Below are positions 1 to 64,000 of a DNA stretch of 64,000 nucleotides, one piece after another. Position 1 is the stretch's first letter. Every line of letters begins with the position of its first letter. The notes beneath the pieces are model-generated. The model saw only the letters and a program-made list of their open reading frames with translations, was not told where the DNA came from and searched no databases. Source of the stretch: Argyresthia goedartella (Eukaryota > Arthropoda > Insecta > Lepidoptera > Argyresthiidae); NCBI GenBank assembly GCA_949825045.1, contig OX463822.1, positions 33,606,703-33,670,702 of the forward strand, in the 5' to 3' direction. The translations under genes and the position numbers were made by a program.

Positions 1-130
1 ACATTTGGTTCGCGATTTCTTCCCATCTTCTTTTCTTTAAATCCCGATCACTGTATTCTTCCGATGTTATATCCCAAATTGCTTTACGGCTTTCAATTTC
101 CCGAATAAATTTCTCTGTATCGAAAGTCAT
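1..130 (-). CDS. MADF-domain protein, first exon, partial (Harbinger accessory gene)
   Basis: Reading leftwards from an ATG at 130-128, an open frame runs off the window edge. Its first 43 residues begin MTFDTEKFIREIESRKAIWD and continue with a Tyr/Asp/Lys-rich stretch and KRRWEEIANQM. This is the start of a MADF (Myb/SANT-like) DNA-binding domain: a 'F I x x I E x R x x I W D' helix followed by 'W x x I A'. MADF proteins are the usual second protein of PIF/Harbinger transposons and help the transposase find its target. The domain's other half is expected in the next exon, outside the window. It reads opposite to the MADF exon at 6690, so it belongs to a neighbouring copy or an inverted piece. 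A host MADF gene is possible but less likely beside transposase remains. Confidence 0.6.
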   Translation of the reverse strand, partial: MTFDTEKFIREIESRKAIWDITSEEYSDRDLKKRRWEEIANQM

Positions 131-478
131 CTTATCAAAGTTCGGAACGCAAAATACGTCTGGCTGCTACAACTAGTGCGCGGAGACTGACCGCAGCCAC
201 ATACATTCGCCTACACACGTTCTGGCTGCGCGCAGCCAGCTGGCTGCCGTGCATATAGGCGCGTTTCATTGGCTGCCGCAGCCGAGATTTCGTGGCTGCC
301 TAGTGCGTGGGCTCCCATACAACGTCATATGTTTGACTGGCTGCCGCAGCCTGGGTGCGCAGCCAGGCTGCCTAGTGCGCGGGGGCCCTAAGTAAGTACC
401 TTTCTTTGTACTTTTAAATCGTGCTACACTGTGTAATTATTTTGCCATGACACCAGCCCGTATGGTTTTAAGAAGTAA
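131..478. repeat. GC-rich probable Harbinger terminal region
   Basis: This stretch is much richer in GC than its surroundings. It repeats GGCTGCC/GGCAGCC words and three versions of CTAGTGCG (near 174, 300 and 372), two of them running into a G-run then CCC (near 310 and 385). A similar word, GCCTGGTGTGCGG, occurs near 17510 beside the Harbinger exon-1 remnant. I read it as the terminal and subterminal repeats of a Harbinger whose MADF gene starts at 130. The exact terminus and its 3-bp target duplication could not be fixed by eye. Confidence 0.4.
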
Positions 479-855
479 TTACATACACAAATAATTTCGA
501 TTTTCTGTAGCATCGTTATTCGGTCTCCCTTGATTCATATGATTGGTAGTGGGGTTAGGTATATTTCCGTTTTCGGTTGGAGTTAAAATTATATTATCAT
601 TCTTTTTTATAAAGTTATGTAAATGTAAAATACAAGCAGCTTTAACAATTTTGACTGCTTTCTCGACTGAACATGAAATTGGAGTTTCAAAAATTCGAAA
701 TTTAGACACTAGCATACCAAAGGTGCACTCGACAATCTTTCGTCCACGGGATAGTCGATAGTTAAATATTCGGCGATCATTGTTTAAAAATCTACTATTG
801 TACGGTCGAATTATATTAGTGGACAGGGGAAATGCTTCGTCAGCTGCAAAGTAAT
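479..855 (-). pseudogene. PIF/Harbinger transposase (HARBI1-like), C-terminal fragment
   Basis: The minus-strand frame carries ADEAFPLSTNIIRPY, then an RRIFNYRLSRGRKIVECTFG block and a helical tail with VEKAVKIVKAACILHL. This is the C-terminal third of the DDE_Tnp_4 (HARBI1-type) transposase, including the final acidic region (the DE of ADEAF). It stops at TAA 479-481. Upstream the frame runs into the 3' tail of retrotransposon E1, so the start shown for this open frame is not real. The missing middle is at 6151-6631 and the N-terminus at 17127-17384, all on the same strand and without overlap in content. That is best explained as one transposon opened by later insertions. Confidence 0.75.
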
Positions 856-1229
856 ACAATACAAAATACAAAATACAAAAAGCTTTATTCAGTAACAAAC
901 ATAATTTTAGAACACAATTTGATTGGAGCTTCCTTTTAAGTAAGAAATACCTGTGCCAGGAAGCCCCGCTCTTCCATATCTGGGTAAAATTATATTAAGG
1001 TATGTGGGTAGCAATCCATACATCTTTTGATTTTGAGTAGATAAAGTTAATTTTAATTAATAAGTTTATATAAGTTTGACTTCAAATGCGACGTAACAAA
1101 ATTAGTAGATTGTGAACTACTTAGGTACCTACCTACGTTGAAATTCAGGTAAGTAAGTATTTTTAAGTTTAAAACTAAAATAAAGATAAAATAATGTAAT
1201 TATTCTAGGCTATATAACTCACATTCGTG

Positions 1230-1248
1230 TTTGTGTGTAAGTGTGAGG

Positions 1249-1293
<45 letters not shown>

Positions 1294-1400
1294 GGAGGGG
1301 GTTTGTGTGTGTATATGTGTGGGTGTGAGTGTGTGAATATGTGAATATGGGTGTCTGAGGGTGTGGATTTGTAGTGTGTATGTCTACAAATTTGGGTTTG
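1230..1400. repeat. (TG)n-rich microsatellite in E1 3' region
   Basis: A run of TG dinucleotides (about 1255-1285) is followed by GAGAGAGG and further TGTG-rich sequence. It sits in the 3' UTR of E1. E2 carries a comparable CA/TG-rich 3' region at about 18085-18180, suggesting the two elements share this family feature. Confidence 0.85.
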
Positions 1401-1419
1401 CCAATTAAGAGTTAATTTC

Positions 1420-4368
1420 TCATTTTGTTTTATTTCTGATTAGAACTTCTGTTTCATCATAACTTTTTTCCATTAGCCAATCAGTTATTAGTTTTTTACA
1501 GTGATAAAATGACATCGGAAATATGTTAAGTTCTTTATTTGCCAAGTTATATAGTAGCGATGATTGGTTTTTATACTGCCTATAGGCATATTCTGTGCTC
1601 ACTATGTGTACAGGGGCAACATTATGTTTTCTCCTTCTAAATGTAAAATTAGGATCAAATTCCAGCTTTCTGTGTAGTTGCATTATAATGTTAAGTATAT
1701 AAAGCTTCCTTACTGTCAGTTCCTTACAGGATTGATAGAGTTCGTTTGTGGGAAATAAGCGAGATTTGAAGTACATGATTTTTAGAAGTGATCTCTGGGC
1801 TCTTTCTATCTCTATAAATTTTGTTTTAATGGCACCTCCCCAGACAGGAATACAATATATTAACACGGATTGAACTAGAGAAACATAAATTTTACTTAGA
1901 ATCTTTTTTGTAGCAATGTGTCTTAGTATTTTAAAAACCCAGGTTAGTTTACGTATTCTGCCTATAATAAGATCTATGTGTAACTTCCAGGTCAATGTTT
2001 GGTCAAGTATAACACCAAGATATTTTATGTGAGACACTTTGCTAATCACAGGGCAAGAGCATGGGAAGTCGTCGTTCAGACAGTTTGTGGACTCATGAAT
2101 TTTTATATAAAAGTCAGTTTCAGGTTGAGTTTTGGTAGTTGTTGTAAAACAGATATAATTTGTTTTAGATGAATTTAATGTTAGGAGGTTAAGCTTTAAC
2201 CAATTACCTATTCTGGAAAGACCCAATTCTGCCATCTCCTTGACCTCACTCCAGGAGCTCCCTGAGAAAACAATAGCTGTGTCATCTGCGTAAGTGAATA
2301 TCTGGCCATTATTTATTTCCATGTTACACAAGTCGTTAATATATATTAGAAAGAGTGTCGGGCCCAGAACACTTCCTTGTGGCACACCATAGGATATAAA
2401 AGTCTCCTCACTAATATAAGGGCCTATTTTAACACGCTGGGTTCTATCATGTAGGTAGCTAGTTAGTAATTCAAGCGGATTACCCCGTATGCCAATATTT
2501 TCTAGTTTCTGGACAAGAATGGAGCCTGATACGGTATCAAAAGCCTTTTTTAAATCCAGAAAGACTGTAAGGCATTTATTCTGTTTGTCAACATTTTCCA
2601 CAATAAGTGAGGTCAAAGAGATGAGCGTCTTCAGTTGATAAACTTTGTCGGAAGCCATATTGCTTCTCAGAAAGGATGTTGTACGCATTTAAATATTTTA
2701 ATAGTCTATTATGTATAATTTTTTCTAAAATTTTTGAGATAGATGGCAGGACTGAGATCGGCCGGTAGTTTGTGCAATCGTCTTTGTCACCTTCCTTGTA
2801 CACAGGGGTGATAATCGATTTTTTCAGTACTGTTGGAAACAGGCCTTTAACAAAACAAAGATTAACTAGATGGGAGATAATTGAGACAACAAGCCTACTT
2901 GCCATGTTGAGGAATTTCACCGTAATACCATCCCACCCCGGGGCACTATCTAGTTTAAGGCTCACAAGAACGGAGTGCACTTCACTTGGATCTGTTTCAA
3001 GAAGTACAAAAGACTGTGGTTGAGGGTCAGGTAAGATCAGTTCGTTGTTTATGCCCTGCTTTGAATGTCCTCAGCCAGATTCCTTCCCACATCTGCAAAG
3101 TATTTGTTTGTATGGTTGACTGACAAATCAGGAGATGAATGAGAGTTTAGCAAGTTTGTATTTTGTGTTTTTTTTTGTTTGAATTTTGTCATGTTGTTTA
3201 TAGTATTCCACATAGATTTCGGGTTTTTTGTAGATTTCTCTAGTATTTCTCTGTCGTACCTGCGTTTTAATTTCTTTATGAGATTGTTACAGAAATTACG
3301 GTATCTTCTGAACGTAATCCTCAGAATTTCATTTTCAGGGTCAGAACTTAATTTTCGCTGCATTTTGTTTCTATTTCTGATGCATCTTAGTATGCCTTGA
3401 GATATCCAGGGTTTGATTATTCTTTTGCTTTTAGGAATAAGTATTTGTTTGGTATTTTCTTGAAGAGACTCAGTTAGTTTTTCGATAAGTTTATTTGCCA
3501 CGACATTAGGATCCTTTTGTAGAAATAGCTCCGAAAGACCTTTGCTCTCAAGACTTGAGAGTGCATTATCGTATTTAATGACTGTTTTCCATTTTTTAAT
3601 AGTTTTGTTACTGTTTGAGAGTTTTAGGAGAGTTAGCAAGTGATCTGTGACGGAAGTATTTAAAACTGCGATAAAAGCTGATTTAGTAACCCTATCTATT
3701 TTCAAAATAAAATGATCCAGGCAGTTTTCTTCTCTTGTAGGGAAGTAATGGCCGGGTAATAGTCCATGATTAATTAATGTGTCTAAGTAGCTTAGTCTAT
3801 TTTTCTTGTCTTGAGATCGTTCAATTAGTTTAGGAATAATATTAATATTTATATCGCCAGCTATAACAATATTTTTATAGGCCTTAATTGAGTCTAGGTG
3901 TTTGCTAAGGGAGTCTAAAAATGACTCAGCATCTTCATTCGAAGGTGAACGGTAAGTTCCCAAGATAATGATATTATTCAAATGTATTTGCATGCATGAT
4001 GCCCCAGCAAGAGTTATTTCCTCAACATCAACTATATGGTTATTTTTGACATAGACTACAACCCCATCATTTTGGTTCAGTTGATTGGTCGAAGAAAAAG
4101 TCATGTAGTTAAGGATATCGGGTACGGTTTTGTTTGGGTTAAGTCTACATTCTGTAAGGATCATGACATCAACTTCAACTTTGAGGTCTATTATAGTTAT
4201 TTGCAAATCTTCCAGATTACTATAGATGCTTCTAATGTTTTGTTGGATAATAGTTAAGTCGGTGTTTTGGAAACGCTCTACTGAACGCAAGTCATCTGAA
4301 GTGCATTGAATTGCATGTGCAGTTTCAGCGTCATCTATATCTTTTATAATGTCAAGAGGATTAAACAT
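1420..4368 (-). pseudogene. E1 ORF2: endonuclease-reverse transcriptase, frameshifted
   Basis: The ATG at 4368 opens an apurinic-type endonuclease (EEP fold): IIQQNIRSIYSNLEDLQ, LTECRL, YRSPSN, IAGDININI and a late LDHFI motif. That frame stops at 3049. Reverse transcriptase continues in another frame at 2980-2600 (SAPGWDGI, PVYKEGDKDDCTNYRPIS, KQYGFRQ), then returns to the first frame at 2688-1420 (LDLKKAFDTV, GVPQGSVLGPTLFLIYINDL and the catalytic YADDTAIVF). At least two frame changes (near 3040 and near 2640) inactivate it. All main domains remain readable, so the decay is recent to moderate. It is the same broad group as the E2 ORF2. Confidence 0.85.
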
Positions 4369-4678
4369 TAGAAGCTAAGTTAATTCTGTGATTCGTTTCC
4401 GTGTAGTATGTGTGAAGTTTGAAATTGGAGTACCCTTTCAAAATTTTGTTTTTAGTTTTATTATATATTAGATTTATTTTGTGTCTATGAGTGTGTTGGG
4501 GGAGAGAGTCGGTGTGTATTCGAGTAAGGTGTGTGTTGTGTGTGTACACGATATAGTTGACTGTGAATGTGTGATTTTTTAAAGTGAGTGTAATGTGTGT
4601 GTGAGTTAATGAATATAACAGACTGTGATAACAGTAAGATACAATGCAGATATAATCTGACTTACAAGAATTTGGTAG

Positions 4679-5716
4679 TCATTTTTCCTGTAGTAAACTA
4701 TGCACTTGAGCTTCACTGTCAATTCTAATCTTAGGGGATGTTTCGTTCCTTCTAACGTAAACTCGACCAAATGCAGTCCAGCAAAACTTGTAGGCTTTCG
4801 ACTTTGCGAGGTCCCTTGCCAAAAAGTGGAGGCGGGCACCTTTTGCAGTAAGCTGCTCCAATACAAAGATAGGGGTGTCCTCATTTTTGGTGAAACCTAG
4901 GTGTTTGGCACATAACTTTTCTTTGCGCTTAGTGTTGTAGGCCTTACACATTCTGAGGATATTGGTCCTTGTTATGGTTGAGCACGTCTCAACTATTATA
5001 GGCGAGTTTTTTAGCTCAGTCTTGCCGTTGACTCTATAAATATCCCGTATATCAGAATCATCGATTTTACAGTCTATGTTTTTGGACAAGCTAGTCATCA
5101 TATTGATCAGATCTACCTGTGTCTCATTAGGCGATTTTGGAACGTTTTTGATCTCGATGCTCGTTTTGCGACTACTTCTTTGTAGGTCTTCTACTTTATT
5201 TTCTAGAAATGTTATTCGTTCCCTATCCTTCTTAGTTTGCACTTCTAGTGCCTCAATTTTCTTCCTGTATTCTTCATTTTGGTCTGTGATGAAAGCTATA
5301 GCGATTTCAATATTTGCATTGGACTGCTGGATCTCTTTCAAGGTTTGGCGGAATTCTCGTCCTTGTATCGCTATCATCTCTTTCATTTCCTGCTTGAAAG
5401 TAATTAGTTGGCAACTAATATCCGTCTGCTGGTCGCTTTCCTCTTTATCATTGAACATAGGGATGTCTTGTTGTTGCTGTTCAGCCGGCGACTTTGATTG
5501 TATCTGCGACTTTCCAATAGGAGTGTCATCATTGCGTTTACGGCGAGAAACATTACGACAACCATTGCATTGCCATGATTTTTTATCCTTATCCGAAAGC
5601 TCTTTAAATTGAGCTTTTGTTATCTGGAGGCAGTGATAGTGAAACTGGCTCTGACATTCCCTGCAGGCTAGTAGCTCAGTAGACGACACGACCTTCTTAC
5701 AGTTTAAGCACGGCAT
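4679..5716 (-). CDS. E1 ORF1: PHD finger, coiled coil and baculovirus FP-like RNA/DNA-binding protein
   Basis: A 345-aa open frame begins with MPCLNCKK at 5716; the longer reading upstream is GC-rich leader. Residues 1-55 form a PHD-type zinc finger (C-x2-C, then CRECQSQFHYHC, then WQCNGC). About 100-190 is a Gln/Glu/Lys-rich coiled coil, expected to drive oligomerisation. About 190-345 matches the C-terminal domain of baculovirus FP25K-like proteins (block ending FGRVYVRRNETSPKIRI). ORF1 proteins of non-LTR elements bind the element RNA and act as chaperones. The PHD finger may add chromatin-tail binding, but that is inference. No frame break was seen, unlike in the adjoining ORF2. Confidence 0.8.
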   Translation of the reverse strand: MPCLNCKKVVSSTELLACRECQSQFHYHCLQITKAQFKELSDKDKKSWQCNGCRNVSRRKRNDDTPIGKSQIQSKSPAEQQQQDIPMFNDKEESDQQTDISCQLITFKQEMKEMIAIQGREFRQTLKEIQQSNANIEIAIAFITDQNEEYRKKIEALEVQTKKDRERITFLENKVEDLQRSSRKTSIEIKNVPKSPNETQVDLINMMTSLSKNIDCKIDDSDIRDIYRVNGKTELKNSPIIVETCSTITRTNILRMCKAYNTKRKEKLCAKHLGFTKNEDTPIFVLEQLTAKGARLHFLARDLAKSKAYKFCWTAFGRVYVRRNETSPKIRIDSEAQVHSLLQEK

Positions 5717-6150
5717 GATTATTATACTTAGCGCAAATATTGGATTGTATTTTGCGATTGCTTTACGCGTATTCAGGCAAAACCGTAAGCGGTAGCAACA
5801 CTGGCCGACGAAGCTACCACGGTACCAGGAGCGCAGTATGAGCAAGAAGCTGCCACTAACCGGTATCCGCACAGGTCCTCCTCAAGGCGGGGCAAAATGG
5901 GCCACGCGCAGGTGGATGTGTCCGTTGCTGCTGGAGGCGGGTCGAAGGGGCGGGGCAAGATGATCCGCTGGGTTGCGCCAGCGTTGGTGGGGCGCAGCAC
6001 ACGTGACGTCAAGTGAAGGCTCCTTACTGTTTATGCACTCCTATTATTTTGTATGTTTTAAATTTTGTAATTTACTGTTTAACTTTAAATTTTAATTAAG
6101 TAATATCTTTGAAAAGCGTCTGCTCGTGTTGAGATCCGAGGGGGAAGAGG

Positions 6151-6631
6151 AAAATAAGGAAATGACCGTCCAAATTCTTCTTCACCTGGCAAAGGCCGTG
6201 GCGTAGGTATATTTAAAGTATTATTATTTAATGCTCGGCCTAATGCGGAATTTTTAAATACTCCTGAATCATAATGCCTCCCATAATCACCCACATCGAT
6301 ACTCGTAAATAATCCGTATCCATCTGCACACGCCATAAGGTTAATAGAAAAATATTCTTTATAATTAAAGTATGAAGATCCAGAGGCTATAGGCTTCTTC
6401 ATTCTAATATGTTTTCCGTCAATGGCTCCAATGCAATGAGGTAAATGCCATCTTTCGAGAAATCCTTTTGAAATATCTAGCCAATCATTTGTAGTGGGTA
6501 TTTTCATGTACATTGGCTGTAAAACTGTCCATATAACTTCACATGTTTCATCGATAATTTTTCCAATTGTTGTTTCACCTCTTTTAAATACGTAAGACAT
6601 TGCTCGAAATGAGGATCCAGTTGCCAAGTAC
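6151..6631 (-). pseudogene. PIF/Harbinger transposase, middle exon fragment
   Basis: The exon starts after a TTTCAG acceptor at 6634-6632 and encodes YLATGSSFRAMSYVFKRG, the helical region before the catalytic core. CIGAIDGKHIRMKKP (first catalytic Asp) and DVGDYGRHYDSGVFKNS (second Asp) follow, both diagnostic of DDE_Tnp_4 transposases. The HARBI1 reading ends at about 6151 inside SFPYF, where E1 was inserted; the residues after it belong to E1. The phase of the acceptor fits the end of the exon at 17127, supporting a single split gene. Confidence 0.8.
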
Positions 6632-6689
6632 CTGAAACAATTCGTGTAATTTGATTGATTAGTTTAATTGACAATACTGATTTTTGCAG

Positions 6690-7290
6690 GTGATGATTGT
6701 AAGTCCAAATGGAAATCCATACGTTCAGCCTACATACGATCTCTGAATACAAAATCTAAAAGTGGGTCCGCTGCTGGGTCGAAAAAGGAGTACTATTTAG
6801 CGCCATATTTGAAATTTCTAAACCCTTTTACAAAAAACCGACCACAAGAGGGTAATATACCAGTACAAGAAGATGAACAACGTTCTGAACATGAATCCCA
6901 ATCTCATGAATCTCAATACCAGATTGAGGAAACTTCAAACAATGTTCCCGATTTCACATCACGAAGATTCACTGAGAAATGAAATGCCTGCAGCTGGTTC
7001 GTCTGTACCCAGTCCCCATTCTTCGAGCTTATCAATACAGACTCCTCAACCATCAAAATCTCGGAAGCACATGAACGAAGCAGACAGATGTACTATTGAA
7101 TATTTTACACTAAAAAAAGACTGGAAAATAATAAACAATCTGAGAAACAACCAAAAGATCCATGTGAAATGTTTCTTTTAAGTTTAGTTCCACACATGAC
7201 ATCCATGTCCCAGCAACAGCAATTAAGCTTTCAAAGAGGGATACTGGACTTAATACAAAACATTAAGTACAGGCAGCTCCCACGCCGACT
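6690..7290 (+). pseudogene. MADF/BESS protein of Harbinger, exon 2 (broken)
   Basis: A TTTTTGCAG acceptor at 6681-6689 precedes GDDCKSKWKSIRSAYIRSLN, the second half of a MADF domain, then KEYYLAPYLKFLNPF. A Ser/Gln-rich linker follows. A frame change near 6960-6980 moves the reading to the next frame, and another near 7170 leads into a BESS-like segment (FLLSLVPHMTSMSQQQQL). MADF/BESS proteins bind DNA and one another and partner Harbinger transposases. The exon lies only 58 bp from the transposase exon on the other strand. The presumed end of the protein is at 16894-17053, beyond E5 and E4. Confidence 0.65.
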
Positions 7291-7409
7291 TTGAGTTGGA
7301 AGAGAGTCGCCTGAGTTGTACGGTCGGGTGTTGCCGTAACAAATTCTATTTTTTATGCACCACTAACACCGAGGATCGTATGAGTCGAGAGGAGATTTGT
7401 TCATTCAGA

Positions 7410-8353
7410 TTTGTTCATCAAGTTGAGACCAGTTTAGTGTTAGACAACAGCACGTTAGAATTAGTAAATGATACGAAGTTTCTTGGAATAACCATTGATA
7501 GCAAATTGCAGTGGGGACCCCACATAGATAAATTGGCTGGTAAATTAAGTTCTGCGGCTTACGCTGTTAGGAACATCAGACAAAGCACGGATGTGGCTAC
7601 ATCTAGGCTAGTATATTTTAGTTACTTTCATAGTGTGATGTCCTATGGTATCTTGTTGTGGGGGAAAGCAGCGGATATTCAAACTATTTTTATTTTACAG
7701 AAAAGAGCTATTCGAGCAATTTATAATTTAAAACGAACAGACTCCTTAAGAGAGCTTTTTAAAGAAATTGACATACTAACAGTAGCTAGTCAATTTATTT
7801 TCGAAAATATAATGTATGTACGCAAGAACCTTACAACATTTTCCAAACTTAGCGATAGCTGTAATGTTTACCTAAGAAATAATCACAGACTATGTGCGCC
7901 CCGTTTTAGACTCGCGAAGGTTAGCAATTCTTTCAAGGGTCAGTGCATTCTCTACTACAATAAGATACCTCTGGAGATTTTGAAATTGCCACTTGAGCAA
8001 TTTAAAAAGCATGTTAAAGCAACTTTGTCGAAAAAGGGATATTACAATGTTCAAGATTACTTAAATGACAGGACTGTATGTGGTTAATCTGGCTCAACAC
8101 AGACCTTGCTGTTAATAATTTTGTAATTATTTATTCCTGCTTATTAATCATAACAATTAAATTTTTCATATTTGTATTAGTTAAGCACAACCTATTTTTA
8201 AAAGAGATCTAAAAATCAATCTGTGGGAGTTTCTACGCCCTTCTTCTCCCACAGTGGTCCAATGTAGAGAAGAGGCAAAAAATGACGTTTGCTAAGTATA
8301 TGTAAAAATCTACAGTAATAAAGTACTTTGACTATTGACTATTGACTATTGAC
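7410..8353 (+). mobile_element. E5-family non-LTR retrotransposon, 5'-truncated 3' fragment (copy a)
   Basis: Starting at about 7410 the frame reads the end of a reverse transcriptase and its C-terminal region: FLGITIDSKLQWGPHIDKLA, then MSYGILLWGKAADIQ and ILQKRAIRAIYNLKR. The ORF stops at 8087 and is followed by about 240 bp of 3' UTR. The copy ends in AATAAAGTACTTT and four TATTGAC-like repeats. Four other copies of this 3' end occur in the window (29706, 57420, 58150 inverted, 33801 inverted). 5' truncation is the usual result of incomplete target-primed reverse transcription. Confidence 0.85.
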
Positions 8354-8381
8354 ATGGGTCTCTCCGGAGTGTAGGATTTCG

Positions 8382-9362
8382 ATGAAAAAGGGAGGCGACA
8401 ACACGCTGACACCCGTTGGTACCCCGAAAATACGCCCGTCGTCGTCCGTTACTATAAGGAGCAAGACCCAGCATCTGGTAACCCCCGACATTTATTTCCG
8501 TACGACTGAGTATATGGAGATCAGAGAGGAAATCCGCAAAGTGCAGCAGGATGTAGCCGCAATAGCAGAAATGCTAAAAAGCGTTATTTCGTCTACGACA
8601 GGGCTTTCTGCTAAAATGGATGCCATAGTAACTCAGACTGAAAAAGTAGAGTCCAAGTTGACCACCCTAGAGATCAAGCACTCGTCGTCTCTACAACAAT
8701 TGCCAATCCGCAGTGTCTTCCAGTCTACTAAAGCTGCACCTGCAAGAAAGAAGAAGACTGAACACGAAAAAGTATCTGCTGTGCGGGATAATGACGTCAT
8801 GTATCGGGAGAAAATACAAAGAGATATACAGGGTGTCCCAAAAGTGAGCCGTCGCAGTGACAGTGAGGATGTGCCAAGCCTCCCAAGTCTGCTGAACATT
8901 ACGGTCGGACCGGTCCCCGAACTAACCCTATCCACCGACCGCCCACGAGAAGCAGATAATGCTCCCGTTGTCGAAGCTGAAGAGGGCTGGACGGAAGTTA
9001 AAAAGAAGTCACGCCGACGACCGCAATCTCTCTGCTGTACGGCGGGGCCCAGCGTCACGACCTTGAAAGCTGTAGAGCGTCGCAAATATATACATCTTTG
9101 GAACATGATGTCGGGTCCTGAGGATTTAAAAAAGTATGTAGAGCAACTGTGTGCGCCTGAAGCGGTCAGTGTCGAGCAGCTCTCATCCAGAGAGGACTAT
9201 ACGTCCTACAAAATAGGAGTTCCCATGAGTTGTTTCGACACTTGTTTCAGCATAGATATCTGGCCTGATAATGCAAGGGTGAGAGAGTGGATGCCCTTTC
9301 GGGAATACCTCGAGGCCTATTACCGCTCTCCGAAAGTCGCAGCCACAGTCAAGCACGACTAA
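8382..9362 (+). CDS. E4 ORF1: coiled-coil nucleic-acid-binding protein
   Basis: A frame of about 326 aa from ATG 8382. Residues about 45-110 are a coiled coil with regular hydrophobic spacing (IREEIRKVQQDVAAIAEML). A charged Ser-rich linker with KKKSRRRP follows, and the last 90 residues (TLKAVERRKYIHLWNMMSG to VREWMPFREYLEAYY) look like the compact C-terminal domain found in ORF1 of several insect non-LTR elements. There is no CCHC knuckle. The expected role is to coat the element RNA. It is intact, unlike the ORF2 downstream. Confidence 0.65.
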   Translation: MKKGGDNTLTPVGTPKIRPSSSVTIRSKTQHLVTPDIYFRTTEYMEIREEIRKVQQDVAAIAEMLKSVISSTTGLSAKMDAIVTQTEKVESKLTTLEIKHSSSLQQLPIRSVFQSTKAAPARKKKTEHEKVSAVRDNDVMYREKIQRDIQGVPKVSRRSDSEDVPSLPSLLNITVGPVPELTLSTDRPREADNAPVVEAEEGWTEVKKKSRRRPQSLCCTAGPSVTTLKAVERRKYIHLWNMMSGPEDLKKYVEQLCAPEAVSVEQLSSREDYTSYKIGVPMSCFDTCFSIDIWPDNARVREWMPFREYLEAYYRSPKVAATVKHD

Positions 9363-11124
9363 GACACTCTCTATGCACTATCAAAATGTCAGAGGCATAA
9401 AAAGTCGGTTGGCGTATTGGCAGAAAAATTTGATTATTTTAGAGCACGACCTAGTCGCCGCAACTGAAACCTTTTTAGACACGTCGTCGGCGATGCGGAG
9501 GTAACGGCGGGGGGCTGGAGCATACTGCGCCGGGACCGCGCCACCGCGTGCGGAGGCGTACTGCTCGCCGCCCGCCCTAGCATCACGCTTCGCCAACGTC
9601 GTGACCTCGAGACAGAAAATGGAGAAGATCTTTGGGCAACCTTCTCTCTAGATGGGGCCCAATTCACAATCTGCGTCGTCTATGTGGATCCCAGCATGAT
9701 GAGAAATAAGAAAAAAATTACACAAGCCGAAAAAGACGCCCAATACCTTAGTTGGTTTACAAAAACCGAGGAGAACATGTCGGAACTAAGTGGAACTTTA
9801 ATCATCCTGGGTGACCTAAATCTGAACAGTGCGTCAGTGTCTGTTTACGAATCATTATTGTTTTTTTCTCAGTGTTTGTAGTCTGTATGAGACGAATGAG
9901 GTGAGGAATGCTCACGGTGGCGTGCTTGATGTGGTGCTGCTGCCGGAGACCGTCCGTGGCGTAACTGTGCGCACCTCCGTGTCAGGCAGCATGGTGCCAC
10001 GCACTGACGCCTACCACCCGCCTCTCGACGTCATTGTGCCGCTGTTGAAAGCGCAGGACGCGGATGGACGATCCGGCCGTCTGGATCCCAGCAATATTTG
10101 CGGCCACAATGACTGGAACTTTGCCAAAGGCGACCACACAGTCCTGTATGAGCTCATGTGTAGCGTATCGTGGGACGATGTTGTCGTAGCTCGCGATGTG
10201 GAGACGGCAGTTGGCCGCTTTTACGATGCCATTTACGGGGTTTTGAATAAATCGATCCCGAAGAAGACCAGGCCTAACCAACCTTCCAGGCGGTATCCAG
10301 TGTGGTTTACTGGTGATATTATTAGGAATCTTGCCACTAAGGCAAAGCTCCATCGTAAATGGAAATCGTCGGAGAGGCCAGCTGACTACTCAGCATTCAG
10401 TGAGCTGAGAGCCAACATAAAGTCCCGCGTAGCTACAGCATACACAAACCAAACCATATTGAAGGTAATATTAGATTTAACCCGCGTGCGTTTTGGAAAC
10501 ATGTGAGTGGCCTCAGATCAAAGGGTGGTTTTGAATCTCGGGTCACGCAACAGGGGCAAGAGTGTGTCGGAGAGGAAGCAGCCGCCGCTTTTGCAGATTA
10601 CTTCTCCGACGTTTTCCTCACCGACGTCCCGGCGCTTGCACCGGACCTGGTAAACAGTTCCGATGCCTCGCGCACGGCTAACTACGTCCAAATTTCACAT
10701 GTTTCCCATAGGGATGTACAGCAGGGACTGAGGCAGCTTAGGCCAAGGAGCGCAATTGGACCAAAAACTCAAAACTAAAAACGTTTATTCTGTAAATAGG
10801 CCACAAGGGCACTTTCACATGTCATTTCATTTCATTTTTTACAGAACATTTGGTATTATTATCATATTATCAGAAAAAAAAAGTACTTAATTATTGTTTC
10901 TGAGAGATGTAAAGAGTCTCAAATGTCATAATAAAATAATTAAAATATAAATAACAGAGATGTATAGTCTCTTTAGTCAATAATACAATGATAATAGGAG
11001 ATGTAAATGGTCCCCACAGTCAAGAGTTGTATAATTAAATTAATCTTTGGAGGTGTAAAAGGCCTCCAAGTGTCCAGTAAAAGAAACTCTGGCAGTGAGG
11101 ATGCTCACAATTAATTAGAACAAT

Positions 11125-14040
11125 TCAGTCCCAAGCATTTTTATCGTCTATGTACTCTTTAATACTGTAGTAAGCTTTAGAAATAAGCCTTTGCTTGATG
11201 TATTTCTTGAACTTATTAATTGATAGATCTGTCAAAGTGCTTGGGAGTTTATTGTAAAATCTTACACAATTACCCTTGAACGAGTTTTTTATTTTATGGA
11301 GCCGAGTAGTGGGCACTGCAAGTTTATCCTTGTTTCTAGTATTAAAGTTATGTATATCACAGTTTCTTCGAAAGTTAACAATGTTCTTATGGACATACAT
11401 AATATTCTCGTAAATATATTGACTATGGACTGTCAATATATTTACTTCTTTAAACTTATTTCTAAGAGAATCTCTATTATTCATTTTATAAATCGCACGA
11501 ACAGCCCGCTTTTGCAGCACAAAAATAGTATTTATGTCAGCAGCACTGCCCCAGAGCAGAATACCGTAGGACATAATACTATGAAAATAAATAAAATAAA
11601 CTAATCTGGCTGTTTTTAAATCTGTCAAGTGACGGATTTTCCTGCATGCAAAAGCTGCAGAGCTCAGTCTGTTCGATAGCTTATCAATATGTGGACCCCA
11701 TTGGAGTTTGGAATCCAACGTTATACCTAGAAACACTGTGCTGGTTACCAATTCGAATTCCTCATTTTTAATTGTTATACATGTCTGATTATTTTTAACG
11801 TTAGTAGTAAGAAACTTAACACATTTAGTCTTTTTCTCATTTAATAGCAAATTATTAACATTAAACCAATTTACCACTCTTGATATGGTATTGTTCACGT
11901 GATCATCAGTAGCGTGTTGGTTTCGCTTTGTTTTAAAAATAAGTGAGGTGTCATCAGCAAACAGTACCATATCATGACAGTCCCTTCCTAGATAGGGTAA
12001 GTCGTTTATATAGATGAGGAATAGGAAGGGTCCCAATATTGAGCCCTGTGGCACGCCCAAAGAAACCAATGATCCTGGTGATCGTTCTCCGTTTACGTCT
12101 ACCCTTTGTATTCTTCCGTTCAGATAAGATTTTAACAAATTCAATGACGTGTCTCTAACTCCATAATGATGTAATTTCCTGATCAATGTTTCATGACAAA
12201 CGCAATCAAAAGCCTTAGATAAGTCACAAAAAATGCCTAGGGCATCTTGTGACTCTTCCCAGGCATCAAAAATACTTTCAATGAACTGAATTCCGGCATC
12301 TGTTGTTGAACGACCGCGAGTGAATCCAAACTGTTTGTTATGCATTAGCTTATTTGATTCAAAATGATGTAATAGCTGTGATAAGATTAATTTCTCAAAA
12401 ATTTTACTAAAAGTTGGTAGTATTGATATAGGTCTGAAATTGGTGGGGTCTTGAGTACTACCTGCTTTGAAGAGGGGAATTATCTTACTTTGTTTCATTA
12501 AATCAGGAAATTCACCGCAGTCTATACAATTGTTGAAAATGACCGCTAGGTCAGGTGCAATTAATTCGATCAGGGATTTAACGACGTGAACAGAGAGTCC
12601 CCAAAGATCATTCGTTTTCTTAACATTTATCAATTTAAATGCCTTTACGACATCTGAACTTGTGACGTGCTTAAAATTCAAGTATGAAGCACACTCTGAG
12701 ACATTATCTTTTAATATTGCAACAGCAGACAAAGGTGACGAATTTAAATACTTAGTCGTGGAAGCCGGTGCATTAGTAAAAAACGATTCAAATTCAGTTG
12801 CAACTTCTAAGCTAGAACTCGTAAGCTGTCCATTGATTTTTAGTTCGTAATCGTGACTCGCTTTTTTACTACGACCGGCCTCCTCATTAATTATTTTCCA
12901 AGTCGTTTTTATAACATCGGAACTATTCTTAATTTTACTACTCAGAAAATTACGTTTAGCTGTATGACAGTCTAATTTAAATTGTTTGGAGAACTGTTTG
13001 ACTTGTTCTTTAAATTCGTCACTCATGTTGAACCGTCGTTCCTCATACAATGCATACAATGCTTGCCTGCGTTTATGCAACTCTGCAGTAGCCCACGTAC
13101 TAAAGTCGTTTGAACCACTAACCACAACCGATTTTGAAGTGAATATCGCGCTGTACTGTTTCATAAAGGTTTCAAAGAATAAGTTATACATTATATTAGG
13201 AGACTGTTCAGCAGCCAAAAACGGTAGTTCCTGGGCTAAAGAGTATCTCATTCTTTCTAACCGGTCAGCAGTTACTGGCACAAACGAAATTTTCTTTTTA
13301 ATGACAGGTTCTCTAATAGAATCAAATTGAAATAATTGACCTAAATGATCTGAATCCAATTCACTGATAACACTTTTACTGATTGGGATAACATCAGTAA
13401 AAATGTTGTCAATGCATGTAGCACTAGTAGCAGTCACTCTTGTTGGCTCCATAAATAAATGGCTAAGCCTAAATGATGAGAAAAGATTTATTAATCTAAC
13501 GCTGAGAGTAGTTCTTTCTAACAGATTAACATTAAAGTCACCACATATAATTAATCGTTTCGTACTGTGTGATGAAATAGTTAGGACGGATTCCATTATT
13601 TTCTCGAACATTTCAAAGTCGCTCAAGGGTGGCCTATAGACACATATAACGATGAACTGTTCTAATTCCACAGCTGCAAGTTCTATAGTTCGTTCAACAG
13701 ATAAGGAAACAATGTCCTTACGTTCCTTGAATTTCATATGATTGTTTAGTATGATTAATGCCCCACCATGTATTGAATGAAGTCTGGTGAACGAACTACC
13801 AACCTGGTGATCTTTAATGCTAAACATAATTTCATTAATAGTTAACCAGTGCTCTGTTATGCACAAAATGTCAATTTTATTACAATTTAAAAATAACTCT
13901 ATTTGTAGATCTTTGCCTCTAATACATTGAATATTCTGATGAACCAGGCTTATATACTTAGCATGTGAGCTTCCCTTATTCTTAGGGTTTTCTAATATAC
14001 TAGAACATATGTTGCCAGAGCCTGGGTCCTCTGTTGTCCT
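11125..14040 (-). CDS. E3 ORF2: endonuclease-reverse transcriptase
   Basis: The frame is open from about 14040 to the stop at 11125, roughly 970 codons. No ATG lies before the first endonuclease motif (LVHQNIQCIRGKD), so the true start may be a non-AUG codon or be reached by frameshifting or reinitiation from ORF1. Endonuclease motifs are ITEHWL, VYRPPLSDFEMF, ICGDFNVNLL, CIDNI and SDHLGQL. RT motifs are [65 protein letters not shown] and VLFADDTSLIF. The C-terminal region resembles E5 throughout (MSYGILLWGSAADI), so the two are sister families. It looks catalytically complete. Confidence 0.85.
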   Translation of the reverse strand, partial: RTTEDPGSGNICSSILENPKNKGSSHAKYISLVHQNIQCIRGKDLQIELFLNCNKIDILCITEHWLTINEIMFSIKDHQVGSSFTRLHSIHGGALIILNNHMKFKERKDIVSLSVERTIELAAVELEQFIVICVYRPPLSDFEMFEKIMESVLTISSHSTKRLIICGDFNVNLLERTTLSVRLINLFSSFRLSHLFMEPTRVTATSATCIDNIFTDVIPISKSVISELDSDHLGQLFQFDSIREPVIKKKISFVPVTADRLERMRYSLAQELPFLAAEQSPNIMYNLFFETFMKQYSAIFTSKSVVVSGSNDFSTWATAELHKRRQALYALYEERRFNMSDEFKEQVKQFSKQFKLDCHTAKRNFLSSKIKNSSDVIKTTWKIINEEAGRSKKASHDYELKINGQLTSSSLEVATEFESFFTNAPASTTKYLNSSPLSAVAILKDNVSECASYLNFKHVTSSDVVKAFKLINVKKTNDLWGLSVHVVKSLIELIAPDLAVIFNNCIDCGEFPDLMKQSKIIPLFKAGSTQDPTNFRPISILPTFSKIFEKLILSQLLHHFESNKLMHNKQFGFTRGRSTTDAGIQFIESIFDAWEESQDALGIFCDLSKAFDCVCHETLIRKLHHYGVRDTSLNLLKSYLNGRIQRVDVNGERSPGSLVSLGVPQGSILGPFLFLIYINDLPYLGRDCHDMVLFADDTSLIFKTKRNQHATDDHVNNTISRVVNWFNVNNLLLNEKKTKCVKFLTTNVKNNQTCITIKNEEFELVTSTVFLGITLDSKLQWGPHIDKLSNRLSSAAFACRKIRHLTDLKTARLVYFIYFHSIMSYGILLWGSAADINTIFVLQKRAVRAIYKMNNRDSLRNKFKEVNILTVHSQYIYENIMYVHKNIVNFRRNCDIHNFNTRNKDKLAVPTTRLHKIKNSFKGNCVRFYNKLPSTLTDLSINKFKKYIKQRLISKAYYSIKEYIDDKNAWD

Positions 14041-14045
14041 ATGAA

Positions 14046-15120
14046 CTAATTTAAATGCATCCTGTTATTCTGGTGTGATACCAGATTCATATTAGGCTGC
14101 TCAGTAAAAGCAGAGTTAGAAGCCAAATTTTTGGCTGTAATGTCATATAAATATAATAGTGACATAGCTATTTGTCGTTTACAATAATTTGAAAGGTAAA
14201 ATGTACCTTTAGTCATAGTAAAATAATTACTAACATAATTGTTAGTGTCAATAATATCAAACTTATTATTATATGTACATAAATTGTACATAGTTATATT
14301 CATATTATGTCTATATATATTTTCATTTTGTGTCAATTGGTTGCAACGGAAATGTGAACAATATAATTTTTTTCACACTAAGACCATTCAATGTTTCATA
14401 AAATTTTATTAAATTATTTTTGTTCACATCTCCCCTATTGCCCATGAAAATTATCAGTGTGGCACTGGCTGTGATAGTGCTGTCATTCAAAATTTGATTT
14501 ATAATATTATCTACAGTGCTAAAAGGTGAGCAATTACTAATAACACTATGTCCCTTAGAGTATGAGTGGAGTGCTGAGCCCATGCCACTTCCAATCTCAT
14601 CACAGTACATTATAATATCAGGTGTTGTGGTCATATCAGACTTGGCAGAACTATTATCAGTAACACCTTGTGTTGGTAAACTGTCACACAAGCCCGGAGA
14701 GTTGCCCGCTGTCAAACAACCACCTTTCTGCTCACAGCGACAAGTATGGTTGTTGGTCAGCGACTCAAACCGCTCACAATTATGGTTCATTTCTTGAATT
14801 AAATCATCCATAGCCAATGAGTATTCATTTATAACTTTCTTAGAGTTCAAATATGCACTGTTTAGTGATCTCAATGAATCCTCCAAGCTTTGGATTTTCA
14901 AAAGTAAGTTTTGTGTGTCAGTTTGATACATCAACTTAGTACTTTCTAATTCTAATACACACATATTCAAATCATGTAATAAGTTTACATTTTTCTTGCT
15001 TACTTTTAAGTTTTTAGTACACAATTTATTATGTTTTATTAATTTCTGAGTTTTCCGTATATACCTATTTATTTTACCTAGTTTGTTATTGCTGCAACCT
15101 AATAACCTTGATGTGGGCAA
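14046..15120 (-). pseudogene. E3 ORF1: coiled coil plus SGNH-like esterase domain, one frameshift
   Basis: The first 265 codons (15120-14323) hold a long helical coiled coil with Lys/Asn-rich repeats, then a Cys-rich segment (CRCEQKGGCLTAGNSPGLC). A Rossmann-like domain with TLIIFMGNRGDVNKNNLI and VKKIILFTFP follows. After a one-base shift at about 14330 the same domain continues to 14046 (KFDIIDTNNYVSNYF, GTFYLSNYCKRQIAMSLL). SGNH/GDSL-type esterase domains are established in ORF1 of CR1-group elements. Their role in retrotransposition is unknown, though membrane or lipid contact has been proposed. The single frameshift separates the domain halves here. Confidence 0.65.
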
Positions 15121-16893
15121 TGTGTCATTAGTTAAATCAATGACATCATCAAGGCTTCCAGTTGCAACAGTAACCAGCTGCGGGCGGACCGGACAACGTC
15201 CCTCCTTACTTTTTAAAGGCCTACAGTAATCAGCTAGTTATACCGTTGGGTCACATCTTCAACTTAGCTCTCGAGCAAGGGAAGTACCCTACCAGCTGGA
15301 AGCTCTCTCGAGTCAGTCCTATGCCCAAGTCTAGTGACACTGCCTCTGTAAATCAATATCGACCGATTGCGATCCTGAATTCATTGGCAAAATTGTTCGA
15401 GTCAATCATATACGGTAAAATCTGGCCCCAGATTGCGCCGTTTTTATGTGACTCGCAACACGGATTCAGGAGTCGTCGCTCAGTAACCCCAACTTACTGA
15501 CGTTAGTCGAGTTGGTCTCAGAGAGCATGGTTCGGGGATGTCAGGTGGACGTCGCCTATCTGGACTTCCGCAAGGCGTTCGATAGAGTCGATAACGACGT
15601 CCTAATGAAGAAATTGTGTGCCATTGGATTTGCCCCACGGCTGTTGGTTCTCTTCGCTGACTACCTGAAGAACCGCCAACAATACGTGCGACATGGCTGT
15701 TATGAGTCCCTGCCGTACCACACACGGTCAGGTGTTAGCCAAGGCCCGATCCTTGGTCCGTTGTTATTTATGATCATGATAAATGACCTGGAATCTGAAC
15801 TGAAACACGCCAATTGCCTTTTGTACGCGGACGATCTGAAACTGGTACTTCCCGTGAAGTCAGAGAATGATTGTAGGCTACTACAGGAAGATTTAGACGC
15901 GGTTCATAGTTGGAGTGTGAACAACAAGCTTCTATTCAATACTGAAAAGTGCTGTATAATATCCTTCACGCGCTCTCCACGGCCTATTAGCGCGACGTAT
16001 ACACTCGGCACTGAGTCTCTGACTCGAGTGTATTCGATGAAGGACCTCGGTGTTACGTTCGACCCTAAACTTACATTCCATGAGCACGTGAGCACTTTAG
16101 CCAAGGAATGCTTCAGAAGATTAGGGTTTGTGATACGGAATAGTAAGGGATTCCATAACTTGGGTGTGGTCCAGCTTCTATACACGGCCCTAGTGAGAAC
16201 CAAACTTGAATCTTGCTCGGTTGTTTGGAATCCGCACGAAAGCTCATACGTCCTTATGCTCGAGAAGGTACACAAAGCTTTTCTTAGATACCTATATAAG
16301 AGGAAATTTGGATACTACCCTTACCTCTATCCATCCGATTTTATTTAAGGTATGCTTGGATTTAACTCACTAGAGGTGAGACGTAACACCGAACAGCTTC
16401 TGACTGTGTGTCGATTGTTGCGAGGCGACAGTGACTGCGCAGCGCTTGCCAGTGCCGTATGCGCGCTTTACTTGCCTGACAATTACCTACGCGCTCGTAG
16501 GCACCAGCTGCTAGCGGGCGGCTCGCACCGCACGGTGGCGCGCCTGCAGTCTCCGCTGGTCCGGGCACGGAATAGCCTCAATGCACTGTTGGCCGCAGAA
16601 ACATTGAATGATCTGTTTGGTGATGCATGGAGGGATATTGTGCGAGAATGTGGAAGGTTCTGTGAGAAGATGCATGATACTGTAGTCTTGTAATTATTTT
16701 CTCGAATGTTTATGGATATAATGATAATATGGTAACTGCATTTATACGATTGAATTGAACTTATTATATTTGACATTATTATGGTAAATTAATATGTAAT
16801 AATTGAATTGTATTGTATTCTCTAATTTTGTATATTTGTGTCGACTTGGCTTTGCTGTAATGGCACAAATAGATTATGTAAAAAAATAAATAA

Positions 16894-17053
16894 ATTGGAT
16901 ACGAGTTCGTCAAATTCAAATTTATCAACATTTTATACAAATTTTTCTCAAGTTCTAAATGATGACCGTCCGTTGCAAAGGGCATCCGAGATTCCTCAAT
17001 CAAAAAACCAGTATGTGAGGCCTTCGCAAGCACCATATATAATTCTTTATTAA
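16894..17053 (+). pseudogene. Probable C-terminal end of Harbinger MADF protein
   Basis: Directly after the A-rich tail of E4 a plus-strand frame reads a Ser/Asn-rich segment (SSSNSNLSTFYTNFSQVL) and stops at 17051-17053. Ser-rich low-complexity tails of this kind follow the BESS motif in Harbinger MADF proteins. It lies between E4 and the transposase exon 1, where the missing end of the MADF frame broken off at about 7290 is expected. The assignment rests on position and composition only. Confidence 0.4.
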
Positions 17054-17126
17054 GAAAATGAATGTATTGAGTCCCCTGCATAACAATCAAACGAGACTTC
17101 TCAGTTCAATATGTAAAGTTACATGC

Positions 17127-17384
17127 CTTAAAGTGATGAGCAAACGCTCTTCAGCCGAAATACACTCTCTGAAGTGGGTATTTTGTTTTGGTAAACTTAA
17201 TTTAACTAAATTTAATAATAGCTTATATGTGTTTTCAGACATTCGATAATATAACTGGAACTTTTCTTCAACGGATTGTAATTCTTGCGAAATCTTGATT
17301 AAACGGATGAACCCAATAACGTCTTTTTTTTCTCATTAATCGCCACATCAAGAAATCTTCGTCATTAGACGATGATGTCGACAT
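17127..17384 (-). pseudogene. PIF/Harbinger transposase, N-terminal exon
   Basis: An ATG at 17384-17382 opens an acidic start, then RRYWVHPFNQDFAR. After a one-base shift near 17280 the frame reads SVEEKFQLYYRMSENTYKLL and FRECISAEERLLITLR, the typical helix-turn-helix N-terminus of HARBI1 transposases. The exon ends AAG followed by gcatgt, so the donor is GC rather than GT. The phase fits the acceptor of the exon at 6631. The indel makes it nonfunctional. Confidence 0.7.
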
Positions 17385-17583
17385 TCTCCAAGCGGTGCCA
17401 CGCTACAACTGTGCTTCCGATGTGCGCATTTACAATACATTTGTAGCGCATACAATAATGTGTCGCGTTTTAAATGTGGCGCTACAATTATCGAGTTACA
17501 AATGTATGCCTGGTGTGCGGCCGCACTGAAAAAGCACATTTCCGGTCGACGAAAGCGGACGCATTAGAGAACCACTCAAATCC
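17385..17583. other. Noncoding, probable Harbinger terminal region
   Basis: It contains imperfect inverted words such as TGTAGCGC/GCGCTACA (near 17441 and 17480) and the motif GCCTGGTGTGCGGCCGCAC (about 17509-17528), which resembles the candidate terminal words near 370-390. No gene seen. Confidence 0.35.
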
Positions 17584-17775
17584 TGCACAACTAAAAACTG
17601 TTGAAAATATATTGACTAGCTTCAGTTAGTGTGTCAATTTCTTTAAAAAGCTTGTGTCTGTGCGTTAAATTATAAATCACTTTTCTTTTCTGTAAAACAA
17701 CAATAGTTTGAATATCCGCTGCTTTCTCCCACAACAAGACACCATAGGATATGTCACTATGAAAGTAACTAAAAT

Positions 17776-20700
17776 TGAAATTGAAATTGTTTATTCTCCA
17801 ACTTAAAACCTATGTAGTTAAACTCATGTACATCTCATTGCGGTATTACGTCTAGTGATAGGCATGAATCATTGAAGCATTGAACATCCAACTCCTAAAC
17901 TAGTGTTACCTGTATCTTAGGAGTTGGGGCTCTCTTTTTTTGTAGGTACACATTATAAAACTAGACATGTGGCTAATTTAGTACAAATTATAAATAAGTT
18001 TAAATAGATAGATAGTTGTCGGGGAGGCAACATGAATTATGTAGAGTAAGTAGGTCCTCAAATTGTGAGTAATGAAATGAGTGAAAGGTGTGTATGTGTA
18101 TGTGTGTGAGGGTGTGTGTGTGTGTGTGCATGTGTTTGGGTGTGTGATGGTATGAGCGTGTGTGCGTTTGAGGGTGAGTGTATCTTGAAGATATTGTATT
18201 TATGGTTTTTATTATATTGTATCTGGTTTATCTTAAGCAAAAGTACTAAGTAAACATTCGGTGTCGTCGTAGTTGAGTTTTTGAAGCCATTTGAATAATG
18301 TTATTTTGAGTATATGTTTGGGTAAAGGATATATATTTAGAATTCTGTTAACCTTATTGTATAGGGTAGGGGCGAGGCAGCAGAAAAATCGGTTCATAAA
18401 GGCATGTTTGTATTTTACAAGTAGACATATTCTGTCACTACGTCTCTTGACCAGGGTCTGTGGTTCGAACTTTAGAAGGAAGTGCTGCCTTAGCAGTACC
18501 GAGTATATAAACAGTTGCCTAACAGTGTACACCTCACAAAATTCATAAACTAAATTTGTAGGGTACAGTCTTGGTTTGAAAGTGCACACCTTCAGTACAG
18601 CTCGTTGTGCTATTTCTAGGGGCATCAATAAAGTTTTAGCAGCGCCACCCCAGGACGTAATACAGTACGTAATTATCGACTGACAGAGGGCTAGGTAAAC
18701 CCGCTTTACCAATATTGGGTCCGCTACGTGTCTAAGATTTTTGAAGACGTAGATAAGTTTACGTACTCTTTTTGCAGTATTGTCAATATGTTGGTGAAAA
18801 TTTAAATTCTGATCGAGGATTACACCAAGGTATTTGGTATGCGATATTCTGGTTAAATATGGACAATTTAAGTTACAGACCTGGGGGTCAGTGCAGGAGT
18901 GTGACACTATTTTATGATCAGTAGATGGTTGTGTTGCATTTGTTATAGTGAAAGCAATGTAATTTGTCTTATCATTATTAAGAGTAAGATAATTTGTACG
19001 TAACCAATGTGATACAGAGTTAAAACCAGTTTGTGCTGCATTAAAAGCTTTATGCCATGTCTTGTGTGAAAATAATAACGCTGTATCATCAGCATATGAT
19101 ATAATCTTGCCGTGGACCAGGTTTAATTTGAGCAGATCGTCAATGTAAATAAGAAATAGGATTGGTCCCAAAATACTGCCCTGTGGAACTCCCATCTGCA
19201 CAGGCAGGTCAGAGCTTGTATATTTATCAATCATTACACATTGTTGACGTCTGCAAAGGTAGTCTTCAAATAATTTCAGTTGGTTGCCACGTATTCCCAA
19301 GAGTTCTAGTTTATTTAGTAATATGGGGATAGAAACCGTGTCAAAGGCTTTAGCCAAATCCAGGAAAATACCTACAATCTTGTTGTTATTGTCAAGACCA
19401 CCGACCACATAATTGGTTAATTCATGTACTGCGTCATCCGTAGACTTTCCAGGCCTAAATCCAAATTGACAGTTGGAGAGTAGGTTGTTATTTTCAAGGT
19501 AGTTGATAAGTCTTATATTAATTATCTTTTCTAGAATTTTAGATATTGATGGTAGGATGGAGATAGGCCTGTAGTTATTGACACGGTCTCTATCACCTGT
19601 CTTATGTATGGGGTGTATTACAGACTTTTTTAAACAATTTGGAAATGTTCCAGCAGCAAGGCAGTTGTTAAAAATGTAGGTTATATGAGGTATCAATATT
19701 TTTCGATAGTTCTTAAGGAGTTTGTTTGGAATCTTGTCCCAGCCAGTAGCGCTGGTATTTTTTAGACCAGTTATTATGTTATTAACCTCATCTTCATCAG
19801 TGTCTAGGAGAACAAAAGAGTTAGTTGGAGGATTATTTGAATTTAAGTTTGGGGTATCTAAATTAGATTGGAGGATTTTGCTAGCTAGAACATCCCCAAT
19901 ATTAGCAAAATATTGGTTAACGTTATCAATAGAGTTTTGAATATCATTTTGAATGAGTAATTCGTAAGCTGATGTTTTCGACTTCGTTGTATTTGTAATT
20001 GTTTTAATGGCTTCCCATATTTTTTTGTTACTATTACCTGCTTTTTCTATTATTTTTTTGTCATAATCACGTTTTATTTTCTTTAATAATTTGTTACAGA
20101 AATTCCTGTATCGCTTGTAGGTTATATTTAGTATTTGGTTGTTAGGTTGTTTTTTTGCATTTTTATGCATCCGATCTCGGTTTCGCGTGCATTTTAATAA
20201 GCCTGGAGTTATCCACGGCTTGATAACTTTATTACGTCTTGACAGTTTTTTGACTATTGTGTTTTTATCAAGCGCTGTATGTATGGAGTTTATTAAATAT
20301 TCCATCGCAAGGTGAGGATCATTGTTACCGTAAATAGGTTGTAAGATATTTGCTAGATCATTTTGGAGACCCTCGTTATTTATCTGAGTGCTGTTGATTT
20401 GGGAGTATATTCGTTGAATTTTAAGATTCAAAGAAAGCATTACAGTTTCGTGATCCGTTACAGTGGTATTAAAAATGAGAGTAAGGGCATTATATTTCGT
20501 TTTAAGTATGATGTGATCGAGACAGGTTTTATTCATTCTAGTCGGGAGTGAGTGCGCAGGAAGTAGCCCATGACTTGCACATAAGTTAATATAGTCATGC
20601 GCTTTCACTGATCTGTTTTCAGGGCAAATGTCAATATTTATATCTCCTATGATGGCCACGTTTTTAAAAGATTTTAGATTGGTTAGAACTGAGTTAAGAG

Positions 20701-21147
20701 AGTCATGAAAGTTGTCTAGATTAGAATAAGATGGAGATCGGTATATAGCTACAACAGCGGTTTCGCTGCCTAATCGTAGCACTAAGCAGTTACCATCTCG
20801 GAAATCTGGTTCCTCAACAGTAACCTTGACGTCTTCTCTAACGTAAGTTACGACTCCATCGTTTTGCAGTGGGTTAGTTAGAGTTCTATATATTTTATAG
20901 CCATTTATTGGAGGAATAATGTGATTTGATGACAGCCAGCACTCCGTCAAAACCAAAATATCACATTCGTGTTTTATTCTCTGCAGGTTTATCATGAAAC
21001 TATTGAAGTTGTGATTTATACTGCGTATGTTTTGATTTAAGAATGTTAATTTATTTGAGTTTTTTGGCAAAAGTTTCACGCAGTCTTCGGGGCTACAGGT
21101 AACAACCTCCGATACAGAAAGTGAGTCAAGTAAGTCAAAAGTGAGTC
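17776..21147 (-). mobile_element. Non-LTR retrotransposon E2, 5'-truncated, target duplication AAAAT
   Basis: AAAAT lies at 17771-17775 and 21148-21152, inside an E5 fragment that is continuous without the insert. On the minus strand the element ends in AATAAACAATTTCAATTTCA, a tandem ATTTCA tail. Its 3' UTR is CA/TG-rich like that of E1. The 5' end is truncated just before the endonuclease ORF and carries short GTGAGTCAA-type repeats (21118-21147). Confidence 0.8.
18233..21079 (-). CDS. E2 ORF2: endonuclease-reverse transcriptase, intact apart from 5' end
   Basis: About 950 codons are uninterrupted; the frame opens near 21150 without an ATG, consistent with 5' truncation. Endonuclease: FLNQNIRSINHNFNSF, LTECWLSSN, VAIYRSPSYSNLD, VAIIGDINIDI, CLDHIIL and TVTDHETV. 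RT: SATGWDKIPNKLLK, HKTGDRDRVNNYRPISILPS, CQFGFRPGKSTDDA, IFLDLAKAFDTV, GVPQGSILGPILFLIYIDDL and ISYADDTALLF with both catalytic Asp residues. The C-terminal region has YCITSWGGAAKTLL. It is closest in this window to the E1 ORF2. The enzyme could be active if expressed. Confidence 0.85.
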   Translation of the reverse strand: MKLLPKNSNKLTFLNQNIRSINHNFNSFMINLQRIKHECDILVLTECWLSSNHIIPPINGYKIYRTLTNPLQNDGVVTYVREDVKVTVEEPDFRDGNCLVLRLGSETAVVAIYRSPSYSNLDNFHDSLNSVLTNLKSFKNVAIIGDINIDICPENRSVKAHDYINLCASHGLLPAHSLPTRMNKTCLDHIILKTKYNALTLIFNTTVTDHETVMLSLNLKIQRIYSQINSTQINNEGLQNDLANILQPIYGNNDPHLAMEYLINSIHTALDKNTIVKKLSRRNKVIKPWITPGLLKCTRNRDRMHKNAKKQPNNQILNITYKRYRNFCNKLLKKIKRDYDKKIIEKAGNSNKKIWEAIKTITNTTKSKTSAYELLIQNDIQNSIDNVNQYFANIGDVLASKILQSNLDTPNLNSNNPPTNSFVLLDTDEDEVNNIITGLKNTSATGWDKIPNKLLKNYRKILIPHITYIFNNCLAAGTFPNCLKKSVIHPIHKTGDRDRVNNYRPISILPSISKILEKIINIRLINYLENNNLLSNCQFGFRPGKSTDDAVHELTNYVVGGLDNNNKIVGIFLDLAKAFDTVSIPILLNKLELLGIRGNQLKLFEDYLCRRQQCVMIDKYTSSDLPVQMGVPQGSILGPILFLIYIDDLLKLNLVHGKIISYADDTALLFSHKTWHKAFNAAQTGFNSVSHWLRTNYLTLNNDKTNYIAFTITNATQPSTDHKIVSHSCTDPQVCNLNCPYLTRISHTKYLGVILDQNLNFHQHIDNTAKRVRKLIYVFKNLRHVADPILVKRVYLALCQSIITYCITSWGGAAKTLLMPLEIAQRAVLKVCTFKPRLYPTNLVYEFCEVYTVRQLFIYSVLLRQHFLLKFEPQTLVKRRSDRICLLVKYKHAFMNRFFCCLAPTLYNKVNRILNIYPLPKHILKITLFKWLQKLNYDDTECLLSTFA

Positions 21148-22229
21148 AAAATATACTAGCCTACATAGATTTATAAACTTAAAGTCAGAAATAGAAGAAT
21201 GGAACCGTTATTTGGAATTCGTAACAATTTAAAATGTAGGTAAATCCCTATCATAATTATTTCCAGTATTATACCACAGTAGTAGTGAATATGACTTCTT
21301 TATGAATTTCAATATGTGGGCAATTGTTATTTCTAGCCAATTTCTTTAAAATAAATAAGTTTCCACGTGTATGGTTGACTGATGTAAACCTAGAAGACTG
21401 ATAATAAATCATCAGCCCGTACCGTACTGAGGCCGCGTGGTGGAATGTAGCTAAATCTTACTCGCATCCGCGTAAAGGCCTGTGCCTCGCGGTGGGGACA
21501 TAAATGGGCTACATTTAATTACTTATCGCCGGCGCGGCGCTCCGGGCCCCGAGCCTCAGTCTTGGGCTTGGGGGTGAGGTTCAGTCTGCACGAGAGCTTC
21601 ATCCTCGCCGGGGGAGGAAGGCCCTCGTCGATACTTGCGAGTCGTCGGAAACTTGTCACTAAGAACCGTCCGCGTGCTGATGAATGTGAATACTCTATAT
21701 CCTGTAGCGGTAGTTACAATACCATAAAATAATATGTATTTGGTGCACTGGATGGACATTATTTTCAGATATTTGTTTTTGTTTTGTGGAAACAAAAGCC
21801 ATTTTAGGGTTCCGAACCCTTTGTTAAAACTTTGTTTAAACGGTAGATAAAGTCCCTTTAACACCAACTATTATTTCCGGTTTGTTTTCAATATTAACAA
21901 ACAGCTGCTGTTAGCTAAAATAACTCAAGGGGTGTTTGATGTGATACGGAGTTACCTAAATTTAAAATTGTTACGAATTCCAAATCACAGTTGCTTTCTT
22001 CTACAATATTTAAATAAACCATTTTGATTTTGAAGATCCAATTCTCTATATTAAGACAATCCATGATGACGCCCCCGAATAGTCTTCGTGTTAGGTTGGC
22101 ATGTAAGAATAAAAGAACGTAACCGCCGGTCTGGTTTACTATCTGTCGATAGTTGATAAACTAGCGCATTAGTTTATCAACTTCAAAACGGTTTTGACTG
22201 TCTTACGGTGACATTATAACCAAAAAACA

Positions 22230-22460
22230 TTTTTTTATTAACTAGACAGTTTTTTTAGTAATGTGGTGCTACAAAGTTATACTGACATGATATTTGTAAG
22301 AAAGTTTTTTAATAATTGTCAGTATAACTAGAGTACCATGTTCATAAGTTCCATAACGATTATGTTAAGATAAGGAAATTATAAACGTGTTAGTTATACT
22401 GACAAAAAAAACTGGCAAATATCAAGTCAGTGTAACATATGTAACTAGTTAATAAAAAAA
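22230..22460. repeat. MITE-like element with inverted ends and four internal inverted motifs
   Basis: TTTTTTATTAACTAG at 22231-22245 is mirrored by CTAGTTAATAAAAAA at 22445-22459. Inside, AGTTATACTGAC occurs near 22277 and 22391, and its complement GTCAGTATAACT near 22318, with a variant (GTCAGTGTAAC) near 22426. The symmetry suggests a fold-back or nonautonomous DNA element. No transposase is present. Confidence 0.55.
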
Positions 22461-23266
22461 AAACATTCAAAGCTTCCCACGCTTTTATTTGTTCCATGCC
22501 GTCCCGCCGTAAGCAGCACTGTCTACGTAACATTGAAAAATGTCAAGATGCCCCTATTTCCTTCTACACGTTGTATCTGTGGCCGCTCGAACTAGACGGA
22601 CGACTGCTGGCTGCGAGTCAGACAGAGTGACGTCACCATTCACAAAGCGTTTCGGAAATGCCCGATATGTTTTTGGTCATAACTTTCGGCGTAATACTGT
22701 GGGACTATTACAACGAAAAAAAAACTGATGTAATGTCCACAACCCTGGCTTTAATTCTACGTGCTGCTTTATGCAAAATTCAGACCTTAGCCTTTATTCA
22801 TTGAGCTAGGTCTCTTTTTTTATTGCTAGAATGTTCTCCCAGCAGAATATGTTTTTCGCATTTATCTCTAAATCCTGTAGGAACACAATTTTTTCTCACA
22901 GAGCACTAATTAAGTGTATATTCAGAATTTCGAAACCCCGACCTGTTTTGCTGGAAAACGCACACACGAAAAACTGCGTCAGCTATTCGAGATAAGGTAA
23001 ACTAAGTTATCTAAGCTTGCGATCTGCATTTGTATTTTCGATGTTTAATGATATTATTGAAGTAAAACTTATTGAGTAAGCTGGCGAATGCGTTACGAAA
23101 AGTGTGATCGGGCGAGGCGAACGAGAGGTGCGCGCGCACATTTTCTTTTTCTCTTCCTCTCATAGCCAGACACAGCGCAGGAGATGTATTTTTGAAGCAT
23201 TAGAGCTAAAGAAGCTTAACTTCAGTTGTGTGGTCTAAAGCACACTCTTTTTATTATATTACCTAG

Positions 23267-23335
23267 CGGTTCCTGAACACATCAAAGAGAGCTTATGATA
23301 TGGGTGTAGATAAACTAGTGTATGTAATTGTACAT
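23267..23335. repeat. Dispersed repeat, copy 1 of 2
   Basis: GCGGTTCCTGAACACATCAA and the following ~50 bp (to TGTACATG) recur almost unchanged at 31441-31511, 8 kb away in the same orientation. No coding content. Probably part of a dispersed transposon whose ends were not resolved. Confidence 0.7.
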
Positions 23336-23968
23336 GTACTTTAAACTGAAGATTGATTTTTTATTTTGATGCCTACATTCCTGACCACATAACTATATTG
23401 CTTGGGGACATAGAATTAAAACTCACAAGCTCATTTCATTCAAATTTATTTCATCAGTTTGTTTCCGACGAAAGCGAAACCCTGAAAAAAAACTTAATAT
23501 CTAGCTGTAGATAGTTTCTATGCGGTTGACTAATAGGACTGGATGAAGTATGAAGGACAGGAATGATGTGATGTGTTGTTTTATGGGTGTTCTGCTCGCC
23601 GGCCGAACCACCTTCTAGTACTCAGACTGGATTTGTTGCACACTTGGTACCTAATCTATACCTTAATCTACCCACCTCTTAATAAATAGTGCACCATTAT
23701 TGTACAAGTTGATCCAACGAATATTACAAGTGTGAAAGTAGGGATGTTTAGATCTGTGTGTTTGTGCCTCAATCACGCTAAAATGGCTGAGTATAGCACA
23801 GAGATAGTTTATGAGCTATATTAACATATACGATACTTTTTATCCGAGTGCACCAGAAAGAAGGTAACACCCTTCAATCATTGAAATTTCATTATTTTGT
23901 CGAAGTTATTACACTGATAAGAAATCAACTGCTTCGTGAAAGAGCTAAACTGATTAATAGCTTATTCA

Positions 23969-24217
23969 TAATAATGGATATTAAAGACCAAGTGGTCCGG
24001 CCGGACAACATACTATACAGTGACTCAAGTTGTACCAAACAATAATTCTAAGTATTTAACATGCGCAACAAAAAATAAATATTCAGTGTAGATTAATGAA
24101 GTTTTATTTGGAAACTCATAATTACGTAAAAACATTGTTTGGTACAACTTGAGTCGCTGTATTGCATAGTATGCTGTCCGGTCGGACCACATTGATCTCC
24201 AAAAATATCCATTATTA
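23969..24217. repeat. 249-bp palindromic MITE
   Basis: The outer arms TAATAATGGATATT (23969-23982) and AATATCCATTATTA (24204-24217) are perfect complements. Inner arms with GTGGTCCGGCCGGACA and ACTCAAGTTGTACCAAACAA are mirrored with few mismatches around an ~80-bp centre. It has no open frame and would fold into a long hairpin, as expected of a nonautonomous element. A shorter decayed relative may follow at 24310-24480. Confidence 0.75.
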
Positions 24218-24868
24218 GGAATATGTTGCAAATCAGTTTATCCCTATCACGAAGTAGATTACAGTATATTTGTTACAAGTGCAGACTAAATAACGAAATT
24301 TTAATGATTGAAGGTGGTCCGGGACCGTGGAGAAGGACTAAGAAGCACAACCACTTTAAAAATAAAATAGCTTGTACCATTTGGAGTACTATTTTTTTTT
24401 ATAGGTGGGTAGTTACAGGTTGATATTACCTAGCAATGTGTACCAAATCCAGGCTTAGTACTAAATGTTGGTGCGGCCGGGGAACAGCACTCATTTAGTT
24501 GACGATTAAATAATTACTGAGTATGACAGTTACGCGTTATGTGGGTGTACATTATTTCGGCCCGGATGCAAAAACGACACCTTAACGTTTGACGGACACT
24601 TAGTCATGCTTTCAACGTGTCTTTTCGGTACTGCGTTCCAGTATGTCATTTAAGCGGCACTCAATTTAAGTAGCAGTCTGTGCATTCGGCTTTTGTCCCA
24701 TAAACAACACAAAATTCATCAACGAAACTTAAAAAATACTCACCCCACTTACCCATCCCCTCCCCGATCCCAAGAGAAATAAAACCACAAATCTCCGAGA
24801 CCGTATCAAGATTTATTGAAAAATCCGTCATACACGGTCGCCAGAGCTGTTTTTCTTAGTCTACGCGT

Positions 24869-29705
<4,837 letters not shown>

Positions 29706-30556
29706 GATAGCAAATTGCAGTGGGGACCCCACATAGATAAATTGGCTGGTAAATTAAGTTCTGCGGCTTACGCTGTTAGGAACATCAGGCAAAGCACGGA
29801 TGTGGCTACATCTAGGCTAGTATATTTTAGTTACTTTCATAGTGTGATGTCCTATGGTATCTTGTTGTGGGGGAAAGCAGCGGATTTTCAAACTATGTAT
29901 TTTTATTTTACAGAAAAGAGCTATTCGAGCAATTTATAATTTAAAACGAACAGACTCCTTACGAGAGCTTTTTAAAGAAATTGACATACTAACAGTAGCT
30001 AGTCAATTTATTTTCGAAAATATAATGTATGTACGCAAGAACCTTACATCATTTTCCAAACTTAGCGACAGCTGTAATGTTAACCTAAGAAATAATCACA
30101 GACTATGTGCGCCCCGTTTTAGACTCGCGAAGGTTAGCAATTCTTTCAAGGGTCAGTGCATTCTCTACTACAATAAGATACCTCTGGAGATTTTGAAATT
30201 GCCATTTGAGCAATTTAAAAAGCTTGTTAAAGCGACTTTGTCGAAAAAGGGATATTACAATGTTCAAGATTACTTAAATGACAGGACTGTATGGGGTTAA
30301 TCTGGCTCAACACAGACCTTGCTGTTAATAATTTTGTAATTATTTATTCCTGCTTATTAATCATAACAATTAAATTTTTCATATTTGTATTAGTTAAGCA
30401 CAACCTATTTTTAAAAGAGATCTAAAAATAAATCTGTGGGAGTTTCTACGCCCTTCTCCCACAGTGGTCCAATGTAGAGAAGAGGCAAAAAATGACGTTT
30501 GCTAAGTATATGTAAATATCTACAGTAATAAAGTACTTTTGACTATTGACTATTGA
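29706..30556 (+). mobile_element. E5-family non-LTR retrotransposon fragment (copy b)
   Basis: 5'-truncated copy beginning within the RT C-terminal region (KLQWGPHIDKL). It carries one small insertion that shifts the frame near 29895, then the rest of the ORF to TAA at 30298-30300. The 3' UTR and TATTGACTATTGA tail end at about 30556. It is very close to copy a, including the UTR. It sits between two ~140-bp imperfect direct repeats (29489-29625 and 30556-30690). Confidence 0.85.
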
Positions 30557-32243
30557 TAACGTCGTATAAATCGATGAAAGCCGGCTGCACGCACGAAAGT
30601 ATCACGTTCCGCCTGAGCTGAGCGTGCAAGCGAGAGCGCGGAACAATCGATAAAGACGCGATGGCCCTAAGAGTTTCTTATGATGGTATCGTATCATGTC
30701 AAATTATAGTCCGTAATCCTGACTTTACAAACAACCAATTTTTTTTATATTTATTTAAATCGATACTATTTACTGCCCGCCAAAGTGTCAAAGGACGTCC
30801 GTAAACCGACTTTACAAGCAACCATTTTTTTTAAAACATTTATTTACTTTACAAAGGACTTCCACCGACATAAACAACGGCAAAAAAATGTAAAACCCAA
30901 GAGAAATAGGATATACCTAGTCAAGCAACTGCTAATATACAGTTGCTTCTTCAGCTGGCGTCGACAGAGTATTTTCGGAATTCAATTTGGTGCTCAGGAA
31001 AATAAGAAATAGATTAGGTACCGAGAAGGCAGCCAAATTAGTCTTCCTTCTGGAACTCGTCAATTCGCACAAATTATAAGGCCAATAAAAATAAAACATT
31101 TAACATCTGTGAATCTGTTTTATAATATTTTATCTACACACGTATCATAAACCCTCTTTACTGCGTACAAAAACCGCACGTTACGATCAGCATAATGTTA
31201 AACTACTTGGTAAAAACTCATTTCTTATCTGAAAAATTACACATTAGGACCATAATGTGTAGTTTTTCTACATATTATGACATTGAAATTTCGAACGCCG
31301 ACGCCCGCCTGCGTGCCGCTCCTAGTTTGTCTGTGAAGTTGGTACTGACATTCAAATTTCGAACGCCGACGCCCGCCTGTGTGAAGTTGATACTACAGAA
31401 CAAGTTAAACAACTGCAGAGCCACAATGCCGGTCAAACATGCGGTTCCTGAACACATCAAAGAGAGCTTATGATGTGTGTGTAGATAAACTAGTGTATAT
31501 AACTGTACATAATTAGGCATTAAAACTCTCGAGTGATATTATTATGAACAGTCACATAAACTACTATTATCAACCCAAATGATTAATTTATTTATTTTAT
31601 AAGAACTTTTGGTCAGAGTGTCGATAAGGGGGCGGAAGCCCCGATTTTTATCAACTCTGCTAGACCCATCTCTAGTTGCGTTAGGTCACACACAACTTTA
31701 TGTACAACCAGCGCCCGTAGTACGTATACCCAAGCGGGATGTAGCGAGCGAGAACTATTAGTAGCTCTCCCTTACAAACACGTGTCGCGACACCCCCCCA
31801 CCGTTAACGTGCTATAGACGCTTGAGCAGAGGTCGTAAAGTGGTACTTTTACCCTACTGTCCTAATACTAGCTACGTTGTGTTAGGTCACACACGTACAA
31901 ACTTTACAACTTGGAGCCGAGCGAAGCGGAACAGAACGAGGCAACTACATAGTGCAAGGTCACACTAACGAAAAAAATCAGGTCTCGCCCCATAGTTCCA
32001 CCACTGCTACAATCTGACCATCACACCTTCTAAGGCATTATAGGTAGGTATTGATGAGGCTAACACTAAATTATTTGGAATTTGAATGAGAGACGGTATG
32101 GCATGAGATGGTATGGCATGAGGTACTCTGATTGAAATATAATATGTAAGGTAGACAACTTACTGAAATTCATAAAATAGAAAAATAAATACCAGTCTGG
32201 TCAGTATGCATTTAATTGAAGATAATAATTAGACAGTTTTAAA
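30557..32243. other. Noncoding stretch between E5 copy b and NSA2
   Basis: It contains the second flanking direct repeat (30556-30690), a tandem pair with TTTCGAACGCCGACGCCCGC (31287-31306 and 31358-31377), and the second copy of the 70-bp dispersed repeat (31441-31511). A hairpin-like GGGGGCGGAAGCCCC lies near 31630, and duplicated GTTAGGTCACACAC words near 31680 and 31880. The last ~60 bp are the NSA2 3' UTR. No gene seen. Confidence 0.55.
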
Positions 32244-33023
32244 TTATACCAACAGAACAGCATTTATACACCCATCATTCTCTGGGTTGTTAGTAACTTG
32301 AGCATACTTTCCCCAAACAACTTTACCCGCCTGTGTTACCAAACCGAGCTCAGAAATGTTCACCTCAATCACTGTACCCTTAGTTATGACCCCGAGACTG
32401 GTATACATCTGTGAACTAGGGTTCTTCTTCACACCGATGATTGGCAGACAGAATGTTGCTTTCAACTCCGGGTGTGTGACATGTGCTTTCTTGAATCTAA
32501 GTGCCATGGGCCGAATAAATCTCTCAAACTTAGGTGGTTTACGCGTGAAGTTCTCTCCCACAAATGTGACTTTAGTTACCATCCGTTTCCATGCTTTCCT
32601 CTTTGTTTTACCAGACTTTAGGACTCTGAAGACTTCTGCATCAGCCTGTGCTCTTACTTTTGGTATTGGCACATCCCATTTACCAGCCTTTTCTTTGCGT
32701 TTCTGTTTGATCATGTTGGATAGTACTTTAGCCCGGGATTGGACATCTCTGTCAAGGAGGTATACTGGTACCGCTCCTTCGGCAACCTTTTCTGTGTTTT
32801 GTTTGACATTCTTCTGTTCGTGTGCCTTGATTTTCTTTTTCATTTGAATCTTTTCATTGCGGCGTTCTTTGTTGAAGATCTTCGCCTTGATGCCTCTAAG
32901 TTTGCGAGCCTTCTCTGCTCTCTTGTGAGGCTCACGAGCCTCTCGTTTGCGTTTCCTCTCCTCGTAGTCGAGTCTTCTACCGTATAGCTTTTGATGGCGC
33001 TCAACATATTCGTTCTGTGGCAT
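32244..33023 (-). CDS. NSA2: Ribosome biogenesis protein NSA2 homologue (eS8/NSA2 family)
   Basis: One uninterrupted coding exon of 259 aa, matching the ~260 aa of animal NSA2 (TINP1). The start [20 protein letters not shown] is the family signature. It is followed by a basic helical region (about 20-90), [40 protein letters not shown] and the C-terminal beta barrel ending [18 protein letters not shown]2 is a nucleolar factor of pre-60S particles needed for 27S rRNA processing. On the minus strand ATTAAA lies about 30 nt after the stop and could serve as poly(A) signal. A noncoding 5' exon is predicted at 33412-33441. No sign of decay; clearly a functional host gene. Confidence 0.95.
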
Positions 33024-33411
33024 GTTGGTTGCTTAATCGGCAACTACAACAAAATTATCAGCTTAGCAAACTCTTCACTGGCCAACAATGTGTTTTATAA
33101 CCTCTTCGTTTGCAATGAGACACTGCCAATTTTGAACTTCAATTTAATAGATTTAAATGTGTGACTGTTTAAGTATTCAGGAGTAGGTAGCATTACACGA
33201 GTAATCAAAGAAACGTTAGTAAGGGATTAAAACGCGGTTTCCACGTGTCTTCTAAACCCTGCACTTTTGGAAAGGTAATTCAACCGCGAAGTTAATGCAC
33301 AAAAGACTATTTATATTACTAGAGCCCGGCTGTATTCAAAACATATTACTCACGAATATCAACAGATTTCAATAGTAATTGCAATTTATTTAACAATTTT
33401 GACAAACTTAC

Positions 33412-33441
33412 CTTACGCCGACACCATGCAACACGGAAAAG
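33412..33441 (-). promoter_or_regulatory. Likely 5' noncoding exon of NSA2 with TOP-like start and 4-codon upstream ORF
   Basis: On the minus strand CCTTTTCCGTG begins a short exon ending GTAAG followed by gtaagt (donor at 33411). An acceptor TTGTTGTAG at 33046-33044 begins the exon that holds the NSA2 ATG, giving a 368-nt intron. A start after C in a pyrimidine tract is the 5' TOP pattern of translation-apparatus genes. The exon contains a complete ATG-to-TAA mini-ORF of four codons at 33427-33413. The start position is inferred. Confidence 0.5.
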
Positions 33442-34136
33442 GAAATTAAGAATCTAAAATCAAGTGTTGCTAGTTTATTCAACGTGGATTTGTGGTCTAT
33501 AAAGATGCGTTCAAAAAATAAAATACGCTGTAAATATAAGATGGTGGCGTTTCACTGGGTTCCGTAGATAACTCATGTAGAAAAATAATATTGATTTTTA
33601 TAAAAATTTAAGTCATATTACAATAGCATTTTAGAAAACGTAGCCCATGAAATTCCAGACCTTATTAAAGCCAAAGAAGGCATAAGCCGAATGTTGCATA
33701 ATGCTTTTCCCGCACAGACGGTTAGGATTAGGAATGTAAGGTTATTAGATAGGATATGTGAATGAGTGTTACCCTGTTCACCTAGTATAGTGAGTAAAGC
33801 ATAAAGTCAAAGTCAAATTTCTTTATTCCTGTAGATATTTACATATACTTAGCAAACGTCATGTTTTGCCCCCTCTCTATATTGGACCACTATGGCAGAA
33901 GCAGGGCGCAGAAACTCTCAAAGATTGATTTTTAAATATATTTAAAAAAAATCTTGTGCTTAACTAATACAAATATTACAATATACATTTAAACTATTAT
34001 AATTAATAAACAGGAATTAATCATTACAAAATAATTAACAGCAAGGCCTGAGTTGAGTTAGATTAACCCAATAAAGTCCCGTCATTTAAGTAATCTTGAA
34101 CATTGTTATATCCCTTTTCCGTCAATGTCGCTTTAA

Positions 34137-34290
34137 CCTGCTGAGAAGCACAGAACGGAACTTTTTTGACAGAACATCACCTAGAGTACTGAAGATTCTA
34201 ATGTGGGCATTTGCTGGGCAACAATAAAAAAATTGCCTTAATTGATATGTCAATATTTTTCCTTTTCCGGCCAGCAGACAAGCGAAAGGG
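34137..34290. mobile_element. piggyBac-type MITE candidate with TTAA duplication
   Basis: TTAA at 34133-34136 and 34291-34294 flanks 154 bp absent from the other E5 copies. The ends read CCTGCTGAG... and ...GCGAAAGGG, so the terminal inverted repeat is at best 2-3 bp plus scattered matches. TTAA duplication is the hallmark of piggyBac elements; the weak termini limit confidence. Confidence 0.5.
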
Positions 34291-34319
34291 TTAACATGCT
34301 TTTTAAATTGCTCAAATGG

Positions 34320-35157
34320 TTTGCCAGAGGCAATTATAAGGAGAGCGACATCTTCGGGAGTAAAGTAAAAGGCTTGAGATGCGTGCAAAAACGAGACTAT
34401 ACTAGACTAATTTTATTATAGGAAATCCCAGCTTAAATACTAGTTTGGTACATGTTATTAATGACGTACATAAGACATAGTGAGTGATGAATATAAATAT
34501 ACCTTATCTGTGACGGTCGTCAACTTATCTTAACATTACGTGAAAATATGACTAACATAGTTGACCGGCAAAGATACTCCCCCCTTTAGGGAAAAAAATA
34601 AATGAATAAACTTATAACAATGAACAACATAAAATAAACTGGCCGCGCACTACATAAAATAAACTAAAAACTGGAAAACAGAAAAACAATAGGAAAATGG
34701 GGCTTCGCGGTTAGTAAACTAACCTAACCTATAACTGGAAAAGATCCGCAGGAGAGTCGTCTGATGCTGCAGCCGCCCATGTTTTTCAGGAATCGATGAG
34801 TCAATTTACATCGCACGTCGTTGAAGTTGTAATCACTGTTTGTTTATAATTGCGACCGTACCTACATGCTCCATGCTGCTATTACCGAAGGTTGCTGATG
34901 TTAAAAAGTCGGGTCAACACTTTGCCAGAGGCAATTATAAGGAGAGCGATATCTTCGGGAGTAAAGTAAAAGGCTTGAGATGCGTGCAAAAACGAGACTA
35001 ATTTTATTATAGGAAATCCTAGCTTACTAGGTTGGTACATGTTTTTAATGACGTACAAAAGACATAGTGCGTGATAAATATAAATATACCTTATCTGTGA
35101 CGGTAGTCAACTTATCTTAACATTACGTGAAAATATGACTAACATAGTCGACCGGCA
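34320..35157. mobile_element. Short LTR-flanked element (TRIM-like) with 7-bp duplication
   Basis: A ~240-bp sequence at 34320-34570 (from TTTGCCAGAGGCAATTATAA to GTTGACCGGCA) is repeated directly at 34921-35157 with few differences. The ~350 bp between have no open frame. CAAATGG lies immediately outside both ends (34313-34319, 35158-35164), and E5 is continuous without the insert. Two direct repeats around a short noncoding centre is the layout of terminal-repeat retrotransposons in miniature. Read on the minus strand, the repeats start TGCCGG and end near GGCA, close to the TG...CA rule. Confidence 0.6.
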
Positions 35158-35774
35158 CAAATGGAAATTTCAAAATCACCAGAGGTATTTTGTTGTAATA
35201 GAGAATGCACTGACCCTTGAAAGATTTGCTAACCTTCGCGAGTATAAACGGGGTGCAACTAGCCTGTGATTATTTCTTAGGGAAAGATTACAGCTATCGC
35301 TAAATGTTGTACGGTTTTTGCGTACATACATCATATTTTGAATGAGAGCATTATGGAAGTCACATTAACTACTATTATTTTTTATTATTCTGAAATAATC
35401 TTCTACTAAAGTAAGTACCTGTAGTCGGGTTAAAATATAGAAAATAAAACTATTATGATTATGTATTCATTTTTTCATTATTCATAGAATTCTGAATCTA
35501 AATTATCAACAGATTCATATGATATTTCATGATCTTCATGACCAGATTGTACTGATTCAACTCTAGACATATCAGACTCATTTTCAGTTGTATATCTATA
35601 TTCCAATTCTAGTTTTTTGTATAAATAAATTTATTTGATGTAAGCCATTCTGCAATTTATTTTTTTATATAAACCGAGCTTGGAGGTTTGTTCATTTGGC
35701 TAGAAATAAGATTGGATTATAATTTATTTAATAGTCATTTTTTTAAAGTAACTTTATTCATGGCATCATGGAAA

Positions 35775-36333
35775 TCAGCTTTTTTCTTCTTTATCGTTAT
35801 AAATTAACAAATTATTCGGGACGAACCCAGTCTTGCCACCACAATGAACAATTATGCATTTTTTTCTTGTAGCTACAGATACAGTAACGCCGGGCTCATT
35901 TTCGCTTTGCCAACATTTTGCATGATTGAGCGAAGTATGAATATAACTTTCATCAAGGTATAGAACAGGCATACCACACTCCCTTACATCTTTGACTTCA
36001 TATAGGTACCTGTCCCTCCATTCCACTATATCACTAATTTGACGTTGAATAAGATAATTTATTTATTTATATTCAATAAAAAATTGAATCTGATTCTAAA
36101 TCTGTGTAAGATTAAACGAAGAGATTCTCTGCCACCATCTGGTGCCAATTTATGGATTCTTTAAGAGCTGCAAGCAGCCGTTTCAAACCAGGTACTTCTT
36201 TTCGGACAGCACAAAAATCATGTATTTTATGCCTAATTGCACAAATCATACAGATTAATTTTCTTTTTGGTTTAGGTTTATTTTTCTTAGGCGTAGAAAA
36301 TACAGCTGACGTCCCACCGTTTTGTATTTTCAT
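35775..36333 (-). pseudogene. Transposase relic (Tc1/mariner-related, DDE_3 type)
   Basis: Two minus-strand fragments lie in sequence order. 36333-36112 has KPKRKLICMICAIRHKIHDF and VRKEVPGLKRLLAALKESIN, a helix-turn-helix N-terminal region. 36026-35775 has a strand with VLYLDESYIH (catalytic Asp), CWQSENEPG and IIVHCGGKTGFVPNNLL. These are the conserved blocks of a transposase family abundant in insects. The linking segment and the C-terminal catalytic residues are missing, so it is inactive. Confidence 0.65.
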
Positions 36334-38259
36334 TACGGGGTATGCCTAAGGTACAACAAAATATTTTACTTATAAATGAGGGGCTCCGGAACAAAAGCCG
36401 CTAAATCCACTTTTCATATGTTTACAGAAATCACAAAAGAGTGATTTAGATTTGAATAGTTATGGCTTTTGCTAAACTAAAATATGATAAAATTGGCATT
36501 TTGCAAGGGCTTGCAAATAGGTATGATAAAAAAATCTAATATTGATAGTTTTCTCATTGTTTTATTTTAAAATATAGAATTATCGGGTTTTGATCCGACC
36601 ATAATGGAATTATCGGGATTTGAACGGCTATATTGTATTTATCGGGTTTTGTCCCGATGCCACTGTAATTATCCTTCCTATTATTATATTTTTTCGGTAT
36701 TATAGGAAGTGAAAATACATGCTTATTATAACTTAGGTATCATTTATTTACCGTTCTTCAAACAACAGAACCTTATGCTAAACCATTGCTTAATTCTTCT
36801 TCAATGCAATCGCAAATTATAAACTGTTCTTCATTAGCTCCATTGTCATGATGGCTTCCATTTTATATTAATTTTTTGTACCACCTAAATTCTCTATCAT
36901 TACTCCAGTTTTCCCCGAATTGTTTTATCATCAGATTATTGACATCTTGTTTTTTTGCAGCACTCAAATTTTTTTTCAAGGAACATGCCTCCTTGCCAAG
37001 GGCGTTTAAAGGTCGTGCGAAATTTGGCTCGAAACATCTTGCTACACTGTTGTATGTAATCCTTTGCTGGCTGCTGTAGCTGGCAGCCGTGTAGCTGACA
37101 ACTGAGGCTCTACTTTCGTATGCCAGTCAGAATAATATATAGGCAAATAGTGCTCAACCTAGCAACATTACGAGATGTAATTTTTAATTTAAAATGAACG
37201 AATCATTTCCTATCTTGTCTTGTCCGTCCGTCCACTCCACGTTGGAATTCGAGCAGGTTCTCGAGGGCTAACTTTGATAAAAATTAAATACAAGTCTTGA
37301 CCCTTGTTTCTGATTGGTCGTTTTTATTTGAAAATTAGGAATTCCTCCAATGGAAGTACAAAAAAATAGCGCGTTTGAAATTGTGCCAAATGAGAATCAT
37401 TTTTCTATCTATGGTTGGTTTTGGTTTTGTTTTTCTTTTGCTTTCCTGTCAAATCCTGTTGTCTGTCTGTCTCTCTCCGCTCTGAGCTCCGTCCATGCTT
37501 TTCGTTTCGTTTTTTTGGTCCTAGAATTAGGGTTGTGACTTAGCAGAAAAAAATCGATTAATAATTAATCGATAAGTTTTTTCCTACTAAAATCGATTAT
37601 TAAGACCAAAATAATCGTTTTTTTTGTATTTTATGCTAGATATAATATATAGTCTTCAGTTCAGTCAAATCAACGTTTTAATGCAAGTACTATTATAAAA
37701 TTAACCATGCACAGTCTGTCAAATCAGCATTTACTTATGTTATTATTATAAAATTAACTAAAGTCGGGTCAAGATAATAGGTGACATGACAGCGTTTCTG
37801 TCACTGACGTAATAAGGTTGAATTTAGTTTGGCACAGTGCACCTATTATCTCGACCCGACTATAGTCTTCAGTATGACCCACTGCTGGGCATAGGCCTTA
37901 TTAATTAACGTTTACGGATGTATAATTATAAAATCTACCACAGTCATCAATAAAACAACGTTTTACATATTATTATAAAATTAACCACAGATTTTTAGGC
38001 ATTGTCTGTAAGAACAAAGGTGTGGCAGCCTTTTGCCAGGATCCCACTGCGAGTTTTTCGATAAAGAAAAAACAAATAATTCTGGTTTCCAACAGGATAT
38101 GTTCTTTTTAAACATATCTCACAAGACTCACTACATTGGTACAAACCTCTATATATTAGCCTATTAGGTCCTTACCTATGAAATCAGCGTTTTATATGGA
38201 GAAAGTGAAGGAAACTCAATTTTCAGTACAAACATTTTTGCATTTTTTTTAGGAATGGC
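36334..38259. other. Noncoding stretch left of the Polinton
   Basis: AT-rich with no supportable ORF. Three ~50-bp units with ATTATCGGGTTTTG or ATTATCGGGATTTG occur at 36580-36665. A palindrome AATCGATTAATAATTAATCGAT lies at about 37553-37574; AATCGAT-rich sequence also occurs at 59850-59920. The 100-bp MITE at 37762 is listed separately. The last 6 bases (38254-38259) are the left Polinton target duplication. Confidence 0.6.
37762..37861. repeat. 100-bp palindromic MITE, copy 1
   Basis: AGTCGGGTCAAGATAATAGG (left arm from 37762) is mirrored by the right arm ending at 37861 (CCTATTATCTCGACCCGACT) with one mismatch over 22 bp. Between them is a core with TGACAGCG...GTCACTGACGTAATAAGG and AATTTAGTTTGG. 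A second element of the same length with the same core but different arms is at 42138-42237. Confidence 0.75.
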
Positions 38260-38474
38260 AGTAGGTAGATAATGACAGTTTAAATTCACTTCACGATCGT
38301 TCGGGCCTACGGGCTCGACAGATGGATCGAAAAACCTATCGACAGATGGATCGAAAAACCTATTGACAGTTCAAATTCATTTCACGATCGTTCGGGCCTA
38401 CGGGCTCGACAGATGGATCGAAAACCTATCGACAGATGGATCGAAAAACCTATTGACAGTTCAAATTCATTTCA
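38260..38474. repeat. Left terminal inverted repeat of the Polinton
   Basis: 215 bp reading the same as the complement of 53899-54113. It is made of two ~91-bp units, each with CACGATCGTTCGGGCCTACG and two copies of GACAGATGGATCGAAAA(A)CCTAT, plus a partial third unit. In protein-primed replication the ends are the origins, so these repeated words are candidate sites for the terminal protein, polymerase or integrase. Confidence 0.95.
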
Positions 38475-38880
38475 ATATAATTTCGGAAACTTATAATCAC
38501 TCATTTGGTCCGTCTTCCGGCTAATACAATGTAGTACTCATTTTACGTACTACACTTGCATCCAGACAAGTAATTTTAGTTTTCAATATAATTTCGGAAA
38601 CCTATAATCACTCATTTGGTCCGTCTTCCGGCTAATACAATGTGGTACTCATTTTACGTACTACACTTGCATCCAGACAAGTAATTTTAGATTTTCAATA
38701 TAATATCCTATTTTTAACTTACCATTTTTCTGCTCAGCTACACAAATGACTCTACACTTTCACTTTGACAATGTAAATATATACTAAATAACAACTGAAA
38801 GGAAGCTGAAACATAAGATGTTTGTTTAGTCCGTCTTCCGGCTTATACCAGGTAGTTCTCCTTTCATGAACTACCCTAGT
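38471..38880. repeat. Subterminal repeat block with three hairpins (left arm)
   Basis: Two 111-bp tandem units (from 38471 and 38582) and a diverged third (about 38815-38880) share a CCGTCTTCCGGCTAATAC-like core. Each is followed by a hairpin: GTAGTAC/GTACTAC at 38531-38553, GTGGTAC/GTACTAC at 38642-38664, and GGTAGTTC/GAACTACC at 38851-38875. Inverted counterparts lie at 40298-40460. Confidence 0.8.
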
Positions 38881-40297
38881 ATCTAAACAACTACACCATT
38901 AGTTTTCAGCAACACAGAGACCATCAATGCGTATTAATCCAAGAAATATGTTCGTTTTGTACTTATCCCAACCAGATCTGCTTTGTCTTTCTTGAAAGCC
39001 TGGTTCTTCAGGGAGTTTTGTAATCAAGGTGATCATAATTTAAAGGATTAACAACACACGATGTGTCCACTAACTTCACTTCACATAAATAAATTTAAAA
39101 TCTATTATTTAAAGTAAAATTTGGTGTTACCATCTTCTAAATGTTCCTTAACTGTTGCAACTTTTATCGAAATGAGACTATACAAAAACAAAACTTTAAT
39201 GTTAAAGTGAGTTTGTAACGTTAACTGCACCAACTAGCACGCTGCAAGTATCAAATATACTTCGCATGGTAAAGCGAGTCATTGAATCGTATAATATCCA
39301 TGGTAAGTACAACGTATGTAAGTAAAGTACGTAATGTAACATATCATTAATGATTATAGCTTTTACACGACACATTTTATGTGATGTTAGACGTAGGTAT
39401 GATAGGGCTAGCTCATCGCCACAGTTACCAATGCCGGTTTTAATAAATTGTATCTGGTAACCCTAGTGTGATTTGCTTTCGTATAACAATGCAATCGATG
39501 ACGGATGCCGGTCTCACGTTACCCGCTGGCGGTATTGTTTGTCATCACATTTAATTGATTTTATTTTACCTCTATTATTTTTTGCATAGTCGCAAGTGTG
39601 CAAATTTATACAGGGTGTAAATGAGTATTATGTTGTAAATATAATTGAGTTTATTTTTGCTAACAGCATAGGTTGTTGTTACTAGGTTAGGTATTTATTC
39701 TGAACAAGATTTCTGAAGGTATAACTGATAACGTAAATGAGTTATTTTATTTTTTATTTTTTTTCTTGTCCTATGAGTTGATTACTTATATCAAACGTAA
39801 GGAGTAAAACGTAAGTAATTAACTATTCTTATGATTATTTGTTCATTACACCGCAGTGAAGTTTTGTAAATATACATACCAGGAAAATATATTTATAGTT
39901 AAAATTAAAATGTTATGCATAGATAATGCTAATAAAACTTTCTCATGAATCTAGTTTTTCACGCCACTGAATAGGTATCGACAAACAATGACTTCATTAT
40001 TACACCCTGTAAATTACTTGCATGCTCATCATTTATTTCCAATAAAACTGCCAAAATCGAAAGAAAAATTATCAATTACTTTTGTACCATTGTTGGTAGT
40101 AACACCAAGCTACAGACGTTCACGCTAGTGCTCGCGCTCCAGGTCCACCGCGCCCCGTCTTCATATCCCTGCTGCAAGCTGCGTATCCACTGCGTTACAA
40201 TCATGTCAGTAAGTTTTTTAAGTTATTTTTATAGACATAGTTCTTGACTAATTGTATGTTTTTTGTTTTGCATAGATGGTGTACAAAGCTTATAACT
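38881..40297. other. Noncoding interior between inverted subterminal repeats
   Basis: About 1.4 kb of AT-rich sequence without a supportable ORF. The last ~150 bp (40090-40204) are GC-richer, CpG-containing, and lead into the start of the spliced gene, so its promoter and 5' UTR are probably there. Confidence 0.5.
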
Positions 40298-42004
40298 ATT
40301 TGTTTGGATACTAGGGTAGTTCATAAAAGGAGAACTACCTGGTATAAGCCGGAAGACGGACCAAATAAGTAGTTATAACTTATTCGAAAAGCTTTATAAC
40401 CTGTTTGAATGCAAGTGTAGTACGTAAAATGGGTACTACATTGTATTAGCCGGTAGACGGATCAAATGGGTTATAATAATCGAATATACCTATACCATGT
40501 AATTATTTGATATCTTACTAGTCTTTCCATGTCTTACGTTTTTACATTGTAACTAATTAATCTTAGGTACTGCAAGAGTGTTGGTAAGCTATATTCTAGT
40601 TTTATTTTCTCATTTACCTACATATGTACTTATTTTTATTTTTAGGTCGGACACTGAGTACTACACGAAGAAGGCTGCGACTAATGAGAAGCGGAACTCG
40701 TTTGAAACGGACGACGAGGCTGCTTTCTTATGGTAAATATCATTATACCAGCTATACGTATATCTTTATTATGCTCTCATAATATTACGTCACCCTGGTA
40801 CTCACATAGACTATCATATTTTATTGTTAACAGCAACAAAAAGAAAGCCGCTACAAAGTCAACAAAGCGTGTAGTCGAATCGGACGAGGAATCGGAGATT
40901 GTGAGGTAATTAACTTATTATTTTGAACTATAGATTTTGATAAATAACATTTTACAAAATTGAAATATGCTACAGTGATGTTTATGTTTTCAGGAACAAA
41001 AGGAAGGTTCCCGCTAAGCCGACGGCATCAAAGCGTGTAGCCGAATCGGATGAGGAATCGGAGATTGTGAGGTAATTAAGTTTTTATTTTCAACGATAGA
41101 TTTTGATAATTACATTCTACACAATTGCAATATGCTACAGTGATGTTTATGTTTTCAGGAACAAAAGGAAGGTTCCCGCTAAGCCGACGGCATCAAAGCG
41201 TGTAGCTGAATCGGATGAGGAATCGGAGATTGTGAGGTAATTAAGTTTTTATTTTCAACGATAGATTTTGATAATTACATTCTACACAATTGCAATATGC
41301 TACAGTGATGTTTATGTTTTCAGGAACAAAAGGAAGGTTCCCGCTAAGCAGACATCATCGAAGCGTGCCGCCGAATCTGACGACGATACAGTACAAAGGT
41401 GATTATTTTTTGTGACTTTTAATACATGAATCCTAGTTCGAACCGAGCAGCAAGTATGAATAAAATAAGGCTATGTCACGACATATTATGTGTTTAGTTT
41501 TAACAGGGATTCTAAAATCTCTCTTTCTATATTTTTCTGTCAATATTTAGGTATCTAGACGTCCAGTAAATAACTTTTGTTTTGTTTCACAGACGCAAAC
41601 CGCAAAAGGACCTGAAGCCTCCAGCCAAACGCAAGGTGCAGCAGAGCGTTGTTACTAAGAAGCCTGAAGAGAGTTGGCGCGCTTTGGATTCCGAAAGCGA
41701 GGACGAGGTGATCTGTAAGAAACCAGAGCTGAGGTCTTCATACTCGAAGCGGGTTGCCGACGGCGTCGTGCGGCGAAGTATTAAACTGGAGGGTGACCTC
41801 TACTTGGACCTGAAACTCTACCAGGTGGCGGATATCAAAGACGTGGAACCTCGCAAACGCTACGAGAAGGCGGTGCTGGCATTGAAGTATCAAGCTGACT
41901 TCAATTCACCACAACTGGGACTCCTGCGAGAGCTCTTAAAACTCTGCAAGACGTCTTTTACTGAAGAGGGATTTTTCTTCGGTGATAAGAAAAACTTAGA
42001 TTAG
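40203..42004 (+). CDS. Spliced Polinton-borne gene of unknown function with duplicated exons
   Basis: Seven exons: 40203-40204, 40646-40732, 40834-40905, 40994-41071, 41159-41236, 41324-41398 and 41593-42004. They sum to 804 nt in one frame (267 aa). The start codon would be split AT|G by the first intron (donor gtcagt), the least certain point; with the stronger gtaagt donor two codons on, the frame stops at once. Residues 1-30 are acidic (MSDTEYYTKKA). Exons 3-6 encode four ~25-aa repeats ending KRV(V/A)ESDEESEIV, alternating Lys-rich and acidic, and nuclear-looking. The last 137 aa form a globular helical domain (VRRSIKLEGDLYLDLKLYQV, KRYEKAVLALKYQADF, QLGLLRELLKLC). I do not recognise it. 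It lies between the left end and the polymerase gene, on the same strand. Confidence 0.7.
40298..40460. repeat. Subterminal repeat block, inverted arm
   Basis: Complementary copies of the 38471-38880 repeats in mirrored order. They are a GGTAGTTC/GAACTACC hairpin (40315-40339) followed by GGTATAAGCCGGAAGACGGA, then a GTAGTAC/GTACTAC hairpin (40417-40439) followed by GTATTAGCCGGTAGACGGAT. This arm falls within the first intron of the adjacent gene. Confidence 0.75.
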
Positions 42005-42137
42005 ATTTATTGGTTAATAAAATTTATTTAATAAGTTTACTATGTTTACTTTATAATTTATTAGGTAGGCAGGCATCCTTTATTGTAGGCCCCACGAAAG
42101 GTAGGTAGGTAGTAAAAATTAGGTGTAACTTAGGTAC

Positions 42138-42237
42138 AGTCTTCACAAAATAAAAGGCTCGGTGACAGCGTCCGTGTCACTGACGTAATAAGGTTAAATT
42201 TAGTTTGGGCTACCGACCCTTTTATATTGTGGAGACT
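42138..42237. repeat. 100-bp palindromic MITE, copy 2 (inside the Polinton)
   Basis: Left arm AGTCTTCACAAAATAAAAGG (from 42138) and right arm CCTTTTATATTGTGGAGACT (to 42237) pair over 25 bp with three mismatches. The core TGACAGCG...GTCACTGACGTAATAAGG...AATTTAGTTTGG is at the same offset as in copy 1. It sits 53 bp upstream of the polymerase ATG. Confidence 0.75.
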
Positions 42238-42290
42238 TTAGATAGGTTTTATTTATCATTTCTTAGGTTTTGTCCTTACATATAATTAAG

Positions 42291-45200
42291 ATGTCTAATA
42301 ATAGATTAGTATATTGTACATCCTGTGATGTCTCTGTAAAAAGTAAAAGTTTGTCAGCTCATTTGCGCAGCACTGTACACAAAAATAATAATGCTGTTAT
42401 TAAGGGTGAGGGTCTTGAGAAGATATCCAGTGCTTTCCGCAGTCGAATCGCAACGTACAGACTAAGCAACGTGGACTCGGGGGCGGCGGCGGGCGGCGCG
42501 GGCTCTAATGCTTGCCCTCCGAACATCTATCTGCGCTCGCTGCGGTCACGCGTACGTGAGCTGATAGAGGCGCGGATCGGCTCCTTTAACAGCGTTAAGG
42601 TAAATTTTGAACTGTATGCTGAGTTCTCCTTACCTAAGAATGATGAACGGGAGATTAAATCGTTCGCCACGCCCAATAAAGTGATTCACAAACATTATGA
42701 TTTTGAAGATATTTACAAAAACGCTGTAAATTTGATTGTTGCAAAAATCGATGAATTTCAGGAGAGAGACAGTGGTTGGAGTTTTGTAGCAAATTCGTAT
42801 CTGGAAGTCAATATCAACAAATATAATCCACTAAGAGGTTCAAGGTTTATCGATCTTCCTAGACCTATTAAATTAAAACGAGCGTGTGTCAATATTCAGA
42901 ACTCAGATAATTTCTGTTTTCTATGGTGCATAATGGCCGCTTTATTTCCTGCACAACAAAATTCACACCGAACGAGTTCATATCCTCATTTCGATACTGT
43001 GCTTAACACAAAAAACATGAAGTTTCCAGCAGGTTTCAGGGATGTAAAGATTTTTGAAAAGAATAACGATAACATAAGTATTAATATTTATGGTCTCAGT
43101 GAAAAGTCTGTTGTTGTAGGACCTTTATACAAATCTGTTCACAAGGGGCGGAAGCATCGTATAAATTTATTGTTTTTGGAATCGGGTGCGCTAACACATT
43201 ATTGTCTTATTAAGGATTTGAGTAGGCTTGTAAGGTCTCAGATAACTAAACATGATGGTAGAATATTTTTTTGTGATGATTGCTTGTTATTTTTTTCTAA
43301 TGATAAAAAGCGTAATGAGCATGTGTGCAGTGGTGTTAAAACGTCATTGCCTGATAAAGGGACATTGATACAGTTCAAACATTTCGAACGCATGCATGAT
43401 ATGCCATTTGTCATTTACGCAGATTTTGAGTCTATGTTACAACCCTGTTCGGAGAAAAACTCGAATTTTACGGAGTCGATTCAAAAACACGTTCCAGTAG
43501 CGTTCGGATATTATATTGTTTGCTCCTACGATGCGTCTTTAAATCGATATCAATCATACCGAGGTCCGGACTGTATTCAACAGTTTTTAAAAATATTAGG
43601 CGAAGACGTTGAAACGATAAGTAAAATACTAAACGATCCTATCGACATGTTACCCCTTAATGAAAATGAGCTGAAAAACTTTTTAGAGTCGAAAAATTGT
43701 TACCTCTGTAATAAGTTAATGTTTGAAGGAAAGGTTAAAGATCATTGTCATTTGACTGGACGCTACCGCGGGGCAGCTCATGATTATTGTAACCTTCGAT
43801 TTAAGCTCCCTAAATCTTTCGTCCCAATTTTTTTCCACAACCTGTCAGGCTATGACTGTCATTTGTTTATACGAGAGCTAGGTGAAATGCACGGAAACAT
43901 AAATGTTATCGCAAGAACAAAAGAAAATTATGTGTCTTTTACAAAGTTCTTTCCTGTTAACAATAATGACTATATGGCTGTTCGTTTTGTTGACTCATTC
44001 GCATTTTTAGGTACTAGTTTAGAAAAAGTTGCAGAAAATTTAGTAATCGAAGATTTTATCCACCTCTCTCGTTGCTACCCCGATAAACAGCAATTCGACT
44101 TATTGAGACGTAAAGGTATTTATCCTTACGAGTACATGAATAAATGGAAACGTTATGATGAAAATAAATTACCTCCGCGTGAGTGTTTCTACAGCAGTTT
44201 AACTGATGAGGTTATTTCAGAGTCAGATTATGCTCACGCACAGTGTGTGTGGCGCTTATTCCATTTGTCAAACCTTGGTCAATATACCGATCTATACTTA
44301 AAATCAGATGTAATGCTGTTGACGGATATTTTTGAGAGTTTTAGAAAGACGTGTAAAACTAATTATAGGTTAGACCCAGCCTTTTACATAACGGCTCCCA
44401 GCTTAAGCTTCGATGCAATGCTGTTAAAAACAGAAGTAAAATTAGAATTAATAGATGATCTGGAAATTATCAGAATGATACAAAAAGGTATTCGTGGAGG
44501 TGTTTGTTTATGTTCTACTCGCTATGCCAGTGCTAATAATAAGTACCTCTCGAACTACAACCCCTCGAATCCTGATAATTACTTATTGTATATAGATTGT
44601 AATAATTTGTACGGATTTGCTATGTGTAGTTATTTACCACACTCTGATTTCGAATTGATCGAAAATCCTGTGTTTCAAGTTTGTGACATTCTCTGTTTAC
44701 AAGACAATTCAGATGTAGGTTACATTTTTGATGTCGATCTAGAATATCCTGAATCTCTACATGATCATCATAACGATTTACCTTTCTGCCCACAAAAATT
44801 TGTACCGCCTGGATCTAAAACGAGTAAACTGATACCGAATTTGTATGACAAATATAATTATGTTATGCACTATATTCATTTGAAAACGTGTCTGAAACAT
44901 GGACTTAAATTAAAAAGCATACACAGAGTTATTAAATTTAAACAAGGTCCATATTTGAAACAATATATTGATTTAAATACGGAATTGAGGCAAAAAGCTA
45001 AATCTCAATTTGAACAAGACTTTTTTAAATTATTAAACAATAGCATTTTTGGTAAAACCCTTGAGGATACGGAAAAAAGGTTAAATGTTAAATTAGTAAA
45101 TCAGTGGTCTGATAAACATAACAAAACGAAAAAACATTTAGGCGCAGAGCAACTAATAGCTCGACCTAATTACCATAGCTCAACTATTTTTACTGAAAAT

Positions 45201-45830
45201 TTTGTAGCGGTCCAGATGAATCCTGAAAAAATTACTCTCGATAAACCAATTTACATTGGTTTTTCTGTTTTGGAAATATCTAAGAGTCATATGTACGACT
45301 TTCACTATTCTGTTATGAAACCTTTTTATGGCCCTAATATAAAAATGTGTTACACAGATACTGACAGTTTTCTGTATTCCATAACAACGAAAGATGTCTA
45401 CAAAGACATAAAATACCATTTCCCTCAATACTTCGACACTAGCAACTACGCGTGTAATAATATGTATGGTATAAGGAGGCATAATAAAAAAGTGCCTGGG
45501 TTATTTAAAGATGAGCTAGGAGGTCAGCTTATAGTCGAATTTGTAGGCCTACGGTCTAAACTTTATTCCATAAAAACTGAAGATACTGAATTAAAAAAAG
45601 CTAAAGGAACCAAAAAATCTGTTGTGAAAACATTGAGTTTTAAGGACTATAAAGGTGTTTTATTAGATAATAATTTAGTTAGGAAAAAAAATATGGTATT
45701 CAGGTCATTAAAACATGAAATTTTTACACAGTCGCTTAATAAAATAGCTCTCTCAAGTAATGATGATAAGCGCATCATTCTAAAAAATAAAATATCAACT
45801 CTTTCATGGGGTCATGAATCAGCATTTTGA
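42291..45830 (+). CDS. Polinton protein-primed family B DNA polymerase
   Basis: 1179 aa from ATG 42291; the seven codons upstream lack an ATG. Domains in order: a C2H2 finger (C9, C12, H24, H30); a cysteine-protease-like module with D206-x2-C209 (NSDNFCFLWCIMAAL) and H303 (THYCLI); a C-x2-C/H-x-C cluster (C328, C331, H344, C346). The 3'-5' exonuclease has D378/E380 in YADFES, FFHNLSGYDCHLF, and YLKSD (669-673). An endonuclease-VII-like C-x2-C...DHCH...H...C insert lies at 470-500. Polymerase palm: motif A YIDCNNLYGF (D769), motif B LLNNSIFGKT, motif C YTDTDS (D1023, D1025), then KLY (1090-1092). It replicates the linear element using a protein primer at the terminal repeats. All catalytic residues are present. 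The 3' end has three repeated AATAAA-bearing units (45880-46000). Confidence 0.97.
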   Translation: MSNNRLVYCTSCDVSVKSKSLSAHLRSTVHKNNNAVIKGEGLEKISSAFRSRIATYRLSNVDSGAAAGGAGSNACPPNIYLRSLRSRVRELIEARIGSFNSVKVNFELYAEFSLPKNDEREIKSFATPNKVIHKHYDFEDIYKNAVNLIVAKIDEFQERDSGWSFVANSYLEVNINKYNPLRGSRFIDLPRPIKLKRACVNIQNSDNFCFLWCIMAALFPAQQNSHRTSSYPHFDTVLNTKNMKFPAGFRDVKIFEKNNDNISINIYGLSEKSVVVGPLYKSVHKGRKHRINLLFLESGALTHYCLIKDLSRLVRSQITKHDGRIFFCDDCLLFFSNDKKRNEHVCSGVKTSLPDKGTLIQFKHFERMHDMPFVIYADFESMLQPCSEKNSNFTESIQKHVPVAFGYYIVCSYDASLNRYQSYRGPDCIQQFLKILGEDVETISKILNDPIDMLPLNENELKNFLESKNCYLCNKLMFEGKVKDHCHLTGRYRGAAHDYCNLRFKLPKSFVPIFFHNLSGYDCHLFIRELGEMHGNINVIARTKENYVSFTKFFPVNNNDYMAVRFVDSFAFLGTSLEKVAENLVIEDFIHLSRCYPDKQQFDLLRRKGIYPYEYMNKWKRYDENKLPPRECFYSSLTDEVISESDYAHAQCVWRLFHLSNLGQYTDLYLKSDVMLLTDIFESFRKTCKTNYRLDPAFYITAPSLSFDAMLLKTEVKLELIDDLEIIRMIQKGIRGGVCLCSTRYASANNKYLSNYNPSNPDNYLLYIDCNNLYGFAMCSYLPHSDFELIENPVFQVCDILCLQDNSDVGYIFDVDLEYPESLHDHHNDLPFCPQKFVPPGSKTSKLIPNLYDKYNYVMHYIHLKTCLKHGLKLKSIHRVIKFKQGPYLKQYIDLNTELRQKAKSQFEQDFFKLLNNSIFGKTLEDTEKRLNVKLVNQWSDKHNKTKKHLGAEQLIARPNYHSSTIFTENFVAVQMNPEKITLDKPIYIGFSVLEISKSHMYDFHYSVMKPFYGPNIKMCYTDTDSFLYSITTKDVYKDIKYHFPQYFDTSNYACNNMYGIRRHNKKVPGLFKDELGGQLIVEFVGLRSKLYSIKTEDTELKKAKGTKKSVVKTLSFKDYKGVLLDNNLVRKKNMVFRSLKHEIFTQSLNKIALSSNDDKRIILKNKISTLSWGHESAF

Positions 45831-46473
45831 GCTGTATATGTATGAATATAACTTGTCTCTAAACTATAGCTTGTAAGTGAATATTGTTTTAAAAATAAAA
45901 TATCGTGCTTAGTGAATATTGTTTTAAAAATAAAATATGAATCAACATAGACTCTAAACTATAGCTTTTAAGTGAATATTGTTATATTAAAATAAAAAAT
46001 GTGTTCTCGGATTATGTTTCGTGTTTCTTTTTAAGCTTAATGTTACAACATACCCTACTTAATGTCAGATATCAGCCGGAGTGGACTTGTATGTAGAGGT
46101 TAGGTACTTTAGAATGGTTTTCTAAAAGATGGAACATATCGCTTGAAAGCGATAACGTTGAAATGATTATGATGACTAATCGCAACGTGAATATTGCACG
46201 TGTTGCGTTCAATGAACTCAATTTGAAAAATATAACAATATGTGCATATTAACGTAAGCAAAATTTTATTAAGAAATGCAAGATTAGGTGATTTGTTTTA
46301 TTACAACGTGATAATGACCATTTCTAAAGAAGGTAGCTTAAGAAGAGGACGCGGTTCATTACTCCAAGATTATGTCTATATTAAACGAGGTAAAACATAC
46401 TGTTTATTTTTGGATGATTATTATAAAGTTTATTTTCGCAGTAAACTACATCATGTTTTTTGTTTTACAGTCA
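45831..46473 (+). other. Polymerase 3' end and leader of the next gene
   Basis: 45880-46000 holds three copies of AAGTGAATATTGTT...AAAATAAAA, giving several AATAAA signals. A possible noncoding exon ends ATTAAC with donor gtaagc at 46253; a TTTTGTTTTACAG acceptor ends at 46470, three bases before the next ATG. No supportable gene here. Confidence 0.5.
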
Positions 46474-46830
46474 ATGGATCCCTCTGACTTGTGGTTCCAA
46501 CACGCTCAGCCTCAAAATTATGACGACGTTCTGCAAGATTCTACACCCAGTCAAGACACCAAAGAAAAGAAAAAGAAGAAAAAGATGAGATTGGACAGAA
46601 ATAAATTAAATCCGACAGTGTTGTCATCATACGTAATAACAAAGGCCCCGAAAAGACCTCTTCGTTTGATTAAGATAGAAATTTACGACTTAAATGGACC
46701 TCAGACTTGTACAGATGATAGTGTTGTAAGCGTACAGTACGTACAATCGGAAGTAGTAGATGAAATAATGGACTTGTCAGAGAATTTAGTGAATAAAATT
46801 TGTAAAAAAATATGCAATGATTCTATTTAA
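46474..46830 (+). CDS. Small lysine-rich Polinton protein, function unknown
   Basis: 118 aa from ATG 46474 (MDPSDLWFQHAQPQNYDDVL). A Lys tract (KEKKKKKKMRLDRNK) at about 31-45 could be a nuclear localisation or DNA-binding segment. The C-terminal half is mixed beta/helix (RLIKIEIYDLNG, VVDEIMDLSENLVNKICKKI). A good splice acceptor lies just upstream, so the mRNA probably has a spliced leader exon. It is convergent with the minus-strand block. I do not recognise a family; a DNA-condensing or accessory role is only a guess. Confidence 0.6.
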   Translation: MDPSDLWFQHAQPQNYDDVLQDSTPSQDTKEKKKKKKMRLDRNKLNPTVLSSYVITKAPKRPLRLIKIEIYDLNGPQTCTDDSVVSVQYVQSEVVDEIMDLSENLVNKICKKICNDSI

Positions 46831-47012
46831 ATAAATAAAATTCACTATTAATTTATTTTGATGTTTTATTTATGTACTTTAAGTCTTTAACCCTTGTGTA
46901 GTTTAAAGGGATGCTGAAATAAAATCAATAATTTAGGTAAACAAACATTTATTATTAATCATTTTTTAAACTAATCGATAACACATACACTCATAAAACA
47001 AAAGTAAAATAA

Positions 47013-47501
47013 TTACATAGTTATTTGTTTATCTTTAAACCATTTTTTAATACATAATACGTTTCTTAGAGCACAATTGGATTTGTGAGTTATACAACTG
47101 AAATCATTGAGATGTGATTTAAACATCTCAAACAACTGTTTTAAATTTGGACATCCTTTTTCTTCTATGTTTATTATTGCACAGTTCTCACACAATTCTT
47201 TCAACCATTTTACCTTTTCTAAACCTTTAACTATTAAAAGTTTGTTCTCTAGATATGGTTTGATAATACTTTTGAACTGCAGAAAATCAACGTGTCCCTC
47301 ACCCCATCTGTACCCGAGATTGTTTTCAATCCATTGTACACGTTTCTTTTCCACTTCTGATAAATATCGATAAGGATACGGAGGCTTGATGAGAAATACT
47401 TGAGTGTATTCGGCTGTAGCCAACGCAAGTTCTTTAACAATGAAATCATTCTCAGCATTTTTAAAACCTTGTACGTCTACAAATAAAGTTTTTGTATTCA
47501 T
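47013..47501 (-). CDS. Conserved Polinton protein (162 aa), function unknown
   Basis: The ATG at 47501 overlaps the capsid gene stop as ATGA. It starts TLFVDVQGFKNAENDFIVKE and continues with FLIKPPYPYRYLSEVEKKRV and WIENNLGYRWGEG. A Cys/His-rich end has ENCAII...KGCPNL and CITHKSNCALRNVLC. I recall proteins of this pattern in arthropod Polinton-type elements. The DVQGF...KE start is reminiscent of a DEDD/RNase-H-like exonuclease first motif, but later acidic residues are not convincingly placed, so no activity is claimed. It is the last gene of the minus-strand block. Confidence 0.65.
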   Translation of the reverse strand: MNTKTLFVDVQGFKNAENDFIVKELALATAEYTQVFLIKPPYPYRYLSEVEKKRVQWIENNLGYRWGEGHVDFLQFKSIIKPYLENKLLIVKGLEKVKWLKELCENCAIINIEEKGCPNLKQLFEMFKSHLNDFSCITHKSNCALRNVLCIKKWFKDKQITM

Positions 47502-48715
47502 GATAATTTTCTTACAATATTACTTAATGGTTTATATTCAATTAAACATTCATTCAGAATAAGACAATACGCCGACGTTTGATCAGGTATTTCTACTTCA
47601 CTCTCGAGCTCTAGGCGTACATTAACCACCGGTCCAGATTTCAGATTATCGCTTTGTCTTGAACAGTCTATAACAAAAAGAGGAGCCAACTCTTTGAACT
47701 CTTTTGCACTCAACAATGGCTCAGTTCTTCTGCCGTAATAAGACTGCTGAAATCTAACGTATTGCTCGTATAATATAGCAATATTGTCGTTAGTAAAACT
47801 TACGTTCATATTGTCGTACGGAAAGTAGGTTGAGTTTAGATATACTTTTACATCACGCAAATTACAATGATCGAATTGTGACATGTCTTTGTGAGCGTCG
47901 TTTTTGCGATTGGTCTGCAACCCTAGTATAACATATCGTGGTTTTTCAATCTGGGAAGATGTTTTGATTGACCATGTATGCTTTGTAGTTCTTGGCAGCA
48001 AGGGATATTCATACAAATCCCAATTTCTAAATGGTACTTGGATAGATCTATCCTTTTCCAACAATCGTAGAAGATTGATTCTTTCCGCGTCACTCACTTT
48101 TACATGTGGAACTCGCCATATAATTTTATGAATTTTTACGTCTTCTACGACTTCACCGGTATTTAATTTTAGAGCATTCAGGTTTGTGTTACTGCGAAGA
48201 AGAACAAGTTCATGTTTGCAGTTGATTATAACTTTCTTATAATCTTCTGCAAATCCTAGGATGTTACACAGAGGTATCGACGCTGAAAATTTTCCTGATT
48301 GCACGTTTTTCGTGCCATTGATATCCCAACCCCACGCTTTAGACATCTTTGACTCACTATCATTCATAGACAACAGTGACTTCATTGTAGTAGTAATTCC
48401 AGCGTTTTTAACCTTATCTACTTCAACTCCATTCAATTCATAACGAATATCTTGAAAAAAGTATAACAGCGGATTATTTGTAAACTGCACACTAGCAACC
48501 GTTTCCTTTGCAGCGTTCTTCGAAACATTGACGACACCTTCCAAATATAACGTGCTTGCCGATGGGAGTATGTACAGATCTTGTTGATTAATCGGTATAC
48601 GAATTTCATCATTACGATTGAATGTAGTGACATAAGGTTTATACGAATGAATCTCAATACCATCAATGCTATTATCATAGACAGGCGCACTCAAAATATC
48701 TAGAATGTTACTCAT
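47498..48715 (-). CDS. Polinton major capsid protein (double jelly-roll)
   Basis: 405 aa from ATG 48715. It starts MSNILDILSAPVYDNSIDGI, with an early YILPSASTLYLEG strand pair and NNPLLYFFQDIRYELNGVEV. LLEKDRSIQVPFRNWDLYEY follows at about residue 218, then KPRYVILGLQTNRKND and VYLNSTYFPYDN. The ending is a beta-rich VNVRLELESEVEI segment. These blocks match the F54H12.2-like / double jelly-roll family found in arthropod and nematode Polintons, proposed as the hexon of their capsid. Length is typical of that family and no break is seen. It follows the minor capsid gene and overlaps the next gene by start/stop. Confidence 0.85.
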   Translation of the reverse strand: MSNILDILSAPVYDNSIDGIEIHSYKPYVTTFNRNDEIRIPINQQDLYILPSASTLYLEGVVNVSKNAAKETVASVQFTNNPLLYFFQDIRYELNGVEVDKVKNAGITTTMKSLLSMNDSESKMSKAWGWDINGTKNVQSGKFSASIPLCNILGFAEDYKKVIINCKHELVLLRSNTNLNALKLNTGEVVEDVKIHKIIWRVPHVKVSDAERINLLRLLEKDRSIQVPFRNWDLYEYPLLPRTTKHTWSIKTSSQIEKPRYVILGLQTNRKNDAHKDMSQFDHCNLRDVKVYLNSTYFPYDNMNVSFTNDNIAILYEQYVRFQQSYYGRRTEPLLSAKEFKELAPLFVIDCSRQSDNLKSGPVVNVRLELESEVEIPDQTSAYCLILNECLIEYKPLSNIVRKLS

Positions 48716-48851
48716 GATAAAAGTCCAATTTGTTTAAGGAATTTTATATTTTTTGCAGTTAGTTTCTTCTTCTTCCAAGTCCTTTCCTTGTGAGAGATTG
48801 AAGTGTGACTAATCGTTTTTGGTAGTCGTGATAAGTTTTTATTAAAATCAA

Positions 48852-49523
48852 TCATTTTTTCTTAAGGTGTAAATACAGTTGAACTTCTTCACCACGTAAA
48901 TTAATTAAATTATTCTTAATGTCCAATATCCTTACAGTTATGGTGCTTATGTTATTTTGGTTTACGGGAAAATAAATAACGTTCTTTGGTATTTCTATTA
49001 ACCTATAACCTGGTGGAACGTTAGGAGCAAACTCATGTATAATGTGACTTGATATGCCATTTATATATGATCCACTCACTATATCACATTCTATTCTCAC
49101 CACAGTTGTTGAAAGCATATTAACAGGATATTGTGATTCGTGTAATATATTAGCTTCAAGCGGTTGATTACCAAATCCTAACAAATTTCCTAGACTATTT
49201 TCTTTCTCAAAATGAATAGCTTTGTTGCTGATAATGTACGTTTTCAATGTATTATTGTTGCATGATAAATTAAAGTTGATGTCTTGCAATTTTCCTTTCA
49301 GGTAGTCGTTTATATCTTGCAATTCGTATGTTCCTTCAGGAATTTCAATAACATCATTTTCACCGTAATAAAACTTGTTATTTGTACTATCAACGTTTGG
49401 AATTGAATTAAAGGTAGATAGGTATAGCAGAGCGCACTCATATTCTCCCTCTAGTTGTAATGTAGGAGAATAATTCGTAATTAAAAGCGACGTATTGCCT
49501 GTTATTGATAGGGTGAATGACAT
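48852..49523 (-). CDS. Polinton minor capsid protein (penton-like, single jelly-roll)
   Basis: 223 aa from ATG 49523 (MSFTLSITGNTSLLITNYSP). I chose this start because the family normally begins with MSFTL. An in-frame ATG at 49553 shares its A with the protease stop (TGATG) and would add ten residues. Family features are LEGEYECALLYLSTFNSIPN, NNKFYYGENDVIEIPEGTYE, the LLGFGNQ loop and a beta-rich end with NLRGEEVQLYLHL. Such proteins form the pentameric vertices in Polinton and related capsids. It is followed by the major capsid gene after 136 bp. Confidence 0.8.
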   Translation of the reverse strand: MSFTLSITGNTSLLITNYSPTLQLEGEYECALLYLSTFNSIPNVDSTNNKFYYGENDVIEIPEGTYELQDINDYLKGKLQDINFNLSCNNNTLKTYIISNKAIHFEKENSLGNLLGFGNQPLEANILHESQYPVNMLSTTVVRIECDIVSGSYINGISSHIIHEFAPNVPPGYRLIEIPKNVIYFPVNQNNISTITVRILDIKNNLINLRGEEVQLYLHLKKK

Positions 49524-49552
49524 TTTAACAATGGTGAAAATAAACGCTAACA

Positions 49553-49930
49553 TCAATACTTTATATGTTTATTCCAAAAATCTTGCAAGTACTTTAAACA
49601 TAAATGTCCACAGTTCACACTTTCATAAGTCTGATATCGAGTATAATTGTAATACAAATTAGGAGTATTGAGATATTTCACAACTTCTACCGGCGGCTTC
49701 AAGTTTCCAAAGCTGTCAAAATATTCATAATAGTCTTTCAGTTTTATGTAGGCTACCCAGTGTGTTCCGGCATTGTGCGAATCGTCTAAATTTATAATAC
49801 CACATTCTATACTTCTTGGTTTTCGTGGTAAAGCATCTTTCATGTAAACTCCACGAAAATATGGTATTTCTCTAGCATATTCGATGATATCTAAATTGGT
49901 CAGAGCACGCTTAGGCAGCCTGTTTATTAG
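49553..49930 (-). CDS. Polinton maturation protease (adenain-like), probably made by -1 frameshifting
   Basis: The first ATG (49843) would give 96 aa with all catalytic residues: H28 (GTHWVAY), D43 (YFDSFG), Q71 and C78 (NCGHLC), with the adenain Q-to-C spacing of seven. The family's conserved N-terminal block (LTNLDIIEYA...FRGVY) lies upstream of that ATG in the same frame, without any ATG back to a stop at 49942-49940. That frame is -1 relative to the PLA2-like gene, which ends in the heptamer A AAA AAC (49936-49930) directly before its TAA. I therefore annotate the frame from the slip site. The protease should cleave capsid and core proteins in the particle. Use of the internal ATG would remove about 29 conserved residues. 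Confidence 0.8.
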   Translation of the reverse strand, partial: LINRLPKRALTNLDIIEYAREIPYFRGVYMKDALPRKPRSIECGIINLDDSHNAGTHWVAYIKLKDYYEYFDSFGNLKPPVEVVKYLNTPNLYYNYTRYQTYESVNCGHLCLKYLQDFWNKHIKY

Positions 49931-50658
49931 TTTTTTGATTTAATAAACAAGCCACTACCTTTTTTGTAAGGTTTGATGTATAAGCCTCGACCCACTGAAA
50001 TTGATTCCATCTTTTGATTGTGACGTTTTGATTCTCGCAAACTTTCTTGAGCAGCTTTATAATCATTAACACTTTTTGCTATTCCAGCTGCCCCTCCAGC
50101 AAGACTTCCTAAAGCAGACAACCCAGCAAAGATAGGTATTAAAGGAAGAAATCCTCCACTTTTAGGGAGAGGAATAATTCGTGGTATCCTTATGTTGTGT
50201 TTGGTATCTACATCAATTAACTTTTTGGCGACCGCATAAGCAACTTTAATAGCACTATTACTATTTTTTGGTTTTAATTTCTGAAGATGACCTTTTATTT
50301 TAGATACCATATCTTTAAAACGTCGTACCCCAGACCCGGTTTTAAGTTTTGTCTTCATGACTTTATTAACCAACCAAGAAGCTATCTTTTCACCACGCTT
50401 AGCGTCTTTTGATCGTAGTCTCTGTTTTGTCATATTCAGTAAATCCAAATCAGCTTTATGTCGGTTTTCTAAATCAGAGAATTTCGTATACGCTATGTCG
50501 TGATGCATACATGCGTTGTCCAATAGATTGATGCCCTTATCTCCACGTGCTAGACGCTTCACCAGCTTTGTTCCAGGACCACAATAATTATAGCCAGGTA
50601 GATGTAGCTCGATCGGTAAATTATTGATAAAACTGTTAATAAGACCTCCGCCATGCAT
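49927..50658 (-). CDS. PLA2 / adenovirus pVI-like minor virion protein
   Basis: 243 aa from ATG 50658. Residues 20-60 are a parvovirus-VP1-type phospholipase A2 core: the calcium loop YNYCGPG (24-29 region) and NACMHHDIAY with the catalytic H53-D54 pair. A basic middle (70-135) follows. 165-195 is a Gly/Ala/Leu-rich hydrophobic segment (SGGFLPLIPIFAGLSALG), then an amphipathic helix and a basic end. This resembles a membrane-lytic or core protein such as adenovirus pVI or pX. The start MHGGG fits the adenain cleavage rule (M/L/I-x-G-G then any residue). It starts 26 bp after the integrase gene and is probably extended into the protease frame by -1 frameshifting. Confidence 0.75.
   Translation of the reverse strand: MHGGGLINSFINNLPIELHLPGYNYCGPGTKLVKRLARGDKGINLLDNACMHHDIAYTKFSDLENRHKADLDLLNMTKQRLRSKDAKRGEKIASWLVNKVMKTKLKTGSGVRRFKDMVSKIKGHLQKLKPKNSNSAIKVAYAVAKKLIDVDTKHNIRIPRIIPLPKSGGFLPLIPIFAGLSALGSLAGGAAGIAKSVNDYKAAQESLRESKRHNQKMESISVGRGLYIKPYKKGSGLFIKSKN
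49930..49936 (-). other. Candidate -1 ribosomal frameshift site, A AAA AAC
   Basis: In the zero frame of the PLA2-like gene the last codons are TCA AAA AAC TAA, so the heptamer has the exact X XXY YYZ phasing of canonical -1 sites. Slipping one base back enters the protease frame, which is closed upstream by a stop at 49942-49940. Only 13 nt are therefore available for the shift and they contain this heptamer. No obvious stable pseudoknot was found by eye downstream; the TAA follows immediately. Confidence 0.7.
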
Positions 50659-50684
50659 TACTGATAATAGACTAAGGTTATAGT

Positions 50685-51614
50685 TTATACCATTGCCTTT
50701 TTATCGATCCAACTATTTTGAGTTTCATCTAAACCTAACCATTTTACAAACAACTTATTCCCTTTTTTTCTTATGACTTTTTCAATTAAATATACATCAG
50801 GATATTTGGTCTTCTGGAGTTCTTGATCATAAAAACTTCCTAAAATCGGTTGACGACGACTATCTTCAATCAAATAAGTAACAGGAATCGTGTTGTTTAC
50901 CTTCTTGATAAGAAATATTTCTGTCGACCAATTAGGCGTATAGCCTTTTTTAAAACAGCTTTTGTATTTACTTATTCTTACGTTATCGCCAACACAAAAT
51001 TTAGGTTTCTTAACGTGATTAGTTTTACTCTGGAACTTTTTGATATTGTCTAATACTTTGCTTGCATTTAACTTTGTTACTTTTGCAGGCTCCTCTTGCG
51101 TAACACGATGTTTTGTATGATTGTAAGAATGAACTACACTTTCTAATGGTTTACCTAGCCACTTGTAACTACCTTTAAAAGAAAAATTCTTATAGAGATG
51201 TGCTTTTAATGTTCTGATTAATCTTTCCACTATGGATGCTTTTTTAACTGAATATGTAGAATAGTGATTTATTTTGTAGGTTTTCATTAGTCTTTTGAAT
51301 TCATCGTTGTAGAATTCAGTTCCCATATCTGTTTGTAGATTATTTGGTTGTCTTCTACTTTTCTGCAAGATGCTTTCGAAGACTTGACACATTTCTTGTT
51401 TAGATTTAGTTTTAAGAGGTACAGCCCACGCATATTTTGAGAAGCAATCAATAACGACAAGAATAAACTTATAACCTTTATTATAAATTTTCAATGAAAT
51501 AACATCTATCAAATCTGCCTGCCACAAATCATCAATTCCTTTGAGAAGCACTGATCGACGAGAAAAATTTTTTCTTGCATTTTTATGTATTTCGTTTACC
51601 ACCTGCTGCTTCAT
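50685..51614 (-). CDS. Polinton integrase (retroviral type) with C-terminal chromodomain
   Basis: 309 aa from ATG 51614, with A at -3. The rve core has D34 (LWQADLIDV), D96 (LQTDMGTEFYN) and E130 (KKASIVERLIRTLKA), the DDE triad. The middle matches insect Polinton integrases (SYKWLGKPLESVVHSYNHTK, KFCVGDNVRISKYK, FKKGYTPNWSTEIF). A chromodomain-like end (YPDVYLIEKVIRKKGNKLFV, KWLGLDETQNSWID) could direct the enzyme to modified histones. It catalyses strand transfer of the element ends, giving the 6-bp duplication. Its first 32 nt overlap the end of the 118-aa gene. There is no canonical HHCC zinc domain in this frame; the protein may be short at the N-terminus. Confidence 0.92.
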   Translation of the reverse strand: MKQQVVNEIHKNARKNFSRRSVLLKGIDDLWQADLIDVISLKIYNKGYKFILVVIDCFSKYAWAVPLKTKSKQEMCQVFESILQKSRRQPNNLQTDMGTEFYNDEFKRLMKTYKINHYSTYSVKKASIVERLIRTLKAHLYKNFSFKGSYKWLGKPLESVVHSYNHTKHRVTQEEPAKVTKLNASKVLDNIKKFQSKTNHVKKPKFCVGDNVRISKYKSCFKKGYTPNWSTEIFLIKKVNNTIPVTYLIEDSRRQPILGSFYDQELQKTKYPDVYLIEKVIRKKGNKLFVKWLGLDETQNSWIDKKAMV

Positions 51615-51939
51615 CTTTGTTCAACGATTTAATGATATTATCTAATTCACTCCTCGTATAAACATCCTTTATAAAGTTATTCAGCACTCCTTGTATATCT
51701 TTAATTGCTTCGTTCAGTAGAAATTGACAATCTTCCCGTAAATCTTTACTCTTCATATCAACGTACTCCTTGTTTACGGCGTCGTCTGACTCTTGTGGTG
51801 CCTTTAAACCTTTTAATCGTGACGACTGAAGATCAAAAAGTCCTTCTTCGTTTTTGGTCAACGCATTGTCAGTAAAATCAAACAATTCAGATAAACGTAA
51901 ACGTTTATGAACATGGTGACCGAATTTATCAATATTCAT
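51583..51939 (-). CDS. 118-aa Polinton protein with tail-fibre-like motif
   Basis: ATG 51939 opens MNIDKFGHHVHKRLRLSELF. Residues about 42-62 read LKGLKAPQESDDAVNKEYVD, which strongly resembles the 'L..V..P...tDAVNKqYVD' motif of phage tail fibres and trimeric coiled-coil adhesins. The rest is helical (LREDCQFLLNEAIKDIQGVL, VYTRSELDNIIKSL), fitting a trimeric stalk. It overlaps the integrase start by 32 nt in another frame. Function as a virion fibre or fibre anchor is inference; it could be an unrelated coiled-coil protein. Confidence 0.6.
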   Translation of the reverse strand: MNIDKFGHHVHKRLRLSELFDFTDNALTKNEEGLFDLQSSRLKGLKAPQESDDAVNKEYVDMKSKDLREDCQFLLNEAIKDIQGVLNNFIKDVYTRSELDNIIKSLNKDEAAGGKRNT

Positions 51940-52020
51940 AGTACTGAGGTAGATTACCCTAGTTATTTGTAGAGAGTTGAAGATGAAGTGCTCAAAATAA
52001 TTTAAGTATGATTATTTATT

Positions 52021-52995
52021 CTAACCAAGCAAACCACTTTCTTTGAGTTCTTCTATGATGGATATTATTTCATTATCAAGTCCAGTGTTTCCAGCGTCAC
52101 GAGATGCTATAAGTAGTTTTAACCTATCCACTAGCTCATTTGGATCATCCCAGTAGACATAGTCTATATTTTTCTTCCATTTTTTTAGTACAGGTAAACC
52201 TGAACCTTGAACCTGATTGCTTTCACTATTGTCATGTTTATTAAATAGCGGTTTAATAATGTTTAAGTATTTTATTCCTTTGTTGCTTTTTACTGGTTTA
52301 TTTGAGTCGTAATCTCGCCTATGTGCATTTGTCTCCAACAGCATTAACTTGTAATTTGCCAAGTCTTCCTTTGTTATATCTGCCAAGTCTGGTAATTTTT
52401 TGGTTAGCAATTCCATCAAGCCTCGAGTCTTATTGTAATCAGATGTTCCTATTGTAATGGTTTTATCGGTGATATTTACATTCGCTGAGCCCATCAAAAG
52501 TTTTCCTCTTTCGACTCTTACTCCAAAAGGAGTATTCTTTAAATACTCCGATGTAAGCGACCATGATGAACAATTTTGGTTCTGAGTGTTTGCATCAGAC
52601 TCAATCGAATTTTGAGATATATCAGATTCTTGTCCTTCATTAAAGTCGTTGTCAGAATCTTCGCCTTCCATTTCCGCTGCACGATCTAAGCTATGAGTAG
52701 GTGTCATAAATTGATCAGAACGTCTTATATTTCGTAAAGTGTCATCGGCTGCACTCCGGTCAATGGAATCGTCGATTTCATTTTCAAATTTCGTCTCTCC
52801 ATTTTTGATAGGACATGTTGTTTCTTTGCTCTCTGTTTGCCTCATAGCATCAGTAATTTTATTAAGGGGGCTAAGAACTGGTTTGAACACGTTTCCTATA
52901 GCTCTTTCATATTCTGATTCAACGTTACGCATTTTTTTAAACTTTTTCTTTACTGCTTCGGCAGCAGTTACGATTTCCTTTAAGTTATTTTCCAT
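52021..52995 (-). CDS. Conserved Polinton protein (324 aa) of unknown function
   Basis: The start was chosen at ATG 52995 (MENNLKEIVTAAEAVKKKFK), which begins a conserved helical segment; the frame is open back to the ATPase stop. Residues about 70-150 are acidic and Ser-rich, probably disordered (SDNDFNEGQESDISQNSIES). The final block DYVYWDDPNELVDRLKLLIA followed by NEIISIIEELKESGLL is one I recall from many arthropod Polinton-type elements. The position between ATPase and integrase is typical of a virion or scaffold protein, but the role is not known. Confidence 0.75.
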   Translation of the reverse strand: MENNLKEIVTAAEAVKKKFKKMRNVESEYERAIGNVFKPVLSPLNKITDAMRQTESKETTCPIKNGETKFENEIDDSIDRSAADDTLRNIRRSDQFMTPTHSLDRAAEMEGEDSDNDFNEGQESDISQNSIESDANTQNQNCSSWSLTSEYLKNTPFGVRVERGKLLMGSANVNITDKTITIGTSDYNKTRGLMELLTKKLPDLADITKEDLANYKLMLLETNAHRRDYDSNKPVKSNKGIKYLNIIKPLFNKHDNSESNQVQGSGLPVLKKWKKNIDYVYWDDPNELVDRLKLLIASRDAGNTGLDNEIISIIEELKESGLLG

Positions 52996-53079
52996 ATCTA
53001 AATAATATCTTGTATGCTCGTCCTCTTCTAAGCTAAGTGCTAAGCTATCGAATAAAACAGCATTTATATATACTTTCAC

Positions 53080-53766
53080 TCAGGTAAAAACGACGAACGT
53101 GTCAAACTGTTTACGATAGCACCCTTTATTTTTTTCACAATCTTTGTTTATGACCAAGTAGCTATAAGAATCGTTCCATATTTTTGAACACATTTCTCGA
53201 AATTCGTTCCATGTCATATCCGTGTTAACATGTTCATCATATATATGTCGTAAATTAATGTCATCTTGTTTAAAAAGTACAAGTAGGTTTGCATTGTCTC
53301 TAACAAGTTGTTTGGGTATTTTAGTATAAGTCTGGTTTAAATAAAAACAATCAATATTTTTGTGTCTGCCCATTGCGAAATAATCACGCATGTTGTTTTG
53401 ATTTTCACATGAGACATCATCAAATATAATTACTGAGTTTGATTGCGCTTCCTCCGTGCTGAGTACTTGCTGATTAGCATGGAATTTAAAGAACGATATA
53501 CTCGGAACTAAACTTAAGACCTTCTCAAGAAATTCGTATTTTGGTTGATGTAAGGTTTTTGAATAAACGTAAATATTCTGGAAGTGGAGCCCGTTTTCAT
53601 GTAATAGAAGACCGACCATCAGATTCGTTTTCCCGCAGTTTGACGGCCCGCATATCAGACATCGTATGGAATTTGGTAACAGGTTACCATGGCGAAGTAT
53701 TTTAGTTGAGTCAGAAGTACATAATTTATCTAAGTGTAATGTACTTTTTTGTTTTAAAAATTTCAT
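53080..53766 (-). CDS. Polinton genome-packaging ATPase (FtsK-HerA, A32-like)
   Basis: 228 aa from ATG 53766; the seven codons upstream start with GTG and are unlikely coding. Walker A is GPSNCGKT (40-47), Walker B VIIFDDV (112-118), followed by a polar sensor in YLNQTYTKIPKQLVRDN. Such ATPases pump the replicated linear DNA into preformed capsids. Intact and of normal length. It is the first gene of the minus-strand block, 133 bp from the right terminal repeat, so the promoter of the block is expected at 53767-53900. Its TGA stop is followed in the same frame by the open leader of the next gene. Confidence 0.92.
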   Translation of the reverse strand: MKFLKQKSTLHLDKLCTSDSTKILRHGNLLPNSIRCLICGPSNCGKTNLMVGLLLHENGLHFQNIYVYSKTLHQPKYEFLEKVLSLVPSISFFKFHANQQVLSTEEAQSNSVIIFDDVSCENQNNMRDYFAMGRHKNIDCFYLNQTYTKIPKQLVRDNANLLVLFKQDDINLRHIYDEHVNTDMTWNEFREMCSKIWNDSYSYLVINKDCEKNKGCYRKQFDTFVVFT

Positions 53767-53898
53767 ATTGAAATCGGTATGATTCACTTGGAAATCTGCA
53801 TAAGACTACAAATATTTCGAATATTAATAACATTATATTGTGTAGCAGCCTGGTTCTGGATCAAGAATCATCCGACCCCGAACTTAGGCTCTACGTCG

Positions 53899-54113
53899 TG
53901 AAATGAATTTGAACTGTCAATAGGTTTTTCGATCCATCTGTCGATAGGTTTTCGATCCATCTGTCGAGCCCGTAGGCCCGAACGATCGTGAAATGAATTT
54001 GAACTGTCAATAGGTTTTTCGATCCATCTGTCGATAGGTTTTTCGATCCATCTGTCGAGCCCGTAGGCCCGAACGATCGTGAAGTGAATTTAAACTGTCA
54101 TTATCTACCTACT
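53899..54113. repeat. Right terminal inverted repeat of the Polinton
   Basis: Complement of 38260-38474 over 215 bp; I found no difference on reading, including the unit-specific AAAACC/AAAAACC length variation. Ends ...CTACCTACT directly before AATGGC. Confidence 0.95.
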
Positions 54114-54375
54114 AATGGCAAATCCTAATTTTATAAAACTTTGTGTGCATGAATTAGACAACATTTAGCTCTAACAAATTTGATTTAAGTTTTGAAAAGT
54201 GTCAGCTGTAAAATAAAATACGAATCTTATCATGAAAATGGATGACATTTAGGACGAACTGATTCTGCAGATTAAATTTTAATTATAAAACTGGAAATTA
54301 AAAGAAAAAAAAAATATGTAAATGGAAAACATTAAAATTAACTTTGAAACAAAGAAAAAATAATGGAAATAACTA

Positions 54376-54851
54376 TTGAATTACACGAATTATGTAGAAA
54401 ACATTTGTATGCCTGATGCATCTTACATGCAGATAGTAAACTGCATGCTTAATAGGGAGTATGACAGTAATACAACTATTGTATTACAAATAGGGAACAC
54501 CACAGGAATTCAACAAGACGATTTGATTAGTTACTTTGAATCTAGGGCAAGGAAAATTATTCTGTGTGGTTTTCCCTATTCCAAAGCTCTAACAGAGGCA
54601 CAAAATGACCGGATTTCTAGAGCAACGAGCTTATGTATAACTTGACCTTTGGGCATCGGGACCGAGTATTATATTTTGATAAGAATAAGTTTATTCGAAA
54701 TTTTATACTGACTATGGATACAATGTATGTACCTGCGTCATCTAAGCGACAGATTGCCAAATTATTGGCATACAATATTTATGACCCTGTTATTGTAGAG
54801 AAAATAACTAGGGTGCCAGTAGGAAATGACGAGTGTAGAAATAATTACTAA
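54376..54851 (+). pseudogene. E5 ORF1 C-terminal part: SGNH-like domain
   Basis: Two overlapping frames joined near 54640 encode one domain: TTIVLQIGNTTGIQQDDLIS, then a strand ARKIILCGFPYSK, then (second frame) RVLYFDKNKFIRNFIL and SSKRQIAKLLAYNIYD. It aligns with the esterase-like region of the E3 ORF1. The upstream coiled-coil part is not seen. The one-base shift makes it inactive. Confidence 0.6.
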
Positions 54852-54998
54852 ACCTTTGTATGTTAAGAGTAATTGCACCCCTATTGGTAATTCACCTGTT
54901 AATCATACTTTGCATGCAACGTTGGAATCTATTCCAAGTAATTTAAATTAGTTCATAAGACAATAGAGGAAATCTCTAGCATACAAGAGCCACTAAAT

Positions 54999-57900
54999 AT
55001 GTCAAAATGTAAGCCCCAGTTAAATATTGCCCATCAAAACATCCAAGGGCTACCTGGGAAAGAACTTGTATTAGAATTATTTCAAAAAAATTCTGACATT
55101 GATATTATTTGTGTTACAGAACACTGGTTGAAGGAAAATATGATGTCTTTTAACATAAATAATTACAAAATTGTCAGTTTTTACAATAGAAAGACTGCTG
55201 AGAGAGGTGGTTCTTTAATCTTAATTGAAAAATAATATTAAGGTGAAACAACGCAAAGATATTCTTGCAATTACTCTTGAAAGACAAATAGAGGTATCCT
55301 GTGTTGAGTTGGATAGCCATATTATTGTTTGTGTCTACGGGCCACCGAGGGATGAAAAAGGCCATGGCAATTTCGAAATATTTAAGAAAATTATGGAGGA
55401 AGCCCTCTCTAAACTATGTAATTACAGAAATAAGTTAATTATTTGTGGCGATCTTAATGTAGATAAGCTTGTAGGAACAACAATGAAACAACGATTAATA
55501 ACTTTATTCAAATCGTTTAACCTATGTCATGTATTTTTAGAGCCAACTAGATTTACACTTACCAGCCAAACTTGCTTAGATAACGTTTTTTGTGACTGTG
55601 CATTCACATGTAAAAGTGTAATTAACTGCTTCCTTCCGATCACAGTGGTCAAACAGTTTCATTCCCAATTGCTATTAAGGATAAGACTGGTCCATCATCA
55701 TTTTATAGGCCTATTACATCCTATAGACTAGAGACATATACGAAAAACTTAGATATAAATTTGCCAGTACCGGATTTTAATGAACAAAACCCAAACAAAA
55801 TCTACTCAGACTTCTTCAACATTATTCAGACAGAATTTAATAAAGTTTTTAAATTAAAGAAAGTCAGTGACTACAACGGTAAATCGAAATTTAATGACTG
55901 GGCAACGTTTGGAATTCGTAAAAGTAGAGTTATCTTGTATGACCTTTATGATCAAAAAACCTATAACTGTGATCGATTTCATGACTATGTTAAAAAATAT
56001 TCCAAAACTTTCAAGTTGGTTTGTAGGACGGAAAAACTTTAGACATTAACAGAAAAATTCAAAATTCAAATAATAGAATGAAAACAGTTTGGCAAATGAC
56101 GGCCTCTGTGGCGCAGCGGTTGTGGCTCTGCCTACCATGCGAGAGGTCCCGGGTTCGATCCCCGGCTGGGGGTAATGAAAAAAAAAAAAAAAAAAAAAAC
56201 AATCCCCAGGTCTTGGATGTATATATGTGTGTGACGTCGCTGTTTCTAGTTACCACGACACAGGGTATCCTAGTGTGGGGCCAGAAGCAATGTATGTGCC
56301 TGTATGTAAATGTTTATGTTTATGTTTCAATAATAAACCGTGAAACTGGAAAAATTATACCAAGGGACAATGATTTCTGCCTAAAGATAGGTGATGATGT
56401 TGTTAAATCCAGCGATGATGTTGCTCGAGCTTTTGAAACATTCTTCACCAATGTACCCCTACTCACAACAGATCGTCTAAATTCATCTCCATATGAAGCA
56501 TAGACTTTATTAAAAAATAACAAAAGCGTCAGTAAGGTATATTTAAAATTTCATCATGTATATCCCCAGGACATTGTCAAAACGTTTAAATTACTTAACT
56601 TAAAAAATATGGAAGACCTGTGAGGTATATCAGTCAAAGTCATTGGTTCAGTAATTCTAGTTATAGCCCCACATTTAGCTTATATATTCAATAAATGTGT
56701 TGACGATGGGGCTTTCCCAGACCTCACGAAACACAGTAAACTGATACCTCTGTTCAAATCGGGAGATAAGGGTGATCCTTCAAATTTCAGACCAATATCT
56801 ATTCTTCCAACACTAGTAAAATATTTGAAAAGATTATACTCAATCAAATGCTCCCACACTTCAACCGTACCAAAAAACTCCACGCCAAACAATACGGTTT
56901 CACTAGGGGTAAATCGACTACGGATGCAAGTATTACCCTTATATCTCATATTTATTCTGCATGGGAGGCCGCACAGGATGCTATCGGAGTTTTTTGCGAC
57001 CTGTCGAAGGCGTTTGATTGTGTTGATCATAATACGCTATTAATTAAATTAAATCATTACGGAGTTTGAAATAAAGCGTTGGATCTACTAAGATCATACC
57101 TAAGCAATAGAATTCAAAAGGCAGAAGTTAACGGCGTTAAATCTGATGGATCGGGTGTAAAAATTGGCGTTCCACAAGGTTCCATATTAGGTCCTTTCTT
57201 GTTCCTGGTATATATTAACGATCTGCCTTTCATGGTGGAGAAATTAACTGATATAGTGTTATTTGCTGATGATACTTCAAAGGTCTTCAAAATTGAAAGA
57301 CAAAAAGCAGATTTTGATGATGTTAATGGTGTATTGTCTTTAACCTTGAATTGGTTCGTAGTTAATAATTTATTGTTAAACGCTGGTAAAACCAAGTGTA
57401 TCAAATTCTCACTTCCAAATGTCAGGCAAGTTGAGACCAGTTTAGTGTTAGACAACAGCACGTTAGAATTAGTAAATGATACGAAGTTTCTTGGAATAAC
57501 CATTGATAGCAAATTGCAGGGACTCCACATAGATAAATTGGCTAGTAAATTAAGTTCTGCGGCTTACGATGTTAGGAACATCAGACAAAGCACGGATGTG
57601 GCTACATCTAGGCTAGTATATTTTAGTTACTTTACTTTCATAGTGTGATGTCCTATGGTATCTTGTTGTGGGGGAAAGCAGCGGATATTCAAACTATTTT
57701 TATTTTACAGAAAAGAGCTATTCGAGCAATTTATAATTTAAAACGAACAGACTCCTTAAGAGAGCTTTTTAAAGAAATTGGCATACTAACAGTAGCTAGT
57801 CAAATTATTTTCGAAAATATAATGTATGTCGTAAGAACCTTACAACATTTTCCAAACTTAGCGATAGCTGTAATGTTAACCTAAGAAATAATCACAGACT

Positions 57901-58098
57901 GTGTGCGCCCCGATTTAGACTCGCGAAGGTTAGCAATTCTTTCATGGGTCAGTGTATTCTCTACTATAATAAGATAGCTCTGGAGATTTTGAAATTGCCA
58001 TTTGAGCAATTTAAAAAGCATGTTAAAGCGACTTTATCAAAAAAGGGATATTACAATGTTCAAGATTACTTAAATGACAGGACTGTATGGGGTTAATC
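54999..58098 (+). pseudogene. E5 ORF2: endonuclease-reverse transcriptase, multiply broken
   Basis: ATG 54999 opens LNIAHQNIQGLPGKELVLEL and CVTEHWL (endonuclease). Shifted frames then carry [83 protein letters not shown] and VLFADDTSKVF, and the C-terminal MSYGILLWGKAADI. At least eight frame changes or stops are present (for example at 55235, 55730, 56042, 56503, 56630, 57069, 57648 and 57884). A SINE interrupts it at 56101. Confidence 0.85.
56101..56335 (+). mobile_element. tRNA-derived SINE inserted in E5 ORF2
   Basis: The head GGCCTCTGTGGCGCAGCGGT contains a pol III A box (TGGCGCAGCGG, 56109-56119) and a B box (GGTTCGATCCC, 56152-56162) at tRNA-like spacing. Then come GGGGGTAATG, an A-run of about 22 (to about 56199), and a ~135-bp tRNA-unrelated body ending TTCAATAATAAA. 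The first and last bases of the tRNA-like part do not pair as an acceptor stem, so it is not a functional tRNA gene. Target duplications were not obvious. Confidence 0.75.
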
Positions 58099-58149
58099 TA
58101 GATCAACACAGGCCTTGCTGTTAATAATTTTGTAATTATTTATTCCTGT

Positions 58150-59003
58150 AGATATTTACATATACTTAGCAAACGTCATTTTTTGCCTCTTCTCCAAATT
58201 GGACCACTGTGGAAGAAGAAGGGCGTAGAAACTCCCACAGATTGATTTTTAGATCTCTTTTAAAATAGGTTGTGCTTAACTAATACAAATATGAAAAATT
58301 AATTGTTATGATTAATAAGCAGCAATAAATAATTACAAAATTATTAACAGCAAGGTCTGTGTTGAGCCAGATTAACCCCATACAGTCCTGTCATTTAAGT
58401 AATCTTGAACATTGTAATATCCCTTTTTTGACAAAGTCGCCTTAACATGCTTTTTAAATTGCTCAAATGGCAATTTCAAAATCTCCAGAGGTATCTTATT
58501 GTAGTAGAGAATGCACTGACCCTTGAAAGAATTGCTAACCTTCGCGAGTCTAAAACGGGGCGCACATAGTCTGTGATTATTTCTTAGGTTAACAGCTATC
58601 GCTAAGTTTGGAAAATGTTGAAAGGTTCTTGCGTACATACATTATATTTTCGAAAATAAATTGTCTAGCTACTGTTAGTATGTCAATTTCTTTAAAAAGC
58701 TCTCTTAAGGAGTCTGTTCGTTTTAAATTATAAATTGCTCGAATAGCTCTTTTCTGTAAAATAAAAATAGTTTGAATATCCGCTGCTTTCCCCCACAACA
58801 AGATATCATAGGACATCACACTATGAAAGTAACTAAAATATACTAGCCTAGATGTAGCCACATCCGTGCTTTGTCTGATGTTCCTAACAGCGTAAGCCGC
58901 AGATCTTAATTTACCAGCCTATTTATCTATGTGGGGTCCCCACTGCAATTTGCTATCAATGGTTATTCCAAGAAACTTCGTATCATTTACTAATTCTAAT
59001 ATA
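58150..59003 (-). mobile_element. E5-family fragment (copy e), inverted against the preceding copy
   Basis: Minus-strand E5 3' end: ORF tail from 58861 to the stop at 58372, then 3' UTR to about 58152. It starts at the same RT C-terminal region (upstream end near 59003) as the other truncated copies. The join to the plus-strand copy falls within TTATTCCTG/TAGATATTTACA, with both 3' ends meeting. One shift near 58600 breaks its ORF. Confidence 0.85.
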
Positions 59004-60800
59004 TAGATATAGATGGCCTTAATGTTACCGAGTTGAGTGGCGTATACGAGTACATGAGGAGTATAGATGATGAATATAACCATCAACCATTTAACTAATA
59101 TTTAATATCAACCATGATATTCAATAAGCAATATTAACATTAACGAATAAAAATATCATATCAACTACTCCGCTCAAAGTCCACTCCAGGCGGGAATATA
59201 ACCATCAACCATTAACACTACACAAAATTAACACTAACGTAATAACGAATAAAAATATCATATCAACTTCAGTCAGAGGTTAACAGGAGATTTGAAAACG
59301 TCGCGCCTTTTCTCGCTCGGGTCGAATTAGGAGTGGCAACGTCGCAGGATTCATTTAGTTAGGTACACCAAGTTAATCAATTGTATGCTCTATCCCTCTT
59401 ACGATAGCACACATTTGCTCATTACTTGTTGGGGATATTTTATTCTAAACAAACGGAAGTGATATTTCTGTCGCTTTTTGATTGTATGCTCTCTCTCTCT
59501 TACGATAAAACACAGTTTAACATAGTTACTGTTGTTGATATTTTTATTATTATACAACGAAGTGATGTTTCAGTCAGTGAGGTGAATGGTTGATTGAATA
59601 AAAATATCAAGTAATATTTTCAACCAACAAAATTATCGATAATTTTTTTTCAGTACCAAAATACCAAAATAATACCAATAATAAAATACCATTAATCAAT
59701 AATAAAAAACAACCAATAATCTCATCTCTAATGAGGAGGCATAAATACGCAACTAACAGTGGGTGCGTTTCCTGACAGGCTGATGATGAGATCCAAGCTA
59801 GCAAAAAATCGACCGAAAACAAAATCTATTTTTTATTGAACAATTTTTTAATAAAAAAATCGATGTAATAAAATAGTATTTTTTAATAATATTCGATTTT
59901 TTATATAATCGATTATTTATTTACATCCCAACCTTGATTTGAACCGACGACGAGAGAGAGAAGGCGTCTCCTTAACGTATTCTGTGGGCGTCTCGTGCAA
60001 TTTTCCCTGTATTTTTTTTTGTACTTCAAAACTACGACGCAACGAACGGCCTACTAGAATGTCCGTCTTGCAATAAATAAAAGGTTGGGATAGTTCACAT
60101 CGTGTTCAAAACTGTCAAGTTCCATTCGTGTGGCGACCAAATCCGAATCACTTGTGAATTCGGTTAAGTTTCGCTGTTTACACACTAACACGGAGGAATA
60201 AATGTAAGTACCTATCCTGTCTATCTTGCTTGACTTTACTGTGCCCATCTTGTTTGGGCCTACAGCAGATGCGCTATTGTTCGAAGGTTGCGTGTGTATC
60301 TACTGGCGTCTATACCACCCACATAATGTGATTAGTTTACTGTGGGGTGTGATAATTGCTCGAAGTTCCGTTGCCTTGGGGTTCCCCTGGAATATATGAT
60401 AATAATGTACTATTAAACCATAGTTCTAAATGAATCAAGATAAAAAACAGGTGTTCATGTGTAATACCCTAGTTAGTAGCACAGAAATTATAATGATATT
60501 ACCCAGTGGCTTCAATTCTGGATGGTGTCAGTTATCTATACTCAATTTGACTACTCAATATTAAACCAATCTTGTCGTACCCGGGTATTAAAGAAATATA
60601 ATTATTGATTGAGTTTTTCAATACTAGCACAATTGTATATGACTATCTAATGAGTCTCAGATATGTATTGTTGTCTTATCAATACCGATAAGTCTGTGGG
60701 AACTGATGTGTATGCAAACTTTCACCTAAATCATTTTCATTATCTTCTCTATTATTAGGTATCTTCCTTCCTTTTGTTATTGTAACATGTATTTTTTTAG
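59004..60800. other. Noncoding stretch with small tandem duplications, ending in a possible 5' exon
   Basis: Two ~100-bp units sharing GAATATAACCATCAACCATT and CGAATAAAAATATCATATCA occur at 59070-59272, and two ~110-bp units sharing TTGTATGCTCTCTC-like words at 59385-59575. AATCGAT-rich sequence lies at 59850-59920. Near 60203 GGAGGAATAAAT is followed by gtaagtacc, a good donor that could end a noncoding first exon of the gene starting at 60820. Confidence 0.5.
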
Positions 60801-60819
60801 CTGAAAAGCTGACTTCGCA

Positions 60820-63800
60820 ATGAACACAACGTCTACATCCTTTTCTTCTGGTGAGTGAAGAAAAATAATGAAAATATTATAACTGATGAAGTATATTTAT
60901 CCTTTTTTAATTTAAAAACTTCTTTTAGTTGGTTAATTTGAAATGAAATTAAATGCTTGATATTCTTATTCATCTGTTTTCAATAGGTATTTAAGTATTT
61001 TTTAAAAATAAATTAGTTATCTTGCTTGTAACTAAGTAATTATTGAATTATTTTTGTATTTATCATTTAAAATATATCTAAATAAAAATATGAACTTTCC
61101 TATCCTAAGTTATGATGACCTCATTTTTAATAACATGTGTTTCCTAATTCCAGAATATTCTTGGTTGAATTCTGGAAGTAGACGCAACTCCATTGAAAGT
61201 GTACTCAGCATCCAGGGAAAGGAGACAGGTATGACCATGCATGTGTATGTGTATGTTTGTGTGTATGTGTATTTTTTTGTTTGTTTTTGAATAACACCTC
61301 CCCTGCTTTTGAAAAAATCGACTCAATTTTTATATTAAAAGCGACCTCATATAGTATTAATTCTTTGTTGAATTTTGCATATTATAGCAAACATGCTTTG
61401 CGTATGAGTGACACATTTTGTATTTGCTGTATGGCGGTCCAAAGGTTAATATTGTTTTACAACTGACAGTTATTAATATAATTAGGTTATGTACCTAATT
61501 ATATTAATAACTGTCAGTTGTGGTGAAAAAGATAATAAAGTTTTTCCTAAGCACAATGTTAGTTTGAAAATATTTAAAACCTATTTTCTGAAGTCAAAAC
61601 CTTCCCTAATATTCATCCAAGATTTAATAAGTAAAAATATTTAGTAACTTTATATACTTTTACAACCCACCTTTAGATTTTACACAATTTTTACAAAAAT
61701 GGGGCTTTTAATAGTAAGAATATGACTCATTCATTACTGTGTATAGTACTTGACTCACTAAGCATTGCATTCAAGTTGAAACATGTTCGAGTTTTGTATT
61801 TCCCTCCATAATGCAAAGTCATAATGACTCATCATTTTATTATCTCTGATTTTTCATTGTATTATTTCATAAAACAAAATTTATTTATTGACTATGTTGC
61901 ACACACTTCCAAAAACAAATAAAAACTTTTTTTGTGTAGGTAGGTACAAACAAACTTTTTAGTTAAATTTTTGTTTTTTTAGTATCACGCGTTTTCCCTT
62001 GTCACCAAAATAGTTGTCTCAATAGTTGATGTATGTAGTGTAGATGAGAAAAGATCTTTCCTATTTATTAATGTTATTTAATAACATTGTCAGATGTATC
62101 ATCATTTGGAACACACTGGAGATATGAACCTGGCACCATCACATGGACGTGTTCAACTGATCACCATCGCTAATTTTATTTAATGGCATAGTAATACTTT
62201 GTACTCCAATGCATGGCCTGGTGGTTTTTAATCAATTAATTAATCATTTTTTAATATTTTTTAAATAATTAGTTTTTTATTATTAAGAATTATAAATATC
62301 ATGATTTGATATTATAATGATAATGCATTGTGGTACAAATTCGAATGAAGGAATGTTTCGTAAGTTTTTTCAACTGAGTAAAGGTTCTGAATAATCCAGA
62401 ATACACTATTTTTTGCTCAAAAAATAATGTTTGTGTACTTGTGAAACAGTTCTTTTGGTTTTAAAAGTACTGTATTTGGTAAGGTTACAGTAGCTGTAAG
62501 TATTTTTTTTCATTTTATATTTTTGTTAGTAATATTGCCAGACATAGGTATAATGTAGTTTCATGAATTGTTAACAGTTTTATTTTGGTTCTACTACTAT
62601 TGCATGTTATTAATTAGTTAAAATTGGTAATGATGGAATATGATTAAAAAGAAAAGAAAAATATTAAAAAAGAATGTCAAGTTATGAAAGCATTTACAAA
62701 AGATTGAGGATATAGATGAAAAAAGTGTTAGAAAAATATCGAAGAGAAATACAGAGCAATAAAAAGAGATTCCAGAAAAAAATACTCTTTCAAGAGAAAA
62801 AGAAATAGAGAAAAAAAATAAAAAAAATACAGGACAACAAGAAATAAGAAAAAAGGAAAAATAATAATACAAAAATAGAACCTACACCATATTTTCCTAG
62901 CAGAACAGAGGATCCGTAAACGAAGTTCTCAAGTTACTTCAATCAAGTCATTTGGTGCCGTGTAGACTTTTTATTAATAAATTTTCCTCATATATTATCC
63001 TTCTGTTTTTCTTTCATCTTATTTTTATATTCGCTTTATTATATTATAATATATGTATATTGCTTTTATTTCTTACTTGTCTCTCGCGATATTTATCTCT
63101 TGCCCATTTCTGGTTTTCGTATGCCGTTCCTTCATCTTCATATGTACAGACTACTACCCTTGTAATAGGTATCCAAATAATTATCCCTGCTTAACAATAC
63201 AGCTTTCTTACAACCAACATATTATACTTTTTTATTTATATCGGTCTATCCAGCCTGCTGCTCCGACTTCTCAGTAAATATGGTAGTTTCCCGATGAGGC
63301 AAAACAGATATTTTTTATGAATAGTCAAAAAGCTTAATTAAATAACTTCGGGAGATGAAACAAGAGTGATGAAAACTTTGACGTCATGAAATACATATGT
63401 AGAGGGCATATGTTGGGTCAATTCTCATAAAATTACATTTATTAATTGTTATTTGCCTCTGTGCTTTTGCTACCCCGTAGGGGAAAATGCGTGACGCTTT
63501 TTTTTTGCATAACTCGTTTTATAACAGTAAAATATATAAAAATGTATAGTGATATTGTAGATGTTTATAGACGAGCCGTTTTGTAATAAATTATGAAATA
63601 TTTTTCATTATTACTCGGGAACCTAATTACTCCTCCTCTTTATTCCGCCATTTTGAAAACCTTCCATTCCCACGGCATCAACTGACTGTATGGCAACATG
63701 TCTCGCCCGGCCCTCTCTCTGACGTTGCTCGTGTCCATAGATGTGGTGCGAGACACGACCGACACCGACTCTCTGTCGTCGCGCGACGTGGAGTACGAGC

Positions 63801-63962
63801 CGGCGTCGGAGCCCGAGACTGCCGGCCCCGTCAGCGGGGACTCCGACACGGATAGCGAGGTGAGAGTCAGCTGGGGTATAGACGCGCCATGTGGAGTAGG
63901 AGCCGGCGTCGGAGCCCGAGACTACCGGCCCCGCCAGCGGGGACTCCGACACAGATAGCGAG
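60820..63962 (+). CDS. Unidentified spliced host gene, 5' part (continues past the window)
   Basis: The exons share compatible phases: 60801-60850 (ATG at 60820), 61154-61228, 63741-63859 and probably 63900-63962, all with GT-AG borders (TTTTTTTAG, AATTCCAG and GTCCATAG acceptors). The product begins MNTTSTSFSS, then a Ser/Arg segment (SWLNSGSRRNSIESVLSIQG) containing an RRNS basophilic phosphorylation-type site, then an acidic stretch (DTTDTDSLSSRDVEYEPASE, SGDSDTDSE). An alternative exon at 62094-62173 in the same phase would end the protein at TAA 62171 after 61 aa. Composition suggests a disordered N-terminus of a larger protein. I do not recognise it. Confidence 0.55.
61459..61521. repeat. 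Perfect 29-bp inverted repeat with 5-nt loop
   Basis: ACAACTGACAGTTATTAATA and the next nine bases are mirrored without mismatch after the loop TATGT. It lies in an intron of the host gene. Perfect pairing suggests a very young palindrome or a short hairpin element. Confidence 0.9.
62174..63740. other. Intronic noncoding sequence
   Basis: Intron between the 61154 exon and the 63741 exon. It is AT-rich, with an A/G-rich low-complexity block (62640-62880) that produces false open frames on both strands. No gene seen. Confidence 0.55.
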
Positions 63963-64000
63963 GTGAGAGTCAGCTGGGGTATAGACGCGCCATGTGGAGT
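63788..64000 (+). repeat. 103-bp tandem repeat carrying an acidic exon
   Basis: Units begin GTGGAGTA at 63788, 63891 and 63994 and run beyond the window. Each holds a 63-bp coding piece (to GATAGCGAG) and a 40-bp GTGAGAGTCAGCTGGGGTAT... spacer. Units 1 and 2 differ at a few sites. Confidence 0.9.

Follow-up and report, generated by a model that had tools for sequence, protein, structure and literature searches.

A protease controlled by frameshifting is a hallmark of retroviruses, and Polintons also carry a retrovirus-like integrase. A stimulatory stem or pseudoknot is usual, although not universal, downstream of -1 frameshift sites. In the available text of the sources cited here, AAAAAAC is listed as the gag-pro slip site of BLV, HTLV-I and MMTV (PMC3835772), and for adintoviruses a single sentence mentions a potential fusion of Hexon and Adenain ('Hexain') by a -1 shift, which is called hypothetical, in an article that also reports Penton -1 shifts predicted by KnotInFrame (PMC11071296). 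The Mavericks of Spodoptera frugiperda are described as encoding CAP (PLA2) and then PRO as separate ORFs, and the accessible text makes no mention of frameshifting between them (PMC5803895); Sf-RVN cells reportedly transcribe Mavericks (PMC5803895). For adenain, the adenovirus protease, the available text of PMC8537868 names two activators, DNA and a disulfide-linked peptide of the pVI C-terminus; the initial annotation of the locus studied here likewise names the C-terminal peptide of pVI. Up to the time of PMC8097293, as far as its accessible text goes, nobody had observed particles of Mavericks.

Across the accessible texts on Polinton, Maverick, adintovirus, adenain and 'eukaryotic DNA transposon', with subscription literature falling mostly outside the search, no case of a frameshift between a PLA2 protein and a protease was found. 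Where adintovirus texts other than PMC11071296 name frameshift in their accessible parts, they mean mutations, settings of an alignment or a virus with an RNA genome, and PMC8547959 has no 'frameshift' passage. The remark of the initial annotation that no description of such an arrangement in Polintons was known holds within these texts for the PLA2-protease combination and has to be qualified by the hypothetical adintovirus Hexon-Adenain shift.

A Polinton and its PLA2-protease junction

The window, that is the whole stretch of 64,000 nucleotides analysed, contains an apparently intact Polinton of 15,854 bp at 38260-54113. It has the long inverted ends and 6-bp duplication of a Polinton/Maverick: the left (38260-38474, plus strand) and right (53899-54113, minus strand) terminal inverted repeats are 215 bp in length and 100% complementary to each other, and the target duplication, AATGGC at 38254-38259 and 54114-54119, is perfect. 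The gene set is likewise that of a Polinton/Maverick, with an rve integrase (PF00665), a packaging ATPase (PF04665) and a double jelly roll capsid protein (PF21738), all above the Pfam cut-off, together with an adenain-like protease; the integrase ORF also matches a chromodomain, below its cut-off. On the minus strand the order is A32-type packaging ATPase, two ORFs without name, rve integrase, PLA2 protein, adenain-type protease, an ORF in the penton or minor capsid gene position, a 47-aa basic ORF, the double jelly roll major capsid protein (47498-48715, E 3.6e-110) and a last ORF. A large plus-strand ORF of 1186 aa (42270-45830) contains by eye the sequences YTDTDS and NNSIFGK, which we take to be polymerase B motifs; its sole Pfam match at E<=0.01 is Endonuclease_7, below its cut-off. 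A further plus-strand ORF of 152 aa without Pfam match lies at 46372-46830, between the polymerase and the late genes, and the left part of the element (38488-38893 and 40291-40479) holds several inverted repeat pairs of 72-91 nt that are 79-93% alike. The reading as a pseudogene was rejected, given the identical inverted ends, the open frames and the intact predicted protease fold.

Four successive late-gene junctions on the minus strand (48712-49555 and 47498-47501) overlap stop and start as TGATG, ATGA, ATGA and ATGA, and this arrangement suggests coupled translation of a polycistronic mRNA. The ORF in the minor capsid position (48852-49553, minus strand), for which no Pfam match was found, overlaps with its start ATG the protease stop as TGATG, and the basic ORF (48712-48855, minus strand) shares an ATGA with the ORF ahead of it, in the minor capsid position, and another with the major capsid gene on its other side. 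From PLA2 to the last ORF, the junction between PLA2 and protease is the exception, having no AUG.

The PLA2-domain protein (243 aa, 49927-50658, minus strand) matches Pfam PF08398 with an E of 5.6e-15, and its relative in the Spodoptera Mavericks is the one named CAP. Its frame, read from 50658 to 49927, terminates ATT AAA TCA AAA AAC TAA, so that a slippery heptamer, A AAA AAC (49930-49936), is phased as X XXY YYZ relative to the PLA2 frame, TC[A AAA AAC] TAA, and is abutted by the stop TAA at 49927-49929. Upstream, a TAA at 49940-49942 shuts the -1 frame, and therefore a -1 shift is possible only within the 13 nt from 49939 to 49927. After a slip the frame would continue from 49930 as CTA ATA AAC AGG CTG CCT and so on to a TGA at 49555-49553, with its first ATG at codon 30 (49841-49843), inside the conserved fold. 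The initial annotation had read the same PLA2 ending with the heptamer in phase, the same 13-nt limit and a protease frame lying -1 to PLA2 without ATG for about 29 codons, and all of these are confirmed in the minus-strand sequence.

Taken alone, the heptamer is weak evidence and could be due to chance at the few-percent level. AAAAAAC occurs 42 times on both strands of the window with 39.1 expected, and canonical heptamers in phase number 23 in the 3209 codons of the element's ORFs, about one per 140, which gives a chance of about 2.8% over four codon positions. The weight of this evidence comes from conservation in relatives. An assembly error with a missing base in the run of six A, which the initial annotation had named as a possible refutation, is very unlikely because the same stop stands right after Lys-Asn in 131 of the 138 relatives described below.

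The protease in the -1 frame (125 aa, 49553-49930, minus strand) is of the adenain type, as indicated by its predicted structure, which has the adenain fold, and by His57, Asp72, Gln100 and Cys107, which align with the catalytic positions of adenain. His57, Gln100 and Cys107 are invariant in a protease alignment of 68 rows; Asp72 is present in the window protease and is Asn at that position in some relatives. A helix at residues 12-21 and a strand at 25-30 precede or end at the first ATG, codon 30, and a protease started at this AUG would lose, in the predicted model, both of these opening elements of the adenain fold. The -1 frame is thus a coding sequence for an adenain-type domain whose first AUG lies within the fold.

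The predicted structure of the PLA2 protein was poor (mean pLDDT 56.7) and was left out of the fold searches. Its matches in PHROGs were weak and to families of unknown function, and in a PDB profile search with the PLA2 alignment most matches were capsid proteins of parvoviruses (lowest E 0.0012), which fits this type of PLA2. The label 'pVI-like' given to this virion protein in the initial annotation finds no support: no pVI occurs among the listed Pfam matches, and those to adenovirus protein X are weak and below the cut-off. A strongly conserved hydrophobic stretch at 50077-50157 (minus strand), GG-x-LPLIPIFAGLSALGSLAGGAAGIA, shows such a weak, below-cut-off likeness to protein X. Right ahead of the slip site, at 49945-49992 (minus strand), there is a candidate cleavage or activating peptide, the tandem motif GxGLYIKPYKxGxGLF, which relatives conserve well.

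Conservation of the site in relatives

Relatives of the PLA2 protein were taken from the best-scoring matches of two protein searches, the first providing the best 120 of 2388 at E<=1e-3 and the second, scored on residues 1-120 only, the best 120 of 986, of which 20 were new, for a total of 140 distinct sequences. Two short ones in which the tail is absent, P0243 (156 aa) and P0256 (179 aa), were set aside. All the 138 best-scoring full-length relatives that are left have Lys-Asn at the C-terminus, the two residues whose codons are spanned by the heptamer, and so do the new full-length matches found with residues 1-120 (18/18). The stop follows Lys-Asn directly in 131 of the 138 and comes one or two codons later in 7. 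The entropy is 0 bits at both Lys and Asn, 1.7 bits at the residue just before Lys, 3.1 bits at the second residue ahead of it and 2.8 bits at the third, most of the neighbouring residues being variable. The residue preceding Lys-Asn always has a codon of the form xxA (0 exceptions among the 138 best-scoring relatives), and at the two positions further upstream residues without such a codon occur in 32/138 and 38/138. Serine precedes Lys-Asn in 91 of these 138 and, because of this dominance, a peptide preference may contribute to the xxA rule. When the set was thinned to less than 90, 80, 75, 72 and 70% identity over the rest of the protein, leaving 127, 71, 41, 20 and 15 representatives, every thinned set kept Lys-Asn throughout with zero xxA exceptions. 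Judged from these sequences, the protein-side pattern of an xxA residue, Lys and Asn is the look of NNA AAR AAY.

On the side of the protease the best 120 of 1196 matches were listed. Among them, 29 have at least four residues ahead of the conserved LP, and in 27 of these KKL, which is encoded by AAR AAR YTN, stands exactly three residues before LP (the exceptions are P0088 and P0098); the residue after KKL in the 27 is N, I, V, S, K, G or L. The predicted start lies within three residues of LP in 49 of the 120 and inside or past the conserved block in 42, such starts being gene-caller choices that may be GTG or TTG.

We inferred 31 PLA2-protease pairs (25 + 6) from an identical length of the longest contig, all of which keep Lys-Asn in the PLA2 protein. 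In 8 of them the site can be seen in both frames; in the other 23 the protease start is downstream, with the site outside view. In 8 of the 8 inferred pairs with both frames visible, one DNA encodes both proteins in the -1 register and A AAA AAY is forced, the AAA codons being forced in these eight decoded pairs only and the seventh base being C or U in relatives. As a control for dual coding, 51 of 3492 mismatched combinations pass, and when the register is moved by one, two or three codons none of the 24 cases does. In P0177, which ends KNVQ-stop, and P0194, which ends KNM-stop, the next 0-frame codon bars KKL in the -1 frame, and Lys-Asn is still kept; thus the constraint follows the heptamer rather than the KKL peptide. 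Conservation of the site and of the -1 phase, by which the initial annotation had proposed that its reading be judged, is found at the protein level, with Lys-Asn in 138/138 best-scoring relatives and A AAA AAY forced in 8/8 inferred pairs. Searches for the DNA of relatives in viral contigs (with the protease sequence, the protease alignment, the PLA2 alignment and a degenerate dual-coding DNA pattern), in genome contigs (with the PLA2 and protease alignments) and in phages and plasmids (with the PLA2 protein as tblastn query) found none.

Relatives with the two genes in one frame or with an ATG-started protease had been named beforehand as counter-evidence. No in-frame PLA2-protease fusion was found among the 140 best PLA2 matches, within a length limit of about 425 aa, the longest being 273 aa and without protease motif; in-frame fusions fall outside the scope of the protease search, whose length limit was about 218 aa. 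Against the frameshift reading stand some listed proteases with possible starts and P0088. This divergent protease reads KNL-PIK-LP at the aligned place, the order expected with PLA2 and protease in one frame.

Start codons, RNA structure and alternative readings

Energies of downstream structures, which the initial annotation had proposed to compute, gave no signal in the window sequence alone: for a stem downstream of the heptamer the minimum free energy has z values of -0.15 and -0.67, within chance, and the best score for an H-type pseudoknot was attained in 28 of 200 shuffles. The protease might instead be made by termination-reinitiation or independent initiation, from an AUG near the PLA2 stop or upstream of it in some relatives and, for the copy in the window, from a codon other than AUG. 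Four stop/start overlaps downstream make coupled initiation plausible for this element, and among the 120 listed proteases a possible gene-caller start lies upstream of the heptamer in 27, and in 17 Met, a possible UAAUG, opens the linker of three residues after it. Against this, the protease frame can contain an AUG ahead of the site only where PLA2 has a Cys or a Trp, and 109 of the 138 best-scoring PLA2 proteins have no Cys or Trp within the 25 aa before the site, so that at most 29/138 could have an AUG there. The window itself has none, 42 of the 120 listed proteases begin inside or past the conserved block, and in the pair P0245/P0022 the predicted protease start is forced to TTG. As read from these sequences, there is no AUG common to relatives, neither upstream of the site nor just after the stop. 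A separate start would moreover leave the in-phase retention of A AAA AAY unexplained, and we regard it as unlikely.

The remaining alternatives have to account for the same retention. Transcriptional slippage, in which RNA polymerase would insert one A into the A6 run of some mRNAs and fuse the frames without a ribosomal slip, agrees with the presence of that run, since one additional A does join both genes in one frame. However, six A are short for polymerase slippage, and the exact codon phase and the pyrimidine after the run are kept (Lys-Asn in 138/138 best-scoring relatives, never Lys-Lys), which is needed by tandem tRNA slippage and not by a polymerase; we therefore find a transcriptional origin very unlikely. 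A spliced or separate mRNA supplying the protease start codon is slightly less probable still: by eye CTAAT...ACAG|G past the heptamer resembles a branch site and acceptor, but the distance from branch to AG, also judged by eye, is a mere 7 nt, and the variation of the residue after KKL in the 27 relatives given above means that no branch consensus is kept. The reading as a splice acceptor was rejected because the bases after the site are unconserved, and the available text of PMC8097293, describing intact vertebrate Mavericks as intronless, also counts against splicing. Finally, the Lys-Asn ending could serve PLA2 only as a signal at the peptide level, or this could be a decayed copy, with an incidental overlap. 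The preference for serine ahead of Lys-Asn (91/138 best-scoring) is what a peptide motif might produce; against it stand the xxA rule, A AAA AAY forced in 8/8 pairs, the identical ends of the element and the intact predicted protease fold, and this explanation appears to us the least probable of all.

Proposed mechanism and relation to known systems

The in-phase heptamer, the 13-nt limit, the lack of an AUG for 29 codons and the retention in relatives lead us to propose that A AAA AAC UAA is probably a programmed -1 ribosomal frameshift site, which would append an adenain-type protease to a minority of the PLA2 chains. Since the A-run keeps one codon phase and is followed by a pyrimidine, tandem tRNA slippage is favoured over polymerase slippage. 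The interpretation of the initial annotation is retained in part, as the best explanation as regards the -1 fusion, its 'pVI-like' label finding no support. In this mechanism ribosomes would translate the PLA2 ORF until Lys-tRNA is on AAA and Asn-tRNA on AAC, and most of them would terminate at the abutting UAA with release of the 243-aa PLA2 protein. A minority would re-pair one base back (AAA AAA), skip the UAA and read CUA AUA AAC and onwards for 125 codons, leading to a PLA2-Lys-Asn-Leu-Ile-Asn-Arg-...-protease chain of about 368 aa. The PLA2 part, with its PLA2 domain followed by the hydrophobic stretch, would carry the protease into the particle, and the protease may later free itself from the fusion. 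We infer the slippage itself, its rate, the delivery to the particle, the self-release of the protease and the control of its dose. A broader proposal, which we put forward only tentatively and hold to be rather doubtful, is that the stop-abutted A AAA AAC UAA might be the ancestral and obligatory protease route of all Polintons in this clade, a dosage and packaging switch of Gag-Pro type without pseudoknot, in which the stop would act as stimulator and the PLA2 tail GxGLYIKPYKxGxGLF as a targeting or activating peptide in cis.

If the programmed frameshift is true, DNA viruses and transposons have reached a dosing of the Gag-Pro type with an unrelated protease. Such a frameshift gives a possible route by which a Polinton makes its maturation protease and corrects gene models that begin the protease at a downstream Met, with Lys-Asn-stop as a mark of intact elements, and the peptide of the protease fusion would be a defined mass spectrometry target for Maverick particles.

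The system proposed here resembles retroviral Gag-Pro (MMTV, HTLV-I, BLV) in the heptamer, in the -1 shift and in the order of a structural protein followed by a maturation protease in the next frame, and also in that the protease would sit on a minority of the chains. It differs in belonging to a DNA transposon or virus, in having a PLA2-domain protein in the place of Gag and a cysteine protease of the adenain type instead of an aspartic one, and in that neither pseudoknot nor stem was detected here. With the adintovirus 'Hexain', as available text describes it, it shares a Polinton-like animal element and the proposal that frameshifting attaches adenain to a virion protein, whereas the partner is the PLA2 protein and not Hexon, and the signature is present in 138/138 best-scoring relatives. 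The Spodoptera frugiperda Mavericks have, in the accessible description, the same relative order of ATP, INT, CAP and PRO, although the window has one extra small ORF before INT; P0185, a CAP from these Mavericks, shows about 68-69% identity to the window PLA2 protein over 98% of its length and ends HPKN. The protease resembles adenain in its predicted fold and aligned catalytic positions but, unlike adenain, for which available text gives DNA and a pVI-derived peptide as activators, would be made as a C-terminal fusion. The machinery is known, and what is new, as far as the accessible texts go, are the partners, the class of element and a stop-abutted, widely conserved site.
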